A DNA stretch of 64,000 nucleotides, from NCBI GenBank assembly GCA_029243395.1, contig JAQWSE010000013.1, forward strand, positions 62,001 to 126,000, read 5' to 3'. The stretch comes from Paracoccaceae bacterium. Its GTDB lineage: Bacteria; Pseudomonadota; Alphaproteobacteria; Rhodobacterales; Rhodobacteraceae. Of the stretch, positions 1 to 64,000 are shown in pieces; the first letter of the stretch is position 1; every line of letters begins with the position of its first letter. A program made the translations under genes and the position numbers. The notes beneath the pieces were generated by a model that worked only from the letters and a program-made list of their open reading frames with translations, had not been told where the DNA came from and searched no databases.

Positions 1-1
1 T

Positions 2-136
2 ATCACTTCTGCGCGTATGGACCTTAATCAACAAATTTTAGCAGACGCTCCAGATTCTGGAGAACTTTTTTCAATAAAGGTCGATATTCCAGGAGTGCCG
101 GTGGGAAGCTTTAAACATTTACCAAGGGCAGATTAG
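2..136 (+). CDS. C-terminal end of an unidentified protein (partial)
   Basis: An open frame enters from the left edge and closes with TAG at 134-136, giving the last 44 residues of a protein that ends in FKHLPRAD. The segment is mildly acidic and soluble, with no membrane stretch. I do not recognise the family from this tail. It is followed by about 230 bases with no intact gene and then the tRNA fragment, so it may be the last gene of the neighbouring chromosomal block. Confidence 0.5.
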   Translation: MTSARMDLNQQILADAPDSGELFSIKVDIPGVPVGSFKHLPRAD

Positions 137-364
137 ACTAGCTTAGCGATTGATACGCTACAGCAATAGTGTCTGGAGAAAAGTCGTTTTTATTTAATGG
201 ATATGATTTTCTGGTAGCTTATGCAAACACCTCATTGAAGATTTAGAAGATCACTTTGAAAAGTCGAAGAAAGTAAAACGGTATAACGCTTTAGAGGTAA
301 CTCGATGTAGCACCGATGTAACACATTGTCCTGTCACTGAGAGTGAAGCATATTACAGATTAGA

Positions 365-414
365 ACGGTTTTGGGTACCGTAGGTCGTAGGTTCGAATCC
401 TATCGCCCCGACCA
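365..414 (+). other. 3' half of tRNA-Pro(TGG); probable attachment-site remnant
   Basis: The sequence folds as the 3' half of a tRNA. There is an anticodon stem (365-369 with 377-381, five pairs) around a seven-base loop reading TGG at 372-374, a five-base variable region, a T arm (387-391 with 399-403) with loop TTCGAAT, the acceptor 3' strand CGCCCCG at 404-410, discriminator A and an encoded CCA at 412-414. No matching 5' acceptor strand (CGGGGCG) or D arm lies upstream, so this is not a functional tRNA gene. A fragment running from the anticodon stem to the 3' end is the usual footprint of tRNA-targeted integration. Confidence 0.75.
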
Positions 415-494
415 CTTTTCACTCAACTAAGTAACCCAACCCTCGCTTTAACAACAAAAAAACGATATAATAAAACCCTATATAAGGGGTAATT

Positions 495-680
495 ATGAAG
501 TTTACTAAAAACAATATGGTTGGGTTTGCAACTAGGTTTGGGGACCAATGGGGAGGTGTGCGCTGTGGTGCTAAGACCAGATCAGGTTCTGCGTGCCAAC
601 GTCCAGCATACCAGGTCAATGGAAAGTGCCATTTGCATGGTGGGGCGAGTACTGGACCACGGACCGAGGCTGGCCTTTAA
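495..680 (+). CDS. Small HGG-motif protein, phage/mobile-element associated type
   Basis: This 61-residue protein has a spaced cysteine pair and a C-terminal HLHGGASTGPRTEAGL segment. The HGG...STGPRT motif recurs in short proteins found near prophages and integrated elements, usually followed by a longer helical tail; here translation stops right after the motif, so the copy may be truncated. The start ATG is preceded by an AAGGGGTAATT ribosome-binding stretch. It lies 80 bases after the tRNA-Pro fragment, which supports an element boundary here. Molecular function is not established for the family as far as I know. Confidence 0.6.
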   Translation: MKFTKNNMVGFATRFGDQWGGVRCGAKTRSGSACQRPAYQVNGKCHLHGGASTGPRTEAGL

Positions 681-816
681 AATGGGTGGGTGGATGGATA
701 GGTTAAACAATTTGGTTGCTTAACTTAATATGCTAGAACAGGTAATGATCTACTATTGTTTTCTTTGACTACTGAAAGATATATTTTGAGAAATTTTACA
801 AATTGAGGACGCCGCA

Positions 817-1557
817 ATGATTTACTTGCACAAGTTATTACCGTTACTAGTCAGTCCTTTAGCAATAATATTATATTTTCTTCTTATATCATTTTTTACT
901 AAATCACGTTGGCCTAGTATATGTGCAATTATCTCAGTAATTATTTTTAGCAATCCAATTGTTGCACAATTCGGGAAAACATATTTGGAGAAAGATTACC
1001 CTGTAATCGAGTTGAAAAATATTCCCAAGGTCGACAGTATAGTGGTCCTTAGTGGCATGATAAGGAATATAGAAAAAACGAATGGGGAAATCGATTACGA
1101 GTTTAGCGAAGCAGTGGATAGATTTGAGGCAGGCATTTCTCTCATGGAACTTGGTAAATCAACTTCTATTATTTTTACGCGAGGGTGGTTGGCTTGGTCC
1201 GTTGGTATGCCTGAAGGTGAATATTTAAGATCTTTAGCTGTGGCTAGGGGGATTAATACTAATAATATTAGTTTAACCCCAGAAGTTAAAAACACTGATG
1301 AAGAAGCTGAGGCAATTTTCAGATTGCTTGGAAGTAATAACACTATTGCTCTGGTAACTTCGGCTTTTCATATGCCACGGGCAATTAAGGTTTTTGAACA
1401 AAGGAATTTCAATATTGTGCCTATAGCAGTTGATCGAAGGGCAGGGGTGAGCAAACTAACTTTTCTTGATTTTTTACCCAGCGGGAATGCAATCGCAGAA
1501 AATTCTCTTTTTTTCCGGGAAATAATTGGTAGGGTATATTACGCTCTAATCTATTGA
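817..1557 (+). CDS. DUF218 / YdcF-SanA-ElyC family membrane protein
   Basis: The product has 246 residues. Two hydrophobic segments occupy roughly residues 5-30 and 32-52, followed by a soluble DUF218 domain from about residue 70. Family hallmarks are visible: VDSIVVLSG at the start of the domain, a FTRG strand, a GEY..LA...GI segment with a NTDEEA stretch (the usual T/N-T-xE motif) and LVTSAFHMPRA near residue 185. DUF218 proteins such as ElyC and SanA act in the cell envelope, in peptidoglycan or lipid-carrier homeostasis and barrier function; the exact reaction is unclear. The GAGGACGCCGCA stretch before the ATG supports the start. It stands alone, between the tRNA remnant and a converging reductase gene. 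Confidence 0.8.
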   Translation: MIYLHKLLPLLVSPLAIILYFLLISFFTKSRWPSICAIISVIIFSNPIVAQFGKTYLEKDYPVIELKNIPKVDSIVVLSGMIRNIEKTNGEIDYEFSEAVDRFEAGISLMELGKSTSIIFTRGWLAWSVGMPEGEYLRSLAVARGINTNNISLTPEVKNTDEEAEAIFRLLGSNNTIALVTSAFHMPRAIKVFEQRNFNIVPIAVDRRAGVSKLTFLDFLPSGNAIAENSLFFREIIGRVYYALIY

Positions 1558-1679
1558 AGAATTCTTAAACAGAACAGGTTATACCCAAATCTAAATTCTC
1601 TTTATTAGATGCTAATGCTGATTTTATTATTTACAGAAGCTGATTTCAAAAAGAACCCAGAACTACAAGTGTTTTTGCT

Positions 1680-3194
1680 CTACTTTTTAGAGCTATTTAG
1701 TAGTGCTTCTGCTTCTATTTCAACGCGATAATCTCCGATTAATTTTTTAACAACGATCAGAGTATTGACCGGCTTTATTGCTTCAAAAACACGACCATGT
1801 GCCCGTGACACAGTGTGGACATCGTCTTCGCTGACAATATAAATACGGGTGCGAACGATATCCTCAGCTGAACCTCCAAGTGCGGAAAGTGCCTCAAGGA
1901 TTTTGTCCAAGATAAATGTGGTTTGAGCTCCAGCGTCGTCCTTTGCTACGATTTTGCTTAATCCGGCAGTTGCCGTCGTTCCTGACACAAATATCTGGTT
2001 GCCAACACGTTGGGCTCGACAGTATCCTGCGATACTTTCCCATTCCGAGCCAGTCTCAATCCTGCTGCCCTCTGATCGATGAGGTATAGGTTTTCTATCG
2101 TTCGAATTTGATATTTGGCTTAAATGATGGCTTAGGTCTCCTGAGGCAGTCAAAAAAGGCGGCTTACGGTACTCATCTCCACAATCTCCTGGAATTTCAT
2201 GTGATGTGGAAAAAGCGGTTTTCAATCTTTCGTGATCTATATAATCAAGTTCAAAAGAAAAAACTTTCAAATTATTGTCGGTATGTATATTTTCTCCGAG
2301 GCGCGCACCAATAATTACTCCGGCGACGCTTGTCTGTTCTAAAACCCAGCGTGTTGCTACGTTGGAAATAGATACATTGTACTTATTAGCAATTTGCTTG
2401 GCAGTTTTAAGAATGATCTGAAATTTTTCCCATCCACCAATCTTATCGATGAACCTCTTATATTTCATTTTAGACCAGTCTTTTATTTCTATTGGTTCTT
2501 TCGCATCAAGCCATTTTTCAGTTAGAAATCCACCGCATAGAGTACCATAAGCGAGTATTTTAACCGATGAATTTTTACATAAATCTGCTAGTAATCCTGC
2601 AGCGCGCCGATCGACAAGTGAGAAAGAAACTTGGTTTGTCTTCAACGGAATACCGTCGGCCATTGCAAGGTGAAGATGAGCTGCGTCGAAATTCGTAACA
2701 CCAATTTCTTTGATGAGTCCTTTTTCCCTCAAGTTGGCGATTTCATGAAGGGCATCAAGCCAGGCAGGATGTTGAAAATTCCACCAATGAAATTGCAATA
2801 GGTCTATACAAGAAGTTCCAAGCCTTGCAAGGCGCTCTTCTATTCCTGTTCGCACGACTTTCGTGGTCATTGGCCCTGGTTTAGGACACCATTTGGTGAA
2901 CATAATCGGTTTATAATTTAATTTTTCTTTCCGTTTTAAAAGAGCTCCTGCAATAATTTCTGAAGTCCCATAGTGATCTGCCATGTCGAAAGTGTTGAAA
3001 CCTGCATTCGCATAGTGTTGCAACTTGTCGGCACCTTTTTCTTTGTCGATCGGACCGGATCTACGTTCAATATCAGCAACCTGCCATAGACCGGTTAGTA
3101 TCCTACTAATTTTTAATCTAGGCGTAAGACTAAATGTTTCGGGACCTAATTCATTGGAGTGAGTTTTCACAGGTAACCTCTTCTTATTTAACAT
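1680..3194 (-). CDS. Aldo/keto reductase-RidA fusion protein
   Basis: A 504-residue two-domain protein. Residues about 28-335 form an aldo/keto reductase TIM barrel with the catalytic tetrad intact: Asp70 and Tyr75 in FDMADHYG, Lys101 in FTKW and His136 in LLQFHWWN. Residues about 376-504 form a RidA/YjgF domain, beginning near GSRIETGSEWE and ending EIEAEAL. The arginine that deaminating RidA proteins carry in a P-x-R-S/T segment is Asn here (PVNTL), so imine deaminase activity is doubtful. The gene is divergent from the TIGR04076/AKR/Liv operon, and its AKR part resembles the AKR of that operon, including the unusual WW after the active-site position. A role in converting the imported compound is inferred; the substrate is unknown. 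Confidence 0.85.
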   Translation of the reverse strand: MLNKKRLPVKTHSNELGPETFSLTPRLKISRILTGLWQVADIERRSGPIDKEKGADKLQHYANAGFNTFDMADHYGTSEIIAGALLKRKEKLNYKPIMFTKWCPKPGPMTTKVVRTGIEERLARLGTSCIDLLQFHWWNFQHPAWLDALHEIANLREKGLIKEIGVTNFDAAHLHLAMADGIPLKTNQVSFSLVDRRAAGLLADLCKNSSVKILAYGTLCGGFLTEKWLDAKEPIEIKDWSKMKYKRFIDKIGGWEKFQIILKTAKQIANKYNVSISNVATRWVLEQTSVAGVIIGARLGENIHTDNNLKVFSFELDYIDHERLKTAFSTSHEIPGDCGDEYRKPPFLTASGDLSHHLSQISNSNDRKPIPHRSEGSRIETGSEWESIAGYCRAQRVGNQIFVSGTTATAGLSKIVAKDDAGAQTTFILDKILEALSALGGSAEDIVRTRIYIVSEDDVHTVSRAHGRVFEAIKPVNTLIVVKKLIGDYRVEIEAEALLNSSKK

Positions 3195-3304
3195 CTTAAT
3201 CGAGAAAACGTTCTCAATTCACACGTTGACACGCGGAGACATGGTATCTAGTCTTAAACATCATAGATAACTTGCGCAATTGCAAATTGGGGGGACGGTG
3301 GTCG

Positions 3305-3676
3305 ATGGCCGAGGATGAAGGTTTTTGGCTCTATGACCTAAGGATCGAGGTTGTTTTAGAAGAACGGTTACCTGTGTGTAGGCACGTAGAGGGTGAATAT
3401 TTTCAGCTTCAGGGTGAAAATCTGATTTTTAAGTCAGAACAGAAAGTTTCTATGTACGCTTTAGCAGCTCTTCTGCCTCTTTTGCCTGCTAAACAGCGAA
3501 TGACAAGTCCTCACGATTGGATGTCTACCGATGCGGAAGTGGCTTGCCCCGATCCTAATTGTGGAGGACGTTTTCGTATCATTAGAGAAGATAAACGCTG
3601 GTTTTCACATTCAGAGACGACCGGTCTTCCTCATTCTCGTGGCAAACCCTATTGGAAAAAAGAACAAAAATCATGA
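3305..3676 (+). CDS. TIGR04076 family protein
   Basis: This is a 123-residue soluble protein. It matches the general pattern of the TIGR04076 family: an N-terminal strand LYDLRIEVV, a Cys-containing GEYF turn, the segment MYALAALLPLLPAKQR, and a C-terminal VACPDPNCGGRFRI with paired cysteines that could bind metal. The function of the family is unknown. The ATG at 3305 was chosen because a GGGGGGACGG stretch precedes it; an in-frame upstream ATG at 3272 lacks such a site. Its stop overlaps the start of the next reductase gene in ATGA, so the two are probably translationally coupled. It opens the operon that runs to the solute-binding protein at 9413. Confidence 0.7.
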   Translation: MAEDEGFWLYDLRIEVVLEERLPVCRHVEGEYFQLQGENLIFKSEQKVSMYALAALLPLLPAKQRMTSPHDWMSTDAEVACPDPNCGGRFRIIREDKRWFSHSETTGLPHSRGKPYWKKEQKS

Positions 3677-4761
3677 GTAAGGTCGAAACAATAGAACTTC
3701 GACCTGGCTATAATATTTCTCGTGTGATCAGAGGAGGGTGGCAATTGTCAGGCGGGCACGGATCTGTGGATAGGAAAGCCGCGGTTTCAGATATGAAAAC
3801 CTTTCTAGATTCTGGTATTACTACAATTGATTGCGCGGATATATATACTGGCGTTGAGGAAATCATTGGGTCTTTTATTGAGAATCTTCGAAATGAATGT
3901 GGTCATTCCATTGCTAATAGTGTGAAAGTTCATACCAAGCTGGTTCCTGACCTTGCTCGGTTACCAGATATTAAGCCTGCTGAAGTAGAAAATATTGTAG
4001 ATCGATCACTCATGCGCCTGAAAGTTCAGCAGCTCGATCTGGTTCAGTTTTTCTGGTGGGATATATCTATTGGTAAAGCTACCGAAATGCTTGGTATACT
4101 AAAAGAATGCCAATCCAAAGGAAAAATTGCAAACCTCGGAGTGACTAACTGGGATAGTGAGCAGATATCTCTTTTTCTTGAATCAGGTTTTGATTTAATT
4201 TCTGCCCAAGTCCAGTTTTCAATTCTTGATCGACGTCCTTTAAATGGGTTAACTGATTGGTCACGCGTTAAAAGCATGCATCTTTTATGTTATGGAACGT
4301 TGGCAGGGGGGTTTTTGGAAGAAAAATGGTTGGGCAAATCAGATCCAGGATATTCTTTTTCAAACCGCAGTCTCATAAAATATCGTTTAATAATTGATGA
4401 GTTTGGATCTTGGGAGCTTTTTCAGGAGTTGCTTGGCGTTTTAAAAAGGATAGGAGATATTCATCGAGTTTCCCTCAGTTCAGTTGCAATCCGATGGGTT
4501 ATGGAACAGCCACGAGTTGCTGCAACAATTGTCGGTGCGCGTTATGCTTGCCAGCTTTCTAAAACTCTTGAGGTCTTTAAATTTAAGCTCACTTCACAAG
4601 ATAAGGCAGCGATAGCGATGTTACTTGATAAAGCATCAGGGCCCTTGGGACCGGTCTACGGTCTCGAGAGTGATAGATCTTCGCGTCATGGTAGGATTAT
4701 GAAATACAATTTAAATAATTTACCTGAAGGAGAAATACCGGAGAGTAGTTCTAGTGAGTGA
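3673..4761 (+). CDS. Aldo/keto reductase homologue with catalytic His replaced by Phe
   Basis: A 362-residue aldo/keto reductase-fold protein similar in layout to the AKR half of the divergent fusion gene. Asp53 and Tyr58 (TIDCADIY) and Lys89 (HTK) of the tetrad are present. The position of the catalytic His reads Phe127 (VQFFWWD), whereas the fusion paralogue has His at that site. The C-terminal NADPH region IRWVMEQPRVAATIVGAR is conserved. The start is the ATG in the ATGA overlap with the TIGR04076 gene. The end overlaps the GTG start of the ABC ATPase by eight bases. His loss is known in some AKR-family proteins with altered chemistry (5-beta-reductases carry Glu there); what Phe does here is unknown. 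Confidence 0.85.
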   Translation: MSKVETIELRPGYNISRVIRGGWQLSGGHGSVDRKAAVSDMKTFLDSGITTIDCADIYTGVEEIIGSFIENLRNECGHSIANSVKVHTKLVPDLARLPDIKPAEVENIVDRSLMRLKVQQLDLVQFFWWDISIGKATEMLGILKECQSKGKIANLGVTNWDSEQISLFLESGFDLISAQVQFSILDRRPLNGLTDWSRVKSMHLLCYGTLAGGFLEEKWLGKSDPGYSFSNRSLIKYRLIIDEFGSWELFQELLGVLKRIGDIHRVSLSSVAIRWVMEQPRVAATIVGARYACQLSKTLEVFKFKLTSQDKAAIAMLLDKASGPLGPVYGLESDRSSRHGRIMKYNLNNLPEGEIPESSSSE

Positions 4762-5527
4762 CCCTATTTTGAAAATAAAGGATCTTACACATGATTTTGG
4801 CGCGTTTCGGGCGATTGATAATGTTTCTTTGCAGATTGAGCGTGGTTCTATTACAGGATTAATTGGTCCTAATGGTGCTGGAAAGACAACTCTATTTAAT
4901 GTAATTACCGGCGGTCTTAAGCCAAAGTTGGGAAGGATCACTTTGGATGATATCGATGTAACTGGTAGCGTTCCAGAATCTCTTTTTTTAAGAGGTTTAG
5001 GCAGAACGTTTCAAATTCCTCGTCCTTTTGCAAAGATGTCAGTTTTAGAAAACGTAATGTTGGCGCCTAAAGGGCAGATAGGGGAGAAACTTCACGGACC
5101 TTTTTTTTCACGGGGTTTTGTAAGACATCAAGAGAGTACAATTCGACGGCGTGCAATGGAAGTTATTGATTTTATGACCTTAGCGCCGTTGGCAGATCAT
5201 CCGGCAGGCAAGATATCCGGAGGACAAATGAAACTTCTTGAGCTAGCACGCATTCTTATGGGTGATCCACAAGTTATTCTTCTTGATGAACCAGCAGCAG
5301 GTGTCAATCCTACACTTGCTGGAACTCTCATTGAAAAGATTGAGGAGCTAAATCGTTTAGGTAAAACCTTTTTAATTATTGAACATGACATGGACTTTAT
5401 TATGGGTCACTGCAACCCAGTTATTGCTTTAACTCAAGGGCAGGTCGTATTCCAGGGAACACCTGAGCAAGCTCAGTCCAACCAAGTTCTCCTTGACGCT
5501 TATCTGGGGGCAAAAGAAAATGCCTGA
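4754..5527 (+). CDS. livG: Branched-chain amino acid-type ABC transporter ATPase, LivG family
   Basis: This 257-residue ATPase supplies energy to a Liv/HAAT-type importer at the inner membrane. Walker A is GPNGAGKTT near residues 38-46, the signature is ISGGQMK and Walker B is VILLDEPAAGVNP, the AAGVNP form being typical of LivG. The C-terminal part HDMDFIMGHC...LTQGQVV also matches LivG. It starts with GTG at 4754, overlapping the aldo/keto reductase stop by eight bases, and its own end overlaps the livF start by eight bases. The substrate is not necessarily an amino acid, since the linked reductases suggest an oxo- or hydroxy-compound. Confidence 0.9.
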   Translation: MSDPILKIKDLTHDFGAFRAIDNVSLQIERGSITGLIGPNGAGKTTLFNVITGGLKPKLGRITLDDIDVTGSVPESLFLRGLGRTFQIPRPFAKMSVLENVMLAPKGQIGEKLHGPFFSRGFVRHQESTIRRRAMEVIDFMTLAPLADHPAGKISGGQMKLLELARILMGDPQVILLDEPAAGVNPTLAGTLIEKIEELNRLGKTFLIIEHDMDFIMGHCNPVIALTQGQVVFQGTPEQAQSNQVLLDAYLGAKENA

Positions 5528-6254
5528 AATCGCACTTGAAGTATGCAATATCATTGCGGGATATGTGCCTGACTTGCCAATTTTACGAGGTGTCTCTATC
5601 AAAGTTAAGAGAGGATCTCTCAATGTAGTAATCGGACCAAATGGTGCAGGAAAATCGACTCTAATTAAAGCTATAGTCGGTTTGGTTCCTGTATCTGAAG
5701 GTGGTGTCTTCCTTCGAGGAAAGGAGATGGATGGCATTAAGCCTCACCTGATCGCCAGATACGGGATATCTTACGTACCTCAGATTGATAATATCTTTAG
5801 AACACTAACTGTTCGACAAAATCTAGAGCTTGCTCTGCGTACTTCCGGTAAGAATGCCAATAAAAGGTTGACTGAACTCTTGGAACAATTTCCAATCCTG
5901 TCTGACAAATTAAAAGAGAAAGCTGGAGCTTTGTCAGGAGGACAGCGTCAATTTTTGGCTGTAGCCATGGCTTTATCTACCTATCCAGATATCATTTTAA
6001 TGGATGAACCCTCAGCAGGTCTTGCCCCAAAAGCGGCTCAGGAAATTTTAGAGTTGCTAAGAGATCTAACTAATAGAGGGGTAAGCATACTTCTGATTGA
6101 GCAGAATGTTAACCAGGCGTTAAGGTTAGCGGATTACTGTTATATTCTTGCCGAGGGCCGTAATCAGGTTGATGGTAAGGCATCGGATCTTTTGAATGAC
6201 TCCATAGTTGGGGAAATCTATTTGGGAGGTAAAAGATTGAGGGTAGGCGCATGA
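5520..6254 (+). CDS. livF: Branched-chain amino acid-type ABC transporter ATPase, LivF family
   Basis: Second ATPase of the importer, 244 residues from the ATG at 5520. Walker A is GPNGAGKST, the signature is LSGGQRQ and Walker B is IILMDEPSAGLAPK; the SAGLAP segment is the usual LivF form, as is the closing YLGG. A GGGGGCAAAAGAAA stretch stands before the ATG; a TTG further upstream would add nine residues inside livG and is less likely. The end overlaps the livH start by four bases, so translation along the operon is coupled. Confidence 0.9.
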   Translation: MPEIALEVCNIIAGYVPDLPILRGVSIKVKRGSLNVVIGPNGAGKSTLIKAIVGLVPVSEGGVFLRGKEMDGIKPHLIARYGISYVPQIDNIFRTLTVRQNLELALRTSGKNANKRLTELLEQFPILSDKLKEKAGALSGGQRQFLAVAMALSTYPDIILMDEPSAGLAPKAAQEILELLRDLTNRGVSILLIEQNVNQALRLADYCYILAEGRNQVDGKASDLLNDSIVGEIYLGGKRLRVGA

Positions 6255-7165
6255 TCCAGCATTTGCTTGATGGTATACTGGTTGGGTCCATTCTTTCACT
6301 TGGTGCTGCTGGGTTAACTATGGTTATGCATATATTGAAGTTTGCGAATTTCAGTCATGCAGAGCTCCTTTCTATTGGAGCTTATGTTGCTTTAGTTTTT
6401 GATAAAATTTTTAAAGTGACTATGCCTTTAATGGCCAATGAAATCGGTTCGCTTTCAATGACTTGGGCGCTTATATTATCGATAATCGTTTCCATGGTCT
6501 TTACTGGGGCGAGCGCGGTTGTGTTTGACCGGTTGATTTTTCGAAGAATTAGAGCAAAAGGTGAGGAGCTTTCGATGGTGTTTGCTTCTTTTGGACTGGC
6601 TCTAATCGTTAGAAACCTAATAGGGCTTATTTTTGGTTTAAGCACCAAACTTTACAGCAAGGATATAGTTTTTGCCACTGTTTTAAGCCGTGATCCTCTA
6701 CTCGTTGTGAAACTAGATCAGTTAGCGGCGTTCTCTATAACATTAGTTCTAATGGTTGTTATACACATTGTCTTATCGCGAACGACGTTTGGCTATTCTC
6801 TTAGAGCCGTTGGTGAAAACCCGGAGTTGGCCCAAGTGAATGGAATTAATTTAGAGAAAACTATAATTTCAGTATGGATTATTGGAGGCGGTCTGGCTGC
6901 TGTGGCGGGTGTATTTTATGGTTTGACCAATCAAATTAATCCAATGATTGGTCGTGATCTAGTTCTGCCTGTGTTTGCAGCGACGATTGTAGGAGGGATT
7001 GGATCTGTTTATGGTGCGCTACTTGGGGGAGTTATTGTTGGTCTGGCATCTAACTTGGCTTTAAGTATCTTGCCTTCCGGCTATAGTCCCTCGGTCCCCT
7101 TCATTATTATTCTTGCTGTTCTTTTATTTCGACCAAACGGTCTGTTTGGAGAGGCGAGGGCATGA
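6251..7165 (+). CDS. livH: ABC transporter permease, LivH family
   Basis: A 304-residue inner-membrane permease with about eight hydrophobic segments. Recognisable LivH features are the opening LLDGILVGSILSLGAAGLTM, the NFSHAELLSIGAY segment, the cytoplasmic coupling loop SLRAVGENPELAQVNGIN, and the C-terminal FAATIVGGIGSVYGALLGG. It pairs with LivM to form the transmembrane pore. Four-base overlaps (ATGA) join it to both livF upstream and livM downstream. Confidence 0.9.
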   Translation: MIQHLLDGILVGSILSLGAAGLTMVMHILKFANFSHAELLSIGAYVALVFDKIFKVTMPLMANEIGSLSMTWALILSIIVSMVFTGASAVVFDRLIFRRIRAKGEELSMVFASFGLALIVRNLIGLIFGLSTKLYSKDIVFATVLSRDPLLVVKLDQLAAFSITLVLMVVIHIVLSRTTFGYSLRAVGENPELAQVNGINLEKTIISVWIIGGGLAAVAGVFYGLTNQINPMIGRDLVLPVFAATIVGGIGSVYGALLGGVIVGLASNLALSILPSGYSPSVPFIIILAVLLFRPNGLFGEARA

Positions 7166-8109
7166 TTGGTATTATCTCATATATTGTCTTTTTCACGACT
7201 GTAGCCTCAATATTAGCAATTGCAGTTCTAGGGCTTAATCTTCAGTGGGGTAATACTGGGCTGTTTAATGGGGGAGTAGTCGCTTTTTTTGGGGCTGGTG
7301 CATATGGAACACTTCTTTTAGGCGGAAAACCGCAACCAGACCATATTGCTGGATTTGAATTATTTTACCCGATAGCGCTTGTTGGAGGTATGGCAGTTGC
7401 AGGAATTTTAGCTTGGGTAGTCGGAATTTTAACACTTAGAATGCGTCACGATTACCTTGCGATTTCGACTTTTGGTGTAGCTGTGGCATTTGAGAATCTA
7501 ATGCGTAATGCAGAATGGTTGGGAGGTGGAGCCAAGGGTTTGCGGGGATTTGAACGGCCGTTTAGAGATTCTCTTGGGGATGGATTCCTTTACAACTTAA
7601 TTTTTCTAGTTGTCGTTCTTTTGTGTCTTCTGGCAACCTATCGATTTTTGGAAACCCTTGTTTCTTCGCCGTTTGGACGACTTTTACGCGCTATACGAGA
7701 GGATGAAAATGCGGCGCGCTCATTGGGTAAAAGCCCTGCCAAAATTCGTTTGACTGCATTTGTCAGTGGTTCTGTCATTATGGGCTTAGCTGGTGGGCTT
7801 TATGGAACGTTTTATGCTTTTGTCAGCCCTCAGGATATTTTGCCTACATTGACTTTTCAAATTTGGGCTATGCTCATAGTTGGCGGTGCTGGTAACAATA
7901 AGGGAGCAGTTTTGGGAGCTTTTTTAATTTGGGCAGCCTGGACATTTAGTGGCTGGGCCCTTTCTCGTTTTGCTCCAGTTGAAGCCCAGTTATATGCAGG
8001 ATCAATTCAGTATATTTTAATAGGTTTGGTAATTGTCACGATGTTGCTTTGGAGACCACAAGGGTTGTTGCCTGAGCGACTGGTTGTATCACAATCGGGT
8101 TTACGTTAG
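7162..8109 (+). CDS. livM: ABC transporter permease, LivM family
   Basis: The partner permease, 315 residues, with about nine to ten hydrophobic segments. LivM marks include GLNLQWGNTGLFNGGVVAFF near the N-terminus, the RHDYLAISTFG stretch, the coupling loop GRLLRAIREDENAARSLGK, and the GLYGTFYAFVSPQD and VGGAGNNKGAVLGAF segments near the C-terminus. It follows livH with a four-base overlap and is separated by 38 bases, with a strong purine-rich ribosome-binding stretch, from the solute-binding protein gene. Confidence 0.9.
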   Translation: MIGIISYIVFFTTVASILAIAVLGLNLQWGNTGLFNGGVVAFFGAGAYGTLLLGGKPQPDHIAGFELFYPIALVGGMAVAGILAWVVGILTLRMRHDYLAISTFGVAVAFENLMRNAEWLGGGAKGLRGFERPFRDSLGDGFLYNLIFLVVVLLCLLATYRFLETLVSSPFGRLLRAIREDENAARSLGKSPAKIRLTAFVSGSVIMGLAGGLYGTFYAFVSPQDILPTLTFQIWAMLIVGGAGNNKGAVLGAFLIWAAWTFSGWALSRFAPVEAQLYAGSIQYILIGLVIVTMLLWRPQGLLPERLVVSQSGLR

Positions 8110-8147
8110 AGTCAAGGTTAATCCAATAAAAAGAAAGGAAAAAGAAA

Positions 8148-9413
8148 ATGAAAAAGGAAAGTGGACGTTTTACTTTGAAATTGGGAGCAGCGATTTGCCT
8201 GACTCTTTTTGCTAGCAATTCAATTTCTTATGCATGCACTACAAAGGTTGGTGCGGTACTCCCTACTTCCGTGGATTGGGGACGCCCTATTGCAGAAACA
8301 GCACAATTTGTTGTGGAACAAGTTAACGAGTCCGGGGGGGTACTAGGTTGTAATGTTGAAATGATTTTGCGTGATACTCAAGTCGATCCGAAGGTAGGCG
8401 TTGATGCAGCTAAGGCACTTGTAGATTTGGATGGGGTACAACTATTATTGGGTGCGGTGTCGTCAGGTGTTTCAATGCCAATCCTAACCTCGGTTTCGGT
8501 ACCTAGTAACGTGATGCAGATGTCGTGTTGTTCATCTTCTACCGCTTTTAGTAAACTTGCTGAAGAAGGTCAGACTAAAGGTTTGTGGTACCGTACATTT
8601 GCTACTACAGGGGTGCAGGCTGCAGTTGGAGCTAAGGTGGCAAAGGATCGTGGATTTAAGACAGTTGCTATTTTATATAAAAATGATGATTGGGGACAAG
8701 ATTTAAACCGCTTAATTACCCGTGATTTTACCGCATTGGGTGTCAAGGTAACATCTGCAGTTGCAATTAATGATGGCCAACCTTCCTATAAGGCTGAGGT
8801 TGCTAATGCGCTTTCAGGTAACCCTGACGTTCTTTATTTGGGATTATATCCAAATGAGGGCACGGCTGCTGTGCGTGAATGGCTTTCTATCGGTGGTACG
8901 CAAAACATGATTATGGCTAATTCACTTAAGTCTGAGGATTTTCGCGAGAATGTTGGTTTGAAATATTTGGGTAATGCGTTTGGAACCGATACGGCTTCAC
9001 CTCGCGTAGCAAGTGCTGACGCATTTGTTGAACTCTACAAGGGTCATTTTGGTAAAGAGCCCAGTGGGCCTGGTTTGGCAAATAGCTACGATGCTACTAT
9101 GATAGCGCTTCTAGCCATGGAAGCAGCAGGTAAGGGTGCTACGGGTGATCAGATTGCGGCTCAGGTCAACCGTGTAACAGATGCAGGGGGCACCCCAATT
9201 ACTGCTGATGCCGCTGGATTTAAAGCGGCACGTACCATTTTAGCTGGGGGTGGGAATGTGATGTATCAAGGAGCAACGGGCAACGTCCGTTTTGATAAGA
9301 ATGGGGATGTTTCGGCTCCAGCTGTTGTGTGGAAATTTACAGAGGGTGGAACAAAGGAGATTGAATACTTATCCTTAACTGAAGTAGACGAATTTATAGC
9401 ATCCATGAATTAA
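8148..9413 (+). CDS. Periplasmic solute-binding protein of the Liv-type ABC importer
   Basis: A 421-residue type I periplasmic binding protein (LivJ/LivK family). Residues 1-29 are a signal peptide: a basic start, a hydrophobic core and SYA before Cys30. A canonical lipobox is lacking, so cleavage by signal peptidase I is the simpler reading. The mature start TTKVGAVLPTSVDWGRPI, the GVLGCNVEMILRDTQ strand and the YKNDDWGQDL segment are typical. The AAAGGAAAAAGAAA stretch ahead of the ATG suggests high translation, normal for a binding protein. It is the last gene of the operon, ahead of a strong hairpin. The ligand cannot be read from sequence; the two reductases and the TIGR04076 gene in the cluster argue against plain leucine uptake. 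Confidence 0.88.
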   Translation: MKKESGRFTLKLGAAICLTLFASNSISYACTTKVGAVLPTSVDWGRPIAETAQFVVEQVNESGGVLGCNVEMILRDTQVDPKVGVDAAKALVDLDGVQLLLGAVSSGVSMPILTSVSVPSNVMQMSCCSSSTAFSKLAEEGQTKGLWYRTFATTGVQAAVGAKVAKDRGFKTVAILYKNDDWGQDLNRLITRDFTALGVKVTSAVAINDGQPSYKAEVANALSGNPDVLYLGLYPNEGTAAVREWLSIGGTQNMIMANSLKSEDFRENVGLKYLGNAFGTDTASPRVASADAFVELYKGHFGKEPSGPGLANSYDATMIALLAMEAAGKGATGDQIAAQVNRVTDAGGTPITADAAGFKAARTILAGGGNVMYQGATGNVRFDKNGDVSAPAVVWKFTEGGTKEIEYLSLTEVDEFIASMN

Positions 9414-9903
9414 ATAACAAAGCCTGCAAACATTAGGTGCTTCTAACGTTATTAAAATTGAAATAGGCCCGAACTCATTCGTACTGGGGCCTATTTCAGA
9501 ATAAAAGATAAATAGATTAATTCTTGAAAATCAAACTATTCGTTTCATGTTTTGGTTAAGGAATGGGATTGCCGACTTGTCCGCTTTGCTATCTAACCTA
9601 AAGCACTAAAGTATAATTTCTATTTTACTGTAGAAAAAGGTAAAAACTGGGTGACGAACCTAGAAGCCTCCGATTTGATTAACTAAAGTCAAACAAGCTG
9701 TTTTGAACTAAACTTACCAATTGTTTGATGCTATCAATAGGATAATTGTGCAGTAATCATTCATTTCAAACATTAATGATCAGTAAAATAGAAATATTGA
9801 AATGGTTGAAAATCGTCGATTTGCTTATGCTGGCTAAATAAACTTTAAAAAAATATAATTTTATATATTGTTTATAACAAGATTAGTTCAAAGGAGATCA
9901 ATT
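9414..9903 (+). other. Intergenic stretch, no gene seen
   Basis: About 490 bases between the binding-protein gene and the next small gene. It contains the hairpin at 9460-9497. The remainder is AT-rich, has no open frame with a plausible ribosome site on either strand, and probably holds the promoter for the gene starting at 9904, although no clear -35/-10 pair stood out. Confidence 0.6.
9460..9497 (+). terminator. Hairpin after the Liv operon
   Basis: An eleven-base perfect inverted repeat, GAAATAGGCCC at 9460-9470 and GGGCCTATTTC at 9487-9497, with a 16-base loop, 47 bases after the solute-binding protein stop. No long T run follows, so it may act as an mRNA 3'-end stabiliser or as a Rho-assisted terminator rather than a classical intrinsic one. 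Confidence 0.6.
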
Positions 9904-10221
9904 TTGTCAGAAGAAGTTTGGAGTGTGATAAAATATAAACCTAAGGAAGGTTGTGAGGAAGAGTTTCTTGAAGCTCTTAAGCGACTTAAACAAATGATGA
10001 AAGATAATAAAAACTATGAGCATGTAAACGATTTTATAAAAATTGAAAGTACAGGAGAATATGTGCAAATTGCACGAATGCCCAGCATTGACTCATTAGT
10101 CGAAGGTCAGGTTGATGGTTTAGAATGGCTTGATAGTGTAGATCATTTGTTGGAGAGATATGAAAATGATAGTAGAACGGATGCGTTTTCTGGAATTAAT
10201 ATACCTATTGATATAGATTGA
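9904..10221 (+). CDS. Small soluble protein, possible dimeric alpha/beta-barrel type
   Basis: A 105-residue soluble protein starting at TTG 9904, chosen because AAGGAG stands at 9891-9896 nine bases upstream. The order beta (VWSVIKYKPK), helix (EEEFLEALKRLKQMM), beta (YVQIARMP), helix is like ABM/EthD-type ferredoxin-like folds, but I cannot assign a family with confidence. The stop is 27 bases before the SDR gene, and the two are very likely cotranscribed, so it probably works with that enzyme or on the same compound. Confidence 0.55.
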   Translation: MSEEVWSVIKYKPKEGCEEEFLEALKRLKQMMKDNKNYEHVNDFIKIESTGEYVQIARMPSIDSLVEGQVDGLEWLDSVDHLLERYENDSRTDAFSGINIPIDID

Positions 10222-10248
10222 ACATTAAACAGAGTATTGGAAAAAAAA

Positions 10249-11166
10249 ATGGATAAAATAGCCATAGTAACTGGTGCATCGCGAGGTTTTGGTCGTGGAA
10301 TAGCATACATTCTTGCTACTGAAGCGAATTACAAAGTTTACGCTACTGCACGGAATTTGGAAGCCTTGGAAAAATTAAAAGAAGAGGTCAGTTCTAATGC
10401 AGGGAAAGGAGAGTTGATCCCATATCATTTAGATCAAGGAAATGATGAGGCAGTAGTGGAATTTGTTAACAGAGTCACATCTTCAGAAAATAAGATAGAT
10501 TTGCTTGTAAATAGCGCATATCAGGGTTTGATAGCCATGACCCCACATTTTGGAAAACCTTTCTGGGAGAGACCAATTTCAGTGTTTGATGGCCACATGA
10601 ATGTGGGCGTGCGGAGTTCCTATGTGATGAGTAAGTTGATAGCTCCGTCTATGATCAAAGAAAAGAATGGCCTAATTGTCCAAATCTCAAGTTATGGAGG
10701 GTTTGTATATTTTTGTGATGTTGGTTACGGGGTTTCCCATGCGGCTATGGATCGGTTAAGTTTTGACATGGCAACTGAGCTACGGGACCACAATGTTAAG
10801 GCTATCACATTACACCCTGGAGCTGGACAAACTGAAATCACGGCTTTTCCTGGTGGAGAAAGTCCAAATTATGTTGGCCGGGCAGTCCTGGCATTGGCAG
10901 ACCAAGCAGATGAAAATTTTCTTACTAAGGCAAATGGGAAAACCCTATTTACTGCTGATTTATCAATAAAATTTGGTTTTAAAGAAGACGGTGATAGTAA
11001 TGGATCTGTCAATGAAGCACGAATCGAAGCCTCCAAGCCTTTCAAAGAAATGATGCTGAAAACACCTTCTCATTACGATATAGAAGCACCTCTCCCAAAT
11101 TATACAGATACAAACAATGAAGGTTTTGCTGATCTTTTCCCTGGAGCAAAAAATAATAGAAATTAG
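10249..11166 (+). CDS. Short-chain dehydrogenase/reductase with active-site Lys replaced by His
   Basis: A 305-residue SDR. The cofactor motif TGASRGFGRGIA follows the first strand, and LVNSAYQG stands where NNAG is usual. A Ser in QISSYGG and Tyr in GYGVSHAAMDRL mark the active site. The catalytic YxxxK motif reads YxxxH, so the conserved Lys is His. The sequence around it resembles the DHRS1-like group of SDRs. The ATG at 10249 is preferred to the TTG four codons earlier. It forms a two-gene unit with the small protein upstream. Whether it is a working oxidoreductase is open; the fold assignment is firm. Confidence 0.82.
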   Translation: MDKIAIVTGASRGFGRGIAYILATEANYKVYATARNLEALEKLKEEVSSNAGKGELIPYHLDQGNDEAVVEFVNRVTSSENKIDLLVNSAYQGLIAMTPHFGKPFWERPISVFDGHMNVGVRSSYVMSKLIAPSMIKEKNGLIVQISSYGGFVYFCDVGYGVSHAAMDRLSFDMATELRDHNVKAITLHPGAGQTEITAFPGGESPNYVGRAVLALADQADENFLTKANGKTLFTADLSIKFGFKEDGDSNGSVNEARIEASKPFKEMMLKTPSHYDIEAPLPNYTDTNNEGFADLFPGAKNNRN

Positions 11167-11489
11167 CCGCTAATAGTACAAAAAAATGTAACTAAAAGAG
11201 GTGCTATTTCTTATGTGTTCTGAAATTTTAGTTCGAAAAGTCAAGATTTTTTCTAATAGTTTAAGGAATTGTACTCCACATGACATCTCCGCGTTTCAGG
11301 CAGAAGCGTTTCAAATCTTATTTTTTTGATCAGTTCCAACTAAGCTAATTGTGATACCCAGTTTTAGAGAAAACTAGGGAATAGTCCCGATTAAATGAGC
11401 GGTTATGTATTGTGTAAAAAAGCAACTTTGAAGGAATATGAAAAACCAATGACTAAGTAAATGGCTCTACACGATAAATATTCTCATCT
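11167..11489 (+). other. Intergenic stretch, no gene seen
   Basis: About 320 bases between the converging SDR and cupin genes. No open frame with a ribosome site and no clear terminator hairpin were found. The sequence is AT-rich and carries stops in all frames. Confidence 0.5.
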
Positions 11490-11861
11490 TTACCTTGAAT
11501 GTTTCCAAGGCCCAAAATCTTTGCCAGCTTCCACAATTTCATACATCACGCAAGGTTCGTCGCCTACTACCCAGCCATCGTGACCAGGGGCAAAATAATA
11601 AGCATCACCTGGCCCAACTTCAATTTTTGAGCCATCATTATGTGTACAAGCCAGTCGCCCTGATATTACAACACCAACATGACCAGCCTGACAACTTTCT
11701 CCACCAACGGTCGGTTTGATGCATTCGGACCACATCCAACCAGGTTCGAGAACAAGTTTGGAAGCATTCACATTGCCAAGTTTAACAATTTCGACTTTTG
11801 CTTTGGGTGGGGTTTTAGTTTCATCAGCATCATTAAAATTCTTAGCATATAAATTTGCCAT
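11490..11861 (-). CDS. Single-domain cupin protein
   Basis: A 123-residue beta-barrel protein of the cupin fold. The first cupin motif region is seen around GHVGVVISGRLAC and the second around GPGDAYYFAPGHDGWVVGDEPCV. Of the usual metal ligands one His (GHVG) and the later His (PGHDGW) are visible, so metal binding is possible but not certain. AGAGGACAAACT ahead of the ATG supports the start. Proteins of this type are small sensors, isomerases or oxygenases. No operon partner exists: the neighbours are a converging SDR and a separate cyclase gene. Confidence 0.75.
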   Translation of the reverse strand: MANLYAKNFNDADETKTPPKAKVEIVKLGNVNASKLVLEPGWMWSECIKPTVGGESCQAGHVGVVISGRLACTHNDGSKIEVGPGDAYYFAPGHDGWVVGDEPCVMYEIVEAGKDFGPWKHSR

Positions 11862-12128
11862 AGTTTGTCCTCTAGTAAGTGAAATAAAGTTTATAAGTTC
11901 TTATTACCTAATTTAATGTATGATTAAAAGGGAAATAGTAGGCACAAAATTGTCTAAGTTATATTAATCTGAACTCGGATCTGAGAAGCAGGAAAAAATT
12001 CTTAGTTAAGAATCAATAATTAAATGTGTGAAAAAGAAGTAGGTATCGCAATTTGCAAAAACTTTAAAGGTAGCCATTTATTTATCCATTTACTTTTGAT
12101 CAAGAAAGAATTGGAATTCCACATTATT

Positions 12129-13874
12129 TTAGGCGATTAATTCTAATGTTTCCTTAAGTTCCTTCTTATTGTCTTCAGATTTGAATGGTTGAGATCCCAG
12201 AAACTTTTCAATTGGCATATTAAGAGTATTTATTGCTTGTTTCAATATGCCAGCAGCCTCTTCCTCTTTCCCTAATTTTTTTAGTGATGCTGCAGTGTAA
12301 AAAAGGCTATCTCTAGTATCAATTTTCAGTTTTTTATAACTGTTTATTGCCTCAGTATAATTTCCTAGCCAGAAAAGGCAGGTACCCTGTACTTCAAACA
12401 TTAAATCAGAGCAAAAAGGATCAATTCTCATTGCTTTTTTGATTTCTTCGAGACCATTTTCGGGTTCGCCTAGATAAACGAGTAGCAGTGCATATCTAGC
12501 GATGTGAAATGTGTCACTGGGACAGATTTCAATTGCTTTTTGGTGATGAAAGATGGCCGTATCCATGTCTCCCTCAAAGAGGAGCTTGATAGCCCCCATT
12601 ATTCTGTGTGCTTCAGGATCGTTTGAATCTAATTCCAAGGCTTTGTTCACTGATGATAAGGCTTCTTCCATCCAGTTTTCTTTCGTTTCCTCTGGAAACC
12701 ACTCGGCGTTATTAGCTAAAGAACAACATTGCCATGCATGTGCACGAGCGTATGTTGGATCAACTTCAATCGCTTTATTGAATAATTCTAGAGCTTTTTT
12801 ATTGTTTTCTGCCGAGATTGAACTTTTTTTGTGATATTCTAGTCCTCGAAGAACTAAGTCATAAGCCTTCATATTTTCAGGTTTCGAGTTAGATAATTGT
12901 TTAATGTGATCTTTTTCAACATTCCCCACTATAGTTGTTACGATTGTTCCTACCAGTTCATCTTGAATATCAAAAATTTCATCAATTGTTGTATCAAAGT
13001 TGTTAGACCACAAGTTGGTGCTAGTTTCTGCCGATACCAATGAAGCAGTGATCCGAATTTTAGGCCCTAACTTCCTTACTTTACCTTCCAGAATGTACCT
13101 CACGCCTAGTTCATTCCCAATTTCTTTAGGGAGTTTATTTTTGTCCTTATAGGAGAAGCTTGCATTACTTGAAACAACAACCAATTTTTTGTATCTGGAC
13201 AAAGCTGAAATAAGGTCTTCTGATAGACCTTCACAAAAATAATCCTGTTCTTCATCATTACTAAGGTTTTTGAATAGCATAACAGCTAATGAACCTGCTT
13301 CAGCCTTCTCGATCTTTATTGAAGGCTTTTCTTCAGAATGTTGAATGCTTCTAGTAGCTCCTTTGCATGGAACAATATGAAAAGCTTTGACGGGTCTTCC
13401 GATATTTTTTAACTCCAATTCACCAGCATCTTCATAGGAGACTCGTATTTTAAGGTTTATCATATCAAAAACATTTTGAGAGATGCATATACCATCAGGC
13501 ATAGCCGACGCTTCGAGTCGAGCAGCAATATTAATTGCATCCCCATATAGATTGTCTTGAGTTATCATGATATCACCCATGTTTATTCCTGCTCGAAAAG
13601 TCATTAACTCTTCGTCTTGGGACTCTTTATTAGCAGTAGAGTTTTTATTTTGAATTTGAACTGCGCATTCCGCTGCCTTAACGGGGCTAGAAAACTCAGC
13701 TACAACACTGTCGCCTGCGGTATTAAAAATTCTACCACCATATTCGTTTATCACTCCGTCTACCAATTCTCTGCGCTTTGTAAGGATTCGAAGTGTTTTT
13801 TCCTCATCATTAGCCATCATTTTACTAAAACCAACGACATCCATAGCGAGAATTGTTCTTAATTGTCTTTCCAT
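12129..13874 (-). CDS. Class III adenylate/guanylate cyclase with TolB-like domain and TPR repeats
   Basis: A 581-residue protein. Residues about 1-165 are a class III nucleotidyl cyclase domain; metal-binding Asp residues are visible in AMDVVGFS and in the NTAGDSVVAEF segment. Residues about 190-310 resemble the FlgO/TolB N-terminal type domain (SLAVMLFKNLS...YFCEGLSEDLISALS...YILEGKVRK), and the rest is TPR repeats (for example LFNKAIEVDPTYARAHAW and INSYKKL). This architecture is common in rhizobia-like alphaproteobacteria and is thought to make cAMP under control of the C-terminal scaffold. ATG 13874 was chosen because GAGG lies six bases upstream; a TTG four codons earlier is less likely. 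It is divergent from typA. Confidence 0.85.
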   Translation of the reverse strand: MERQLRTILAMDVVGFSKMMANDEEKTLRILTKRRELVDGVINEYGGRIFNTAGDSVVAEFSSPVKAAECAVQIQNKNSTANKESQDEELMTFRAGINMGDIMITQDNLYGDAINIAARLEASAMPDGICISQNVFDMINLKIRVSYEDAGELELKNIGRPVKAFHIVPCKGATRSIQHSEEKPSIKIEKAEAGSLAVMLFKNLSNDEEQDYFCEGLSEDLISALSRYKKLVVVSSNASFSYKDKNKLPKEIGNELGVRYILEGKVRKLGPKIRITASLVSAETSTNLWSNNFDTTIDEIFDIQDELVGTIVTTIVGNVEKDHIKQLSNSKPENMKAYDLVLRGLEYHKKSSISAENNKKALELFNKAIEVDPTYARAHAWQCCSLANNAEWFPEETKENWMEEALSSVNKALELDSNDPEAHRIMGAIKLLFEGDMDTAIFHHQKAIEICPSDTFHIARYALLLVYLGEPENGLEEIKKAMRIDPFCSDLMFEVQGTCLFWLGNYTEAINSYKKLKIDTRDSLFYTAASLKKLGKEEEAAGILKQAINTLNMPIEKFLGSQPFKSEDNKKELKETLELIA

Positions 13875-14058
13875 AGTAATCCTCAAGAGCTTTATTCTTA
13901 TATGAGATAAAAAAATATTAGCTAGACCAACTTAGTTTGTACAGAGTGTATTATTTCATTTTTTTTGAACTGGAAACAAATTACTTGCCTTTTATTAGCT
14001 GGAAAAGTAATGCAGTGACGTGCCATATCGAAAATAGCTTTTGCGCGGAAGTAAACAA

Positions 14059-15876
14059 ATGAAATTAAGAAATATAGCCATTATTGCACATGTTGATCAT
14101 GGTAAAACAACATTGGTTGACCAATTGCTAAAGCAATCTGGAGCATTTAGGGAGAACCAAGTAACAGTTGAAAGAGCTATGGATAGTAACGATTTGGAGC
14201 GTGAAAGAGGCATAACTATTCTAGCTAAAGCTACATCTGTTAGTTGGAAAAATATTAGATTCAACATCGTTGACACCCCTGGACATGCTGATTTTGGTGG
14301 AGAGGTTGAGCGCATATTATCCATGGTCGATGGTGTGGTATTACTGGTTGATGCAGCAGAGGGGCCTATGCCCCAAACTAAATTTGTTACATCTAAGGCT
14401 CTGACGCTTGGATTAAGGCCAATTGTGGTCTTAAATAAGGTAGATAAAAAAGACTCTGAACCTGACCGTATTCATAATGAGGTATTTGATCTATTTGATA
14501 GCTTGGGTGCTAATGAGGAGCAGCTCGATTTCCCAGTTTTATATGCATCTGGTAGATCAGGTTGGGCTGATAAAACTCTAAATGGTGAGAGAAAGAATTT
14601 AGACGCATTATTTGACTTGGTTATAAGCCATGTACCTGAACCATCTCAAGTTATCATGTGTAAAAAGCCATTCAAGATGTTGGCTACAACATTAGGGGGA
14701 GATAGTTTTTTAGGAAGAATATTAACGGGTCGTGTTGAAGCTGGCGTGTTGAAGGCTGGGCAGAGCCTACGTGCAATCACGAGAGATGGCAAAATCATAG
14801 AAACCTTTCGGGTTAGCAAGATTCTTGCTTTCAGAGGCCTTAAGCAGCAAGCAATAGAACAAGCGGAGGCTGGTGATATTGTATCAATATCTGGAATGAG
14901 CAAGGCAACTGTTGCGGACACCATAGCTGACCCTAGCGTTACCGAACCAATTCCTGCTCAGCCGATTGATCCGCCAACCATAACGGTAACATTTGGGATT
15001 AATGATAGTCCCTTTGCAGGTAGAGATGGAAAAAAGGTTCAAAGTCGGGTCATACGTGATCGATTATTTAAAGAATGTGAAAGCAACGTTGCGATAAAGG
15101 TTTCAGATGTGCCGGACAGCGATTCTTTTGATGTATCTGGACGAGGGGAGCTTCAGATAGGGATTCTTATTGAAAACATGAGACGAGAAGGTTTTGAATT
15201 GTCTGTTTCGAGGCCACGGGTTGTTTATCGTCATATTGAGGGGGTAAAAAATGAACCTATAGAAGAAGTAACGATTGATGTTGATGAAGAGTATACTGGC
15301 ACAGTAATAGAAAAACTTTCTTTGCGCAGAGGTGAACTCGTGGAGATGAAATCTACTGGTCAAGGTAAAACCAGAATAGTCTCTTTAATTCCTTCTCGAG
15401 GGCTTATCGGTTATCATGGAGAATTCATGACTGATACTAGGGGTACGGGAGTACTGAATAGAATATTTAGTTCATGGGAACCATTCAAAGGATTTATTTC
15501 AGGTAGGAGGCGGGGTGTACTTATTTCTATGGAAACAGGTAAATCAGTAGCATATGCTATTTTTAATTTAGAAGACCGTGGAAAATTCTTTATTGGGGCA
15601 GGTGAAGATGTTTACGAAGGAATGATCATTGGTGAGCATTCTCGAGACAATGATCTTGAAGTAAATCCCTTAAAAGGTAAGAAATTAACAAATGTTCGTG
15701 CTTCTGGTACTGATGAAGCTGTTAGATTGACGACACCAATTCGATTTGGTCTTGAACAAGCAATAGCTTACATTAATGATGACGAATTGGTTGAGGTCAC
15801 ACCGTGTAATCTCAGATTACGTAAACTCTTTCTAGATCCGCATGAGCGGAAAAGAAAACAAAAGCTTGCCAGTTAA
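14059..15876 (+). CDS. typA: Translational GTPase TypA/BipA
   Basis: A 605-residue ribosome-binding GTPase. G1 is AHVDHGKTT, the switch segment carries RERGITILAKA, G3 is DTPGH and G4 is NKVDK. The domain order G, II, III, V and a C-terminal BipA-specific domain is complete, ending in FLDPHERKRKQK. BipA helps ribosome assembly and translation under stress and cold. The ATG at 14059 follows GCGGAAG; the TTG six codons upstream would place that site inside the gene. It is monocistronic, divergent from the cyclase gene and convergent with a methyltransferase. Confidence 0.95.
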   Translation: MKLRNIAIIAHVDHGKTTLVDQLLKQSGAFRENQVTVERAMDSNDLERERGITILAKATSVSWKNIRFNIVDTPGHADFGGEVERILSMVDGVVLLVDAAEGPMPQTKFVTSKALTLGLRPIVVLNKVDKKDSEPDRIHNEVFDLFDSLGANEEQLDFPVLYASGRSGWADKTLNGERKNLDALFDLVISHVPEPSQVIMCKKPFKMLATTLGGDSFLGRILTGRVEAGVLKAGQSLRAITRDGKIIETFRVSKILAFRGLKQQAIEQAEAGDIVSISGMSKATVADTIADPSVTEPIPAQPIDPPTITVTFGINDSPFAGRDGKKVQSRVIRDRLFKECESNVAIKVSDVPDSDSFDVSGRGELQIGILIENMRREGFELSVSRPRVVYRHIEGVKNEPIEEVTIDVDEEYTGTVIEKLSLRRGELVEMKSTGQGKTRIVSLIPSRGLIGYHGEFMTDTRGTGVLNRIFSSWEPFKGFISGRRRGVLISMETGKSVAYAIFNLEDRGKFFIGAGEDVYEGMIIGEHSRDNDLEVNPLKGKKLTNVRASGTDEAVRLTTPIRFGLEQAIAYINDDELVEVTPCNLRLRKLFLDPHERKRKQKLAS

Positions 15877-15930
15877 AATAAAAACTAAAGATTAAATTAG
15901 TTCTTGATAATCAGTGGCGGTGTTTTGGGA

Positions 15931-15950
15931 TATAAAAAATTTTTTTTATA
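15931..15950. terminator. AT-only palindrome between converging genes
   Basis: A run of A followed by a run of T, flanked by TATA on both sides, sits between the ends of typA and the methyltransferase gene. It can form an A/T hairpin with a U tract on either strand and so could serve both genes, but the stem has no G:C pair and may be weak. Confidence 0.3.
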
Positions 15951-15953
15951 GGA

Positions 15954-16724
15954 TTAGATTAAGTAACTAACAGTAAGGACAGGAAAGCTGGTAAAACCAT
16001 AGGTCTTGTTTTTTTCAGCTTTTTCTAATTGCTTTTGCCAGTCTAATACTTTTTCTTCCGAGATGCCTTGTTTAAGGGCATGCTTGGAGAGAATCATTTC
16101 TGCATAGACTGCCGGGGAATTTTTATGCCTCTTAGTTATTAGAAATGACAATTCATGATTTTTAATATTCTTAAAACCTAAATTCTTTAATTTTCCTCCC
16201 AGCACCATAGGTATCATTTGGTGGAAGCAATGTGATTTGAAAGCTTCATGCATTAAGTTATTTAATTTGTTTTCAGGGCCGTGGAATTTAAAGTGATCCC
16301 ATAAGACAGACACATTTATAAACATGGAGTTATTCTTAAGTACCCGAGTAATTTCTTCCAAGGTTGAATCCAGGTTTTTAATGTATTCCAAAGTTTGAAT
16401 GGAGGCGACAGAGTCACAAGACTTGGTTGTTAGGTCTATTTTACTAGCTGAATTACATATCAGTTTAACATTTTTTAGTTTTTTGCAGCGTGATTGTGCT
16501 GATTTAATTTGTACTTCGCTAGGGTCTAAACCATAGACTAAACCTTTTTCCCCAACTGCTAAAGATATATCTTCTAGCAAATGACCTCCACCACAACCCA
16601 CATCAAGGACGGTTTGCCCGGTTTCCAAATTGAGTGCTTTTAAAGCTGCTTGCCGGCGGTTTACTCCAGCTGAACTGGTTGCCATCTTTTGTTGTATAAT
16701 ACTCAATTCACGGTTAAATTTCAT
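15954..16724 (-). CDS. Class I SAM-dependent methyltransferase
   Basis: A 256-residue soluble methyltransferase. Motif I is VLDVGCGGGHLLEDI at about residues 38-52, the acidic ribose-binding end of the second strand is VYGLDPSE, and motif III follows SVASIQTLEYIKNLD. The C-terminal half is less typical. The acceptor is unknown; the layout resembles the UbiE/ArsM-like group of small-molecule methyltransferases. The ATG follows GGTGGAAA. It is divergent, across about 95 bases, from the DmdA-like cluster, so the two could share regulation. Confidence 0.75.
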   Translation of the reverse strand: MKFNRELSIIQQKMATSSAGVNRRQAALKALNLETGQTVLDVGCGGGHLLEDISLAVGEKGLVYGLDPSEVQIKSAQSRCKKLKNVKLICNSASKIDLTTKSCDSVASIQTLEYIKNLDSTLEEITRVLKNNSMFINVSVLWDHFKFHGPENKLNNLMHEAFKSHCFHQMIPMVLGGKLKNLGFKNIKNHELSFLITKRHKNSPAVYAEMILSKHALKQGISEEKVLDWQKQLEKAEKNKTYGFTSFPVLTVSYLI

Positions 16725-16819
16725 TTTCCACCTAATTTGCCCTTAAAGTTCTTAAGTATTTTCTCATAATAGGCTAAAAATATATAGTTAGAGATTAAAT
16801 TGGTTGTGGGCAATCAAAT

Positions 16820-18013
16820 ATGAACAGAAGACATAAGGGGGCAAAGATTTCTTTTCAGCCGAGAATTAGAAAAGGGGCTTTTTTTGACGCGGTTTGGGAT
16901 CATGGGTGTAGGAATTTTTCTGTTTATAATAGAACATACATTTCAAGTACTTTTTCTAATCCTTTAGTTGAATACTGGCAGGTGACCAAGCATGTTGCTC
17001 TTTGGCCCGTAATGGGAGAAAGACAAATAGAAATCACAGGTAACGATGCTCCACAATTTGTTCAATATCTGACCTGCAGAGATATGTCTAAGTGTGAGGT
17101 GGGGCAATGTAAATATGCCCTTTTACTTAATGAGTATGCAGGGATAGTGTGTGATCCTATCATTTTAAGATTAGAAGAAAAGAAATATTGGATTTCTACT
17201 TCAGATTGTGACTTAGAGTTATGGATCAAGGGAGTGCAGTTGAACTCTGGTTTTGAAGTTCATATTAGAGACGCCAATGTCTCTTTGCTACAAATACAAG
17301 GACCAAAATCGTCTGCCTTGGTAGCCAAGATTTTTGGAAAAGATGTCCTTAATTTAAGGTATTATTGGCTTACAAGAGTGAAATTCAATGGTATTGATCT
17401 AATCATTTCGCGAACTGGTTGGAGCGGTGAATTAGGCTATGAAATATATTTAAGTGACTTTGAGAAAGGTAGCTTTTTATTCGATGAAATAATGGAACAG
17501 GGGAGATCATTTTCTATAGCAGCAGGGTCAGTTAACCAGGCAAGAAGGATAGAAGCAGGAATTTTGTCATGGGGTGTTGAGATGTCTCAGGAGGAAAACC
17601 CGTACGAAGTTAACCTTGGAAGATTGGTGGAATTTAATGATCATGGAAAATTTATTGGTAGGGATGCAGCGTTAAAATATAGTAAACGAGATCAAGTCAA
17701 AGGTCTTGTAGGTTTAAAAATGGTGGCCCCAGCGATAGAAAGTAATGAAAGACCTTGGAACATTTTCCATGGAGATAATGTAGTAGGGAAACTGACTAGT
17801 TTAGCATACTCTCCACGGTTAAAGTTTAACATAGGTCTTGGATTAGTTCATAAACAGTTTACTAAGCTGGGTACTAAATTTTCGGTCCAAGGTTTTGGTG
17901 AGTTTCATGATGCCGAGGTAGTGTCTATGCCATTTTTAGAGAAACAGCAAATGGCAAATGCCAAAGAATTAGCATTAAAATTTAACCAGCTTAATAATGA
18001 AAGAGGTAAATAG
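16820..18013 (+). CDS. DmdA-like demethylase of the GcvT aminomethyltransferase family
   Basis: A 397-residue tetrahydrofolate-dependent demethylase homologue. Segments recall DMSP demethylase DmdA: the opening RIRKGAFFDAVWDHGCRNFSVYN (compare the TPFTERV..GVKAYTVYN pattern), HVALWPVMGERQIEI, LTCRDMSKCEVGQCKYALL, IQGPKSSALV..FGK and SRTGWSGELGYEIY. DmdA moves a methyl group from DMSP to THF, giving methylmercaptopropionate. The match is from memory, and the protein is clearly divergent, so another methylated substrate such as a betaine is possible. It is followed with no gap by a VOC protein and then an acyl-CoA ligase, which fits a demethylation then CoA-activation route. Confidence 0.7.
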   Translation: MNRRHKGAKISFQPRIRKGAFFDAVWDHGCRNFSVYNRTYISSTFSNPLVEYWQVTKHVALWPVMGERQIEITGNDAPQFVQYLTCRDMSKCEVGQCKYALLLNEYAGIVCDPIILRLEEKKYWISTSDCDLELWIKGVQLNSGFEVHIRDANVSLLQIQGPKSSALVAKIFGKDVLNLRYYWLTRVKFNGIDLIISRTGWSGELGYEIYLSDFEKGSFLFDEIMEQGRSFSIAAGSVNQARRIEAGILSWGVEMSQEENPYEVNLGRLVEFNDHGKFIGRDAALKYSKRDQVKGLVGLKMVAPAIESNERPWNIFHGDNVVGKLTSLAYSPRLKFNIGLGLVHKQFTKLGTKFSVQGFGEFHDAEVVSMPFLEKQQMANAKELALKFNQLNNERGK

Positions 18014-18529
18014 ATGGCAAGTATTACAGGAATCAATCATATAGCTTTTGCTGTAAAAGATCTCCAGGATTCACTTCAAAATGCAACTGAGGTTTTAGGC
18101 GGGGAAATTATGATGAAGTTTGAATCCTTGGAAGACAAATATGAGGGAGCATGTGTAAAGTTTGGCACAAGTATAATGAGTTTTATATCAAGTCATGATC
18201 AGGAGAGTTTTATATATAAATTTGTTGAAAAACACGGAAATGGTGTTCAACACATTGGGCTTGAGATTGATGACATTGACCAATATGTAGAAGAGTTAGA
18301 GAATAAGGGTGTCAGGGTTGATAAAGGTGAAATGAGCGATAAGACATTTCCAGAAGCTCTTGTTGGACCTAAAACTGGAAATGGGGTTGTGCTACAATTA
18401 ACAGGTTGGAAGAAGGGTCCTTTTGACGCTACTTATGATGGTTGCGAGCGATTATGTGAGAAATATTCACAAAACCCAAAGCTCAACTTAAAAGAAGGAA
18501 ATCAGCTTAAACCGATTAAAAACGATTAA
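18014..18529 (+). CDS. VOC-fold protein (glyoxalase / methylmalonyl-CoA epimerase type)
   Basis: A 171-residue vicinal-oxygen-chelate protein with two beta-alpha-beta-beta-beta modules, the first from NHIAFAVKDL and the second from GVQHIGLEIDDID. The two His ligands of the metal site are visible in these segments; the last ligand position reads Gln (VLQLTG) where many family members have Glu. Its ATG begins at the base after the DmdA-like stop, with AGAGG just ahead, so expression is coupled. Its role may be an epimerase or a lyase acting on the CoA product of the cluster; this is inference from position. Confidence 0.75.
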   Translation: MASITGINHIAFAVKDLQDSLQNATEVLGGEIMMKFESLEDKYEGACVKFGTSIMSFISSHDQESFIYKFVEKHGNGVQHIGLEIDDIDQYVEELENKGVRVDKGEMSDKTFPEALVGPKTGNGVVLQLTGWKKGPFDATYDGCERLCEKYSQNPKLNLKEGNQLKPIKND

Positions 18530-18533
18530 GAAA

Positions 18534-20186
18534 TTGGTAATTAATTGTCTTCATTTCAAATCTTGGCCTCGGGATTTACCTCATACCTTAAAGGGGTCTT
18601 CCCAAACTTTGTATGAAAAGTTAGCTTTTACCGCGTCAAAGTTCCCTGATCGCAAAGCTCTCATTTATTATAAAACTAGTTTAACTTATGAGAGCTTATT
18701 TAAGCAGGTTACTATCATCGGGAACTTCTTGACAGGGGTTGATACGATTAACCCTGGTGATAGAATTCTCTTATATATGCAGAATTGTCCGCACTTCATA
18801 ATTAGTTACTATGCAATCTTAGGAGCAAACTGCGTAATTGTTCCTGTCAATCCTATGCTGCAACCTAGTGAGATTGAGCATATTATTTTAGATAGTGGTG
18901 CTAAGTTTGTTATTACAGCGGCAGAGTTGTTGGAAAAGGTAGTCAAGTCTATTTCCCAAAGTAAAGTTCCCAACATTAAAATCTTGGTGACAGCATATTC
19001 GGGCAGCTTGGAAAATAAGTTTAATGTTAAACCATCGAATGAAATAAAAGAAATAACAGCTAAATTTCCCAATGTTAATCTATATCAGTGGGACACTATT
19101 CTAAAGGAACCAGGCTCTGAGTTAAGGCATGTTAGGGAATTATCTGATCTGGCTATAATACCTTATACATCAGGGACAACAGGGAAACCTAAAGGTTGTG
19201 AGCATACACACAAAAGTGTCAACGCTGTAGTACACGCCTATTCTAAGTGGTTGCCTTTACCAGACGGTGCAAAAATATTAACCACTCTCCCACTATTTCA
19301 TGTAACTGGCATGCAAAACTCTATGAATGTGCCAATATTTAGGGGTGATACTATAATACTAATGTCAAGATGGGATGTGAATACAGCGTTAAATCTTATC
19401 AAAGAGCACAAGATACAATCCTGGCGATCAATCACGACCTCGATTATTGATCTAATTTCAGCATTTGATCCAAAAAAACATGATTTATCCTCTTTAATAT
19501 CGATTGGTGGCGGCGGTGCACCTATGCCCGCAAATGCTGCTAAAAAGTTAAAAACTATTGCATCTCCCCATTATATTGAAGCCTATGGAATGACGGAAAC
19601 AATGGCCCCAACACACATTAATCCACCCGATAAACCTAAATTAGGCTCTATTGGTATCCCGATCTTTAATGTAGATGCGAGAATCATTGATGTAGATTCA
19701 GGTGATCAACTGGAGGCCAACGGTATTGGTGAGTTAATTGTGGCGGGACCACAGGTATTTTTAGGTTATTGGAATAATTCAAGTGCTACAGAGAGTGCCT
19801 TTCTTTATATTGAAGATAAGAAATTCTTGAAAACAGGGGATTTGGGTTATTTTGATTTAGAAGGTTATTTTTATATAATCGATCGCCTAAAAAGGATGAT
19901 AAATTATTCAGGTTTTAAGGTCTGGCCAGCGGAGGTTGAGTCTATCTTTTATGATCATCCAGACATTAAGGAAGTTTGTATTATTGGGATAGCTGATGAA
20001 AGGAGCGGTGAAAAAGTAAAAGCGTTAATTGTACCTAGAGATAGTATTGATGAATTTGACTTATTTGCTCTAGAGGCATGGTGTAGAGTAAGAATGGCAA
20101 AATATAAAATTCCGAAGATATTTGAAATTCGAGAAGAACTACCCAAAAATGGAATTGGTAAAATCTTATGGCGTCAAGTAACCTGA
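18534..20186 (+). CDS. AMP-forming acyl-CoA synthetase (DmdB-like position)
   Basis: A 550-residue member of the ANL superfamily. The P-loop-like motif IPYTSGTTGKPKGCEHTH is near residue 215, then ALEAYGMTET-like IEAYGMTETM, the GDLGYFD hinge region and the C-terminal lysine in NGIGKILWR. It activates a carboxylic acid to its CoA thioester. Because it lies five bases after a VOC gene and downstream of a DmdA-like demethylase, methylmercaptopropionate or a related acid is a candidate substrate, as in DmdB. The start codon is TTG 18534, as no ATG is available before the conserved region. Confidence 0.82.
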   Translation: MVINCLHFKSWPRDLPHTLKGSSQTLYEKLAFTASKFPDRKALIYYKTSLTYESLFKQVTIIGNFLTGVDTINPGDRILLYMQNCPHFIISYYAILGANCVIVPVNPMLQPSEIEHIILDSGAKFVITAAELLEKVVKSISQSKVPNIKILVTAYSGSLENKFNVKPSNEIKEITAKFPNVNLYQWDTILKEPGSELRHVRELSDLAIIPYTSGTTGKPKGCEHTHKSVNAVVHAYSKWLPLPDGAKILTTLPLFHVTGMQNSMNVPIFRGDTIILMSRWDVNTALNLIKEHKIQSWRSITTSIIDLISAFDPKKHDLSSLISIGGGGAPMPANAAKKLKTIASPHYIEAYGMTETMAPTHINPPDKPKLGSIGIPIFNVDARIIDVDSGDQLEANGIGELIVAGPQVFLGYWNNSSATESAFLYIEDKKFLKTGDLGYFDLEGYFYIIDRLKRMINYSGFKVWPAEVESIFYDHPDIKEVCIIGIADERSGEKVKALIVPRDSIDEFDLFALEAWCRVRMAKYKIPKIFEIREELPKNGIGKILWRQVT

Positions 20187-20304
20187 GTAACAAATTGTTA
20201 AAATCTTCAAAATAATATTAGTTAGGCAAAAAACAATTCTTTTGTGGAGTAATGTTTGTTCTCATTTGGTTTCTTCAGAGCTGCAAGAAGTCTTAAAAGT
20301 TACA

Positions 20305-20982
20305 TTATCGTATTGTTGTAAGAATTTGTTCTAAAGGCTTTTTTTGTGTTGATGCATATGGTATTTTAGCATCTTTGGCAGGGTGTCCTATAGCCAAAAT
20401 CATGACTGGTTTATTGGATGTTGGCCTATTACAAATTTTTGTCAAAAATTTCATTGGATTTGGCGTGTGAACCAGACAATATAGGCCAGCTTGATGAATA
20501 GCTGAAATAAGAAATCCAGATGCTATCCCAACACTTTCTGGAACATAATAGTTCTTAAAAGTAGATCCATCAATTTTAATCCCATACCTCTCAGCAAAAA
20601 CAACTATAAGCCAAGGTGCTATTTCTAGATGTAGCTTGTTTGGTCCGGTCCCAATAGGTTCCAGTGCTCGGAGCCATTCATCATTATTAATACTCGAATA
20701 AAATTTTTTTTCTTCTGTTTCTGCAGCGTGCCGGATTTTCGTTTTGATTGTTTTACTTGAGATAGCCACAAAATGCCAAGGTTGATGGTTTGCACCACTT
20801 GGTGCCATGGATGCTACCCTAATGCAATTGTGTATAGCTTCTTCGGGGATGGGTCTTTCTGAAAAGTCTCTTATAGTCTTTCTGAAAGTAAATGTCCGGT
20901 AATGGGACTTTGTAAATGCCTCAATTTCCTTATCACTTTTTGGGGGCATTTGGGAAAAGGGCACGGGTTCATAAATTGACAT
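20305..20982 (-). CDS. Nitroreductase-family flavoprotein, iodotyrosine deiodinase-like
   Basis: A 225-residue FMN-binding protein. RKTIRDFSERPIPEEAIHNCIR and MAPSGANHQPWHFV form the FMN site, and the middle segment EEKKFY...NDEWLRALEPIG followed by LEIAPWLIVVF resembles the substrate lid of iodotyrosine deiodinase-type enzymes rather than NfsA/NfsB. Bacterial relatives can remove halogens from halotyrosines, though natural substrates are largely unknown. GAGGTAGTTTAA stands before the ATG. It converges with the acyl-CoA ligase and is divergent from the LysE-type exporter. Confidence 0.78.
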   Translation of the reverse strand: MSIYEPVPFSQMPPKSDKEIEAFTKSHYRTFTFRKTIRDFSERPIPEEAIHNCIRVASMAPSGANHQPWHFVAISSKTIKTKIRHAAETEEKKFYSSINNDEWLRALEPIGTGPNKLHLEIAPWLIVVFAERYGIKIDGSTFKNYYVPESVGIASGFLISAIHQAGLYCLVHTPNPMKFLTKICNRPTSNKPVMILAIGHPAKDAKIPYASTQKKPLEQILTTIR

Positions 20983-21209
20983 TTAAACTACCTCATTCAG
21001 TGATTACCTTTTTGCTGGGAGAATGCTCTGGTTCATATAATTGCTTTTCATATTAGCACGGTTTGTTATTACGAACCTAAGGAATTTCAAATTCACTATG
21101 AATGTTTTCCAAATAGGTTAAGAATTCATTTCTTATAGCTTTATTTCTAAAACTATTTTAAATATTGCCATCATTTTACAAAAAAGCGCGCGAATGATTA
21201 GGAGATCAA

Positions 21210-21830
21210 ATGACGATAACTAGCACACAGTTATTTCTTTATTTTGGTGCTCTTATAATTTTATTTCTGACCCCGGGACCGGTATGGATTGCAATTATAG
21301 CAAGAACAGTTTCTGGTGGTTCTAAATCAGCATTGTCGCTTACACTAGGTGTTTCCTTGGGCGATATGCTTTGGCCCGCAATTGTATTCCTTGGTTTAGG
21401 GTTTTTGATTTCTATTTATTCAGATATTTTCATTCTAATCCGATATTTGGCTGCAGCTATTCTTTCAATTATGGGCTTACAGGTAATACTAAGTGCCCAA
21501 AAAACTATAAGTACCAATACGAGGCTAAATAAGTCTGGTTTTTTTGCAGGTTTTTCAGCAGGATTCATAGCCATAATAGCAAATCCAAAGGCGGCTTTAT
21601 TTTACCTCACTTTACTACCAGGATTCTTTGATTTCACAATGATTGGATATGTCGATTTATTCATAATTTGCGTGATATCATTCTCTGTCCCAATGTTAGG
21701 GAATGTCATCTTAATATTGTTCCTTTCTAAAGTGAGAAATTTAATTTCTTCCCAAAAATCAATTCGCACAATCAATGTAATCTCTGGTGCTTTATTAATA
21801 GTGGTTGGTCTTATTATTGCCTTGAATTAA
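21210..21830 (+). CDS. LysE/RhtB family exporter
   Basis: A 206-residue membrane protein with about six hydrophobic segments. The family pattern is evident: FLTPGPVWIAIIARTVSGGSKSALSLTLGVSLGD near the start and FIAIIANPKAALFYLTLLPGFF in the middle. Members export amino acids or related small molecules. AGGAGATCAA ahead of the ATG gives a good ribosome site. It is a single gene with 227 bases of upstream sequence, and the substrate cannot be assigned. Confidence 0.85.
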   Translation: MTITSTQLFLYFGALIILFLTPGPVWIAIIARTVSGGSKSALSLTLGVSLGDMLWPAIVFLGLGFLISIYSDIFILIRYLAAAILSIMGLQVILSAQKTISTNTRLNKSGFFAGFSAGFIAIIANPKAALFYLTLLPGFFDFTMIGYVDLFIICVISFSVPMLGNVILILFLSKVRNLISSQKSIRTINVISGALLIVVGLIIALN

Positions 21831-21933
21831 GGAATAATGCGGAAGAGGCGCGTACGTAATGTTTTATTATGCATTTTATAAGAGCCAGACCTAATTCATT
21901 AGCAATTCCTGCTCCCCGACTTTCTTAACTTCT

Positions 21934-22491
21934 TTATGGCCTTACGTGTAAAATTAAGTCAGAAATTCCGTTTAAATGATTGTCTTTGTAGCAAGATATA
22001 TCATTTCGGATTCCACATTCCCAATCTATTGGAGAACTCAATTTTCCTTGATTATAAGTGAAAGTTTGTACACAGAGATTTATGCCCGGTAGGTTACAGA
22101 AAGAACCATGTCTAAAAAGTACCAATAGAGGAATATTTGACACTTTAGTCAAATCCCAGCTTTGTGTTATTCCAAGGTTATATGTCGTTTCATTTACAAT
22201 AATAACAAGCGGGTAGCCTCCACTTGCGCCACCAGAGCTTATTGAACATTCAAATTTTCGAAAGTCAATGAGTTCAGCTTCTTCTCCCCTAGTTCCTAAG
22301 ATTATGGTAGTAACTGGATTCATGCCAAAACTGAAAGTGTTTTGATCATTATCTATAGGTGGGCACCATTCAGCTTGTGCTTTATTAAGAATGGTCTGAG
22401 CCTCTTTTGAAAGTTTGATTGTCTCTGCAAAAGTCAGAGGAATCAAAAAGAACATGAAAACTAGGAGTGGGAGTATTTGAGAAAAAACCAT
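21934..22491 (-). CDS. Secreted or membrane-anchored protein of unknown function
   Basis: I do not recognise this protein. From the ATG at 22491 it has 185 residues and begins with a signal peptide: hydrophobic residues 2-22 ending TFAE. The mature part contains at least seven cysteines (for example CPPIDN, FECSISSGG, CNLPGINLC, WECGIRNDISC), suggesting disulfides in the periplasm. A longer reading from TTG 22548 would put 19 polar residues before the hydrophobic segment, so the shorter start is preferred. It follows the DAO oxidase gene on the same strand but is probably not part of that pathway. Confidence 0.5.
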   Translation of the reverse strand: MVFSQILPLLVFMFFLIPLTFAETIKLSKEAQTILNKAQAEWCPPIDNDQNTFSFGMNPVTTIILGTRGEEAELIDFRKFECSISSGGASGGYPLVIIVNETTYNLGITQSWDLTKVSNIPLLVLFRHGSFCNLPGINLCVQTFTYNQGKLSSPIDWECGIRNDISCYKDNHLNGISDLILHVRP

Positions 22492-22620
22492 AGTCAGAAA
22501 TATTGGGCCTGTTTTGGTAACTGAGGCTTCTTTAATGATTGCTTTCAAGCATTAAAGTTTGGATCATAAGGTAAGAAATTAACATTCTTATAGTAAGTAT
22601 GCAAATAGGTAAGGACATTG

Positions 22621-23955
22621 TTAGAGCTCTGCACCTGCTTTAAATTCTCCAAAAAGAATTCGAAGATTCGCACCAATACGTGTAATAGGTTCGGGTAACA
22701 ATTTCTTAGGGGGATCTTCAGTACAAAGTGCATCAATCAGCTTAGAATTAATACCCATGGCATAATCGGCAGCAGCCGCACCTTGGAGTGTTCCGTTAAC
22801 AGTGCCAAGCCCATTTTGACAGCATGCCGTAAATAATCCTTTTTCAGCTTCACCAAAAGCTGGAACATTGTTGAGGGAGAACGCTAATTGTCCCCCCCAA
22901 TTGAAGGCCATTTGAACATCTTTTAGATTTGGAAATCTTACGCAAAAACTAGCAGTGTGCTTAGCATAGATTCTCTTTAGTACAGCTGTTTTTGGCCGCA
23001 TTTCTGGTTCGTAGGTTACCCTATTTCGAATTACTATCCTATCACCTGAAACCGTGGAAATTTTGCGGACGGTTGTTCCTAAAGGGTCTGCCGATGTCAG
23101 TCCCCAATGAGCTTTTCCTCCAAGAATTTTGCTTTCTTCGGGTGTAAGTCCCCGGGTCATTGAGCCATAGGTAAAAAGATGAATGATTCGCCTCTTGAAT
23201 AGGCCAAAGTTCTCTACGTGGCCATTTGTAGCCAATATTATTTTTTGGGTTGTTATTGAGCCTTTAGGAGTTTTGGCATGCCAATCAAATCCATTATGCA
23301 CTAATGAAATTACGGGAGAATTTTCATAAATTTTTAATTTATTTGAAATCAATTTTTTGCCAAGTTCGCGAATATAAAGTGCAGGTTGAAGCATAACTGT
23401 CCCAGGGGTGAATAACCCACCCAGATAATATGTTGTTCCAGTCAATTCCTTCATTTGTTGTGCATCATAGAGCTCAAAATTTTCTTTTAGATCAGTTAGA
23501 TGATTTTTATAATTTAGGTTATGTTGCATGCCAGTAGTGGTCGCAGCAGCATTCACTTTTCCGACTTCTTGGAAAGCTTCCCTTGGTAGCTCTAAATCAT
23601 TAACAATTTTTCTGGCAAAGTTTACAGCGAACCTATTTTGTTCTATTTTCTTTCGATTTTCCTGGATTCCACCTCCATAGTCTTTACTTGCTAAATCGTG
23701 AGGTAGATCAATCATAAAGCCTGAGTTTCTGCCTGCTGGCCCCTCGGCTAAGCGTTTAGCCTCTAGAACAGTAATACGATCAAAGGGCCTCCTTAACTGT
23801 AGTCTCCTAGCAGCAGACAGCCCAGCGAAGCCAGCTCCAATAATGAGCCAGTCTGTTTTTTTGTGGGAATTAAGTTCAGGGTGGCCCATATCAGAAGGTA
23901 ATATGGAATTCCATGCAGCAGGGCCTGGATTAAAAGGAAGTTTAGTAACTTTCAT
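22621..23955 (-). CDS. FAD-dependent amine/amino-acid oxidase (DAO family)
   Basis: A 444-residue flavoprotein of the glycine/D-amino-acid oxidase family. The dinucleotide-binding motif is WLIIGAGFAGLSAARRL near residues 36-52, followed by EAKRLAEGPAGRNSGFM, and the C-terminal FAD segment is CCQNGLGTVNGTLQGAAAAD. The GRNSGF form is shared with gamma-glutamylputrescine- and sarcosine/proline-type oxidases. It is the last gene of a reverse operon DapA-like, aldehyde dehydrogenase, MttB-like, DAO, starting 13 bases after the MttB-like stop. I infer it oxidises the secondary or tertiary amine left after demethylation. Confidence 0.85.
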   Translation of the reverse strand: MKVTKLPFNPGPAAWNSILPSDMGHPELNSHKKTDWLIIGAGFAGLSAARRLQLRRPFDRITVLEAKRLAEGPAGRNSGFMIDLPHDLASKDYGGGIQENRKKIEQNRFAVNFARKIVNDLELPREAFQEVGKVNAAATTTGMQHNLNYKNHLTDLKENFELYDAQQMKELTGTTYYLGGLFTPGTVMLQPALYIRELGKKLISNKLKIYENSPVISLVHNGFDWHAKTPKGSITTQKIILATNGHVENFGLFKRRIIHLFTYGSMTRGLTPEESKILGGKAHWGLTSADPLGTTVRKISTVSGDRIVIRNRVTYEPEMRPKTAVLKRIYAKHTASFCVRFPNLKDVQMAFNWGGQLAFSLNNVPAFGEAEKGLFTACCQNGLGTVNGTLQGAAAADYAMGINSKLIDALCTEDPPKKLLPEPITRIGANLRILFGEFKAGAEL

Positions 23956-23968
23956 GCATACGTACTAT

Positions 23969-25519
23969 TTAAAATGTTTGATTCAATGCATCCTCACGGG
24001 GAATTTCTCTTTCCCTCTTAGCTATGTAAGCAAGAATTTCTTCTTGAATATCATTTCTAAGCATGGGTTCTTCATAGTCTTTTAACATTTCTTTTGCTTG
24101 ATGAAGTGCTCTTGAATTAATCTCTAACCCACCTTCTGCTTGCCATTGCTCAATTGAATTATTATCAAACAATTCTGGCATGAAGAAAGCTTCTTGAAAA
24201 TTTTCTAGGGTGTGCGGGTGGCCTAAATAATGGCCGCCAGGCCCAACATCTTTTATTGCACTAAGGCCAAGTTCAAAATCATCCCAATTAATGCCTTTTG
24301 CCATCTTATAGGCCATTGCGCATTGTTCTGCGTCAACAATGAATTTAGCCATGCTGCAATGCATCCCTGCTTCATTCCATCCTGCAGAATGCCAAATATA
24401 GTTGGCACCGGATAAAATCACTGCCATTAAAGTTGTAGCGCTTTCATATCCAGCTTGGGCATCAAATATTTTTGAGCTACCTAAAGTATTGGAAGTTCTC
24501 CAGGGGACTTTATAGTATCTAGCCATTTGACCTACCATGAAATTCATTAAGCTAATCTCAGGAGTGCCTGACATAGGAGCCCCAGACCTCATCGAGACAG
24601 TGGCTAAATAATGCCCATATATGGCCGGTGATCCTTTCCTTACAATTTGAGTGTATGCCAAGGCACTAAGAGCCTCAGCATTGAGTTGTGCAACCGTCGG
24701 TGCTATTGACGCTGGAGTGTTTGCTCCGCCTAGTACAAAGGGCGAACAAAGGATGGGTTGGTTTCTTTTGCTGAAGGCTCGTAAAGCTCCAAGCATTACT
24801 TCATCCCAGACAAGAGGAGAATTTCCATTGCAGTTACCTGTTACTACTGGATGGTTATCAATGTAATCTTTGCCAAATAATATGTCGCACATATCCAGGA
24901 CATCTTGGGCATTTTTGGGACTTGTTGTCATCCCCATGAAAGTTTTGTCTGAATATCTCATTGAAGAATAGGTAATACGCAGATGTCTATGACTTATTGG
25001 GTGGTCATAAGGTTCCACAATGTGGTGTGCACTTGAGTGAATTGCTGGCAGCATATGAGATAGTTTATGAAAATTAGCCAAATCATCCAAAGTTGGGTTT
25101 CTTCTCACATCTTCTAAATCCCTTAAATAAGGGGCCCCTGTCATGGGAACAAACATACTGAATTTACCCCCCACAGGTAAGTTATTCATAGGGTTCCTTG
25201 CATGTAATGTAAACGTTTCCGGGATAGTTTTAATTAGCTCCCTAATCAGGTATCGATCGGCATAAACTGTTTCGCCAATTACCTTAGCACCCGCATCCTT
25301 CCAGTCCTTTAGCGCGATAGTATCACGAAAATGAACTCCAATGTTTTCAAGGATGTCCATCGATGCTTCGTCAATGCGAAGAACTTGATTTTCGCTCATC
25401 GGTTCTGTTAAAGGCAAAGCTCTCTCAAGAGCTGGTAACATGGTTGTATCACGGGTCTGCCGTCTAGTTTTACGGAAATTTCTTCCTTGTCTAGATTTTC
25501 CGACAGCTACGCGGGTCAT
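23969..25519 (-). CDS. MttB-family methylamine/betaine:corrinoid methyltransferase (non-pyrrolysine)
   Basis: A 516-residue TIM-barrel methyltransferase of the trimethylamine methyltransferase family. Recognisable parts are the N-terminal RIDEASMDILENIGVHFRD, NPMNNLPVGGKFSMFVPMTG, HHIVEPYDHPISHRH, and GMTTSPKNAQDVLDMC. There is no in-frame TAG, so this is the non-pyrrolysine branch, whose studied members demethylate quaternary amines such as glycine betaine, proline betaine or carnitine onto a corrinoid protein. No corrinoid-binding protein gene is in the window. ATG 25519 lies one base after the aldehyde dehydrogenase stop; a TTG four codons earlier is possible. Confidence 0.85.
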   Translation of the reverse strand: MTRVAVGKSRQGRNFRKTRRQTRDTTMLPALERALPLTEPMSENQVLRIDEASMDILENIGVHFRDTIALKDWKDAGAKVIGETVYADRYLIRELIKTIPETFTLHARNPMNNLPVGGKFSMFVPMTGAPYLRDLEDVRRNPTLDDLANFHKLSHMLPAIHSSAHHIVEPYDHPISHRHLRITYSSMRYSDKTFMGMTTSPKNAQDVLDMCDILFGKDYIDNHPVVTGNCNGNSPLVWDEVMLGALRAFSKRNQPILCSPFVLGGANTPASIAPTVAQLNAEALSALAYTQIVRKGSPAIYGHYLATVSMRSGAPMSGTPEISLMNFMVGQMARYYKVPWRTSNTLGSSKIFDAQAGYESATTLMAVILSGANYIWHSAGWNEAGMHCSMAKFIVDAEQCAMAYKMAKGINWDDFELGLSAIKDVGPGGHYLGHPHTLENFQEAFFMPELFDNNSIEQWQAEGGLEINSRALHQAKEMLKDYEEPMLRNDIQEEILAYIAKREREIPREDALNQTF

Positions 25520-25520
25520 C

Positions 25521-27005
25521 TTAATCTTCAACGCTATCTGGATCGTTTAAATCAATCCAGATGGTTTTTAACTCTGTATATTGATCATGAGCGTGAATAC
25601 CCTTATCTCTTCCTCCGAAACCGGATTGTTTGTAACCCCCAAATGGGGTGCATACACTACCTTCCCCATAACAGTTTATGGTGACCGTACCAGCTCTTAC
25701 TTCTTTAGCAGCTCTCAAGGCTTTACGCGTATTTCCACTAAAAACCGATGCTGTAAGTCCGTAAACAGTATCATTGGCCAGGTGAACAGCTTCCTCATTA
25801 CTGTCAACCTCTATTACGGATAAGATAGGCCCAAAGATTTCTTCCCGGTTTTTCTTGTCATTCTGTAAAACCTCATAAATAGTGGGTGAAACAAATGCAC
25901 CTTCAATTTTTCCACCAACAAGTGCTCCCTTAGTAAGGTGATTACGAACCTTTTTACAGTGGCTAGTGTCTATTAAGGCCCCCAGACGGGTCTTAGGATC
26001 TAATGGATCACCTGTCTTCCAATCGCGGAGCTTGAGCTTTATTTGATGCAGGAGCTCTTTCTTAATACTTCTATGAACAATTAATCTTGATATAGCACTA
26101 CAGTTTTCTCCCATATTCCAAAAAGCACCTGTTACAATGTGGTTTGCGGCTAAATTTATATTGTCAACATCATCAAGGACTATTGCAGGGTTCTTGCCTC
26201 CGCATTCAAGAACTACTTTTTTGAGATTGCTTTCTGCAGAGTATTTAAGGAAAAGGCGACCAGTTTCGGTTGAGCCTGTGAAACTAACCATGTCAACGTG
26301 CATGTGCCTTCCAAGGGGTTCCCCTACTGAAGGTCCGTCACCAGGTAAAATTTGTAAAATTCCTCTTGGTAGTCCTGACTCTAGAGCAAGTTCTGCCACT
26401 CTTAATGCTGTAAGAGATGTTTGCTCGGCCGGCTTTACTATAACGGAACAACCAGCGGCTAAGGCAGGTCCGATTTTCCATGCCAGCATCAGTAATGGAA
26501 AATTCCAAGGCAATACAGCAGCCACGACTCCAATTGGTTCTCGAACAATGATTGATAGAGAATTGTCTTCAAGAGGAGCTGTTTGGTCATAGATTTTATC
26601 AATAGCTTCGGCATGCCATTTAATTGTGTTGATCATTTCTGGAATGTCGATGAGTTCGCAATCTTGAATAGGTTTTCCGCTATCAATTGATTCCATAACC
26701 GCTAGTTCTCTCCTATGTCGCGTAATCAATTTACATAATCTGATTAGGGTTTCTTTGCGTTCGGCAGGGGGAGTTCTTGCCCATCTTCCATCTTCAAAAG
26801 CTTCTCTTGCTTTTTCGACAGCTAGATTTACATCTTGCTTATTTGCCGTGCTAATTTTTGTTATTTCAGTTTTGTTTGAGGGATTCAGACATTTCATTTC
26901 TGGTCCGTGACCCTTACGAAACTTACCGTCTATAAATGGACTGCAGGGTGGATCAATGTTTTGTGCAATAGTAACATATTCCAATTTTGTTAAAAGATCA
27001 GACAT
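25521..27005 (-). CDS. Aldehyde dehydrogenase, betaine-aldehyde/semialdehyde type
   Basis: A 494-residue NAD(P)-dependent aldehyde dehydrogenase. PWNFPLLMLAWKIGPALAAG forms part of the cofactor site, the general base Glu lies in VLECGGKNP, and the nucleophile Cys in MGENCSA. The C-terminal TPFGGYKQSGFGGRDKG is typical of the betaine-aldehyde/4-aminobutyraldehyde/2-oxoglutarate-semialdehyde groups. GGGAGATAATCTTA precedes the ATG. It is second in the reverse operon, five bases after the DapA-like gene. With a DapA-family partner the natural guess is a semialdehyde produced from that lyase; the exact substrate is not shown by sequence. Confidence 0.88.
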   Translation of the reverse strand: MSDLLTKLEYVTIAQNIDPPCSPFIDGKFRKGHGPEMKCLNPSNKTEITKISTANKQDVNLAVEKAREAFEDGRWARTPPAERKETLIRLCKLITRHRRELAVMESIDSGKPIQDCELIDIPEMINTIKWHAEAIDKIYDQTAPLEDNSLSIIVREPIGVVAAVLPWNFPLLMLAWKIGPALAAGCSVIVKPAEQTSLTALRVAELALESGLPRGILQILPGDGPSVGEPLGRHMHVDMVSFTGSTETGRLFLKYSAESNLKKVVLECGGKNPAIVLDDVDNINLAANHIVTGAFWNMGENCSAISRLIVHRSIKKELLHQIKLKLRDWKTGDPLDPKTRLGALIDTSHCKKVRNHLTKGALVGGKIEGAFVSPTIYEVLQNDKKNREEIFGPILSVIEVDSNEEAVHLANDTVYGLTASVFSGNTRKALRAAKEVRAGTVTINCYGEGSVCTPFGGYKQSGFGGRDKGIHAHDQYTELKTIWIDLNDPDSVED

Positions 27006-27010
27006 TAAGA

Positions 27011-27910
27011 TTATCTCCCAAACCCAAAGATGGATTTATTCATGGTTTTTATGACTTCTGCGAGAACTCTTTTTTCATCTTTATTCAGGGGGTATAGAGG
27101 TTTTCTAGGTGGTCCCGCACTAATACCACGTAATGTTAGGCCGAATTTAATGCTTTGGACAAATTTCCCCCCTTGTTCCAAAACATTCATTAAGGGTAAC
27201 ATAGCTGACATAATTTTCCGCCCCTTATTAAAATCTCCTTCGATGACGCAAGCCTTATAAAGGGCTATATGTGCCTCTGGAGCAAAGTTTGAACCAGCGC
27301 AGACCCAACTTTTTGCACCCCATGCAAAAAACTCTAGAGCTTGGTCATCCATGCCGCAGGAAAGAGCAATGTGTGGGTAATCTCTTGCTAGCATATGGAG
27401 TCTATTGGGATTCCCGGAACTCTCCTTTATGGCACAAAAATTGGTAGATCGCCCCAATCTATCCAAAGTATCTTCGTCCATATCTACACTCATTCGGCCA
27501 GGGTAATTATAAAGCATCACTGGCAAGTTTGCAGCCTTGTCGATGGCAAGAGCATGTAGCGCTATCTCTCGTCCAGTAGGACACGCATACGGGGGCGTCG
27601 CGATAAGAATAGCGTCCGCTCCTGTCTTTTTGGCTTGTTTTGCGTATTCGATGCTATCTTCGGTTCTTATGGCCCCTGTTCCTACTATTGTTGGGACCCT
27701 TCCGTTAATCATTTCTTTTGCTATGGCCATGAGTTTAAATCTTTCCTTCATGGTCATAGCATAGTATTCACCAGTGGTTCCGGCTATGACTATACCATGG
27801 ATGCCACAGTCAATAAGCATATCTATGGTTTTTGCCATAGCCGCCTGGTTAAGATCACCGTTATCGGCAAAAGGGGCGACTAAGGGAGTGTATATACCTT
27901 CAAATTCCAT
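27011..27910 (-). CDS. DapA-family aldolase/deaminase (class I, Schiff-base lysine)
   Basis: A 299-residue TIM-barrel enzyme of the dihydrodipicolinate synthase/N-acetylneuraminate lyase family. The carboxylate-binding GTTGEYY, the catalytic Tyr in MLYNYPGRM and the Schiff-base Lys in FCAIKESSGN are all present. True DapA is normally chromosomally isolated or with lysine genes; here the gene opens an operon with an aldehyde dehydrogenase, an MttB-like methyltransferase and a DAO oxidase, so a catabolic role is likely, for example the pyrroline-4-hydroxy-2-carboxylate deaminase step of hydroxyproline breakdown. ATG 27910 was chosen over TTG 27925. Confidence 0.85.
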   Translation of the reverse strand: MEFEGIYTPLVAPFADNGDLNQAAMAKTIDMLIDCGIHGIVIAGTTGEYYAMTMKERFKLMAIAKEMINGRVPTIVGTGAIRTEDSIEYAKQAKKTGADAILIATPPYACPTGREIALHALAIDKAANLPVMLYNYPGRMSVDMDEDTLDRLGRSTNFCAIKESSGNPNRLHMLARDYPHIALSCGMDDQALEFFAWGAKSWVCAGSNFAPEAHIALYKACVIEGDFNKGRKIMSAMLPLMNVLEQGGKFVQSIKFGLTLRGISAGPPRKPLYPLNKDEKRVLAEVIKTMNKSIFGFGR

Positions 27911-28192
27911 TTTGTAAGTACTCAACCATAGTTCAAGTAATATAAATTATGTTCTATAAAATTATAAAATCCTAAGAAATTTTTCAGAAAAGTAAAGAAA
28001 GTTATGAATAGCTAGAATTTTATATGAGGCTAATGAAGTCATTATTTGAGCAGGTAGGGTTGTTGTAATTCTTACAGATAGGAAAGGTGGAAAAAGGTAA
28101 TTTAATGTCTTTTTTTGCTTCTATATATGCTAAACATCTATCTTAGTATATAAACGGGTATTTAACGAGATAATCGCCATGCGGAGAAGCAC

Positions 28193-29350
28193 ATGAAAAA
28201 GCGTGAATTTAAAGTTTCTGAATTTGAAATGCGTATGGCAAGAGCTCAAGAAATCATGCATCGAAGAAACCTTGATGCAATTTTAGTAACTACCCCACAG
28301 AATATTCGCTATTTCACGGGCTTTGACTCCCAATTTTGGGAAAGTCCTACGAGACCTTGGTTTGTAGTCGTGCCAGGAGAGGGTAAGCCAATTGCCGTAG
28401 TTCCAGAAATAGGAGCGAGTGAAATGAAAAGAACATGGGTGGAAGATGTGCGTTCTTGGCCATCACCCATCCCGGAGGATGATGGAATATCACTGTTGAG
28501 TGATGTTGTTAATAGCTTGGCAACTAAGTTCAACACTATTGGTGCGGAGCTTGGGAGAGAAATGACCCTCAGGATGCCTGTTAATGATTTTCTAAAACTT
28601 CGCACTTTTATAAAAAGACAAATTATAGATGGATCTCCGGCTTTGTGGGAGATGCGAATGGTTAAGACTGAATCTGAAATTCAGAGAATAGGACACATTT
28701 GTAAGCTAGCTAGTGAATCCTATCAGGATCTTCCAAAATATCTAAATATTGGTGAAACAGAAAGAGACGCTGTGAGAAAATTGCGCATTGATTTAACAAA
28801 AAGAGGAGCCGACTCTATTCCCTTTTTGCCTGCAGTTTCGGGTGAAGGTGGTGTTTCACAAATTGTTTGTGGGCCTAGCGATCGAAAATTAGAGAATGGG
28901 GACATCCTATTTATGGATACAGGTTCTACCTATGACGGCTATTTTTGTGATTTTGATCGAAATTTTGCTATAGGCAAAATTTCAGACGAAGCTAGGAAAG
29001 TACATGATTTGTTATGGAAAGCGACAGAATCTGGGATTGCTGCGTCTGTGCCGGGGATGACAACTGAAGATGTATGGTTTGCTATGAACAAGGTGATTGA
29101 AGAGGGGAGTGTTAAAGGAAATAATGCCGGTCGTTTGGGTCATGGGGTAGGCTTGCAGTTGACGGAACCTCCTTCACATAGACGGGGGGATAAAACTAAA
29201 TTGGTTCCTAATATGGTCATTACGATTGAACCCGGTCTTGAGTATTTGCCAGGAAAAATGCTTGTACATGAGGAAAATATTGTTGTGACTGAAGACGGAC
29301 CAAAATTATTAACTATACGTGCCCCACGTGAAATGCCTGTAATCACATAA
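28193..29350 (+). CDS. M24-family peptidase (Xaa-Pro peptidase/creatinase fold)
   Basis: A 385-residue pita-bread enzyme. The N-terminal creatinase-like domain begins MARAQEIMHRRNLDAILVT; the C-terminal catalytic domain carries dinuclear metal ligands in LFMDTGSTYDGYFCDFDR (two Asp), LGHGVGLQLTEPPS (His), TIEPGLEY (Glu) and VHEENIVVTE (Glu). Such proteins cleave Xaa-Pro dipeptides or, in the creatinase and ectoine hydrolase branches, C-N bonds of small nitrogen compounds. GGAGAAGCAC before the ATG is a good ribosome site. It is divergent from the DapA/ALDH/MttB/DAO operon and 13 bases before a second aldehyde dehydrogenase, so it may feed the same route. Confidence 0.85.
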   Translation: MKKREFKVSEFEMRMARAQEIMHRRNLDAILVTTPQNIRYFTGFDSQFWESPTRPWFVVVPGEGKPIAVVPEIGASEMKRTWVEDVRSWPSPIPEDDGISLLSDVVNSLATKFNTIGAELGREMTLRMPVNDFLKLRTFIKRQIIDGSPALWEMRMVKTESEIQRIGHICKLASESYQDLPKYLNIGETERDAVRKLRIDLTKRGADSIPFLPAVSGEGGVSQIVCGPSDRKLENGDILFMDTGSTYDGYFCDFDRNFAIGKISDEARKVHDLLWKATESGIAASVPGMTTEDVWFAMNKVIEEGSVKGNNAGRLGHGVGLQLTEPPSHRRGDKTKLVPNMVITIEPGLEYLPGKMLVHEENIVVTEDGPKLLTIRAPREMPVIT

Positions 29351-29363
29351 CACGTAGTTTCTT

Positions 29364-30773
29364 ATGTCATATATTACTATGCGCGATATTCTTGAATTAC
29401 AAAAAGAGACATTCCTTTCTGAAGGCTCACCTTCTTATGATATTAGGGTCGATCGTTTAAGCCGATGTGTTGCCCTCTTGAGAGAATATGAAGATAAGAT
29501 AGTGAAAGCCTTAAAACTAGATTTTAAATCAAGATCCAGTGATGAAATTAAGATTTCAGAGATTGATCAAAGTATTAGGAATATAACTTTTACAATTAAG
29601 AATCTAAAAAAATGGATGAAACCCATAAGACGACAGTCTTCATTTGGTGCTGGATTTCTTGGTGCAAAATCTGTTATGCAACCATCCCCTTTAGGTAGCG
29701 TAGGAATCATTGCTCCATGGAATTTTCCTGTTGGTATGATTTTTTATCCTGCTGCTTCTATTTTTGCTTCTGGAAACCGAATTATGGCAAAACCTTCGGA
29801 GATCACTGTGCATACAGCTAATCTGATGAAAGAAGCCGTAGCAAAGTATTTTGACGAAACTGAATTTGCGATTTGTCTTGGAGGTCCAAAAGTGGGAGAA
29901 AGCTTTTCTAAACTACATTTGGATCATTTACTTTACGTTGGAAGTAATCAAATTGCAAAAAAAGTGCTCGTCAATAGTTCTAAGAATCTTGTCCCGACTA
30001 CTCTCGAACTTGGAGGGAAAAGCCCAACTATCATTTCAGATGATGCTAATCTCCATTTGGCAGCGAAACGGATTTTATTTGCTAAAACTTTAAATGCAGG
30101 CCAAATATGTTTGGCCCCAGATTATGTATTTGTAAAAAAAGGTTTCGAACATTCTTTGATAAATGAATTAAAGAAAGTATTTGATAGTTTTTATCCTGAA
30201 AATGGGCAACACGACTATACATCAATGGTAAACGCTGAGCATTTTGCAAGGATAAATGCCTGCATAGAAGATGCTGTTTCCAAAGGAGCTAATCTTATCA
30301 ACTTGGGTAAATTTGATGCCAAAGATAAAAATTTGATTACAACAAAAGTACTTCTAAATGTGAGTAGTGAAATGAAGGTCATGAGGCAAGAAATATTTGG
30401 TCCCATACTTCCAGTCTTAAGTTATGAAAATCTAGAAGAGGTGGTCAATTATATCAATTCCCATGATCGTCCATTAGGCCTATACTTTTTTGGTCATAGA
30501 AAGAAAGATCATCAATATATTATAAAAAATACCCGTTCTGGCGGGGTTACATTTAATGATACAGTATTTCATTTGCTGCAGTCGAGATTACCTTTTGGTG
30601 GAGTAGGGGAGTCTGGATATGGTTGTTATCATGGTTTTGAAGGTTTTTTGAATTTCTCAAATCTAAAGAGTATTTATTACCAAACTAACCATGATAGTTT
30701 CTTTTCCTTAGTTCGGCCTCCACGTGGTAAGTATTTTAAATTAGTATCGAGCATCATGAACAAGTTGAGTTAG
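29364..30773 (+). CDS. Aldehyde dehydrogenase, coniferyl/fatty-aldehyde type
   Basis: A 469-residue NAD(P)-dependent aldehyde dehydrogenase of the class 3-like short group. Marks are IIAPWNFPVGMIFYPAASIFASGN, the general base in TLELGGKSP, and the nucleophile Cys in NAGQICLAPDY. The C-terminus SRLPFGGVGESGYGCYHGFEGF is characteristic of coniferyl-aldehyde/fatty-aldehyde dehydrogenases, different from the betaine-aldehyde type in the facing operon. It follows the M24 peptidase by 13 bases and is probably cotranscribed. The substrate is uncertain. Confidence 0.87.
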   Translation: MSYITMRDILELQKETFLSEGSPSYDIRVDRLSRCVALLREYEDKIVKALKLDFKSRSSDEIKISEIDQSIRNITFTIKNLKKWMKPIRRQSSFGAGFLGAKSVMQPSPLGSVGIIAPWNFPVGMIFYPAASIFASGNRIMAKPSEITVHTANLMKEAVAKYFDETEFAICLGGPKVGESFSKLHLDHLLYVGSNQIAKKVLVNSSKNLVPTTLELGGKSPTIISDDANLHLAAKRILFAKTLNAGQICLAPDYVFVKKGFEHSLINELKKVFDSFYPENGQHDYTSMVNAEHFARINACIEDAVSKGANLINLGKFDAKDKNLITTKVLLNVSSEMKVMRQEIFGPILPVLSYENLEEVVNYINSHDRPLGLYFFGHRKKDHQYIIKNTRSGGVTFNDTVFHLLQSRLPFGGVGESGYGCYHGFEGFLNFSNLKSIYYQTNHDSFFSLVRPPRGKYFKLVSSIMNKLS

Positions 30774-30917
30774 ATGAAGTCATGGTCAGTAGAATACCTG
30801 AATTTCAAATACAAATAACTAATTTAGAATTCGGTGAATAATTGATAAACAAGATATGACTTGTAACCTTAGTAAGGTACATCTTTAAAGACTAGTAAGT
30901 TTTTGCGAGAAATAAAC

Positions 30918-32057
30918 TCATTCATTATTAGGTTTCTTTTGGAAAGTTCTAATGGTTGAGACAAGTAAATACATTGTTCCTGCAGATATTAAGAAGATGC
31001 TAAGTCCAAACTGGATGCTCAAATCTATCATTTTCCCTGCGATCATTGGTCCTGAAAGACTGGAAATCTCGAAAATAATAATAAAAGATGCATTTGCAGC
31101 AATTAACTGCTCTCCCTTATAACGCTCTGATAATAGAGAAAGAGACAAAGTGTAAATGCAATAAATCAATCCACATCCTAAAAAAGCTAAAGAAAGCGTT
31201 AAGAAAATTTGGTTGAGAAAGAAGGGTATAAAACTACAACACAATATACCCAAAAATGTTACAAGATTAGCTGTTTGACGTTTACCTGCCCAGTCTGACA
31301 ATAAGGCAACAGGATACTGAAAAACCACATTTCCCAAGCCCATAACGATTGGGAACAAAAAGGCAAGCTCTATGGTGACGTTCGGAACCCTGGCCACTAG
31401 GGCAGGTAACAGACTAATTAATGATAAGTCTACTACTCCGACCAATATGCATCCCACAGCAATTGTGGGGGCAGTTTTAATTAGAAAAAAGGGGGAACCA
31501 ATATTTTTTACAGCTCTGCTGGGTTGATGTCGCCTTAGAAGGAACAATGGTAAGATACAAATGACTTGAAAAAATCCTAGTATGAAGAAGGGAGTTATAG
31601 TTACATATCCAGTCATCCAAATAATCATAGGACCCATAGAAAAACCTAAAGCCATTGCGGAGGTATAAAGGGCCATTGCCTTCGTACGATTATTTTCCGT
31701 GACCAGATTTCCTAGCCAGGCTTCAGATACTACCCAGTGCAGCCCAAAACCTAAGCCGGCAATGACCCTAAAACTAAACCAAATCACTTCGTTATCAAAG
31801 TAGCGGAACCCTATGGTTGTAATAGCTCCAATAAAGAGACCTAAGGTGCAACCGTTTAGATAACCTATTTTTCTAACAATTAATGACCCAAAATAGGCAC
31901 TTATAATCACACCAATTGAGGCAGCCCCAGTTATGATGCCAATTTTTGAGAATGATAAATCCTGGGACTCTAACCATAATGCGACCAAGGGTATGTAGCC
32001 GCCAAAGGCTATCCCGAGACCAAGTGTTGATAAGAAAATTGGTAGCAAGCCCCACAT
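30918..32057 (-). CDS. MFS transporter, YcaD/YfkF-like multidrug or metabolite exporter
   Basis: A 379-residue membrane protein with about 12 hydrophobic segments from the ATG at 32057. The major-facilitator loop 2-3 region and the GLGFGLHWVVSEAWLGNLVTENNRTKAMALYTSAMALGFSMGP segment match the YcaD/UMF-type MFS group. An in-frame ATG at 32192 would add 45 polar residues before the first membrane span and would collide with the flagellin promoter region, so the shorter form is preferred. It converges with the aldehyde dehydrogenase and is divergent from the giant flagellin gene. The substrate is unknown. Confidence 0.8.
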   Translation of the reverse strand: MWGLLPIFLSTLGLGIAFGGYIPLVALWLESQDLSFSKIGIITGAASIGVIISAYFGSLIVRKIGYLNGCTLGLFIGAITTIGFRYFDNEVIWFSFRVIAGLGFGLHWVVSEAWLGNLVTENNRTKAMALYTSAMALGFSMGPMIIWMTGYVTITPFFILGFFQVICILPLFLLRRHQPSRAVKNIGSPFFLIKTAPTIAVGCILVGVVDLSLISLLPALVARVPNVTIELAFLFPIVMGLGNVVFQYPVALLSDWAGKRQTANLVTFLGILCCSFIPFFLNQIFLTLSLAFLGCGLIYCIYTLSLSLLSERYKGEQLIAANASFIIIFEISSLSGPMIAGKMIDLSIQFGLSIFLISAGTMYLLVSTIRTFQKKPNNE

Positions 32058-32241
32058 GTCATTAATATTCTTATCTAAAGGCAATTGCCAGGATCCATTT
32101 GTTTGATTTTTAGATTTTCCGCCGCCAGTAGGAATACAGCAAACATGATAAAGTGGAAGTGAATATTTTTCGTGTTGGCATAAAAAATGCACACAGGTTG
32201 TTCAAAACAGTATTTAAAATAATAGAAAATGAGGGATTGTT

Positions 32242-35200
32242 TTGGCTGTTTCAGTTTCAAATAGTCTGACCAGAATATTAGCTTCAGGCATGGAGTCCAA
32301 AGAGAGAGTTCTTGAGGCTTCAATAAAAAGAATGGCAACTGGGGAACGGATACACAAAGGTGCTGATGATGCTGCCGGCATGCACGCAGGAAGTATATTG
32401 GAGTCCCAGGTTAGAGGTTTAACTGTAACTGTGGCTAGGCAGAAAGAAACTTTGAATGATTTATATACTGCAGAGGGTGCTATTATTAAGATAGGAGATC
32501 TCCTCCAACGTATGAGAGAACTTACAATAAATGCGCAGTCGGATACCCTTGATGATGCGGAAAGAAAACTAATTCATCGGGAAGCTAACAGTATTAAAGC
32601 GAGTATTGATTTGGTTGCCATTAGTACCAATTCAAGCGGTGTAAATTTACTTGATGGTTCATATTTGAATAAAAGTATTCAGATGAGCCCACAAGCCTTA
32701 GATACCATGACCTTCAATATAAGTAGTATTAAGGCTGATCAAATGATTTTTGTGAGAGATGATTTAACGATGAAATTGGATTCGACCCCATATATTTTTG
32801 GTTACGACGAGCCATCATTACAAACATCAAGCGCTAATAAAATAGCTGCAGGACAGATTTCTCTTACAGGTCATGAAGGTTTTCATGAAATTACAATTCC
32901 TGCGGGAATGACTGCAAAACAATTTGCGTCCACGGTGGAAGTTCTTGGTAATGGAATTAATGCTAGTGCTGTCACAAAAGCTGAATTGTTTAATATGGCC
33001 AATGCTTCTGGTATTTCATTTAGATTGGGAGCCAATTCTGCTGCTGAATCAGCAGCATCATCAGGAACACTGATCTCAGCAACTATAACAAATGCTAGCG
33101 ATTTAAGTCCACTTGTAACCGCGGTTAATAATAAAACAGGAACAACAGGCGTTTCTGCAGAAATTTCCAGTGGTGGTGCCAGTGTAATTTTAACTAATGC
33201 CGCTGGTGATGACATTTTTATTTCTCACATGGATTTTAGCCCAGAGGGGTTATATGTCAGCAATACTCCTGAAGCAAATCAGAATAGTATTTATGCTAGG
33301 GCCTTAGATAAAGATGGCATCGCGGCAAATGTTGCGAATCCAAATTTATCTCGTGGCGCTGGAACAGATGAAACAGTACGGTTCATTGATAAACATAGGC
33401 ATCAGCACATTGACCAAGAAGAGGGTATTACCTCTGTAAATGTAACGTACAAGGGTTCTGGATATAATACAGCACCTTCTGTTAACTTTTCTGGTGGCGG
33501 TTATAGTACGGATGCAGCAGGCAATGCAGGTTCAAGTGCAAATTATACTGCTACCTTAACCAACGGTGCTGTATCATCTATAGATTTGACAGGTGGTCTT
33601 CTTGCTAGCCGTGGTGATGGTTATGACTCACTGCCTACTGTAACACTATCAGCCCCTCCAACTCAAAGCTTTAATGCTCGATCAGCTATTAACATGGGAA
33701 CTGATACCATAACTCTCGCTAATCATAATTTCCAAACTAACGATAAAATGACTTATTCAAACGGTGGCGGAACTACCTTAAGAGGCCTTTATAATGATGG
33801 ACGAACGTACTACGCCATTAGGGTAGATGCTAATAACATCAAAGTGGCAGCATCAGCAGATGGTGGTGCAATCAATATACGGGCTCGGGGCCAAGCCTTT
33901 AACGCAAGATCGGGTGCCAGTGTATCGGCAGATACTTTTTCTATTTCAAATCATCCTTTTTCTAATGGGGAAGTAATCAATTATATTAGTGGGACAAGGA
34001 CCTTAAGGGGTTTAACGGATGGTAATAATTACACTGTTAGTAATGCGACTACCAATAGTTTTAAACTTTCGGGTGTTGATATAGTTGGCATGTTAGATAG
34101 CTTTGATGCTCAAAGTGATGTAAATCATGCTACGAATAGAATTAGTATTTCAGGAAATAATTTATTAACAAATGATCGTATTACCTATTCTTCGGGTGGA
34201 GGTGCTGCAATAGGAGGATTAACTGATGGTGCGAACTATTATGTGCGGAGCCCTTCTGGCTCTACGATCCAACTCTCGGACAGTTCGGGGAATTTAGTCT
34301 CTATAATTGCCAGAAAGACGGGTAATTTTAATGCTGACAGCGGCGTGAATGTTTCCAATAATAAAATAACTGTTTCGGCGGGCCACTCTTTATCTGATAA
34401 TGATGCAGTAACTTATACTACTAATTCAGGTACGGCCATTGGTGGATTAACTAATGGCGCTACCTATTACGTAAAAAACTTGAGCGGAAATACTTTTGAA
34501 GTTTCTACCAGTTCTGGTGGTTCAACGATTAATTTACTACCTGAACAGAGAAATTTTAATGCTCAAAGTAATGTTTCCAGTAATAGAATATATATGTCGT
34601 CTCACAAATTTTCAGTTAATGATGCTGTCACTTATTCTGCTGAAGGAGGCACTGAAATAACTGGATTAACCGATGGTCAGACGTATTATGTAGCCAGTAG
34701 TGGTAGTGGAAATTATTTGAGACTCAGTAGTACGCTTGGTGGTTCGGCTCTTGCTATAAGTGCGGGATCTTCTGAAGTGCACAAACTTACTGGACAAAAT
34801 TCAGGTTCTGCTTCTGAAACACATGAATTTAATGGAGCCCATGCAGGTGAGAGTGGAACGCACACTTTTACAAACCAATACGCTGGTCCAGATGAATCAC
34901 ATACTTTTATTAGTACTCAATATGCTAGTGCTTCACAAAACCACACCTTTAAAGGTCATACGGCCACTGCAACCGCAGTAGAAGGTCAAGATGATGTCGC
35001 TGATCCGGTATACTATACTAATAAAACATTGGATTACGAGCGCGCCGCGGTCGTGGTTGGAACAGTATCGATGACTAGCCCACTAGCAATAAGACTTAGC
35101 ACTGATAATCCAACGGAAAAATTGGGCTTTTATGGCAGTACTTTTAATTATGACAGCAATGATCAAATGAGTGGTGCATCACTCCCTCCAACAAAAACTG

Positions 35201-35580
35201 TAAATGATGTTAACTTAGAAACACGAGCGGAAGCAGTAAAGTCAATGGACTATATAGATGCGGGCATTGATAAATTTCATGAAGTTAGTAATGCTATATC
35301 CATTAGTGCCTCTCGATTAGGTTACGCTGTAGAAAATACCTTAAATTCACTCATTAACTCAGAGGCGGCAATAGGTGATATTCTCGATGTTGATTATGCC
35401 ATTGAAGCAACTACCTTTGCGGTAAGCTCTATGGTTAAAGATACTTCTGTCGCAATGTTAGCTCAGGCTAATGCTCCTAAGCAGGCAGTTAATACCTTAG
35501 TTGGAAGAGTAATGGAAAACCAATGGGATCCAACATTCTTTCTTGTTCAGGGTGGAGGCTATAGATACAAAAACATTTAA
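32242..35580 (+). CDS. Giant flagellin with repeat-bearing central domain
   Basis: An 1112-residue flagellin, more than twice the usual length. Residues 1-140 are the conserved N-terminal D0/D1 region (SIKRMATGERIHKGADDAAG, RMRELTINAQSDTLDDAERKL, GVNLLDGS); residues about 1000-1085 are the C-terminal counterpart (ISASRLGYAVENTLNSL, DYAIEATTFAVSSMVKDTSVAMLAQANAPKQAVNTL), followed by an unusual 30-residue tail. Between them lie a hypervariable region, a GSGY...P-V module pair, five tandem repeats of about 75 residues and a His-rich segment. Exported by the flagellar system to form filament. The start is TTG with GAGGGA ahead. No other flagellar gene is nearby, so the gene is separated from its machinery. 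Confidence 0.88.
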   Translation: MAVSVSNSLTRILASGMESKERVLEASIKRMATGERIHKGADDAAGMHAGSILESQVRGLTVTVARQKETLNDLYTAEGAIIKIGDLLQRMRELTINAQSDTLDDAERKLIHREANSIKASIDLVAISTNSSGVNLLDGSYLNKSIQMSPQALDTMTFNISSIKADQMIFVRDDLTMKLDSTPYIFGYDEPSLQTSSANKIAAGQISLTGHEGFHEITIPAGMTAKQFASTVEVLGNGINASAVTKAELFNMANASGISFRLGANSAAESAASSGTLISATITNASDLSPLVTAVNNKTGTTGVSAEISSGGASVILTNAAGDDIFISHMDFSPEGLYVSNTPEANQNSIYARALDKDGIAANVANPNLSRGAGTDETVRFIDKHRHQHIDQEEGITSVNVTYKGSGYNTAPSVNFSGGGYSTDAAGNAGSSANYTATLTNGAVSSIDLTGGLLASRGDGYDSLPTVTLSAPPTQSFNARSAINMGTDTITLANHNFQTNDKMTYSNGGGTTLRGLYNDGRTYYAIRVDANNIKVAASADGGAINIRARGQAFNARSGASVSADTFSISNHPFSNGEVINYISGTRTLRGLTDGNNYTVSNATTNSFKLSGVDIVGMLDSFDAQSDVNHATNRISISGNNLLTNDRITYSSGGGAAIGGLTDGANYYVRSPSGSTIQLSDSSGNLVSIIARKTGNFNADSGVNVSNNKITVSAGHSLSDNDAVTYTTNSGTAIGGLTNGATYYVKNLSGNTFEVSTSSGGSTINLLPEQRNFNAQSNVSSNRIYMSSHKFSVNDAVTYSAEGGTEITGLTDGQTYYVASSGSGNYLRLSSTLGGSALAISAGSSEVHKLTGQNSGSASETHEFNGAHAGESGTHTFTNQYAGPDESHTFISTQYASASQNHTFKGHTATATAVEGQDDVADPVYYTNKTLDYERAAVVVGTVSMTSPLAIRLSTDNPTEKLGFYGSTFNYDSNDQMSGASLPPTKTVNDVNLETRAEAVKSMDYIDAGIDKFHEVSNAISISASRLGYAVENTLNSLINSEAAIGDILDVDYAIEATTFAVSSMVKDTSVAMLAQANAPKQAVNTLVGRVMENQWDPTFFLVQGGGYRYKNI
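33664..34785 (+). repeat. Five tandem ~75-residue repeats inside the flagellin
   Basis: Units begin at about 33664, 33892, 34096, 34321 and 34549, with Phe codons of the shared FNA/FDA start at 33670, 33898, 34102, 34327 and 34555, giving spacings of 228, 204, 225 and 228 bases. Each unit reads FNAxS, a beta strand, a H/N-x-F/L-x-N-D-x-x-T-Y segment, a Gly-rich turn, GLTDGxxYYV and a terminal strand. The pattern is degenerate at DNA level, so the duplication is old or diversified by selection. Confidence 0.85.
34798..34962 (+). repeat. Short His-rich repeats inside the flagellin
   Basis: Four to five copies of a motif near SETHEF / GTHTF / ESHTF / QNHTF spaced 13-15 residues apart, following the long repeats. 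The recurrent H-x-F with Gly, Ser and Tyr between copies forms a low-complexity, possibly metal-binding linker. Confidence 0.75.
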
Positions 35581-35782
35581 TTTTCTGACTAGCATTGTGT
35601 TTAACTTTGTATCTTAGGAAAATTTTCCAATCGTTTTCTGATTTTCTCTGCAATCAATAGGCAGATTTGTAGTTAGTTTGGGTCATCTTACAAAAAAGCT
35701 GATGATTGACTTGCTATATATTGACTAACGGACGTAGTTTGCATACGCATAGGAATAATTTAACTTTTCAAGTGAGGTTAAC

Positions 35783-36073
35783 ATGACAAAAGTTCTTCAG
35801 GTTACAATTTATAAATCCATATCTGATGATGCTAAACTAGCGGCTTATGCAGAGTTGGCTGGTCCGGCAATGGTAGCGGCGGGAGCCAAATTTCTTGCTA
35901 GAGGAATTCCAGTAGCCGTTAAAGAAGAGGGGCAGAAAACTCGAACGGTAGTAGTTGAATGGGAGAGCCTTGAAGCTGCTGAGGCAGGATATAATAGTAC
36001 AGGCTATCAAGAAGCTCTTAAGAAATTGGATGGAAGCGCTATTAGAGAATTTCGATACGTTGAGGTAGCTTAA
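35783..36073 (+). CDS. DUF1330 family protein
   Basis: A 96-residue ferredoxin-like alpha/beta-barrel protein. The layout LQVTIYKSISDDAKLAAYAELAGPAMVAAGAKFLARG...RTVVVEWESLEAAEAGYNSTGYQEALKKL is the DUF1330 pattern, including the conserved E-W/F-E.LE.A..Y.S..Y segment. Function is unknown; family members sit near catabolic genes. GTGAGGTTAAC precedes the ATG. It is a single gene between the flagellin and a converging RidA-type gene. Confidence 0.85.
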   Translation: MTKVLQVTIYKSISDDAKLAAYAELAGPAMVAAGAKFLARGIPVAVKEEGQKTRTVVVEWESLEAAEAGYNSTGYQEALKKLDGSAIREFRYVEVA

Positions 36074-36174
36074 TGGCCAAGGTGACTTTGTTAAACTGAT
36101 TTACTCAAACGCTATGGATTTTCTGAGGGATAAATTCACATAGCCCAATTTAATTGAGTATGGTCTTAGCTAAA

Positions 36175-36657
36175 TTAAGCTAAAAGAATTTCTCCTTCAA
36201 TTTCTATAGCGAAGTTCATAGGTAATCCAGCTACTCCGATAGCTGATCTAGCATGTTTTCCTATTTCTGCCCCAAAAACTTTGACAATAAGATCGCTAAA
36301 CCCGTTAATGACAAGATGCTGCTCAGTAAATCCCGGGTAAGAATTGACCATTCCAAAAACTCTTACCCAACCTTTTACGCGAGACAATTCACCAATTTCA
36401 TTCTTTAAATTTGATAAAACAGATAAGGCTATGCCTTGTGCTGCATCTTGTGCTTCTTCCATGGATAAATCCTTTCCTACCTGCCCATAAGGACCATCAA
36501 ACGTTCCGTCTGCAGCTTGTCGGGGATGTCCCGATATGAGAGCACGATCCCCTCGAACGTTGATAAAATTAAAGGGTAGGGTCACACCCGGGGGTAATTT
36601 TATAGATTTTGGCAAGGCGAGACCTAAGTTTTTTAATTTTTGTTCTGGGGTAGACAT
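36175..36657 (-). CDS. RidA/YjgF family protein
   Basis: A 160-residue single-domain RidA-family protein of the longer, Atu1372/SO1404-like type. The fold is recognisable from NFINVRGDRALISGH, AQDAAQGIALSVLSNLKNEIGELSRVKGWVRVFGMVNS and the closing HARSAIGVAGLPMNFAIEIEGEILL. Unlike the fused RidA domain near 1.7 kb, the HARSAIGVAGLP segment retains the Arg that binds the substrate carboxylate in deaminating RidA proteins. Such proteins hydrolyse reactive enamines/imines to ketones. AAGGAGAAGTTC stands ahead of the ATG. It is a lone gene converging with the DUF1330 gene. Confidence 0.85.
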   Translation of the reverse strand: MSTPEQKLKNLGLALPKSIKLPPGVTLPFNFINVRGDRALISGHPRQAADGTFDGPYGQVGKDLSMEEAQDAAQGIALSVLSNLKNEIGELSRVKGWVRVFGMVNSYPGFTEQHLVINGFSDLIVKVFGAEIGKHARSAIGVAGLPMNFAIEIEGEILLA

Positions 36658-36848
36658 GAACTTCTCCTTGAATAATCTTTTAATATTTAAAATATATACT
36701 AAGACCTAAAAAAGAAAAAGTGTCTCTTAACTACTATACGTTTTGGTTTTAGTTTGATGAGATAGGATCTAGCTGCCAAATGATGTACATAAGTTGAGTG
36801 AGCTAACTTTTACTATTTATTAAATTAAAGCTTATACCTGGAGTAAAC

Positions 36849-38345
36849 TTGGCCAAAAATTGCTTGAAAATTGTTTTACCCACCGCATTCATTCTTATTT
36901 CAATAATTTCGGTTTTTAACCTTATTAATGCAAGGAGCGGAGTAAGTGTTGAGAAACATTTTGCAAATGAAACCCCGGTCATTATTTTCACACCAAATGA
37001 AACAAGATCTGACATCTTGGTTTTTGTTGCACATGGTTTTGCAGGATCAGCAAGTTTAATGAAGTCAATTGCATTGTCCTTGGCTAAAACTGGTCATAGA
37101 ACTCTTACTTTTGATTTTCTTGGTCATGGTCGTCATTCATTGCCCTATTCTGGAGATATTATGACGGAAAAAGGGGCAACAAAGCTATTTGTTCAGCAAA
37201 TCAATGATGTTATCAACTTTTATTTGAAAAAAGAAGGTGTTTCCCAGGCTGTGATTATTGGGCATTCAATGGCTTCTGATTTAATATTTCGAACCGCCCG
37301 ATTAAATCATCATATTATAGGTGCCATTGGGATTTCTAATTATACTGATATGATTAAGAGGGATAAGCCGAGCAATGTGCTGATAGCTAACGGGATGTGG
37401 GAGTCGTCGTTACGCAACAAGGCTATCGATATTCTCAAGTCAATAGGTATTAAAAGCCCTCAAGAAGACGTGGTCTACGGTTCATTCCAAGACCGTTCGG
37501 CTAGAAAGATCACCTCAATTGAGAATGCTGATCATGTGGGTATACTGTATTCAAGTAAGACACAAATGGTCGTCAATAATTGGATCAATGATATTACTGG
37601 TAAAAAACTTAAGGTTGCAGCTAAAAATATCGGAATCTGGGCTTTATTATTATTTTTTTCTTTATTTTGCTTATTCTTAATCTTTGTTCAAAATATTCCA
37701 AAACAAGAACTAAAAAGAACTAATATCAATTTTAATCACTGTATACTAGGAAATGTAATTGCTTCAATATTTACACCATTTTTGTTAAGTTTTTATTCGA
37801 TCGATTTACTTCCTTTTACTGCTCACAACTATTTACTTAAGCATCTTTTTCTATACGCTTTTCTAGGTTTTTTGTTTACGAAGGGTTCTATTGCATCTTT
37901 ACCATTAGATAACTTTAATCTCTTAATTTTTACTGGATTAGTTATTTTTTTTACATTAATTTTAGGTGGCGTTCTTGATCAGTATGTAAGCACCTTTCAT
38001 CTTTCTGATACGAGAGTACCCATTTTTTTCCTTCTCCTGATTGGTTCAATTCCAATTACATTTTATGTTCAATTGTTTTATCAAAATTGCAATGCGGGTG
38101 TGTGGAAAGCTTCCCTGAGTAAGTTATTCCTTATTTTGAGTCTTGCCTTTGCGATGTTTTTAAACTTTGGGGAACTTTTTCTTTTAGGTTATGCCATTCT
38201 GTTGCTTTTCGCTTTTTGGTTGGTATTCACCTTTTTATCACACTTGGTGTTAAAAAGAACCGGAAGTTATTTATCAATTGCCTTAGCCAATGGTGTTACT
38301 CTTTCATGGACTTTGTCGACGGCGCTCCCACTTTACTTGCCGTGA
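36849..38345 (+). CDS. Alpha/beta hydrolase with C-terminal multi-span membrane domain
   Basis: A 498-residue protein starting at TTG 36849, six bases after GGAG. An N-terminal span covers about residues 8-28. Residues about 45-240 form an alpha/beta hydrolase: the oxyanion segment VAHGFAGSASLM, the nucleophile elbow IIGHSMASD and a C-terminal His in ENADHVGILY. Residues about 255-498 hold roughly eight hydrophobic segments with no recognised motif. The hydrolase part is therefore probably periplasmic or cytoplasmic and tethered to an unknown membrane module. The substrate, possibly an envelope ester or peptide, is not known. It converges with the DUF3137/LemA pair. Confidence 0.75.
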   Translation: MAKNCLKIVLPTAFILISIISVFNLINARSGVSVEKHFANETPVIIFTPNETRSDILVFVAHGFAGSASLMKSIALSLAKTGHRTLTFDFLGHGRHSLPYSGDIMTEKGATKLFVQQINDVINFYLKKEGVSQAVIIGHSMASDLIFRTARLNHHIIGAIGISNYTDMIKRDKPSNVLIANGMWESSLRNKAIDILKSIGIKSPQEDVVYGSFQDRSARKITSIENADHVGILYSSKTQMVVNNWINDITGKKLKVAAKNIGIWALLLFFSLFCLFLIFVQNIPKQELKRTNINFNHCILGNVIASIFTPFLLSFYSIDLLPFTAHNYLLKHLFLYAFLGFLFTKGSIASLPLDNFNLLIFTGLVIFFTLILGGVLDQYVSTFHLSDTRVPIFFLLLIGSIPITFYVQLFYQNCNAGVWKASLSKLFLILSLAFAMFLNFGELFLLGYAILLLFAFWLVFTFLSHLVLKRTGSYLSIALANGVTLSWTLSTALPLYLP

Positions 38346-38397
38346 TCGTCCAAAAAACAGCTAAAACAAGGATAGAAGACAAGGGTCTATATTTAGT

Positions 38398-39474
38398 TTA
38401 GAGGTTGAGCTGTATATTTAGTTTTAGTGTATCAACAATACTAAAAATAAGATTTAACTCTTTAAGCAAGCTCTTGCTGTCGTCAATAAAATCCTCTGGT
38501 TCAAAGATAGAACCAGGTTCAAACATATCCTTTTTTAGCGGAATCATAATAAATAATTCATTTCCAAAAAAACAGCACTGGATATTTTTCCCCCCAAAAA
38601 CTTCTGCAAGTTCGTCAAGTCTTTCCATGAAAGTGACGGTAAGTAAATAGCGGGCTGTAACTTGGTCATCAGAAAATACTTCAAATTTTTTTTCGAATTT
38701 AGGATCCTCGAGTTTTACCTTTTTGAGTGAGCCAAAGGAAAAAGTGCTTCGGAACCAATTACCAATGCTTCCAGCATCTTTTCTGACTACGGTTTTACCT
38801 TCAAACTTTTTGTTCATGCTGAGGGTAATCAATATTCCTTTAAATACTGTAACATAATAAGTGCTTTTTTTGGTTCGCCTTTTTTGTTCGAGTTCAGTTT
38901 CAAAGAGGTCTATTTCCACCCCTTTGTAATTGCCTTTGATATGGTCTTCACTCGTTTCTCTATTAAAATTGGGTATAAGGCCACTATATTCGTATGCCCC
39001 CGCGCTTTTCTGTGTCTCCGGATGATAATTAAAAGTCCCAAAGAAATTTAAAATGTTAGGAAATATTTCTGTTTTTATAGTGTCTTGGTACAAATCCATG
39101 GAACTTGTTATGAACCAGATTATTACTCCGTACGCTAGCAAAGTCATAAAGATTAAAACTTGGAAAGAATATTCCCCAAATAAGGAATACCAATCTATAT
39201 TTACCACTCCGAATGGAATTAGGACTATTATGGGAAGAGATATTAAGAAATTTCTTCGGGATTTTTTTAGGGCTAAAAGCCGGTCTTTCTCAAAGCTCGT
39301 AACTTTATCGCTTAAGTATTGGTCATAATGTCCTGCGAATCCCGCCTCCCATGGTTCATTTTCAGGAAATGATTTTCTCATTCCTCTTGATTTTAGGAGG
39401 TTAGGACTCAGGAGCCTAAAGATTCTTGTAATGAAAATAAGTGCATTGATTATTTCCCTGAATATTGAAAACAT
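38398..39474 (-). CDS. DUF3137 membrane protein, LemA partner
   Basis: A 358-residue protein with two hydrophobic segments at about residues 75-95 and 103-125, preceded by a charged cytoplasmic stretch. The large C-terminal soluble part (YKGVEIDLFETELEQK...LITLSMNKKFEGKTVVRKD...FEVFSDDQVTARYLLTVTFMERL) follows the DUF3137 pattern, including the usual degenerate galanin-like FEVYSDDQVEARYLLTP segment. DUF3137 genes often lie next to lemA, as here with a gap of 27 bases. The function of the pair is not established. Confidence 0.82.
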   Translation of the reverse strand: MFSIFREIINALIFITRIFRLLSPNLLKSRGMRKSFPENEPWEAGFAGHYDQYLSDKVTSFEKDRLLALKKSRRNFLISLPIIVLIPFGVVNIDWYSLFGEYSFQVLIFMTLLAYGVIIWFITSSMDLYQDTIKTEIFPNILNFFGTFNYHPETQKSAGAYEYSGLIPNFNRETSEDHIKGNYKGVEIDLFETELEQKRRTKKSTYYVTVFKGILITLSMNKKFEGKTVVRKDAGSIGNWFRSTFSFGSLKKVKLEDPKFEKKFEVFSDDQVTARYLLTVTFMERLDELAEVFGGKNIQCCFFGNELFIMIPLKKDMFEPGSIFEPEDFIDDSKSLLKELNLIFSIVDTLKLNIQLNL

Positions 39475-39501
39475 TCCATCAAACTTTCTTTTCAGTCATT
39501 T

Positions 39502-40068
39502 CTAGAGGTATTTATCCGCAGAGACAGGTTCTTTAGCTGCCTCATCAGTTTCGTAAAAAGGCATCACTTTGGCATTAGTATATTTTGCCAGAAGATGACC
39601 TGGAAATATTTCTATTGAGTTGTTGAGTTGCGCTACTGCAGAGTTATAAAAACGCCTTGCTGCAGCTATTTTAGCTTCAACTTCATTATAAGTTAACTGT
39701 GCTTTTACCATGGTCTCGTTAGATTTGAGATCTGGATATGCTTCAACTGAGATCATCATTTTTCCTAATTCTGATCCAAGGGCACTTGCAGCCGATATAT
39801 GTTCTTTAATAGATGTCGGATCTGTTTGGTCGTAGCCTTCGCTTTCCTTAGTTCTCAGTTTGGTTACATTCTCTAACAGACTCTTTTCATGAGCCATAAA
39901 TTTTTTGGCAATTGTCAGAATATTGGGTATTAGATTACTTCTATTTTTAAGCTGAACATCGATACCAGCTAGTGCTTCTAGAACATTGTTCTTATTGCGA
40001 ATAATTCTTGCATATAAGAAATATAATAGTCCCAAAACTAAAATAATTATTCCAAAAAATATTTCCAT
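39502..40068 (-). CDS. lemA: LemA family protein
   Basis: A 188-residue protein with one N-terminal span (MEIFFGIIILVLGLLYFLY) and a helical bundle. Typical LemA segments are NNVLEALAGIDVQLKNRSNLIPNILTIAKKFMAHE, SEAYPDLKSNE-like VEAYPDLKSNETM, and RRFYNSAVAQLNNSIEIFPGHLLAK. ATG 40068 is preferred because GGAG lies six bases upstream; two earlier in-frame ATGs overlap that site. LemA proteins are envelope proteins of unclear role. It forms a two-gene unit with the DUF3137 gene. Confidence 0.88.
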   Translation of the reverse strand: MEIFFGIIILVLGLLYFLYARIIRNKNNVLEALAGIDVQLKNRSNLIPNILTIAKKFMAHEKSLLENVTKLRTKESEGYDQTDPTSIKEHISAASALGSELGKMMISVEAYPDLKSNETMVKAQLTYNEVEAKIAAARRFYNSAVAQLNNSIEIFPGHLLAKYTNAKVMPFYETDEAAKEPVSADKYL

Positions 40069-40371
40069 ATTCATCTCCATTTATTTTAAAGAGCTTTTAA
40101 ATCAGCATAATTTTACATACCCGGCAGTATCTTAGGTTCAATGTTTAGTTCATTAGTTCACAAAATGAAAAGTAATTTAATCAAAAGCTGTCACTCTTTT
40201 AATGTTTTAATGGATTCGGGTAAATGGATAAAAAGCTTAAAGTAGGATGTTTATCCCTTTTGCATTTTCGGTTAATGTGAAATATTGTGTTTTGGTAGCA
40301 GAAATTAAAATTAATACCTATTACACTCTTTTAGCAGGCAGTATAAAAAATCAGGAAGAGGACAGAGAAAA

Positions 40372-41346
40372 ATGCGATATTACAATAGAATTTATTCTTT
40401 TTTATTGGTCATATTTTTCTTTTCTTTTTTGTCTACCAAGGAGGGTTGTTCAGATGAGGATATAAAAGATCAATATCCCGAAAATCCTTTATATTCTAAG
40501 CCAGTAGAGGTTATTCCTAATGTATGGACAGCAATTGGTGCAAGCGGTCCCCCAACTTATGAGAATACTGGACACAACAATAACCTCAGCTTTATTGTCA
40601 CAGGAGAAGGAGTTGTCGTTATTAACTCAGGGGCCTCGGCTTCTTTGGCGCAGGCCCTTCACGAAGAAATCAAACAAATCACCAGGCAACCTGTAGTTTT
40701 AGTCATTAACGAAAATGGGCAAGGACACGCTATGTTAGGCAATTCTTATTGGCAAGATCAAGGGGTTTCAATAATGGCTCATGAAGATGCAGTACATGAA
40801 TTCAATGAAAATGGGACACAAATTTTAGAGCGAATGCAAAATTATAATCAGGAAAAGGCCGAGGGAACACGGCTAGTAAGTCCAACAAATACTTTTTCTG
40901 AAAAACATATTATTTCTTTAGGAAATAAAGTCATAGAAGTTTTATATTTAGGACCTGCTCACTCTCCAGGTGATGTATCTGTTTGGTTGCCCTCCGATAA
41001 ATTGATCATAGCCGGGGATATGGCCTTTCATGAACGCCTACTTCCTATTTTTCCTGAAACCAATACGGCCGAATGGCTAGAAACGTGGGATAATGAATTT
41101 GAAAAGCTTCAAGCGGTTTACGTAATTCCAGGACATGGACATCCGACCAATATGGCCCAGGTTAGGCGGTATACGCGAGATTACCTCATTTTTTTAAGAG
41201 GGAAAATTGGGGACTTTCTCGATGAAGGAGGAGAACTACAGGATGCTTATTACGTAGATCAATCTCCATTCGCACATTTAAACACTTTTGATGAATTAGC
41301 TACTAGAAATGCAGGTCGAGTTTATGAAGAAATGGAGTTTGAATGA
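40372..41346 (+). CDS. Secreted metallo-beta-lactamase-fold protein with degenerate metal site
   Basis: A 324-residue exported protein: residues 1-26 are a signal peptide (hydrophobic FLLVIFFFSFLS). The MBL fold follows, with VVVINSGAS, the later ligands in GPAHSPGDVSVWLP and IIAGDMAFHE, and VIPGHGHPT. The main motif THxHxDH reads ENGQGHA (in VINENGQGHAMLGNSYW), so most ligands of the first zinc site are gone while the second-half ligands remain. Relatives with intact motifs are SoxH/quinoprotein-relay hydrolases of the periplasm. It may bind one metal or act as a binding protein. It stands alone, divergent from lemA. Confidence 0.78.
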   Translation: MRYYNRIYSFLLVIFFFSFLSTKEGCSDEDIKDQYPENPLYSKPVEVIPNVWTAIGASGPPTYENTGHNNNLSFIVTGEGVVVINSGASASLAQALHEEIKQITRQPVVLVINENGQGHAMLGNSYWQDQGVSIMAHEDAVHEFNENGTQILERMQNYNQEKAEGTRLVSPTNTFSEKHIISLGNKVIEVLYLGPAHSPGDVSVWLPSDKLIIAGDMAFHERLLPIFPETNTAEWLETWDNEFEKLQAVYVIPGHGHPTNMAQVRRYTRDYLIFLRGKIGDFLDEGGELQDAYYVDQSPFAHLNTFDELATRNAGRVYEEMEFE

Positions 41347-41423
41347 TAGTCTGATTCTTATTTAAAACAATTTGATGCCTAATTATTGTTGATCGTGAGA
41401 AAAGATTGGTTCCAAAGAGTGCT

Positions 41424-42197
41424 TTATGATATTGTGACCTCTACCTCTGATAGATCTTCTATTTTGTAAGTGATTTTGTCGCCCTTGAGGGGTTTACGTG
41501 TTTGTAAAACACTACCAGTCATTATAAGGCTATCTTTAGGAATTTTTTGCCCCATTTTTCCTAGATGATTCACTAACCACTCTAGTGAGAGTAATGGATT
41601 TGCACTCTTGATCTGGGCATGCAGGGCTGGTTCTGAGTTCCAATATAAAGTAGAATTCAGCTCATTGATTTGTAAGTTTTCCCAATTTGGAATTGGATTA
41701 CCCAAAATAACTCCTGCTGACCAAGCATTATCGGCAATAAGTGATAAAGCATCCAAATTTTGGTAATCGGCATTTCGGTCAATGATTAATTCAAATGCAG
41801 GATAGATACTATCAATATGAGAAAGCAGACTGAGGTTTGAAAACTTCGTTTCACCTGGGTCTATATCTTTAGAAATTTTTAACGCCAACTCAAATTCCAT
41901 CCCTAAGCCGTGATAATCTTCAAGACGAATTTGGTGCGCGCTAGGATAAATTTCCTTTAAGAAAATTCCCCCAGCTATTGGGCTATCAATTCCACACAGT
42001 TTCTGTTGTGTTACAGATGTTAGTCCGATCTTCAATCCACCTAGGACCCCTCTGGAACAATTTGCTTGGAATTCAAATTGGGCTAAATAAGCCTCTTCAG
42101 TTGAGATAGGGAGTAAGTCATCTGTTAGATTAGTAAATCTTTTCTTTTCTTTATGCTGGCTGATTAGATCTTCAGCAATTTGGATGGTTTTTCTCAT
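41424..42197 (-). CDS. 2-keto-4-pentenoate hydratase/oxalocrotonate decarboxylase family protein
   Basis: A 257-residue member of the fumarylacetoacetase-related hydratase family (MhpD/DmpH-like). Visible marks are GGLKIGLTSVTQQKLCGIDSPIAG, GMEFELALKISKDI with the metal-binding E-x-E, PAFELIIDRNAD, DNAWSAGVILGNP and the C-terminal MTGSVLQTRKPLKGD. Such enzymes work at the end of aromatic meta-cleavage, acting on 2-hydroxypenta-2,4-dienoate or 4-oxalocrotonate, but no ring-cleavage genes are in the window, so the substrate may be another 2-oxo acid. It is a single gene facing away from the next. Confidence 0.8.
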   Translation of the reverse strand: MRKTIQIAEDLISQHKEKKRFTNLTDDLLPISTEEAYLAQFEFQANCSRGVLGGLKIGLTSVTQQKLCGIDSPIAGGIFLKEIYPSAHQIRLEDYHGLGMEFELALKISKDIDPGETKFSNLSLLSHIDSIYPAFELIIDRNADYQNLDALSLIADNAWSAGVILGNPIPNWENLQINELNSTLYWNSEPALHAQIKSANPLLSLEWLVNHLGKMGQKIPKDSLIMTGSVLQTRKPLKGDKITYKIEDLSEVEVTIS

Positions 42198-42262
42198 ATT
42201 TTTTTTTCTGGTTGGTTTTGACCAAATTTGTGGAACTGGCTATACTAATTCATATATAACAC

Positions 42263-42862
42263 ATGCCAGAATTTGAGCATATACAAAATGTTTTTACCAG
42301 ACGAGGTTATTACGTGAAACAGACAACTGATTTTAAGTTGAGTGCTTTACAAGATAAGTTGCACCAAGCTGCTCAATTATTGAAAAAAGACCAAAGAAAA
42401 GCTAATAAAGCGGTTTATATAGGTGTTATTTCCGAACTGATGATATTTTTTAGGTCTGAGTATCCAGATTTAAATCGAGAACCATTTAAAAAGTTATTAA
42501 GTGATCTCCTGGAAGAGCGTTTAGTTTATGCTATGAATAGAACAGATTCCGAGGGGAACACTTATCAACAGGGACAAAACATTTCAAGAAAAAGAAAAAC
42601 CGATGCTTTAATTGTTGCAGCAATGGAATTAATTATAGGAGATGGCAACACTGAGCATGGCGCAGCACAGTTTGCTGCCAGTATACTTAAAAAGAAAAAT
42701 GAGGGCACTTTGCTTAAACTGCTTAAGAGCTATAGATCACCTCTCTTACCCGCGCACATACGGGAATTGGTGCAAACATTGAAGTTGGAAGGAAAAAAAA
42801 GGTTTAACGGTAAACAATCTGCGATAGTTTATCTGAAAAGAGCTGATCAGAACATCAAATAA
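42263..42862 (+). CDS. Unrecognised 199-residue basic helical protein
   Basis: I do not recognise this protein. It is rich in Lys/Arg and predicted mostly helical, without signal peptide or membrane span. Segments such as LSALQDKLHQAAQLLKKDQRKANKAVY and FKKLLSDLLEERLVYAMNR suggest two amphipathic helical bundles, and the C-terminal third is also basic (KLEGKKRFNGKQSAIVYLKRA). It has a plain ATG start without a clear ribosome site and is divergent from the hydratase gene. A nucleic-acid contact is conceivable from charge only. Confidence 0.5.
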   Translation: MPEFEHIQNVFTRRGYYVKQTTDFKLSALQDKLHQAAQLLKKDQRKANKAVYIGVISELMIFFRSEYPDLNREPFKKLLSDLLEERLVYAMNRTDSEGNTYQQGQNISRKRKTDALIVAAMELIIGDGNTEHGAAQFAASILKKKNEGTLLKLLKSYRSPLLPAHIRELVQTLKLEGKKRFNGKQSAIVYLKRADQNIK

Positions 42863-42909
42863 GATAAGGAAAGAAACCTTAATTAAAGGCAGATGGTATC
42901 AAAATTACA

Positions 42910-43767
42910 TCACAATTTGATCTCTAATCCATCACGGCCCACTAACGTTTGGCCTGACCAACCTTTCTGAGATCGATCTACCCAAACTTTTTGATCGTAA
43001 GCAGGGTCATCATTTGGTATTAGGTGATTAAGAATTAACATTCTGCAATTTGCGATCCTCGCTATTTCCATTACCTTTTCCAAAGGCGTGTGTGCTCGTA
43101 GCAAATGGTTTCTCAATTTGTCTCCGAGCCCTGTTTTCTTAACCAAAGTATCAATGTAATCGGTTAGTATGGCTTCATGAACAAGAATATCAGAATTCCT
43201 GGCAAAATCGGCTAATGGAGGAAAGAAATGAGTGTCTCCAGAAAAAGTTATACTTTTTGATCCTACAATCTTAAAAGCAAAGCATTCTTCCATTGGTGGG
43301 TGTGGAACTTCTAGGAAAAAGACCTGTAGTTTGTCTAATACTAGAGGTTGATCTGATAAACTATGAATATTTACAAATTTTTCTAATGGTGTGCGATCTT
43401 CGTTCAATATTCTGTTATTAATATCTAGAGCCATAGATGCTATGAAATTATTCCAATATTTAACTAATCCTGATGGGCCGTAGACGTTAATAGATGAGTT
43501 GAGTCCCGTTGTCCAAGCTGTGTGAATTAAAGGGCCTAATTCCAAGATGTGATCCGAATGTAAGTGGGTGATAAAAATGGTTGATAAGGTTTTGAGATCA
43601 AATCCAGTGTTGACCAACCCTCTAGTGACCCCAAGCCCTGCATCTACAAGTATCTTTTGTCCATCCAACAGTAGTAAGGAAGAGGTAGGCATGGAGCCAT
43701 TAGGTCTTATAGCTGGCCCTCCCTTAGTTCCTAGCAGTATAAGCTTATTTCGGTTTTTTTCATTCAT
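42910..43767 (-). CDS. Metallo-beta-lactamase-fold hydrolase, RNase Z/arylsulfatase-like
   Basis: A 285-residue cytosolic MBL-fold enzyme with the intact ligand motif THLHSDH near residue 67. The later ligands are visible in FSGDTHFFPPL (Asp) and in LILNHLIP (His), and VHEAI marks the usual helix. The short N-terminal NKLILLGTKGGPAIRPNG and the absence of the RNase Z exosite arm place it with the RNase Z-like/alkylsulfatase-like small hydrolases. The substrate is unknown. The gene is convergent with the 199-residue protein. Confidence 0.85.
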   Translation of the reverse strand: MNEKNRNKLILLGTKGGPAIRPNGSMPTSSLLLLDGQKILVDAGLGVTRGLVNTGFDLKTLSTIFITHLHSDHILELGPLIHTAWTTGLNSSINVYGPSGLVKYWNNFIASMALDINNRILNEDRTPLEKFVNIHSLSDQPLVLDKLQVFFLEVPHPPMEECFAFKIVGSKSITFSGDTHFFPPLADFARNSDILVHEAILTDYIDTLVKKTGLGDKLRNHLLRAHTPLEKVMEIARIANCRMLILNHLIPNDDPAYDQKVWVDRSQKGWSGQTLVGRDGLEIKL

Positions 43768-43843
43768 GCTCGAAAGATTTCACCAGTTATTTCGTTCAAA
43801 GTAGATAAGCCCAAATATTGCTGTTCCATCAAGTTTGGTCATA

Positions 43844-44227
43844 TTATGAAGCACTAAGAGCACATTTTGCTTGGATTGCAGTCAACCCTTCAAAGGTTGA
43901 TACTACATGGTGAAATAAACCATTCTCATATAAAAGTGATTGAGCTGGTTCAAAAGCATAGAACTTGTTTTTACTGACAAAGATCAGAGGGATACTTTCA
44001 TCTGTAATGTAACCAATCTTTCCAAAGGTTAAGATGTCATTTTTTATAACAAAATGGACTTTTCCTGGTAAGAATTGGGTTAGTTTCCCGTCTTTATCCA
44101 CAGATAGTACCGCTTGAGTATCACAGCTAAACGATAATTCCTCTCCAGTTGCCGAATTTAATCTTTCTCCATATATAAATGTTAAGAAAATAAAATTAAA
44201 AAAGAAAAATCGCATTAAAGATTGCAT
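43844..44227 (-). CDS. Small exported protein of unknown function
   Basis: I do not recognise the family. From ATG 44227 it has 127 residues and begins with a signal peptide (a strongly hydrophobic FFFFNFIFLTFIYG stretch). The remaining domain of about 100 residues is predicted beta-rich with two Cys (FSCDTQ and IQAKCAL) that could form a disulfide. It follows the IclR gene on the same strand; a longer reading from 44260 would overlap that gene and push the signal peptide inward, so the shorter start is favoured. A link to the regulator is possible but unproven. Confidence 0.5.
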   Translation of the reverse strand: MQSLMRFFFFNFIFLTFIYGERLNSATGEELSFSCDTQAVLSVDKDGKLTQFLPGKVHFVIKNDILTFGKIGYITDESIPLIFVSKNKFYAFEPAQSLLYENGLFHHVVSTFEGLTAIQAKCALSAS

Positions 44228-44249
44228 TTTGTTACCACAAACCATTTTA

Positions 44250-45026
44250 TTAACTTGCAAGAGCTATGGTTCCATTTGCCCACGCATTCCTATTATATAC
44301 TAAGTCCCCAAGTTCCTTTGACAACTCTATTAGATAAGCACCAATTTTTTCTCTGAAACCACTAGTAAACAATTGGAGGGGACCGGTCGCCCCTAAGCTC
44401 AGGAAAACACCCAGGTCTTGAACAAAAACTGGTGCTGCTACAGAACACATTCCTACTTCAATTTCTTGGATGCATTCAGCATACCCCTTGGCTCGTATAT
44501 TTTTAAATTCAGTTTGAAGCAGATTTGAATTTGTTCTTGTATTTCGGGTGTAGCTTTTTAATCGACTACGAATAATACTGAGTTGAAAAGACTCACTTGA
44601 GAATGCTGCTATAACTTTTGCACAGGAACATGCGTGGAGGGGTCTGAATCCGAATCCTGGATGTAAAAAGGATACTTGGCTATTTTTAGGTGTTTCTACA
44701 TAGATTATTTCAACACCCTTTTTCCGGAGACGAGAAAGAAAAAAAGTTATACCAAACTTCTGTGTGGATTTCTTCAAAAGGGGCTCTGTTATAGAACTAA
44801 TATCTAAATCTTGATGATTAAGTTTAACCAATTGCTTCAACCTTTCCCCTAAGATAAATTTATTCTCTTTTCCTTTAATTAATAGGTCATCTTTGACTAG
44901 GTCTTGAACCAATTTATAACAACTAGGTTTTGGGAAGTTTGTTGATTCACTTATTTCTCTAACAGAAAGGGGTTTTCCAGCTCGTGCTACTACTTCTAGT
45001 ATATTTAGCAATCTTGGTAAATACAT
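44250..45026 (-). CDS. IclR-family transcriptional regulator
   Basis: A 258-residue regulator. Residues about 1-65 form the winged helix-turn-helix (LNILEVVARAGKPLSVREISESTNFPKPSCYKLVQDL), and the rest is the IclR effector domain with PLHACSCAKVIAAF and the ECIQEIEVGMCSVAAPVF segment that surrounds the ligand pocket. It is divergent from the methanethiol oxidase gene over 93 bases, in which a 15-base perfect palindrome lies. IclR regulators typically control the adjacent catabolic operon, so it probably senses a sulfur compound or breakdown product of the MtoX pathway. Confidence 0.88.
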   Translation of the reverse strand: MYLPRLLNILEVVARAGKPLSVREISESTNFPKPSCYKLVQDLVKDDLLIKGKENKFILGERLKQLVKLNHQDLDISSITEPLLKKSTQKFGITFFLSRLRKKGVEIIYVETPKNSQVSFLHPGFGFRPLHACSCAKVIAAFSSESFQLSIIRSRLKSYTRNTRTNSNLLQTEFKNIRAKGYAECIQEIEVGMCSVAAPVFVQDLGVFLSLGATGPLQLFTSGFREKIGAYLIELSKELGDLVYNRNAWANGTIALAS

Positions 45027-45059
45027 TCTGATTTATTTTATCTTCTTGTAATAATTTAA

Positions 45060-45074
45060 TATCATATTATGATA
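45060..45074. promoter_or_regulatory. Putative IclR operator
   Basis: A perfect 15-base palindrome, TATCATATTATGATA, sits between the IclR gene start at 45026 and the methanethiol oxidase start at 45120. IclR proteins bind short imperfect palindromes in such divergent regions, so this is the best operator candidate; AT-rich composition makes a chance palindrome possible. Confidence 0.45.
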
Positions 45075-45119
45075 AGAAAAATATTATTTCAATGATATAT
45101 TTAATTGGGAGGAGAAATA

Positions 45120-46481
45120 ATGCATGATGGAAATATGTGCTGTGGACCGGGATACTCTTCTCCTGAGGAAGCCATTGCAGGGCCTAGGGAAAAAATTCTG
45201 TATACGATAGCTATATATACGGGCACAGGAATTCAAAAACCAGATTATCTCGCTACAATTGATTGTGATCCAGATAGCTCTGACTACGGGAAAGTAATCC
45301 ATCGTTTAGAGATGCCAGGCATAGGCGATGAGCTGCATCACATGGGTTGGAATGCCTGTTCGTCATGTCATGATGATGCGAGTATGTCTCGCAAGTACCT
45401 TCTTTTGCCTGGGGTGCGATCTAACAATATTCATGTTGTTGATACAGCGACTAATCCACGGGCTCCTATTTTGCATAAAGTGATTGACGGTGCAGAGATT
45501 AAGTCCAAGACTGATCTTAGTGGACCGCACACAGTACACTGTTTGGGCAGTGAAATAATCATCTCTTTCTTGGGTAATGCTAAGGGCGAAGCCCCAGGAG
45601 GTTATTTACATTTGAGCAAGGACTTTCAAATTGTTGGCCGTTGGGAAAATTCCATGGGAAAAATCAAGTTTGGTTATGATTTCTGGTACCAACCACGCCA
45701 CAATGTTATGGTCTCGTCTGAGTGGGCGGCCCCGAATACTTTTATGCCAGGTTTTGATCTCGAAGAGGTTGGTCATCTAAAGTATGGACGCGAACTCCAC
45801 TTTTGGGATTTCAAGAAAAGAGAACCTATAGAGTCTTTCTATCTGGGTGAAGATGGTTTGGTTCCATTAGAAGTTAAATTTCATCATAATCCTGAAAGTA
45901 CGCATGGTTTTTGTGGAGCAGCACTTAGTACTAACGTCATTCATTGGTGGAAAAATGCTGATGGCAAGTGGGAATGGGAAAAGATAATCGATGTTGAAAA
46001 TGAACCACATCCAGAATGGCCTATTCCATTACCTGGGGTGATGTCAGCAATTCTAGTATCGATGGATGATAAGTACCTTTATCTTAACAACTGGCTTCAC
46101 GGGGATATGCGCCAGTATGATATTTCCAATTCTCACAAACCAGTTTTGACTGGTCAGGTTTGGATGGGAGGCTTATTAGGAAAGGCATCTGAAGTTAATG
46201 GAGTCAAAGTAGCAGGTGGGCCACAGATGTTCCAACTTTCTCTAGATGGTAAACGGCTTTACGTCACGACTTCACTTTTTTCGACATGGGATAATCAGTT
46301 TTATCCTGAAATTCGAAAACAAGGGGGTGTCATGCTGATGATTGATTGTGATCCCGTAAATGGAGGCATGGAGATTAACCCAAAGTTCATCGTAGATTTT
46401 GGGAAGGAACCGAATGGACCAAGCCGTTGTCATGAGACCCGTTATCCTGGTGGAGATTGTACTAGCGATATCTGGATTTAG
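45120..46481 (+). CDS. mtoX: Methanethiol oxidase, selenium-binding protein family (SBP56/MtoX)
   Basis: A 453-residue member of the SELENBP1/MtoX family, which oxidises methanethiol to formaldehyde, hydrogen sulfide and hydrogen peroxide. Diagnostic parts are CCGPGYSSPEEAIAGPREK at the start, HHMGWNACSSCHDD, KYLLLPGVRSNNIHVVDT, KSKTDLSGPHTVHCLGS and LYLNNWLHGDMRQYDIS. Length equals the usual family size, and no signal peptide is seen. ATG 45120 follows GGGAGGAGAAATA. It is divergent from an IclR regulator and 40 bases before a CoA-binding gene. It would close a DMSP demethylation route if the DmdA-like cluster makes methanethiol. Confidence 0.9.
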   Translation: MHDGNMCCGPGYSSPEEAIAGPREKILYTIAIYTGTGIQKPDYLATIDCDPDSSDYGKVIHRLEMPGIGDELHHMGWNACSSCHDDASMSRKYLLLPGVRSNNIHVVDTATNPRAPILHKVIDGAEIKSKTDLSGPHTVHCLGSEIIISFLGNAKGEAPGGYLHLSKDFQIVGRWENSMGKIKFGYDFWYQPRHNVMVSSEWAAPNTFMPGFDLEEVGHLKYGRELHFWDFKKREPIESFYLGEDGLVPLEVKFHHNPESTHGFCGAALSTNVIHWWKNADGKWEWEKIIDVENEPHPEWPIPLPGVMSAILVSMDDKYLYLNNWLHGDMRQYDISNSHKPVLTGQVWMGGLLGKASEVNGVKVAGGPQMFQLSLDGKRLYVTTSLFSTWDNQFYPEIRKQGGVMLMIDCDPVNGGMEINPKFIVDFGKEPNGPSRCHETRYPGGDCTSDIWI

Positions 46482-46521
46482 AATAGTGGGTACATAACTT
46501 TTGAAACAAAGGAGTTATATT

Positions 46522-46971
46522 ATGAATCACGATGAACCTTATGCTGAAAGTTATCTGGCAAAAATTTTGAGCTCAGTCAAAACTATAGCAATGGTTGGAG
46601 CAAGTAATGATCGTACAAAATTTTCTTATGGTGTTCTTAGAGTTTTACATGAAACCGGGTACGAAATGATACCCGTTAATCCAAGTTTAGTAGGTAGAGA
46701 AATTAGAGGACTCAAAGTCTTTCCAAGCCTTGAATCCATTAATAAAAAGGTTGATATGGTCCAAGTGTTCCGTAGAGCAGATGATTTTCCAAAAATTGCA
46801 GAAGAGGCTGTTGAAATTGGAGCAGAGGTTCTTTGGGGTCAAATTGGAGTTAAACATCCTGAGGCGGCTAAAATTGCTGAACAAGCTGGTTTAAAGGTAG
46901 TCATGAATCGGTGCCCAAAAATTGAATTGTTTCGACCTTTCTGGAAGCCAAGATTAGACTTGCCCCTCTAA
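46522..46971 (+). CDS. CoA-binding domain protein (YccU-like)
   Basis: A 149-residue Rossmann-fold protein. TIAMVGASNDRTKFSYGVLRVLHETGYEMIPVNP is the CoA-binding signature at residues about 18-52, and VLWGQIGVKHPEAAKIAEQAGLKVVMNRCPKIE completes the fold, with the conserved Cys near the end. Its role is unknown; such proteins bind CoA or free thiols. The ATG at 46522 is preceded by AAAGGAG. It lies 40 bases downstream of methanethiol oxidase on the same strand and is very likely cotranscribed. Confidence 0.87.
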   Translation: MNHDEPYAESYLAKILSSVKTIAMVGASNDRTKFSYGVLRVLHETGYEMIPVNPSLVGREIRGLKVFPSLESINKKVDMVQVFRRADDFPKIAEEAVEIGAEVLWGQIGVKHPEAAKIAEQAGLKVVMNRCPKIELFRPFWKPRLDLPL

Positions 46972-47029
46972 ATCTTAATCCGAAACATTTTAGAAAAAGT
47001 ATGAAAGTGTCACTCAGTATAAATGGAAC

Positions 47030-47506
47030 TTATGGTCCTTTGTCTGCATAAGATTTGGGGTTTTTAAAAATTAAAAGTGTCGGCTCCATTGTAATAATAC
47101 ACTTATCTTTTTGATTAAAACCCTGAACCTTGGCTTTTACAATACCCAGGTTAGGTTTCGAATTAGATTCTCTTCTTTCTAAAACTTTCCAAATACCAGT
47201 TATTTCATCGTTTGGCTTCAGTGGTAAAAGCCATTTAAGATTATCTACCCCTGGGGCGCCCATTGTGGCTGTATCGACCAAAAAATTATTACACATTAGA
47301 CGCATCATGATTGCGCAGGTATGCCATCCACAGGCGATAAGTCCCCCAAATGGAGATTCTTTTGCTAATACTGGATCAGTATGAAAATATTGTGGATCAA
47401 ATTCTCTTCCAAATTCTAGAATATCCTTTTCTGAAACTTTATGGGTTCCCAAAAATGCTTCCTGGCCTTCGCTAAAATCCTGCCAAAAATATTTGAAAGA
47501 TTTCAT
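47030..47506 (-). CDS. MaoC-family hot-dog dehydratase/hydratase
   Basis: A 158-residue hot-dog protein. It begins YFWQDFSEGQEAF and contains the hydratase-2 signature area EFDPQYFHTDPVLAKESPFGGLIACGWHTCAIMMRL, with the usual D-P-x-x-x-H and GGLIA. Such enzymes hydrate or dehydrate acyl-CoA thioesters. GAGTAGACAA precedes the ATG. It is a lone gene converging with the CoA-binding gene; the fatty-acid or catabolic pathway is not fixed by the context. Confidence 0.87.
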   Translation of the reverse strand: MKSFKYFWQDFSEGQEAFLGTHKVSEKDILEFGREFDPQYFHTDPVLAKESPFGGLIACGWHTCAIMMRLMCNNFLVDTATMGAPGVDNLKWLLPLKPNDEITGIWKVLERRESNSKPNLGIVKAKVQGFNQKDKCIITMEPTLLIFKNPKSYADKGP

Positions 47507-47708
47507 TTGTCTACTCCAACTAATCCGTAAGAAATTATAGTAAATAACCTTAGATAATTACTCAATATTTAGTTAAGTCATTAGTCTCAGCTTTCTATGT
47601 ATATAATCAAAAAAAGCGACCTCAATTGGTAGTAAATTGTTAAGAATTTATTTGATGTTTTTGATGGAAAATTTTTTGATTAGTTAATCTACAATAATGT
47701 TGAGGTTA

Positions 47709-48584
47709 TTAAATCAATATTTGCTTAAGTTTGTCACGCATTTTCTCAGGTATAGGTACTGACTTTCTAGTCTTCAGGTCCATTGTTATAATGACTGAAT
47801 CTGCTGCAGCCAACACTTCAGTAGTGCTAATATCAATAAACCAATGAGTCCAAGTGTAGATTTTTTCAGTGATATGTCTAAGGCCGCTTTTTAAGGTCAC
47901 TCCATTACCAACCTCGACAAAACGATTAAAGCGAAATTCATATTCTAATGCCACCCCGCCAATATTTGTATCTTCAATCGAATGCCCTCCCTCCAAGAGC
48001 AGGTGAGGTACTGCTTTAGATACTATTCCCATGTAGTCTGCGGCATTTAACTGAGTGAATTCATTGGAGTTCTTTCGTGTGGCTATGCCACAAAAAGAAT
48101 CTAATATGTTCGATTTCTTATTTTTACTCAGGCTGGTTAAATCCAAGATAGGTAAATTTGCGAGGCCCTTTTTTAAGCCGTGTCCTGGGACGGAAAATTT
48201 TGGTAAAGGCCTATCTGTGTCAATCCCTGACAAAGATAGCTTATTCTTGTTTCGGGTTGCGTCACACGTAAAATTCAAAAGAAAAGCAGCGCTAATTGCG
48301 TTTTTTTTCAGGTTATGCATTTCAAGGAAAACCACTATTTTACTATGACTTACGTAAACCAGGTTTATCGAGATTTGAAAGGGAGTAGCCAAGGTTTGCT
48401 CGCGCAAATATCTAATTAGTATTGTTTCCAAATTGAACATAGAATCTAAACTTTGCGATTTGTTGAGCCAATTTTTTTTCCTAAAATAAAGGTCACACGC
48501 ATTGAGTGCGTGCTGGACATAAAACTGTACATTCATATGGCCCATATTATCTATTTCATGTTGTTCTACGGAGTTTTTATACAT
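47709..48584 (-). CDS. Double hot-dog acyl-CoA thioesterase-like protein
   Basis: A 291-residue protein with two 4HBT-type hot-dog domains. The first begins NSVEQHEIDNMGHMNVQFYVQHALNA, with the D-x-x-GHMN signature; the second covers about residues 165-280 (VLEGGHSIEDTNIGGVALEYEFRFNRFVEVGNGVTL). The layout resembles thioesterases encoded in carnitine and betaine clusters, for example betainyl-CoA thioesterase, which is interesting given the MttB-like operon, though it lies 20 kb away. The ATG at 48584 is chosen over 48602 because the family starts near the first strand; neither has a clear ribosome site. Confidence 0.72.
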   Translation of the reverse strand: MYKNSVEQHEIDNMGHMNVQFYVQHALNACDLYFRKKNWLNKSQSLDSMFNLETILIRYLREQTLATPFQISINLVYVSHSKIVVFLEMHNLKKNAISAAFLLNFTCDATRNKNKLSLSGIDTDRPLPKFSVPGHGLKKGLANLPILDLTSLSKNKKSNILDSFCGIATRKNSNEFTQLNAADYMGIVSKAVPHLLLEGGHSIEDTNIGGVALEYEFRFNRFVEVGNGVTLKSGLRHITEKIYTWTHWFIDISTTEVLAAADSVIITMDLKTRKSVPIPEKMRDKLKQILI

Positions 48585-48644
48585 TTCGTTGATGATGCAC
48601 ATATAGATTTCTGATAATTATTAAAAGACTTAGAACAAAAAATT

Positions 48645-49115
48645 CTAATGGCGCCTGAATAGCCCCATGAGGCTTGCTTTTTCAATGGCCTTAAAGTGCA
48701 ATTGGAATCCAATTTGGGCTGCTGGAGTGTCTGCATGTGCTTCAATTTTTTCTTTGAGGCCGTAAACCGTGAATAAATATCGATGAGGGTGATCTCCTTC
48801 TGGAGGACATGGTCCACCATAACCATAACTTCCAAAGTCATTTTGGATTTGTAAAGAACTCGAGATACAAGAACTGTTTGTTTCGTTAAAATCTTTATCT
48901 ATATTAACTAAAACCCAGTGCCAAAAGCCACTTCCTGTTGGTGCATCAGGATCAAAGATAGTTATTGCATACTCTATTATATTATCTGAAAAACCTTCCC
49001 ATTTGAGATGTGGCCTTATGTTCTTCCCCGTACACCCAAAACCGTAATCATTGCTCAGGCTGTATTTTTTTCCTAGAAACTCGCCATCATTAAAATCAGG
49101 ACTTAATAACTTCAT
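48645..49115 (-). CDS. YbhB/YbcL (PEBP/Raf kinase inhibitor-like) protein
   Basis: A 156-residue phosphatidylethanolamine-binding-fold protein. Typical marks are NIRPHLKWEGF, YAITIFDPDAPTGSGFWHWVLVNID, the central GSYGYGGPCPPEGDHPHRYLFTVYGLKE motif and the C-terminal helix. Bacterial members are soluble proteins of unknown cellular role. AAAGGTACTCTG precedes the ATG. It is upstream of the hot-dog thioesterase on the same strand with a gap of 60 bases and may be cotranscribed. Confidence 0.9.
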   Translation of the reverse strand: MKLLSPDFNDGEFLGKKYSLSNDYGFGCTGKNIRPHLKWEGFSDNIIEYAITIFDPDAPTGSGFWHWVLVNIDKDFNETNSSCISSSLQIQNDFGSYGYGGPCPPEGDHPHRYLFTVYGLKEKIEAHADTPAAQIGFQLHFKAIEKASLMGLFRRH

Positions 49116-49272
49116 CAGAGTACCTTTTATTTTCCTAATACTTAAAAAATATTTAATAATGCTTATATGTAAAGATTAGTTAACAAAAATACCTTTTGTG
49201 TGTCAAAAAAATTAGTCGTTTGTTAGCACCTATGGCGGATTTTTTGAACCACAAAATTGGAGGATTCAACCA

Positions 49273-49677
49273 ATGCCCCAGATACCTCAAATAAAACGAC
49301 ATTTTAATGCGGGAGCTACTATCTATACAATTGGTGATAAGGCAGAAAGCGTATACTTAATTCATAGTGGTGAGGTAAGTATCTTGTCTACTCACGGACT
49401 GGAAATAGGAACCTTGGCAGACGGTGAAATGTTTGGAGAAGTAGGGAGAGTGATTGGTTCGCCAAGAACTGTGACTGCAAAAGCAAAGACAAGATGCATA
49501 ATTCATGAAATTGATTGGGAAATTGTTCAAAGCAAGCTTGCTGAAGCAGATCCTATATTAGTTGCCATTATTAGAGGCCTGGCTTTGAGAATTGGTGATG
49601 CTAATGATCTTACTGAAAAGTATTGGCGAGAATTAAGTATCTATAAATCACTGGAAGATACAGAGAAAAAGGAATAA
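49273..49677 (+). CDS. Cyclic-nucleotide-binding domain protein
   Basis: A 134-residue single CNB domain: HFNAGATIYTIGDKAESVYLIHSGEVSIL, GTLADGEMFGEVGRVIGSPRTVTAKAKTRCIIHEI. The phosphate-binding cassette is FGEVGRVIGSPRTVTA. It has no DNA-binding or catalytic partner domain, so it is probably a small regulator, possibly responding to the product of the class III cyclase at 12-14 kb; this is inference only. GGAGGATTCAACC precedes the ATG. Confidence 0.87.
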   Translation: MPQIPQIKRHFNAGATIYTIGDKAESVYLIHSGEVSILSTHGLEIGTLADGEMFGEVGRVIGSPRTVTAKAKTRCIIHEIDWEIVQSKLAEADPILVAIIRGLALRIGDANDLTEKYWRELSIYKSLEDTEKKE

Positions 49678-49703
49678 GTGCAAAGAATGTTCTGTAAGCA
49701 ACC

Positions 49704-50903
49704 TTAAGTATTGGGAAAACACGTAATTTCACGATTCTTTTTTTCTTGCCACAGGCCTAACGATCTGCGAGTTTTGTGCCCTATAAGGCCATCATGAGCG
49801 CCTACATCAAATCCGTGTTCTATTAGATTTTTCTGGAGTTGATACACTTGATCAATATTTGTCGCCAATGTGGCTTTCCAAGTTGCTTGGAAAGGCTTAT
49901 TGCGTGCACCTATTCTGTCTGAAAGATGGGCTACATATAGAGCGTAAAAATCTGAGTTATTGTACGCCTTCAAGACATAAAAATTTTTAGTAACAAGAAA
50001 TTTTGGACCGTATTCGCCTTTCGGATAAAGTAGTGATGCAGCAGTATTATTAGGGAAAGCACGGTTAGTTTCTTTTGTAACTTTACTTATCCCATGCTCA
50101 TGCCATTTTTTCATTTCTTTGATATTATCAGGGCCGCCTAGGTGACAGGCGAAATCTTTGGGTGTTTTAACTTCATAACCCCAACCTAGATCTTTTGCCC
50201 AACCGTTAATCTTGAGAAAGTTAGCAATAGAAGCTAGAACATCTTGTTTATTTTCCCAAATGTCAGTTTTCCCATCCAAATCAAAGTCTACACCTAATCG
50301 ATCATAGGAGGAAGGCATAAATTGCGGTTGCCCCATGGCCCCTAAAGAAGAACCATAAAGCTCAGAGTATTCTATTTCTTTCTTTTTTAACAAGTTAAGC
50401 AGCACCAGGAGTTCATCATAAAAAAATTTTTTTCTTTGAGAGGCATAAACTTGAAATGTAATACTTTTTAAGGTCATAAAATCTAGTTTTGCTCGACCAA
50501 AGTCGCTCTCTACTGCCCATATAGCTAATAATACATCTGCGGGAACTTGATATGCCTCTTCAATGTTAGAGAGAAATGTTTTATGGATTTTTTTGAAAGA
50601 TTTGGCGTGCAACGTTCTGTTCCAAAGTCTTTTCTCATTAAAATAGGATTCAGGAGACAAAAAATCTTTAGACCGGATTGAACTTAAGGTTTTATTAAGT
50701 GCGGTAAATTCTTTACCATTTAGTGCAATATTTTTTGTGATCTTTTCAAGAAAATCAATGTCGAAATTCTTGGATAGTTTCGGAATTAGTTCGATTCTTA
50801 ACCATTTATTGTAATCAGAGAAACTACTAGAAAGAGCTTTATTATTCTGAAAAACGATGGAAACAAGAATAAAAATGTATAGGGTTATTATTTTTGTAAA
50901 CAT
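49704..50903 (-). CDS. mltB: Lytic murein transglycosylase, MltB family
   Basis: A 399-residue exported peptidoglycan-cleaving enzyme. An N-terminal signal peptide (TKIITLYIFILVSIVFQ) leads into the lytic transglycosylase domain, where the catalytic Glu lies in LLAIWAVESDFGRAK and the SLGAMGQPQFMPSSYDRLGVDFDLDGKTDIW segment is typical of MltB. A C-terminal peptidoglycan-binding module (VYQLQKNLIEHGFDVGAHDGLIGHKTRRSLGLWQ) follows. No lipobox is seen. ATG 50903 is chosen over 50927 because it places the signal peptide at the start; no strong ribosome site stands before either. Confidence 0.88.
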   Translation of the reverse strand: MFTKIITLYIFILVSIVFQNNKALSSSFSDYNKWLRIELIPKLSKNFDIDFLEKITKNIALNGKEFTALNKTLSSIRSKDFLSPESYFNEKRLWNRTLHAKSFKKIHKTFLSNIEEAYQVPADVLLAIWAVESDFGRAKLDFMTLKSITFQVYASQRKKFFYDELLVLLNLLKKKEIEYSELYGSSLGAMGQPQFMPSSYDRLGVDFDLDGKTDIWENKQDVLASIANFLKINGWAKDLGWGYEVKTPKDFACHLGGPDNIKEMKKWHEHGISKVTKETNRAFPNNTAASLLYPKGEYGPKFLVTKNFYVLKAYNNSDFYALYVAHLSDRIGARNKPFQATWKATLATNIDQVYQLQKNLIEHGFDVGAHDGLIGHKTRRSLGLWQEKKNREITCFPNT

Positions 50904-51032
50904 CTTTATTTTTTTGCATTTTACCATTATTGGTTTGTTTTAAGTAAAAGATATTTTAATTACTTTTATTAACATTTAATCGATATAATTACTATTTATA
51001 CTAATTTTTAAAGTAAAATTTTGGATAAAATT

Positions 51033-52046
51033 ATGCAGTTTCCAATAATAGGTATTACAATGGGGGATCCAGCCGGAATCGGACCAGAGATAATTGCTAA
51101 ATTTTTTCGTCTTCAGAAAGAGAGTCCCAATCAATTTATTGTTTTTGGCTCACCTGATATAATTCAAAAGTCATTCCAGAAAGAACATGTGAAAGTTCCA
51201 TGTCATGTTATTGATAGCATAGACAAAATTAAACCTATGCCTATTAGGGACGGTATTTTCATCCACCAAACTGCTGATGTTGAAGGAAAATTACCAATCG
51301 GTTGTGTAAGTAGCAGGTGTGGATGGGCTGCCTATGATGCGATTATTCAAGCAGTTAATGCTGCAAATTCAGGAGTTTTACAGGCAATCGTAACAGCTCC
51401 AATAAACAAAGAGTCATTGAAAAAAGCTTCGGTGAAATACATTGGTCATACCGAAATGCTCGCTCGGTTTTCCAAAAGCCCGGAAGTTTTTATGCTCATG
51501 GTTAATGATGTTCTTAGGGTTGTTCTGTGTACCATTCATGTTTCATTGCGGGAATCTATAAATCTTTTGGATGAAAAAATTGTCTACCGCACGATAATCG
51601 CAGCTAAAACTGCTTGTGCTAATTTGGGTTTAGAGCAAGCTAGAATTGCTGTAGCTGGACTAAATCCTCATGCGGGCGAGAATGGATTAATGGGTAGAGA
51701 AGAATGTCTCATCATTAAACCTGCAGTGGATAAGGCTATTAGTGAGGGTATCAATGTTACTGGTCCCTTACCGCCAGATACTGTGTTTTTGAAGGCTAGA
51801 GAGGGCAATTTTGATATAGTAGTGGCTCAGTATCATGATCAAGGTTTAATCCCTTTTAAGTATTTAGGGCTGGACACTGGTGTCAATATAACGATGGGTT
51901 TGCCATTTGTTAGGACAAGTCCGGACCATGGCACTGCTTTTGAAATTGCTGGCAAGGGATTGGCAAATCCAAGTAGTTTCATTAAGGCGGTTTCTCATGC
52001 AACTAGCATGACTAATTTGATTTCAAAAACAGGTGCAAAAATATGA
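51033..52046 (+). CDS. pdxA: 4-hydroxythreonine-4-phosphate dehydrogenase PdxA
   Basis: A 337-residue NAD-dependent enzyme of vitamin B6 synthesis. The opening ITMGDPAGIGPEI, the TAPINKESLKKASVKYIGHTEML segment, GLNPHAGENGLMGREE and AQYHDQGLIPFKYLG carry the conserved metal-binding His residues. ATG 51033 fits the family N-terminus; the TTG four codons earlier is possible. The operon partners usual for pdxA (surA, ksgA) are absent here; the gene sits alone between mltB and htpG, so a PdxA2-like catabolic paralogue cannot be excluded. Confidence 0.88.
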   Translation: MQFPIIGITMGDPAGIGPEIIAKFFRLQKESPNQFIVFGSPDIIQKSFQKEHVKVPCHVIDSIDKIKPMPIRDGIFIHQTADVEGKLPIGCVSSRCGWAAYDAIIQAVNAANSGVLQAIVTAPINKESLKKASVKYIGHTEMLARFSKSPEVFMLMVNDVLRVVLCTIHVSLRESINLLDEKIVYRTIIAAKTACANLGLEQARIAVAGLNPHAGENGLMGREECLIIKPAVDKAISEGINVTGPLPPDTVFLKAREGNFDIVVAQYHDQGLIPFKYLGLDTGVNITMGLPFVRTSPDHGTAFEIAGKGLANPSSFIKAVSHATSMTNLISKTGAKI

Positions 52047-52156
52047 TAACTGTATAATAGCTGGGTTTAAAACGTTCTGTTAAATATGATTACAGGATTC
52101 TAAGATATATAGATTCTTAACAATCTATCCAATTTTACCAAAAGTTTTTCCAGGGA

Positions 52157-52186
52157 CTTGATGTTTTAATAATGTTGCTCATCTAT
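52157..52186 (+). promoter_or_regulatory. Candidate heat-shock-type promoter before htpG
   Basis: CTTGAT at 52157-52162, a 14-base spacer, and GCTCATCTAT at 52177-52186 resemble the RpoH consensus (CTTGAA and CCCCATnT type) and lie about 50 bases before the htpG ATG. The -10 side is only a partial match. Confidence 0.35.
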
Positions 52187-52234
52187 ACACTAGGTTAACG
52201 ATCTCAACTTGAATATTAGAAAGGGGCACTACAA

Positions 52235-54103
52235 ATGACTACGCAACCATTTGAAGCGGACACTGGGCGTGTTCTGAATATAGTTATCAATTCATTGTAT
52301 TCGGAAAAAGAAATTTTTTTGAGAGAGCTTATATCAAATAGTTCTGATGCAGTGGATAAACGTCGGTTTCAAAAACTAACGGGCAAAGGCGACCAATCTG
52401 ATAGTGCTGAGTACGAGATTCAATTGGAGGTTTCATCCAAAGATCAAATCTTATCTATAAGGGATAATGGAATTGGCATGGATAAGAATGATTTGGTTTC
52501 ATCCTTGGGTACTATCGCAAAATCAGGAACAACAGAGTTTCTGGCTCAGTTAGAGGCTTCAAAGCAAAATGATAAAGCAAAGTCTGTCAATTTGATTGGT
52601 CAATTTGGTGTTGGATTTTATTCTGCATTTATGGTTGCAGATAAGGTTGAAGTCATTTCTAAAAAGGAAGGCAGTAGTAAGGCTTTTAAATGGCATTCAG
52701 ATGGTATCAGTGGATTTGAAATTAGTGATGTCAACCGAGAGGAAATAGGAACAACTGTTAATCTATTTATCAAGAAAAGTGAGAAAGACTATCTGAAGAG
52801 AGATAGATTGGTCGAAATAGTTAAGAAATATTCTGATCATATTCAATATCCTATTCGCTTTGTTGACGGAAAATCTAAAGATAAAGACACCTTAAACGAT
52901 GCATCTGCTATATGGATGAAATCAAAGAGTGAAATTTCTAAGGAGCAATATGACGAATTTTTTGTGCAATCCGGAGGTGGGTTTGGTAAACCTTTAATCA
53001 CTATGCACAATAAAGCTGAAGGAGTGATTAGTTACACTAGCCTGATGTACATACCTGAAATGAGACCATTTGACTTATTCCATGTTGATAGATCTTCTAA
53101 AGTAAAGCTATACGCAAACAGGGTTTTTATAACAGATACGTTGGACAATGTGCTGCCTAGATGGCTCCGCTTTATCAATGGGGTCTTAGATACTTCAGAT
53201 TTAAATTTAAATGTTAGTCGAGAAATGCTTCAGCACAGCCCCGCTTTGCGGCGTATTTCAAAAGCGGTAAAGAAAAAGATTATAACCGAGTTAAAGAAGA
53301 AAAAAGATAAAGATGAAGAAGTTTTCAATAAAGTTTGGAAAGAATTCGGCGCAGTTCTTAAAGAAGGTATATATGAAGACCCTGATTACAAACTAGATTT
53401 ACTAGGTCTTTCAAAGTTTAAATCCAGTAAGAGTGAAGACGAAAAATTCCTTCCCCAATATGTAGAGGGTATGCATAAAAAACAGACTCAAATTTTTTAC
53501 ATTGCGGCGGATAGTTTAGAGCAGGCTACTAAGAGCCCACACCTGGAGGCCTTTAAGTCCAAAGGCATTGAGGTTCTTTTCTTCACTGATCCTATTGATA
53601 CATTCTGGCTTTCTACTCAGGATGAGTTTGATGGAAAGAAGTTTGTGTCAATAACTCAAGGTTCGATAGATCTGTCAGATTTTGATGAAAAAGGTTCAGA
53701 CAAGAAAGATAAGGATCAATCCTCTAAGTTCAAAGATTTGACTGAAGGCATTAAGACTGCACTAGGGGATTCAGTTAGCGATGTGCGGGTTTCTACTAAG
53801 CTGATCGACAGTGCATGCTGTTTGGTGGCATCTGATTCTGGTATGGATGTACAGATGGAGAGAATAATGAAAATGCAAAATCAGGATTTTAAAGGAATGC
53901 CGCGAATTTTAGAAATTAATCCTAATCATTCATTAATTGCGTTTATGGCTAAACTACTTACATCAAATAAGGAAAGTTTTGATGATTTATCAAAAATAGT
54001 CCTTGATCAGGCTCGTCTTTTAGAGGGACATCTCCCTGATGATGTAAGTTTTTATTGCAAGAAAATCAATGAACTGATTACCCAGGATGTCAAGGTCCCT
54101 TAA
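52235..54103 (+). CDS. htpG: Molecular chaperone HtpG (Hsp90)
   Basis: A 622-residue bacterial Hsp90. The ATP-binding N-domain is present (SEKEIFLRELISNSSDAVDKRR, IRDNGIGMDKNDL, GQFGVGFYSAFMVAD), as are the middle domain (FDLFHVDRSSKVKLYANRVFITDT, LNVSREMLQHSPALRRI) and the C-terminal dimerisation part. Full length for the family. GAAAGGGGCACTACAA precedes the ATG. It is a single transcription unit, with a possible heat-shock promoter and a hairpin directly after the stop. Confidence 0.95.
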   Translation: MTTQPFEADTGRVLNIVINSLYSEKEIFLRELISNSSDAVDKRRFQKLTGKGDQSDSAEYEIQLEVSSKDQILSIRDNGIGMDKNDLVSSLGTIAKSGTTEFLAQLEASKQNDKAKSVNLIGQFGVGFYSAFMVADKVEVISKKEGSSKAFKWHSDGISGFEISDVNREEIGTTVNLFIKKSEKDYLKRDRLVEIVKKYSDHIQYPIRFVDGKSKDKDTLNDASAIWMKSKSEISKEQYDEFFVQSGGGFGKPLITMHNKAEGVISYTSLMYIPEMRPFDLFHVDRSSKVKLYANRVFITDTLDNVLPRWLRFINGVLDTSDLNLNVSREMLQHSPALRRISKAVKKKIITELKKKKDKDEEVFNKVWKEFGAVLKEGIYEDPDYKLDLLGLSKFKSSKSEDEKFLPQYVEGMHKKQTQIFYIAADSLEQATKSPHLEAFKSKGIEVLFFTDPIDTFWLSTQDEFDGKKFVSITQGSIDLSDFDEKGSDKKDKDQSSKFKDLTEGIKTALGDSVSDVRVSTKLIDSACCLVASDSGMDVQMERIMKMQNQDFKGMPRILEINPNHSLIAFMAKLLTSNKESFDDLSKIVLDQARLLEGHLPDDVSFYCKKINELITQDVKVP

Positions 54104-54115
54104 GATTTTTCTTGT

Positions 54116-54137
54116 AGATATGCCCAATATCATATCT
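54116..54137. terminator. Hairpin between htpG and the GST gene
   Basis: AGATATG at 54116-54122 pairs with CATATCT at 54131-54137 over an eight-base loop, in the short gap between two converging stop codons, with T-rich sequence on both sides. It could terminate both genes, though the stem is AT-rich. Confidence 0.4.
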
Positions 54138-54743
54138 TTATAAATGCCAAGCTTTTTGAAGGGCAGGCCGTTTCATCAGCCTTTTCGTGTATGCTTTAAG
54201 GTTTGGTTTGTCCGTAAAGTCTATGCCCAGTTTTTCGGACATAATGACTGCATGTCCTGTCATCATATCAGCCCCACTTAATTCCCCAGCTAGGTATTCT
54301 CGGTCTGACAAATGACTTTCAACTGCTTCGAGCATCTTTGAAAGAAGTTTTGTTGCTCTCTTGAGGTTAGTATCATTTTTTCTTTCGGGTGGTAAGAAAA
54401 TTGTTTCTACGACTATTATATTCATTTGAGGCATTATCATTCCTTCTGCGAAATGAAACCACTGTAAATACGTAGAAAAATTTTCATGCTCGATTTTAGG
54501 GACAAATTGATTTTCAGCGTATTTGGTTAGTAGATATTGAATGATAGCTCCGGATTCTGAGATGATAATATCTTTATCTTGTAACACGGGCACCCTTCCT
54601 AGGGGATTAATTCTGAGGTATTCTGGTAGACGCATTTCTTTGTCCCCTAAAGAATATTTCTTTATGTCATATCGGATCTCCAGTTCTTCTAGTAACCACG
54701 CTACCCTTACCGCCCTACTATTTGGTGCATAGTGTAAAATCAT
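54138..54743 (-). CDS. Glutathione S-transferase family protein
   Basis: A 201-residue GST. The thioredoxin-like domain is ILHYAPNSRAVRVAWLLEEL through LGRVPVLQDKDIIISESGAIIQYLL, with the cis-Pro in RVPVL and the E-S-x-A-I motif for glutathione binding; the helical domain follows from about residue 90. ATG 54743 is chosen because GGAGAA lies six bases upstream; the frame remains open for 48 more codons, but those residues do not look like GST. The substrate is unknown. Confidence 0.88.
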   Translation of the reverse strand: MILHYAPNSRAVRVAWLLEELEIRYDIKKYSLGDKEMRLPEYLRINPLGRVPVLQDKDIIISESGAIIQYLLTKYAENQFVPKIEHENFSTYLQWFHFAEGMIMPQMNIIVVETIFLPPERKNDTNLKRATKLLSKMLEAVESHLSDREYLAGELSGADMMTGHAVIMSEKLGIDFTDKPNLKAYTKRLMKRPALQKAWHL

Positions 54744-54784
54744 GATGCGTTCTCCTAAAGTATAATTGTTCAGAACAGTTCCAT

Positions 54785-55537
54785 TTATTCCCAAATACCC
54801 TTCTTTATAAGAATATTCTTCAAAAGCAAGCAATCGTCTACCATTAATCCATCGACCCCAAAATCTATGAGCTCCTGAATGTGGCATTCATTGTTTGTTC
54901 CCCATATATGTAGTTTTGCACCACTTTGTTTAATTTTTGTGACTAAAGATTGATTAATAATTTTTACTCCCCTGAAGAAAAGGGGAAGTTGGATGCATGG
55001 CTCTGTTATCTTTGGAACCATTCCGAGGTTTGCCATAAGGACAATTTTTAATGATTTTAGGGAACCCGCACTGTAACAGATCGGACCATTAATAAGTTTT
55101 TTTAATGTGGATATCCGATAATCATTGAAACTTCCTATGCATACGCGATGAAATATTTTCAGGTGATTAATAGTTTTTGCTAGAGGCAGGACGACATCCC
55201 AAGATTTAGCGTCAAGATTAAAGTAGGCTTTGGGGAGTTCCTCTAAGATTTCTTCTAGCTTGGGGATTGCGGTACCACCTCGCATTCGTATTTTTCCTAG
55301 GTCGTTAGAATTGAGTTTGTTAATTATAATCTTGTCGCCTGTTAACCGTTCCAAAGTTTGATCATGAAATATATACGGAACCCCATCTTTGCTTGCTCTC
55401 ACATCCGTTTCAATATGGGTAAAGCCAATATCTAATGCTTCCCTAAATGCTTCTAGTGTATTTTCAGTTTTGTAATAATTTGCCCCCCTATGAGCAAAAG
55501 GTAAAAACTTTTTTGATTCTAAAAAAGGATGCAACAC
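54785..55537 (-). CDS. Glycerophosphodiester phosphodiesterase
   Basis: A 250-residue GDPD-family enzyme that cleaves glycerophosphodiesters to glycerol 3-phosphate and alcohol. The catalytic FAHRGANYYKTENTLEAFREALDIGFTHIETDVRASKDGVPYIFHD segment is complete, with both His residues (HRG and FHD) and the E-T-D metal ligands. GTG 55537 is a likely start, with AGAAAG upstream; the ATG at 55624 would overlap the preceding gene by 74 bases and add 29 residues that do not resemble the family. Start certainty is limited. No signal peptide is seen, so it is cytosolic. Confidence 0.78.
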   Translation of the reverse strand: MLHPFLESKKFLPFAHRGANYYKTENTLEAFREALDIGFTHIETDVRASKDGVPYIFHDQTLERLTGDKIIINKLNSNDLGKIRMRGGTAIPKLEEILEELPKAYFNLDAKSWDVVLPLAKTINHLKIFHRVCIGSFNDYRISTLKKLINGPICYSAGSLKSLKIVLMANLGMVPKITEPCIQLPLFFRGVKIINQSLVTKIKQSGAKLHIWGTNNECHIQELIDFGVDGLMVDDCLLLKNILIKKGIWE

Positions 55538-55550
55538 TAAACTAATCTTT

Positions 55551-55961
55551 CTACTGGCTTTCGCAAGGCCAATGGGGATTGAGTGCTCGCCAAAGATGAT
55601 CGATAATATTTCCTTCAGTGCCATCAGGTAATTGCTGGTGGTAGATTTCCCAGGCTTTGGTTATTTGTTTTATAGTTATTTGTCTTGTATTTAGTTTGTG
55701 TAGATTGTCAGGGTAAAGATCAAAATCACAGTTATGATTGGCAACATCTAAATACCCCCTAATGTATGCCTCACAAACTTCATGTTGGTATTGATTCTTG
55801 AGAAATTCAGGATTATTTTTTTTAATTGTCTTGGGTTCCACATTGTTGGTACAACTAACTTTAAATTCTTTGAAATTCTTGATATCTGCATGCAAGGGCT
55901 GTGCGCAATTAATGTAGATTAAGATTTGTGCGATTGTCAGGAATAAGGTCAGAGATTTCAA
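55551..55961 (-). CDS. Rap1a/Tai-like exported protein
   Basis: A 136-residue protein with a signal peptide (LTLFLTIAQILIYINCAQPLHA). The mature part has the pattern of Rap1a/Tai-type immunity proteins: VCEAYIRGYLDVANHNCD, then a Q-I-x-K-x-W-x-x-Y helix (ITIKQITKAWEIYHQQLPD) and a closing WRALNPHWPCE. Four Cys in the mature domain could form two disulfides. Members neutralise type VI amidase effectors in Enterobacteriaceae but are also widespread without such effectors, and none is visible here. It precedes the GDPD gene on the same strand. Confidence 0.6.
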   Translation of the reverse strand: MKSLTLFLTIAQILIYINCAQPLHADIKNFKEFKVSCTNNVEPKTIKKNNPEFLKNQYQHEVCEAYIRGYLDVANHNCDFDLYPDNLHKLNTRQITIKQITKAWEIYHQQLPDGTEGNIIDHLWRALNPHWPCESQ

Positions 55962-56054
55962 AGCTAGAACTCAATTCAGGTTTTATGAAAGGGAAAAAAT
56001 TAAAAGTACCCAAAATTTTTTAGAGGCATTGGGCCAAGCTGGGCAGTAATGTCT

Positions 56055-56693
56055 CTAACCCTTAAATCCTTTTAACTTTTTCATCATTTGCTCATCATCA
56101 TTTTTTGGCTGGAAATATTTACCCATTACTTCCATTCGTTTTTTTAATATAAGCAATTTTGAAATCTGAACATAATGTTCAATGGCATCATCGAGATTTT
56201 TTCGGGCTCTTCCAGCTTCTGCAACCTCAATATACTCATTTTCTAGTCCAGCTTTCAACCTTTGGCTCGAATTTGCTTTGATTCTTGTGAGGTTAGAAAC
56301 TGTACTTCTGGCAACCCTGTCTAAATCATCTTCTATGCGCTCTAAATCTTCCAAAGTGGGTGGAGGAACCACGATGGTGACCCTTTGCAGCTCTACGTCA
56401 CTGGTGACATTCTTGAAGCCAGCAACCTTTATTTCTTCTACTACCAGAGGGATTAACTCTCTACTATACACCATTAAATCTAATGATCTTGGCTTTAAGC
56501 CTGGTTCAACGTTTGCTACATCTGTGACTCGCCTAGGTTTCTTGTCAACCATAATTTTAAGGCCGAATAGGGCATTTTTATACGCATCGGCAGATCCAAC
56601 TTGTGTAAGACTTGTTTTTAAATTATCTATGGCTACTTTCATATTCTCATTTGCTTCTTGCGAATATGAGTCGGTTAATTCCTCTTCATTCAT
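56055..56693 (-). CDS. Ribosome recycling factor-like protein (divergent paralogue)
   Basis: A 212-residue protein whose layout follows ribosome recycling factor: helix I with MKVAIDNLKTSLTQVGSADAYKNALFGLKI, a two-strand small domain (VANVEPGLKPRSLDLMVYSRELIPLVVEEIKVAG, then VTIVVPPPTLEDLERIEDDLDRVARSTVSNLTRIKA) and a long C-terminal helix. In true RRF the matching segments read SLLSGI..V, VANV..ARTL.I.VFD and VPLPPLTEE. It is longer than the standard 185 residues and clearly divergent, so it is not the housekeeping frr gene, which normally lies beside pyrH. ATG 56693 follows GGGGTGGCTC. It lies two genes from cbbR, in a converse direction. Confidence 0.65.
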   Translation of the reverse strand: MNEEELTDSYSQEANENMKVAIDNLKTSLTQVGSADAYKNALFGLKIMVDKKPRRVTDVANVEPGLKPRSLDLMVYSRELIPLVVEEIKVAGFKNVTSDVELQRVTIVVPPPTLEDLERIEDDLDRVARSTVSNLTRIKANSSQRLKAGLENEYIEVAEAGRARKNLDDAIEHYVQISKLLILKKRMEVMGKYFQPKNDDEQMMKKLKGFKG

Positions 56694-56865
56694 GAGCCAC
56701 CCCATTTATTCAATTGAAATATAACTAGTCTAGTCTACTATAAAAATCTCTGTTAGTCTACTTTCTTGAAGTGTTAGACTTATATGACTGCTGTAGTCTA
56801 TTAATTCTCAAATCTGGCGTAGCATTGATTTACTGATTTGAAAATTGGAAGGAATGAGTAAAGAC

Positions 56866-57144
56866 ATGACTGCTCTTGTGGGATATGGACTTTTAGCACT
56901 TGTTACTACTCTTGTACTGAAACCAGTAATAAAGTTTGGCAAGGGTTTTTCATCTTATTTGTGCGTATTTGGTGTTATATATGCTGTGGTTTTAACGACT
57001 GCGCCTAGATCTTATTTCGAACCTAATTGGTTTAAGTTTGTTGGCTTAGTAATTGCGGCTTTATGTGTGATGACTTTCATATTTCTTGTTTGGAGAAGGA
57101 TGAAAAAGCAGCAAGAAATCATGGATTTGGTGGAGGAGGAATAA
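56866..57144 (+). CDS. Small three-span membrane protein, unknown
   Basis: I do not recognise this protein. It has 92 residues with three hydrophobic segments (about 4-20, 26-46 and 58-78) and a charged C-terminal tail (WRRMKKQQEIMDLVEEE). ATG 56866 is a guess: AAGGA lies directly before ATG 56854, which is too close, and 12 bases before 56866. It is divergent from the RRF-like gene and converges with cbbR. A link to carbon metabolism is positional only. Confidence 0.5.
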   Translation: MTALVGYGLLALVTTLVLKPVIKFGKGFSSYLCVFGVIYAVVLTTAPRSYFEPNWFKFVGLVIAALCVMTFIFLVWRRMKKQQEIMDLVEEE

Positions 57145-57164
57145 GGCTCTAACGTTAATTCACC

Positions 57165-58124
57165 CTAGAGTTTATTTTTAATATTTGGAATTAAGTCCAG
57201 TTTGTTCTGGAACAAGAAGTTTTTGAATGTGATCACTGCCGGACTCAAATTTGATTCCATCAAATTCACAAGAAACCATTGCCTAACAATTGGAAGGTTC
57301 TGGATCTTTAGGGTTTTTAACCCGCCATCTTTAATTTCGTTGGTTACCGTGGATGCAGAGATTAATGCTATCCCTAGACCTGCCATCACGCCTTGCTTGA
57401 TCGTTTCATTTGAAGAGAATTCTTTTCGTTTAAACTCTCGTCCTCTCCCCACAGTATCCAAGAATCGTTCCAACAAAATTCTAGTGCCAGAGCCTTCTTC
57501 CCTGACTAAAAAGGTATCGTTTTTAAGTAGGTTGTTTATTTCGTCATTTGAAGCATTCTTGAGTTTTTTTCCTAAATTTAGTAAGTGGTGATTTGGGGGA
57601 AGAATGAGAATATGCGGATTGTCTCCCAAAATTTCAGCATGAACTAATGGCTGCCGTGGTGGTCTGCCAGTGATAGCTAAATCAACTTTTCCGTCTTCCA
57701 GCGATCTTATTATTTCATTGCGGTTTCCAATTACTAAATCAACTGTAATATCTGGAAGGTGTTTGTTGACCTTTGCTATTATCCATGGGCAGAAGTATTG
57801 AGCTGTAGATACAGCGCCCAGTTTCACATACCCTGATTTTCCCAATTTCAACAGTTCTACCGTATTAAAACTCCGATTAATTTGTGCATCTATTTGCCTG
57901 AAGAGAGATAACAGTTCTATGCCGACATTTGAAATATTAATACGCCCGTTTGGCCTTCTATCTACGATTTTAACATTTAGATATTGCTCTAACTGGTTAA
58001 GTTGTACAGTCACTGCTGGCGGTGATAAGTTTAGTTTTTCAGCAGCATTTGCAAGAGATCCAGATTCTGAAATAGTCTGCAACATTCGGAGATGTTTTAG
58101 TGTTATAAGTTTTCTCCAGTCCAT
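57165..58124 (-). CDS. cbbR: LysR-family regulator CbbR
   Basis: A 319-residue LysR-type regulator. Residues 1-65 form the helix-turn-helix (ITLKHLRMLQTISESGSLANAAEKLNLSPPAVTVQLNQLEQYLNVKIVDRR), and the rest is the effector domain, including VDLAITGRPPRQPLVHAE typical of CbbR. It is divergent from cbbF across 100 bases, the standard position for CbbR, where paired dyads are found. It is expected to activate the cbb operon in response to Calvin-cycle intermediates or redox state. Confidence 0.92.
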   Translation of the reverse strand: MDWRKLITLKHLRMLQTISESGSLANAAEKLNLSPPAVTVQLNQLEQYLNVKIVDRRPNGRINISNVGIELLSLFRQIDAQINRSFNTVELLKLGKSGYVKLGAVSTAQYFCPWIIAKVNKHLPDITVDLVIGNRNEIIRSLEDGKVDLAITGRPPRQPLVHAEILGDNPHILILPPNHHLLNLGKKLKNASNDEINNLLKNDTFLVREEGSGTRILLERFLDTVGRGREFKRKEFSSNETIKQGVMAGLGIALISASTVTNEIKDGGLKTLKIQNLPIVRQWFLVNLMESNLSPAVITFKNFLFQNKLDLIPNIKNKL

Positions 58125-58139
58125 TAAAAAAATATAAAC

Positions 58140-58175
58140 TGAAATTAATAATAATTCAATTCTATTTAATAAGAA
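58140..58175. promoter_or_regulatory. Candidate CbbR binding region
   Basis: Two dyads lie in the cbbR-cbbF gap: TGAA-N11-TTCA at 58140-58158 and TTCT-N8-AGAA at 58160-58175. LysR regulators bind T-N11-A type dyads in such divergent regions, with a recognition and an activation half. AT-rich sequence makes chance dyads common. Confidence 0.4.
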
Positions 58176-58224
58176 AATGACTTAAAAGGAAACATGTCGT
58201 GAATTTCGACTAGGGAGTAGTATC

Positions 58225-59259
58225 ATGAGTAATCCTCTTACTAACTTTGATCGATTACCGAATGGTCTGAGTTTAAATCTAGCAGATGCCTTGGATCGCT
58301 TGGCATCCGTGGCTCAGGATCTTTCGTATATTATTTCGAAAGGGGATATTGGGAACGAAGTTCAATCTCAGACTTCGGTCAATTCTGATGGAGATGATCA
58401 AAAGCCTTTGGATGTGTATGCGGATGAGGCGTATTTAAAGAAAATGACTAATTCTTCCATAAGACTTTATGCCTCTGAAGAACAACCTGACGTCCTAGAT
58501 TTGGGTGGTGCAGGAAACTTGGCTTTAGCTATAGATCCTTTAGACGGTTCTTCAAATATCGACACAAACGTTTCTATTGGTTCGATTTTTTCGATTCGGT
58601 CCATACCTGCAGGAGCAGAACTGAATTCGGAAAATGCTAAAGATGTTTTTCTTTCGGCGGGGTCAGATCAATTGGCGGCCGGGTATGTTATCTTTGGCCC
58701 ACAAACTGTCATAGTATTCACTGTGGGAAGCGGGATAGTAACTTATGTTTTAGATAGAGTTAAAAATATTTTTGTTGAATCAAAAAAAGAAATAAGTATA
58801 CCTGCCGATACTCGGGAATACGCAATAAATGCTTCTAATGCTCGTCATTGGGAAAAAAGAATGAAAAATTATATCGATGACAGTATTGCTGGTAAATCAG
58901 GACCCCGAGGAATAGATTTTAATATGAGATGGGTGGCATCTTTAGTAGCAGAGACACATAGAATTTTGTCCAGAGGTGGGATTTTTATTTATCCAGCTGA
59001 TTCTAGAAAGGGTTATGGAAAAGGGCGTTTAAGAATGGTGTATGAATGTGCTCCCATAGCATTTTTGATAGAACAGGCTGGTGGTTCTGCAACAGACTGC
59101 TGTAATCGAATACTCGATCTATCTGTAGAAAATTTGCATCAGAGAACTCCATTTGCGTTTGGTTCTAAGAGTGAAATTGCTAGGTTGCAGGCTTATAATG
59201 ATTTACCCGACGCAGAGGTGTCTCCCTTATTTCGCAATCGCGGATTATTTAATTCTTAA
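58225..59259 (+). CDS. cbbF: Class I fructose-1,6-bisphosphatase
   Basis: A 344-residue enzyme of the Calvin cycle regeneration phase. The metal-binding segments GDDQKPLDVYADE, YASEEQ and LAIDPLDGSSNIDTNVSIGSIFSI, and the C-terminal YPADSRKGYGKGRLRMVYECAPIAFLIEQAGGSATD, are clear. It opens the cbb operon, 100 bases from the divergent cbbR, and is followed by the phosphoribulokinase gene 14 bases later. GACTAGGGAGTAGTATC precedes the ATG. Confidence 0.95.
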   Translation: MSNPLTNFDRLPNGLSLNLADALDRLASVAQDLSYIISKGDIGNEVQSQTSVNSDGDDQKPLDVYADEAYLKKMTNSSIRLYASEEQPDVLDLGGAGNLALAIDPLDGSSNIDTNVSIGSIFSIRSIPAGAELNSENAKDVFLSAGSDQLAAGYVIFGPQTVIVFTVGSGIVTYVLDRVKNIFVESKKEISIPADTREYAINASNARHWEKRMKNYIDDSIAGKSGPRGIDFNMRWVASLVAETHRILSRGGIFIYPADSRKGYGKGRLRMVYECAPIAFLIEQAGGSATDCCNRILDLSVENLHQRTPFAFGSKSEIARLQAYNDLPDAEVSPLFRNRGLFNS

Positions 59260-59273
59260 CTGAAAGTCGTATC

Positions 59274-60149
59274 ATGAGTACTAAACACCCCATTATATCT
59301 GTAGTTGGTTCCTCTGGTGCAGGAACTTCTACTGTTAAGGACACGTTCGAGAAAATTTTTCAACGAGAAAGGGTATCTGCCGCCATGATCGAGGGTGATG
59401 CTTTTCATCGATTTAATAGAAATGAAATGAAGTTCGAATTGAAAAAAAGGTATGCTGAGGGAGACCAAACCTTCTCTCATTTTTCTTATGATGCAAATTT
59501 GTTAGAATCCTTGGAGAAGACCTTTAAACATTATGCAGAAACTGGTACCGCTAAAACCAGAACTTATGTTCATAATCATGATGAAGCCACGATTTATGGT
59601 GTCGAGCCAGGTAAGTTCACCGCATGGCGGGAGTTACCTCAAGATACGGATTTATTATTTTATGAAGGACTGCACGGCGCAGCCAAGGATGATAAAGTAA
59701 ATATACCAAAATATGCAGACTTAAAAATTGGAGTGGTTCCAGTAATAAACCTCGAGTGGATACAGAAAATACATCGAGATACTGATGCTCGAGGTTATAC
59801 CACGGAAGCTGTTACCGACACAATTTTAAGGAGAATGCATGCATATGTGCATTGCATTTGCCCACAATTCACTAAAACTGACATAAATTTTCAAAGAGTA
59901 CCTGTAGTTGATACATCCAACCCATTTATTGCTAGATGGATACCAACAGCCGATGAGAGTTTGGTGGTCATTAGATTTAGAGATCCTCATGGGATTGATT
60001 TTCCATATTTGGTTTCCATGATTGAAGGAAGTTGGATGAGTAGAGCTAATTCGATTGTTATTCCAGGTGGAAAACTGGATTTGGCAATGCAGTTAATACT
60101 TACACCTTTAATAAAGCGGTTAATAGAGCGATCAAAAAAGGCAGAATGA
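59274..60149 (+). CDS. cbbP: Phosphoribulokinase
   Basis: A 291-residue kinase making ribulose 1,5-bisphosphate from ribulose 5-phosphate and ATP. The P-loop is GSSGAGTSTV, followed by MIEGDAFHRFNR, the TYVHNHDEATIYG segment and LFYEGLHGA, all typical of the proteobacterial (short) PRK. It sits between cbbF and the aldolase gene in the same operon. Confidence 0.95.
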   Translation: MSTKHPIISVVGSSGAGTSTVKDTFEKIFQRERVSAAMIEGDAFHRFNRNEMKFELKKRYAEGDQTFSHFSYDANLLESLEKTFKHYAETGTAKTRTYVHNHDEATIYGVEPGKFTAWRELPQDTDLLFYEGLHGAAKDDKVNIPKYADLKIGVVPVINLEWIQKIHRDTDARGYTTEAVTDTILRRMHAYVHCICPQFTKTDINFQRVPVVDTSNPFIARWIPTADESLVVIRFRDPHGIDFPYLVSMIEGSWMSRANSIVIPGGKLDLAMQLILTPLIKRLIERSKKAE

Positions 60150-60197
60150 ACAAGTTATTAGAAGTAATATTTATTAATTATCATATGGGAGAATGTT

Positions 60198-61265
60198 ATG
60201 GCACTTATTACCTTACGGCAATTACTCGACCACGCCGCTGAACATTGCTATGCAGTGCCTGCTTTTAATATAAATAATATGGAGCAGGGTTTGGCAATCT
60301 TACAGGCAGCTTCCGCGGTGGACTCGCCAGTGATTATTCAAGCAAGTCGTGGGGCAAGGTCTTATGCTGGTGATGTCATGCTGAGCCACATGGTTAAGGC
60401 ACTCTCAGAAATGTATCCTGGCGTACCAATTTGCATGCATCAGGATCATGGTAATAATGAAGCGACTTGCCTCTCAGCCATTAAATATGGATTCACATCA
60501 GTCATGATGGATGGATCACTTTTAACTGACATGAAAACACCGTCAACTTATGATTATAATGTAGAAATCACATCTAAGGTTACGGCCTCGGCTCATTATG
60601 TTGGTGCATCTGTCGAAGGGGAATTAGGTGTGCTCGGTAGTTTAGAGACTGGAGAAGCAGGAGAAGAAGATGGATCAGGTGCGGAAGGTAAGTTAGATCA
60701 CGATCAACTTTTAACTGATCCAGATCAAGCTGTAGACTTTGTCTCTAAGACTAAGGTTGATGCACTTGCAATAGCATGTGGCACTAGCCATGGAGCCTAC
60801 AAGTTTAGTAGAAAGCCGGATGGGGATATACTAGCAATGACTGTTATTGAAGCTATACACAATAAATTACCTGGGACTCATCTTGTCATGCATGGTTCAT
60901 CCTCGGTTCCTCAATATTTGCAAGATCTCATCAATGAAAATGGTGGAGAAATGCCCCAAACTTATGGTGTCCCCGTCGAAGAAATAGAGAGAGGAATTAA
61001 ATCAGGAGTAAGAAAGGTCAACATCGATACGGATTGTAGAATGGCTATGACTGGCCAATTCAGGAAAATAGCAAGTGAAAAGCCAGCAGAATTTGATCCA
61101 AGAAAATTCTTAATTCCTGCGATGCAAGAAATGGAAAACTTGTGTAAAGATCGTTTTGAACGATTTGGAACAAGCGGGAATGCATCTAAGATTAAAGTTA
61201 GGTCAATGGATGAAATGGCTGATGAATATGCGAGAGGGGATTTGGATCCCAAAACAGAAAATTAA
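60198..61265 (+). CDS. cbbA: Class II fructose-bisphosphate aldolase, Calvin-cycle type
   Basis: A 355-residue zinc aldolase. Features are [20 protein letters not shown], the [30 protein letters not shown] segment with zinc-binding His residues, [27 protein letters not shown] and VRKVNIDTD. This is the Calvin-cycle (CbbA) subtype of about 345-355 residues. It condenses triose phosphates to fructose bisphosphate and also makes sedoheptulose bisphosphate. The ATG follows GGGAGAATGTT. It is 48 bases after cbbP and precedes cbbL by 27 bases. Confidence 0.95.
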
Positions 61266-61283
61266 TTTAATCAATATAAATAG

Positions 61284-62750
<1,467 letters not shown>

Positions 62751-62761
62751 GGAGAGAAATA

Positions 62762-63178
62762 ATGAAACTTAGACAAGGTGCTTTTTCATATTTACCCGAT
62801 TTAGACGACTCTCAGATTCATACCCAAGTGCAATATTGCATAGATCAGGGTTGGGCTGTAAGTGTTGAGTATACTGATGATCCACATCCCAGGAACACTT
62901 ATTGGGAAATGTGGGGCCACCCTATGTTTGACAATCCCGATGCTGCTGCGGTTGTTTATGAAATTAATGAATGCAGAAAACAATTTGGAGACCATTATAT
63001 AAGGGTATTAGCTTTTGATTCAACTCATGGTTGGGAAAGTATAAGATTTTCTTTCATAGTAAATAGACCAAAAGAAGAACCAGGATTTCATGTTACTAGG
63101 GAAGAGATTAAGGGTAGATCTATGCGCTACACTATAAATTCTTATGCAGCTAAGAATCCAGAGGGGAAGCGATATTAA
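62762..63178 (+). CDS. cbbS: RuBisCO small subunit, red type
   Basis: A 138-residue small subunit. It starts KLRQGAFSYLPDLDDSQI and contains CIDQGWAVSVEYTDDPHPRNTYWEMWGHPMFD and the long C-terminal extension of red-type subunits ending in RYTINSYAAKNPEGKRY, which forms the beta-barrel in the enzyme's central channel. GGAGAGAAATA precedes the ATG. It is next to cbbL and upstream of cbbX, as is usual for this lineage. Confidence 0.95.
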   Translation: MKLRQGAFSYLPDLDDSQIHTQVQYCIDQGWAVSVEYTDDPHPRNTYWEMWGHPMFDNPDAAAVVYEINECRKQFGDHYIRVLAFDSTHGWESIRFSFIVNRPKEEPGFHVTREEIKGRSMRYTINSYAAKNPEGKRY

Positions 63179-63213
63179 TAAAACCAAATTGTTAATGTTC
63201 CTAGAGGATGAAA

Positions 63214-64000
63214 ATGGTGGCTGAAAACCTTAATACGACAAAAATATCCGCGGAAAAAATTGATCTCCACGCCGAACTAATAGAATCTGGCGTGGAGCAA
63301 GTTTTATTGGAATTAGATAACACTTTAATTGGATTGGAACCTGTCAAAACTAGAATACGTGAAACGGCCTCATTATTGTTGGTTGAAAAGGCAAGGGAAA
63401 AATTTGGATTAGTTCACGAAAGTCCTACCTTGCACATGAGTTTTTCTGGAAACCCTGGTACAGGAAAAACAACTGTGGCTCTGAGAATGGCAGAATTACT
63501 TCACAAGCTTGGGTATGTACGAAAAGGGCATTTGGTATCAGTCACACGTGATGATTTGGTGGGGCAATATATTGGCCACACTGCTCCCAAAACTAAGGAA
63601 GTGCTAAAGAAGGCGATGGGAGGAGTTCTCTTCATTGATGAGGCGTATTATCTTTATAGACCGGAAAATGAGCGCGATTACGGTCAAGAAGCTATAGAAA
63701 TCTTACTACAGGTGATGGAAAACAACAGAGATGATCTTGTAGTGATATTAGCTGGATACAAAGCTAGAATGAATACTTTTTTTGAGAGTAATCCCGGATT
63801 TAGGTCGAGGATAGCTCATCACATCGAGTTCCCTGATTATACAACTGAAGAACTTTTAGAAATTGGTAACAACATGTTAGATCAATTGAATTATTCATTT
63901 ACGAAGAAAGCGGAACAAACGTTTCTAGAGTATATCGACTTGCGAAAGGCTCAAGCTCATTTTGCAAATGCTCGGTCAATTAGGAATGCCCTAGATCGGG
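63214..64000 (+). CDS. cbbX: RuBisCO activase CbbX (3' end outside the window)
   Basis: An AAA+ protein, 262 residues visible, open at the right edge. Walker A is [10 protein letters not shown], Walker B is [12 protein letters not shown], and [22 protein letters not shown] is the segment typical of CbbX/CfxQ, which remodels inhibited red-type RuBisCO using ATP and ribulose bisphosphate. ATG 63214 was chosen because AGAGG at 63203-63207 lies six bases before it; ATG 63208 abuts that site. It is the next gene of the cbb operon after cbbS. Confidence 0.93.

Follow-up and report, generated by a model that had tools for sequence, protein, structure and literature searches.

Hydroxyproline betaine and proline betaine are reportedly degraded by the hpb pathway, said to have been described by Zhao in 2013 and by Kumar in 2014, with oxygen-dependent Rieske demethylases. 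The step types of hydroxyproline catabolism are oxidation, deamination and semialdehyde oxidation (PMC4113996; papers given by PMC number are cited for the portions drawn on here). B12-dependent demethylation of glycine betaine by MtgBCD was shown in 2025 in the aerobic roseobacter Ruegeria pomeroyi (PMC12478193), and MtpB of Eubacterium limosum is a proline betaine methyltransferase (PMC8604678, PMC12478193). Marine radiolarian holobionts contain both proline betaine and hydroxyproline betaine, and proline betaine is also present in their algae when these live freely (PMC11965087). Phaeobacter inhibens has a shorter lag phase with stachydrine (proline betaine), which the authors credit to methyl groups (PMC11306105).

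Here we describe a four-gene operon in a 64,000-nucleotide stretch of a Paracoccaceae genome (hereafter the window). With little better than even confidence, we favor the view that this operon of a marine bacterium serves to degrade a betaine of the proline type through B12-dependent demethylation, the most likely substrate being 4-hydroxyproline betaine or a stereoisomer. The gene set, its conserved linkage and the B12 partner genes are present; every reaction of the pathway, and the order of its steps, is what we infer.

Organization and conservation of the operon

All four genes are on the minus strand. The first to be transcribed is a DHDPS-family (DapA-like) gene (27011..27910, with a TTG start at 27925 also open), followed by genes for an aldehyde dehydrogenase (ALDH; 25521..27005), a non-pyrrolysine MttB-family methyltransferase (23969..25519) and a DAO-family flavoenzyme (22621..23955). 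The intergenic gaps are 5, 1 and 13 bases in this order, so the tight operon with gaps of 1–13 bases reported in the initial annotation is exact; the longest open reading frame of MttB begins with a TTG at 25531, a start that would overlap the ALDH gene. The family assignments made there also stand, all four proteins scoring above the Pfam cut-off (DHDPS 214.5 bits, Aldedh 514.1, MTTB 687.8, DAO 120.4). A promoter and terminator scan gave 13 and 7 sites, versus means of 15.8 and 6.5 for shuffled sequence.

All four genes were found at 68 of 80 related loci, and 67 of the 80 have them on a single strand in the order of the window, an arrangement far beyond chance; at 33 loci, they follow in order with fewer than 200 bases between neighboring matches. 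Orthologs in 394 genomes of the family were called at E ≤ 1e-190 for MttB and E ≤ 1e-100 for DapA, revealing both genes in 88 genomes, DapA only in 8 and MttB only in 7. MttB thus occurs in 95 genomes and the DapA-like gene in 96, which for the latter is unlike the distribution of a housekeeping gene. MttB was absent within 9.5 kb at 24 of the 95 family DapA loci, some of which end at a contig edge, and 8 genomes among these had no MttB at E ≤ 1e-190; three loci (L057, L085 and L086) have MttB, with the other three genes absent within about 10 kb. Distant DapA relatives (44–47%) adjoin ALDH and 4-hydroxyproline epimerase genes in three genomes.

The MttB-family protein and its B12 partners

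The MttB protein scored 687.8 bits against PF06253 (cut-off 25). Its Leu346 aligns with Pyl334 of 7xcl and the reading frame is free of stops, bearing out the non-pyrrolysine type proposed earlier. Against solved sequences, it scored 470.8 bits with the uncharacterised 4yyc and 355 bits with 9yce (glycine betaine methyltransferase) and 2qne. We propose that it is a betaine:corrinoid methyltransferase.

A corrinoid protein and a reactivase are absent from the window, as first noted, and both are encoded on contig 1, the window being on contig 2. The absence of any corrinoid protein from the genome had been named beforehand as a refuting result, a test that the B12 reading survives: MtgC-like corrinoid protein, MtgD and RACo genes are all present outside the window. 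The corrinoid protein (L005 ORF) has B12-binding and B12-binding_2 domains above cut-off, with an NCBIfam MtgC_2 score of 206.9, below the cut-off of 370. The MtgD gene (methyl-THF methyltransferase) scored 392.7, above its cut-off of 259, and the reductive activase scored 281.2 for RACo_C_ter.

The DapA-like, ALDH and DAO proteins

DAO, DHDPS and ALDH superfamily members stand together in one operon, the combination expected of a hydroxyproline trio. The initial annotation had assigned hydroxyproline catabolic steps to them, and the superfamilies agree with this while orthology does not. The DapA-like protein and ALDH are 24% and 28% identical, respectively, to proteins near the 4-hydroxyproline epimerase by which the hydroxyproline cluster of S. 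meliloti pSymB was recognised in an unannotated stretch, and are not orthologous to the enzymes there. ALDH also fails the models for alpha-ketoglutarate-semialdehyde dehydrogenase (GudD, 307.4 vs cut-off 770) and dioxovalerate dehydrogenase (275 vs cut-off 750). Because of the 24% identity and the GudD score, the step assignments of the DapA-like protein and ALDH rest on linkage, not on orthology.

The best NCBIfam match of the DapA-like protein is dapA (TIGR00674, 196.2 bits, below the cut-off of 206.15), and alignment to 2yxg shows that the positions characteristic of DHDPS (GTTGE, Tyr, Arg and the Schiff-base Lys) are conserved in it. The nearest solved sequence to ALDH is 7uyy (664 bits), followed by KauB (470.8 bits), and its best NCBIfam match is PuuC (489.6, below the cut-off of 850). 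DAO is best matched by AmaA, an L-pipecolate oxidase (119.3, cut-off 600), and its predicted model matches glycine oxidase and sarcosine oxidase folds. Fold comparison as a means of pinpointing the function of DAO and the DapA-like protein was set aside, the matches being only at superfamily level. We propose a hydroxy-pyrroline-carboxylate deaminase for the DapA-like protein, a 2-oxoglutarate-semialdehyde dehydrogenase for ALDH and a ring-amine oxidase for DAO, all as predicted functions.

The same three proteins could serve a route without C2 epimerization, in which DAO would oxidize L-hydroxyproline, free or N-methylated, on the C5 side, ALDH would form 4-hydroxyglutamate and, after transamination, the DapA-like protein would act as a 4-hydroxy-2-oxoglutarate aldolase to give pyruvate and glyoxylate. 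Consistent with this are the L-pipecolate oxidase match of DAO, the lack of an obvious C2 epimerase in the window genome, class III aminotransferases near some loci (clusters 7 and 24, at 9 and 5 of the 80 loci, with ORFs called by a simple script), and PLSDB records that give the DapA-like gene a glyoxylate-catabolism GO term. We nevertheless consider such a route unlikely: the DAO score lies far under the AmaA cut-off (119 vs 600), and the C2 epimerases that accompany the trio in relatives (HpbD, 4-hydroxyproline epimerase or proline racemase) count against a route that would need none.

Substrate-marker genes in related clusters

In relatives, the cluster gains genes for an HpbD-type hydroxyproline-betaine epimerase, a StcD-like N-demethylase, a 4-hydroxyproline epimerase or a betaine transporter, supporting the substrate class first suggested. 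These marker genes, together with the co-occurrence of HpbD and MttB, lend good support to the prediction of (hydroxy)proline betaine. HpbD (E ≤ 1e-100) was found in 19 of the 394 genomes, 18 of which carry MttB (p 3e-11, a value that ignores kinship) and 17 DapA; in 13 of the 18 genomes with both, HpbD lies within 10 kb of MttB. The best NCBIfam match of this enolase is cis-3-hydroxyproline dehydratase (264.9, below the cut-off of 500), and we take it to be HpbD from the titles of matching PDB entries. The blocks of C. sphaeroides 2.4.1 pB and P. inhibens M633 both comprise a betaine ABC transporter, GntR, DapA, ALDH, DAO, MttB and SDRs, and that of pB also contains an HpbD-type enolase, placing HpbD and MttB together. 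On two Rhizobium plasmids, the trio sits between a StcD-type set and a betaine transporter with a 4-hydroxyproline epimerase or proline racemase.

Near the DapA-ALDH-DAO trio, HpbD occurs at only 9 and StcD-like genes at only 7 of 95 family loci. HpbD is absent from 77 of the 95 MttB genomes. At E ≤ 1e-100, it is also absent from the window genome, where the best match is 25% and the enolase-superfamily loci give best partial matches of 23–30%. In six genomes where HpbD is away from MttB or MttB is missing, no StcD-like, DapA-like or MttB match lies nearby; one of these surroundings has a betaine-transporter match and one an SDR pair. HpbD-linked and StcD-linked members are scattered over the MttB tree, with no single separate clade. 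In the 21-sequence group that includes the window, neither HpbD nor StcD is linked to any member within 9.5 kb; G558, which shares a five-sequence group with the window, carries HpbD on a separate contig. The proline-racemase-family candidate of the window genome was rejected as a 4-hydroxyproline epimerase because its best match is trans-3-hydroxyproline dehydratase (484.4 bits, under the cut-off of 550).

The window operon contains no Rieske gene, and three Rieske genes elsewhere in the genome are 23–33% identical to that of relative locus L092. A Rieske gene resembling the latter lies near the trio at only 1 of 112 relative loci, and MttB as a general Rieske replacement was accordingly discarded. 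The L092 protein itself was rejected as Stc2-like: it scored better against carnitine and glycine-betaine monooxygenases, and 3vca, which we take to be Stc2, ranks 14th.

The scarcity of HpbD (18 of 95 MttB genomes) would fit a different quaternary or N-methyl amine, such as pipecolate betaine, homarine or an open-chain betaine, as the substrate of window-type operons, with the HpbD clusters as a specialised side branch. DAO resembles pipecolate oxidase, ALDH resembles PuuC/KauB, and PMC13390433 cites a 2026 paper on a homarine pathway. This, too, appears improbable, considering that 18 of 19 HpbD genomes carry MttB, that HpbD- and StcD-linked MttBs occupy several places in the tree rather than one clade, that G558 in the window's own group has HpbD, and that the StcD-type, 4-hydroxyproline-epimerase and proline/glycine-betaine transporter genes point to a proline-type betaine. 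Identity as a homarine operon was set aside, the linkage evidence pointing elsewhere.

Proposed pathway and its significance

For 4-hydroxyproline betaine, the favored substrate, MttB would transfer one N-methyl group to the cobalt of the MtgC-like corrinoid protein encoded elsewhere, MtgD would pass it to tetrahydrofolate, and RACo would re-reduce the corrinoid cobalt. The second N-methyl group may be removed by a StcD-like flavoprotein, for which the L245 ORF, on the same contig and far from the window operon, is a candidate (679 aa, 41–44% to three references). This ORF could alternatively be a dimethylglycine demethylase. DAO would then convert the ring amine to hydroxy-pyrroline-carboxylate, the DapA-like enzyme would deaminate this to 2-oxoglutarate semialdehyde, and ALDH would yield 2-oxoglutarate.

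A shorter scheme, to which we give a rather low probability, would make the four genes the minimal pathway: B12 chemistry removes one methyl group, DAO and the DapA-like enzyme act on the N-methyl ring, and the second methyl leaves as methylamine, which would allow hydroxyproline betaine breakdown without an oxygenase and without formaldehyde. This fits the presence of StcD-like genes near the trio at only 7 of 95 family loci, whereas the StcD-like gene elsewhere in the window genome counts against it. Least probable, in our estimate, is that the substrate is proline betaine, which lacks the hydroxyl, or is hydroxylated first, for example by a P450, with the DapA-like step serving only the hydroxylated branch: HpbD also acts on proline betaine, and cytochrome P450 and ProC-like reductase genes lie near 6 and 7 of the 80 loci (ORFs called by a simple script), yet plain proline would not need the DapA-like enzyme, the tightest partner of MttB (88/96), and, at the threshold applied, P450 is present at 1 of the 95 family loci.

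If B12-dependent breakdown of (hydroxy)proline betaine is correct, roughly one in four of the family genomes sampled (95/394) would have a B12-dependent gene for these compounds, another osmolyte would be tied to vitamin B12 supply, and the four-gene set could serve as a marker in sea-water data.

Comparison with known systems

The operon shares with the hpb pathway the DAO, DHDPS-family and ALDH step types, and clusters in relatives add HpbD and a betaine transporter; it differs in having MttB in the operon, whereas that pathway uses Rieske demethylases. Kumar reportedly studied C. sphaeroides in 2014, and that work may possibly have mentioned its MttB. The rhizobial stachydrine (stc) cluster (R. 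etli CIAT 652 pC and WSM4643) has the same DapA-ALDH-DAO trio, there with GntR; the WSM4643 proteins are 63% (DapA), 57% (ALDH) and 47% (DAO) identical to those of the window, but the rhizobial stretches (18.9 kb) contain no MttB, and the trio there has as neighbors a StcD-type demethylase gene, ETF genes and formaldehyde genes. The S. meliloti pSymB hydroxyproline cluster has the same DapA and ALDH superfamilies at the low identities given above.

Likened by description, MtpB is also of the non-pyrrolysine MttB family and removes a methyl group from proline betaine with B12, as proposed here; its bearer, unlike the window host, is an anaerobic acetogen. R. pomeroyi MtgBCD, its MtgB likewise compared by description, has in common a PF06253 methyltransferase, a separately encoded corrinoid protein, MtgD, a RamA-type activase, MtgE and an aerobic host. 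In contrast to that system, the PF06253 gene of the window shares an operon with DapA-like, ALDH and DAO genes, and we predict a substrate other than that of MtgB for this reason. The initial annotation had taken Rieske oxygenases as the only aerobic precedent for demethylation, which no longer holds after the 2025 demonstration of the B12 route for glycine betaine (PMC12478193); since aerobic B12-dependent demethylation is thus established, the window operon would be a variation on existing chemistry rather than a new kind.

Gene organization in the window

The initial annotation had described a four-gene set at 22621-27910, and our re-examination confirmed it: genes for a DapA-like (DHDPS-family) protein, an aldehyde dehydrogenase (ALDH), an MttB-family methyltransferase, and a DAO flavoenzyme follow one another in this order on the minus strand, with intergenic gaps of 5, 1, and 13 bases. 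All four products passed the Pfam cut-offs. Alignment placed Leu346 of MttB opposite the pyrrolysine position of 7xcl, identifying it as an MttB without pyrrolysine. Predicted structures (mean pLDDT 88.9 and 87.8) match the DAO and DHDPS folds, a level of resemblance that does not discriminate substrates, and the nearest solved match of the ALDH was 7uyy, a P. aeruginosa enzyme, followed by KauB. The source genome measures 2.49 Mb and is 98% complete; the window forms part of its contig 2.

Divergent from the DapA-like gene, the plus strand (28193-30773) carries an M24 creatinase/prolidase-like gene and then a second aldehyde dehydrogenase gene; genes of both types also adjoin the operon in two other loci, L008 and L009. 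A second methyl-removing gene set lies 2.4 kb from the operon (16820-20186, plus strand), encoding a GcvT-fold protein (top match DMSP demethylase, PRK12486, 322.6 bits against a cut-off of 410), a small glyoxalase-fold protein, and an acyl-CoA ligase. The top NCBIfam match of a nitroreductase-family gene (20305-20982, minus strand) was BluB, of B12 lower-ligand synthesis, at 54 bits, far under the cut-off of 150. The region 32242-35580 (plus strand) encodes a protein of 1112 residues whose ends look flagellin-like on visual inspection and whose middle contains repetitive stretches.

Conservation of the gene set

A search with MttB across 84,980 species, each represented by a single genome, returned at least 589 relatives, and the neighborhoods of the best 80 (75–97% identity) were compared. 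The closest loci among the matches listed belonged to Rhodobacteraceae bacterium NAT102 (97%) and uncultured Alphaproteobacteria bacterium AG-453-K15 (95%). All four genes were present in 68 of these best 80 loci, in the same order and on a single strand in 67, with fewer than 200 bases between adjacent matches in 33. Some of the remaining 12 are short contigs; the DapA-like, ALDH, and DAO genes were all absent from three long loci with MttB (L057, L085, and L086). In Roseovarius albus, one stop codon lies inside the DapA-matching stretch (L060, 7600-8490).

Within the window's family (394 genomes sampled), DapA orthologs (E ≤ 1e-100) occurred in 96 genomes, MttB orthologs (E ≤ 1e-190) in 95, and both together in 88 (Fisher p = 3e-69, ignoring kinship). 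Among 95 family DapA neighborhoods, the window's own left out, MttB (≥68% identity) lay within 9.5 kb in 36/38 with DapA of at least 70% identity and in 35/57 with DapA below 70%. The former group showed the arrangement DapA-ALDH-MttB-DAO in 35/38; the latter most commonly combined DapA-ALDH-DAO with an MttB in opposite orientation (30/57). In a class sample of 385 genomes, DapA was found in 19 (E ≤ 1e-80), and MttB was close to the DapA-ALDH-DAO trio in 7 of 17 loci outside the family.

Corrinoid partner genes

The initial annotation had found no corrinoid protein or reactivase in the window; a search of the whole genome recovered both, the latter as a RACo-type activase gene. The corrinoid protein contains B12-binding and B12-binding_2 domains, and its top NCBIfam match was an MtgC model, under cut-off. 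The activase gene lies 23 bases behind a methyl-THF:corrinoid methyltransferase gene that scored above its model cut-off. The genome also contains four MTTB genes and an StcD-like (N-methylproline demethylase type) flavoprotein gene (41–44% identity to the three references used), directly followed by an MtgE-like homocysteine S-methyltransferase gene. Close to the start of contig 1, an Old-yellow-enzyme-family gene (L103, 419-1021) has an internal TGA.

Linkage to betaine genes

Clustering of neighboring genes across the 80 loci revealed recurrent GntR regulators (50/80), SDR proteins (40/80), an enolase-superfamily protein (9/80), a ProC-like reductase (7/80), a cytochrome P450 (6/80), and an StcD/TMADH-like flavoprotein (3/80). 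The top solved relatives of the enolase were 4e8g/4izg/4j1o (607 bits) and 2pmq and 4h2h (523 bits), all of which we take to be the hydroxyproline-betaine epimerase HpbD, a name that their deposited molecule names do not carry; its top NCBIfam match was cis-3-hydroxyproline dehydratase, under cut-off. The P450 (L036, L045, L056, L064, L081, and L083) is a possible hydroxylase or demethylase of a proline betaine; its gene lies behind the HpbD-type gene in all of these loci except L081. A query with the enolase of C. sphaeroides found HpbD-type orthologs in 19/394 family genomes, of which 18 contained MttB (p = 3e-11) and 17 DapA (p = 1e-9). HpbD and MttB lay within 10 kb of each other in 13 of the 18, and only 7–65 bases apart in seven of those 13.

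Annotated plasmids present related combinations. In C. sphaeroides 2.4.1 pB, one block comprises a betaine ABC transporter, GntR, DapA, ALDH, DAO, two SDRs, enolase, and MttB; P. inhibens M633 has a betaine ABC transporter, GntR, DapA, ALDH, DAO, MttB, and two SDRs; and in Leisingera M527 a Rieske gene lies beyond a set of MttB, enolase, two SDRs, DAO, ALDH, DapA, and GntR. In Alisedimentitalea the trio adjoins a Rieske gene, and MttB is located elsewhere on the plasmid. The trio of R. etli CIAT 652 and of Rhizobium WSM4643 stands between two gene groups: an StcD-type gene (stcD by name in the R. etli record) with ETF and genes for formaldehyde detoxification comes before it, and a betaine transporter plus an annotated 4-hydroxyproline epimerase or proline racemase comes after it; MttB was absent from the displayed stretches. 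An Xaa-Pro peptidase gene also lies near the Rhizobium trio clusters. Distant DapA relatives (44–47%) stand beside ALDH and 4-hydroxyproline epimerase in three genomes.

Neither an HpbD ortholog nor a convincing 4-hydroxyproline epimerase was found in the window genome, which may use a D-configured betaine directly, an unrecognized epimerase, or an L-route. G558, a family genome in the window's five-sequence MttB group, has HpbD on a different contig. In an MttB tree of 74 sequences, in which many forks are open and bootstrap is not settled, HpbD- and StcD-linked members were scattered over several places, and no member of the 21-sequence group holding the window had such a link within 9.5 kb.

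Proposed pathway and comparison with known systems

In relatives, the DapA, ALDH, DAO, and MttB genes are linked with HpbD, StcD, epimerases, and transporters, and a (hydroxy)proline-betaine breakdown scheme is therefore most likely for the operon; we infer each reaction from the observed genes and linkage. The corrinoid protein would receive one methyl of (hydroxy)proline betaine through MttB and hand it, by way of the methyltransferase MtgD, to tetrahydrofolate; an StcD-like enzyme would take off the second methyl. DAO would then form a pyrroline, the DapA-like enzyme would deaminate it, and ALDH would yield 2-oxoglutarate. The step types of these last three enzymes are reported for hydroxyproline (PMC4113996). 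The lack of HpbD from the window genome weakens this scheme, as do the identities of 24% and 28% that the window DapA-like protein and ALDH show to those encoded near the 4-hydroxyproline epimerase of S. meliloti pSymB.

Among the literature titles and abstract beginnings listed, none tied an MttB to hydroxyproline ring degradation; the two key hpb papers and the 2026 homarine paper may already mention it. B12-dependent demethylation has already been published for proline betaine, by MtpB in an anaerobe (PMC8604678), and for glycine betaine in an aerobe (PMC12478193). The corrinoid protein, methyltransferase, activase, and MtgE-like genes of the window genome resemble the R. pomeroyi MtgBCDE set outlined in the latter report, whose authors count as many as seven pfam06253 genes in genomes like that of R. 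pomeroyi and suggest the use of other methylated compounds.
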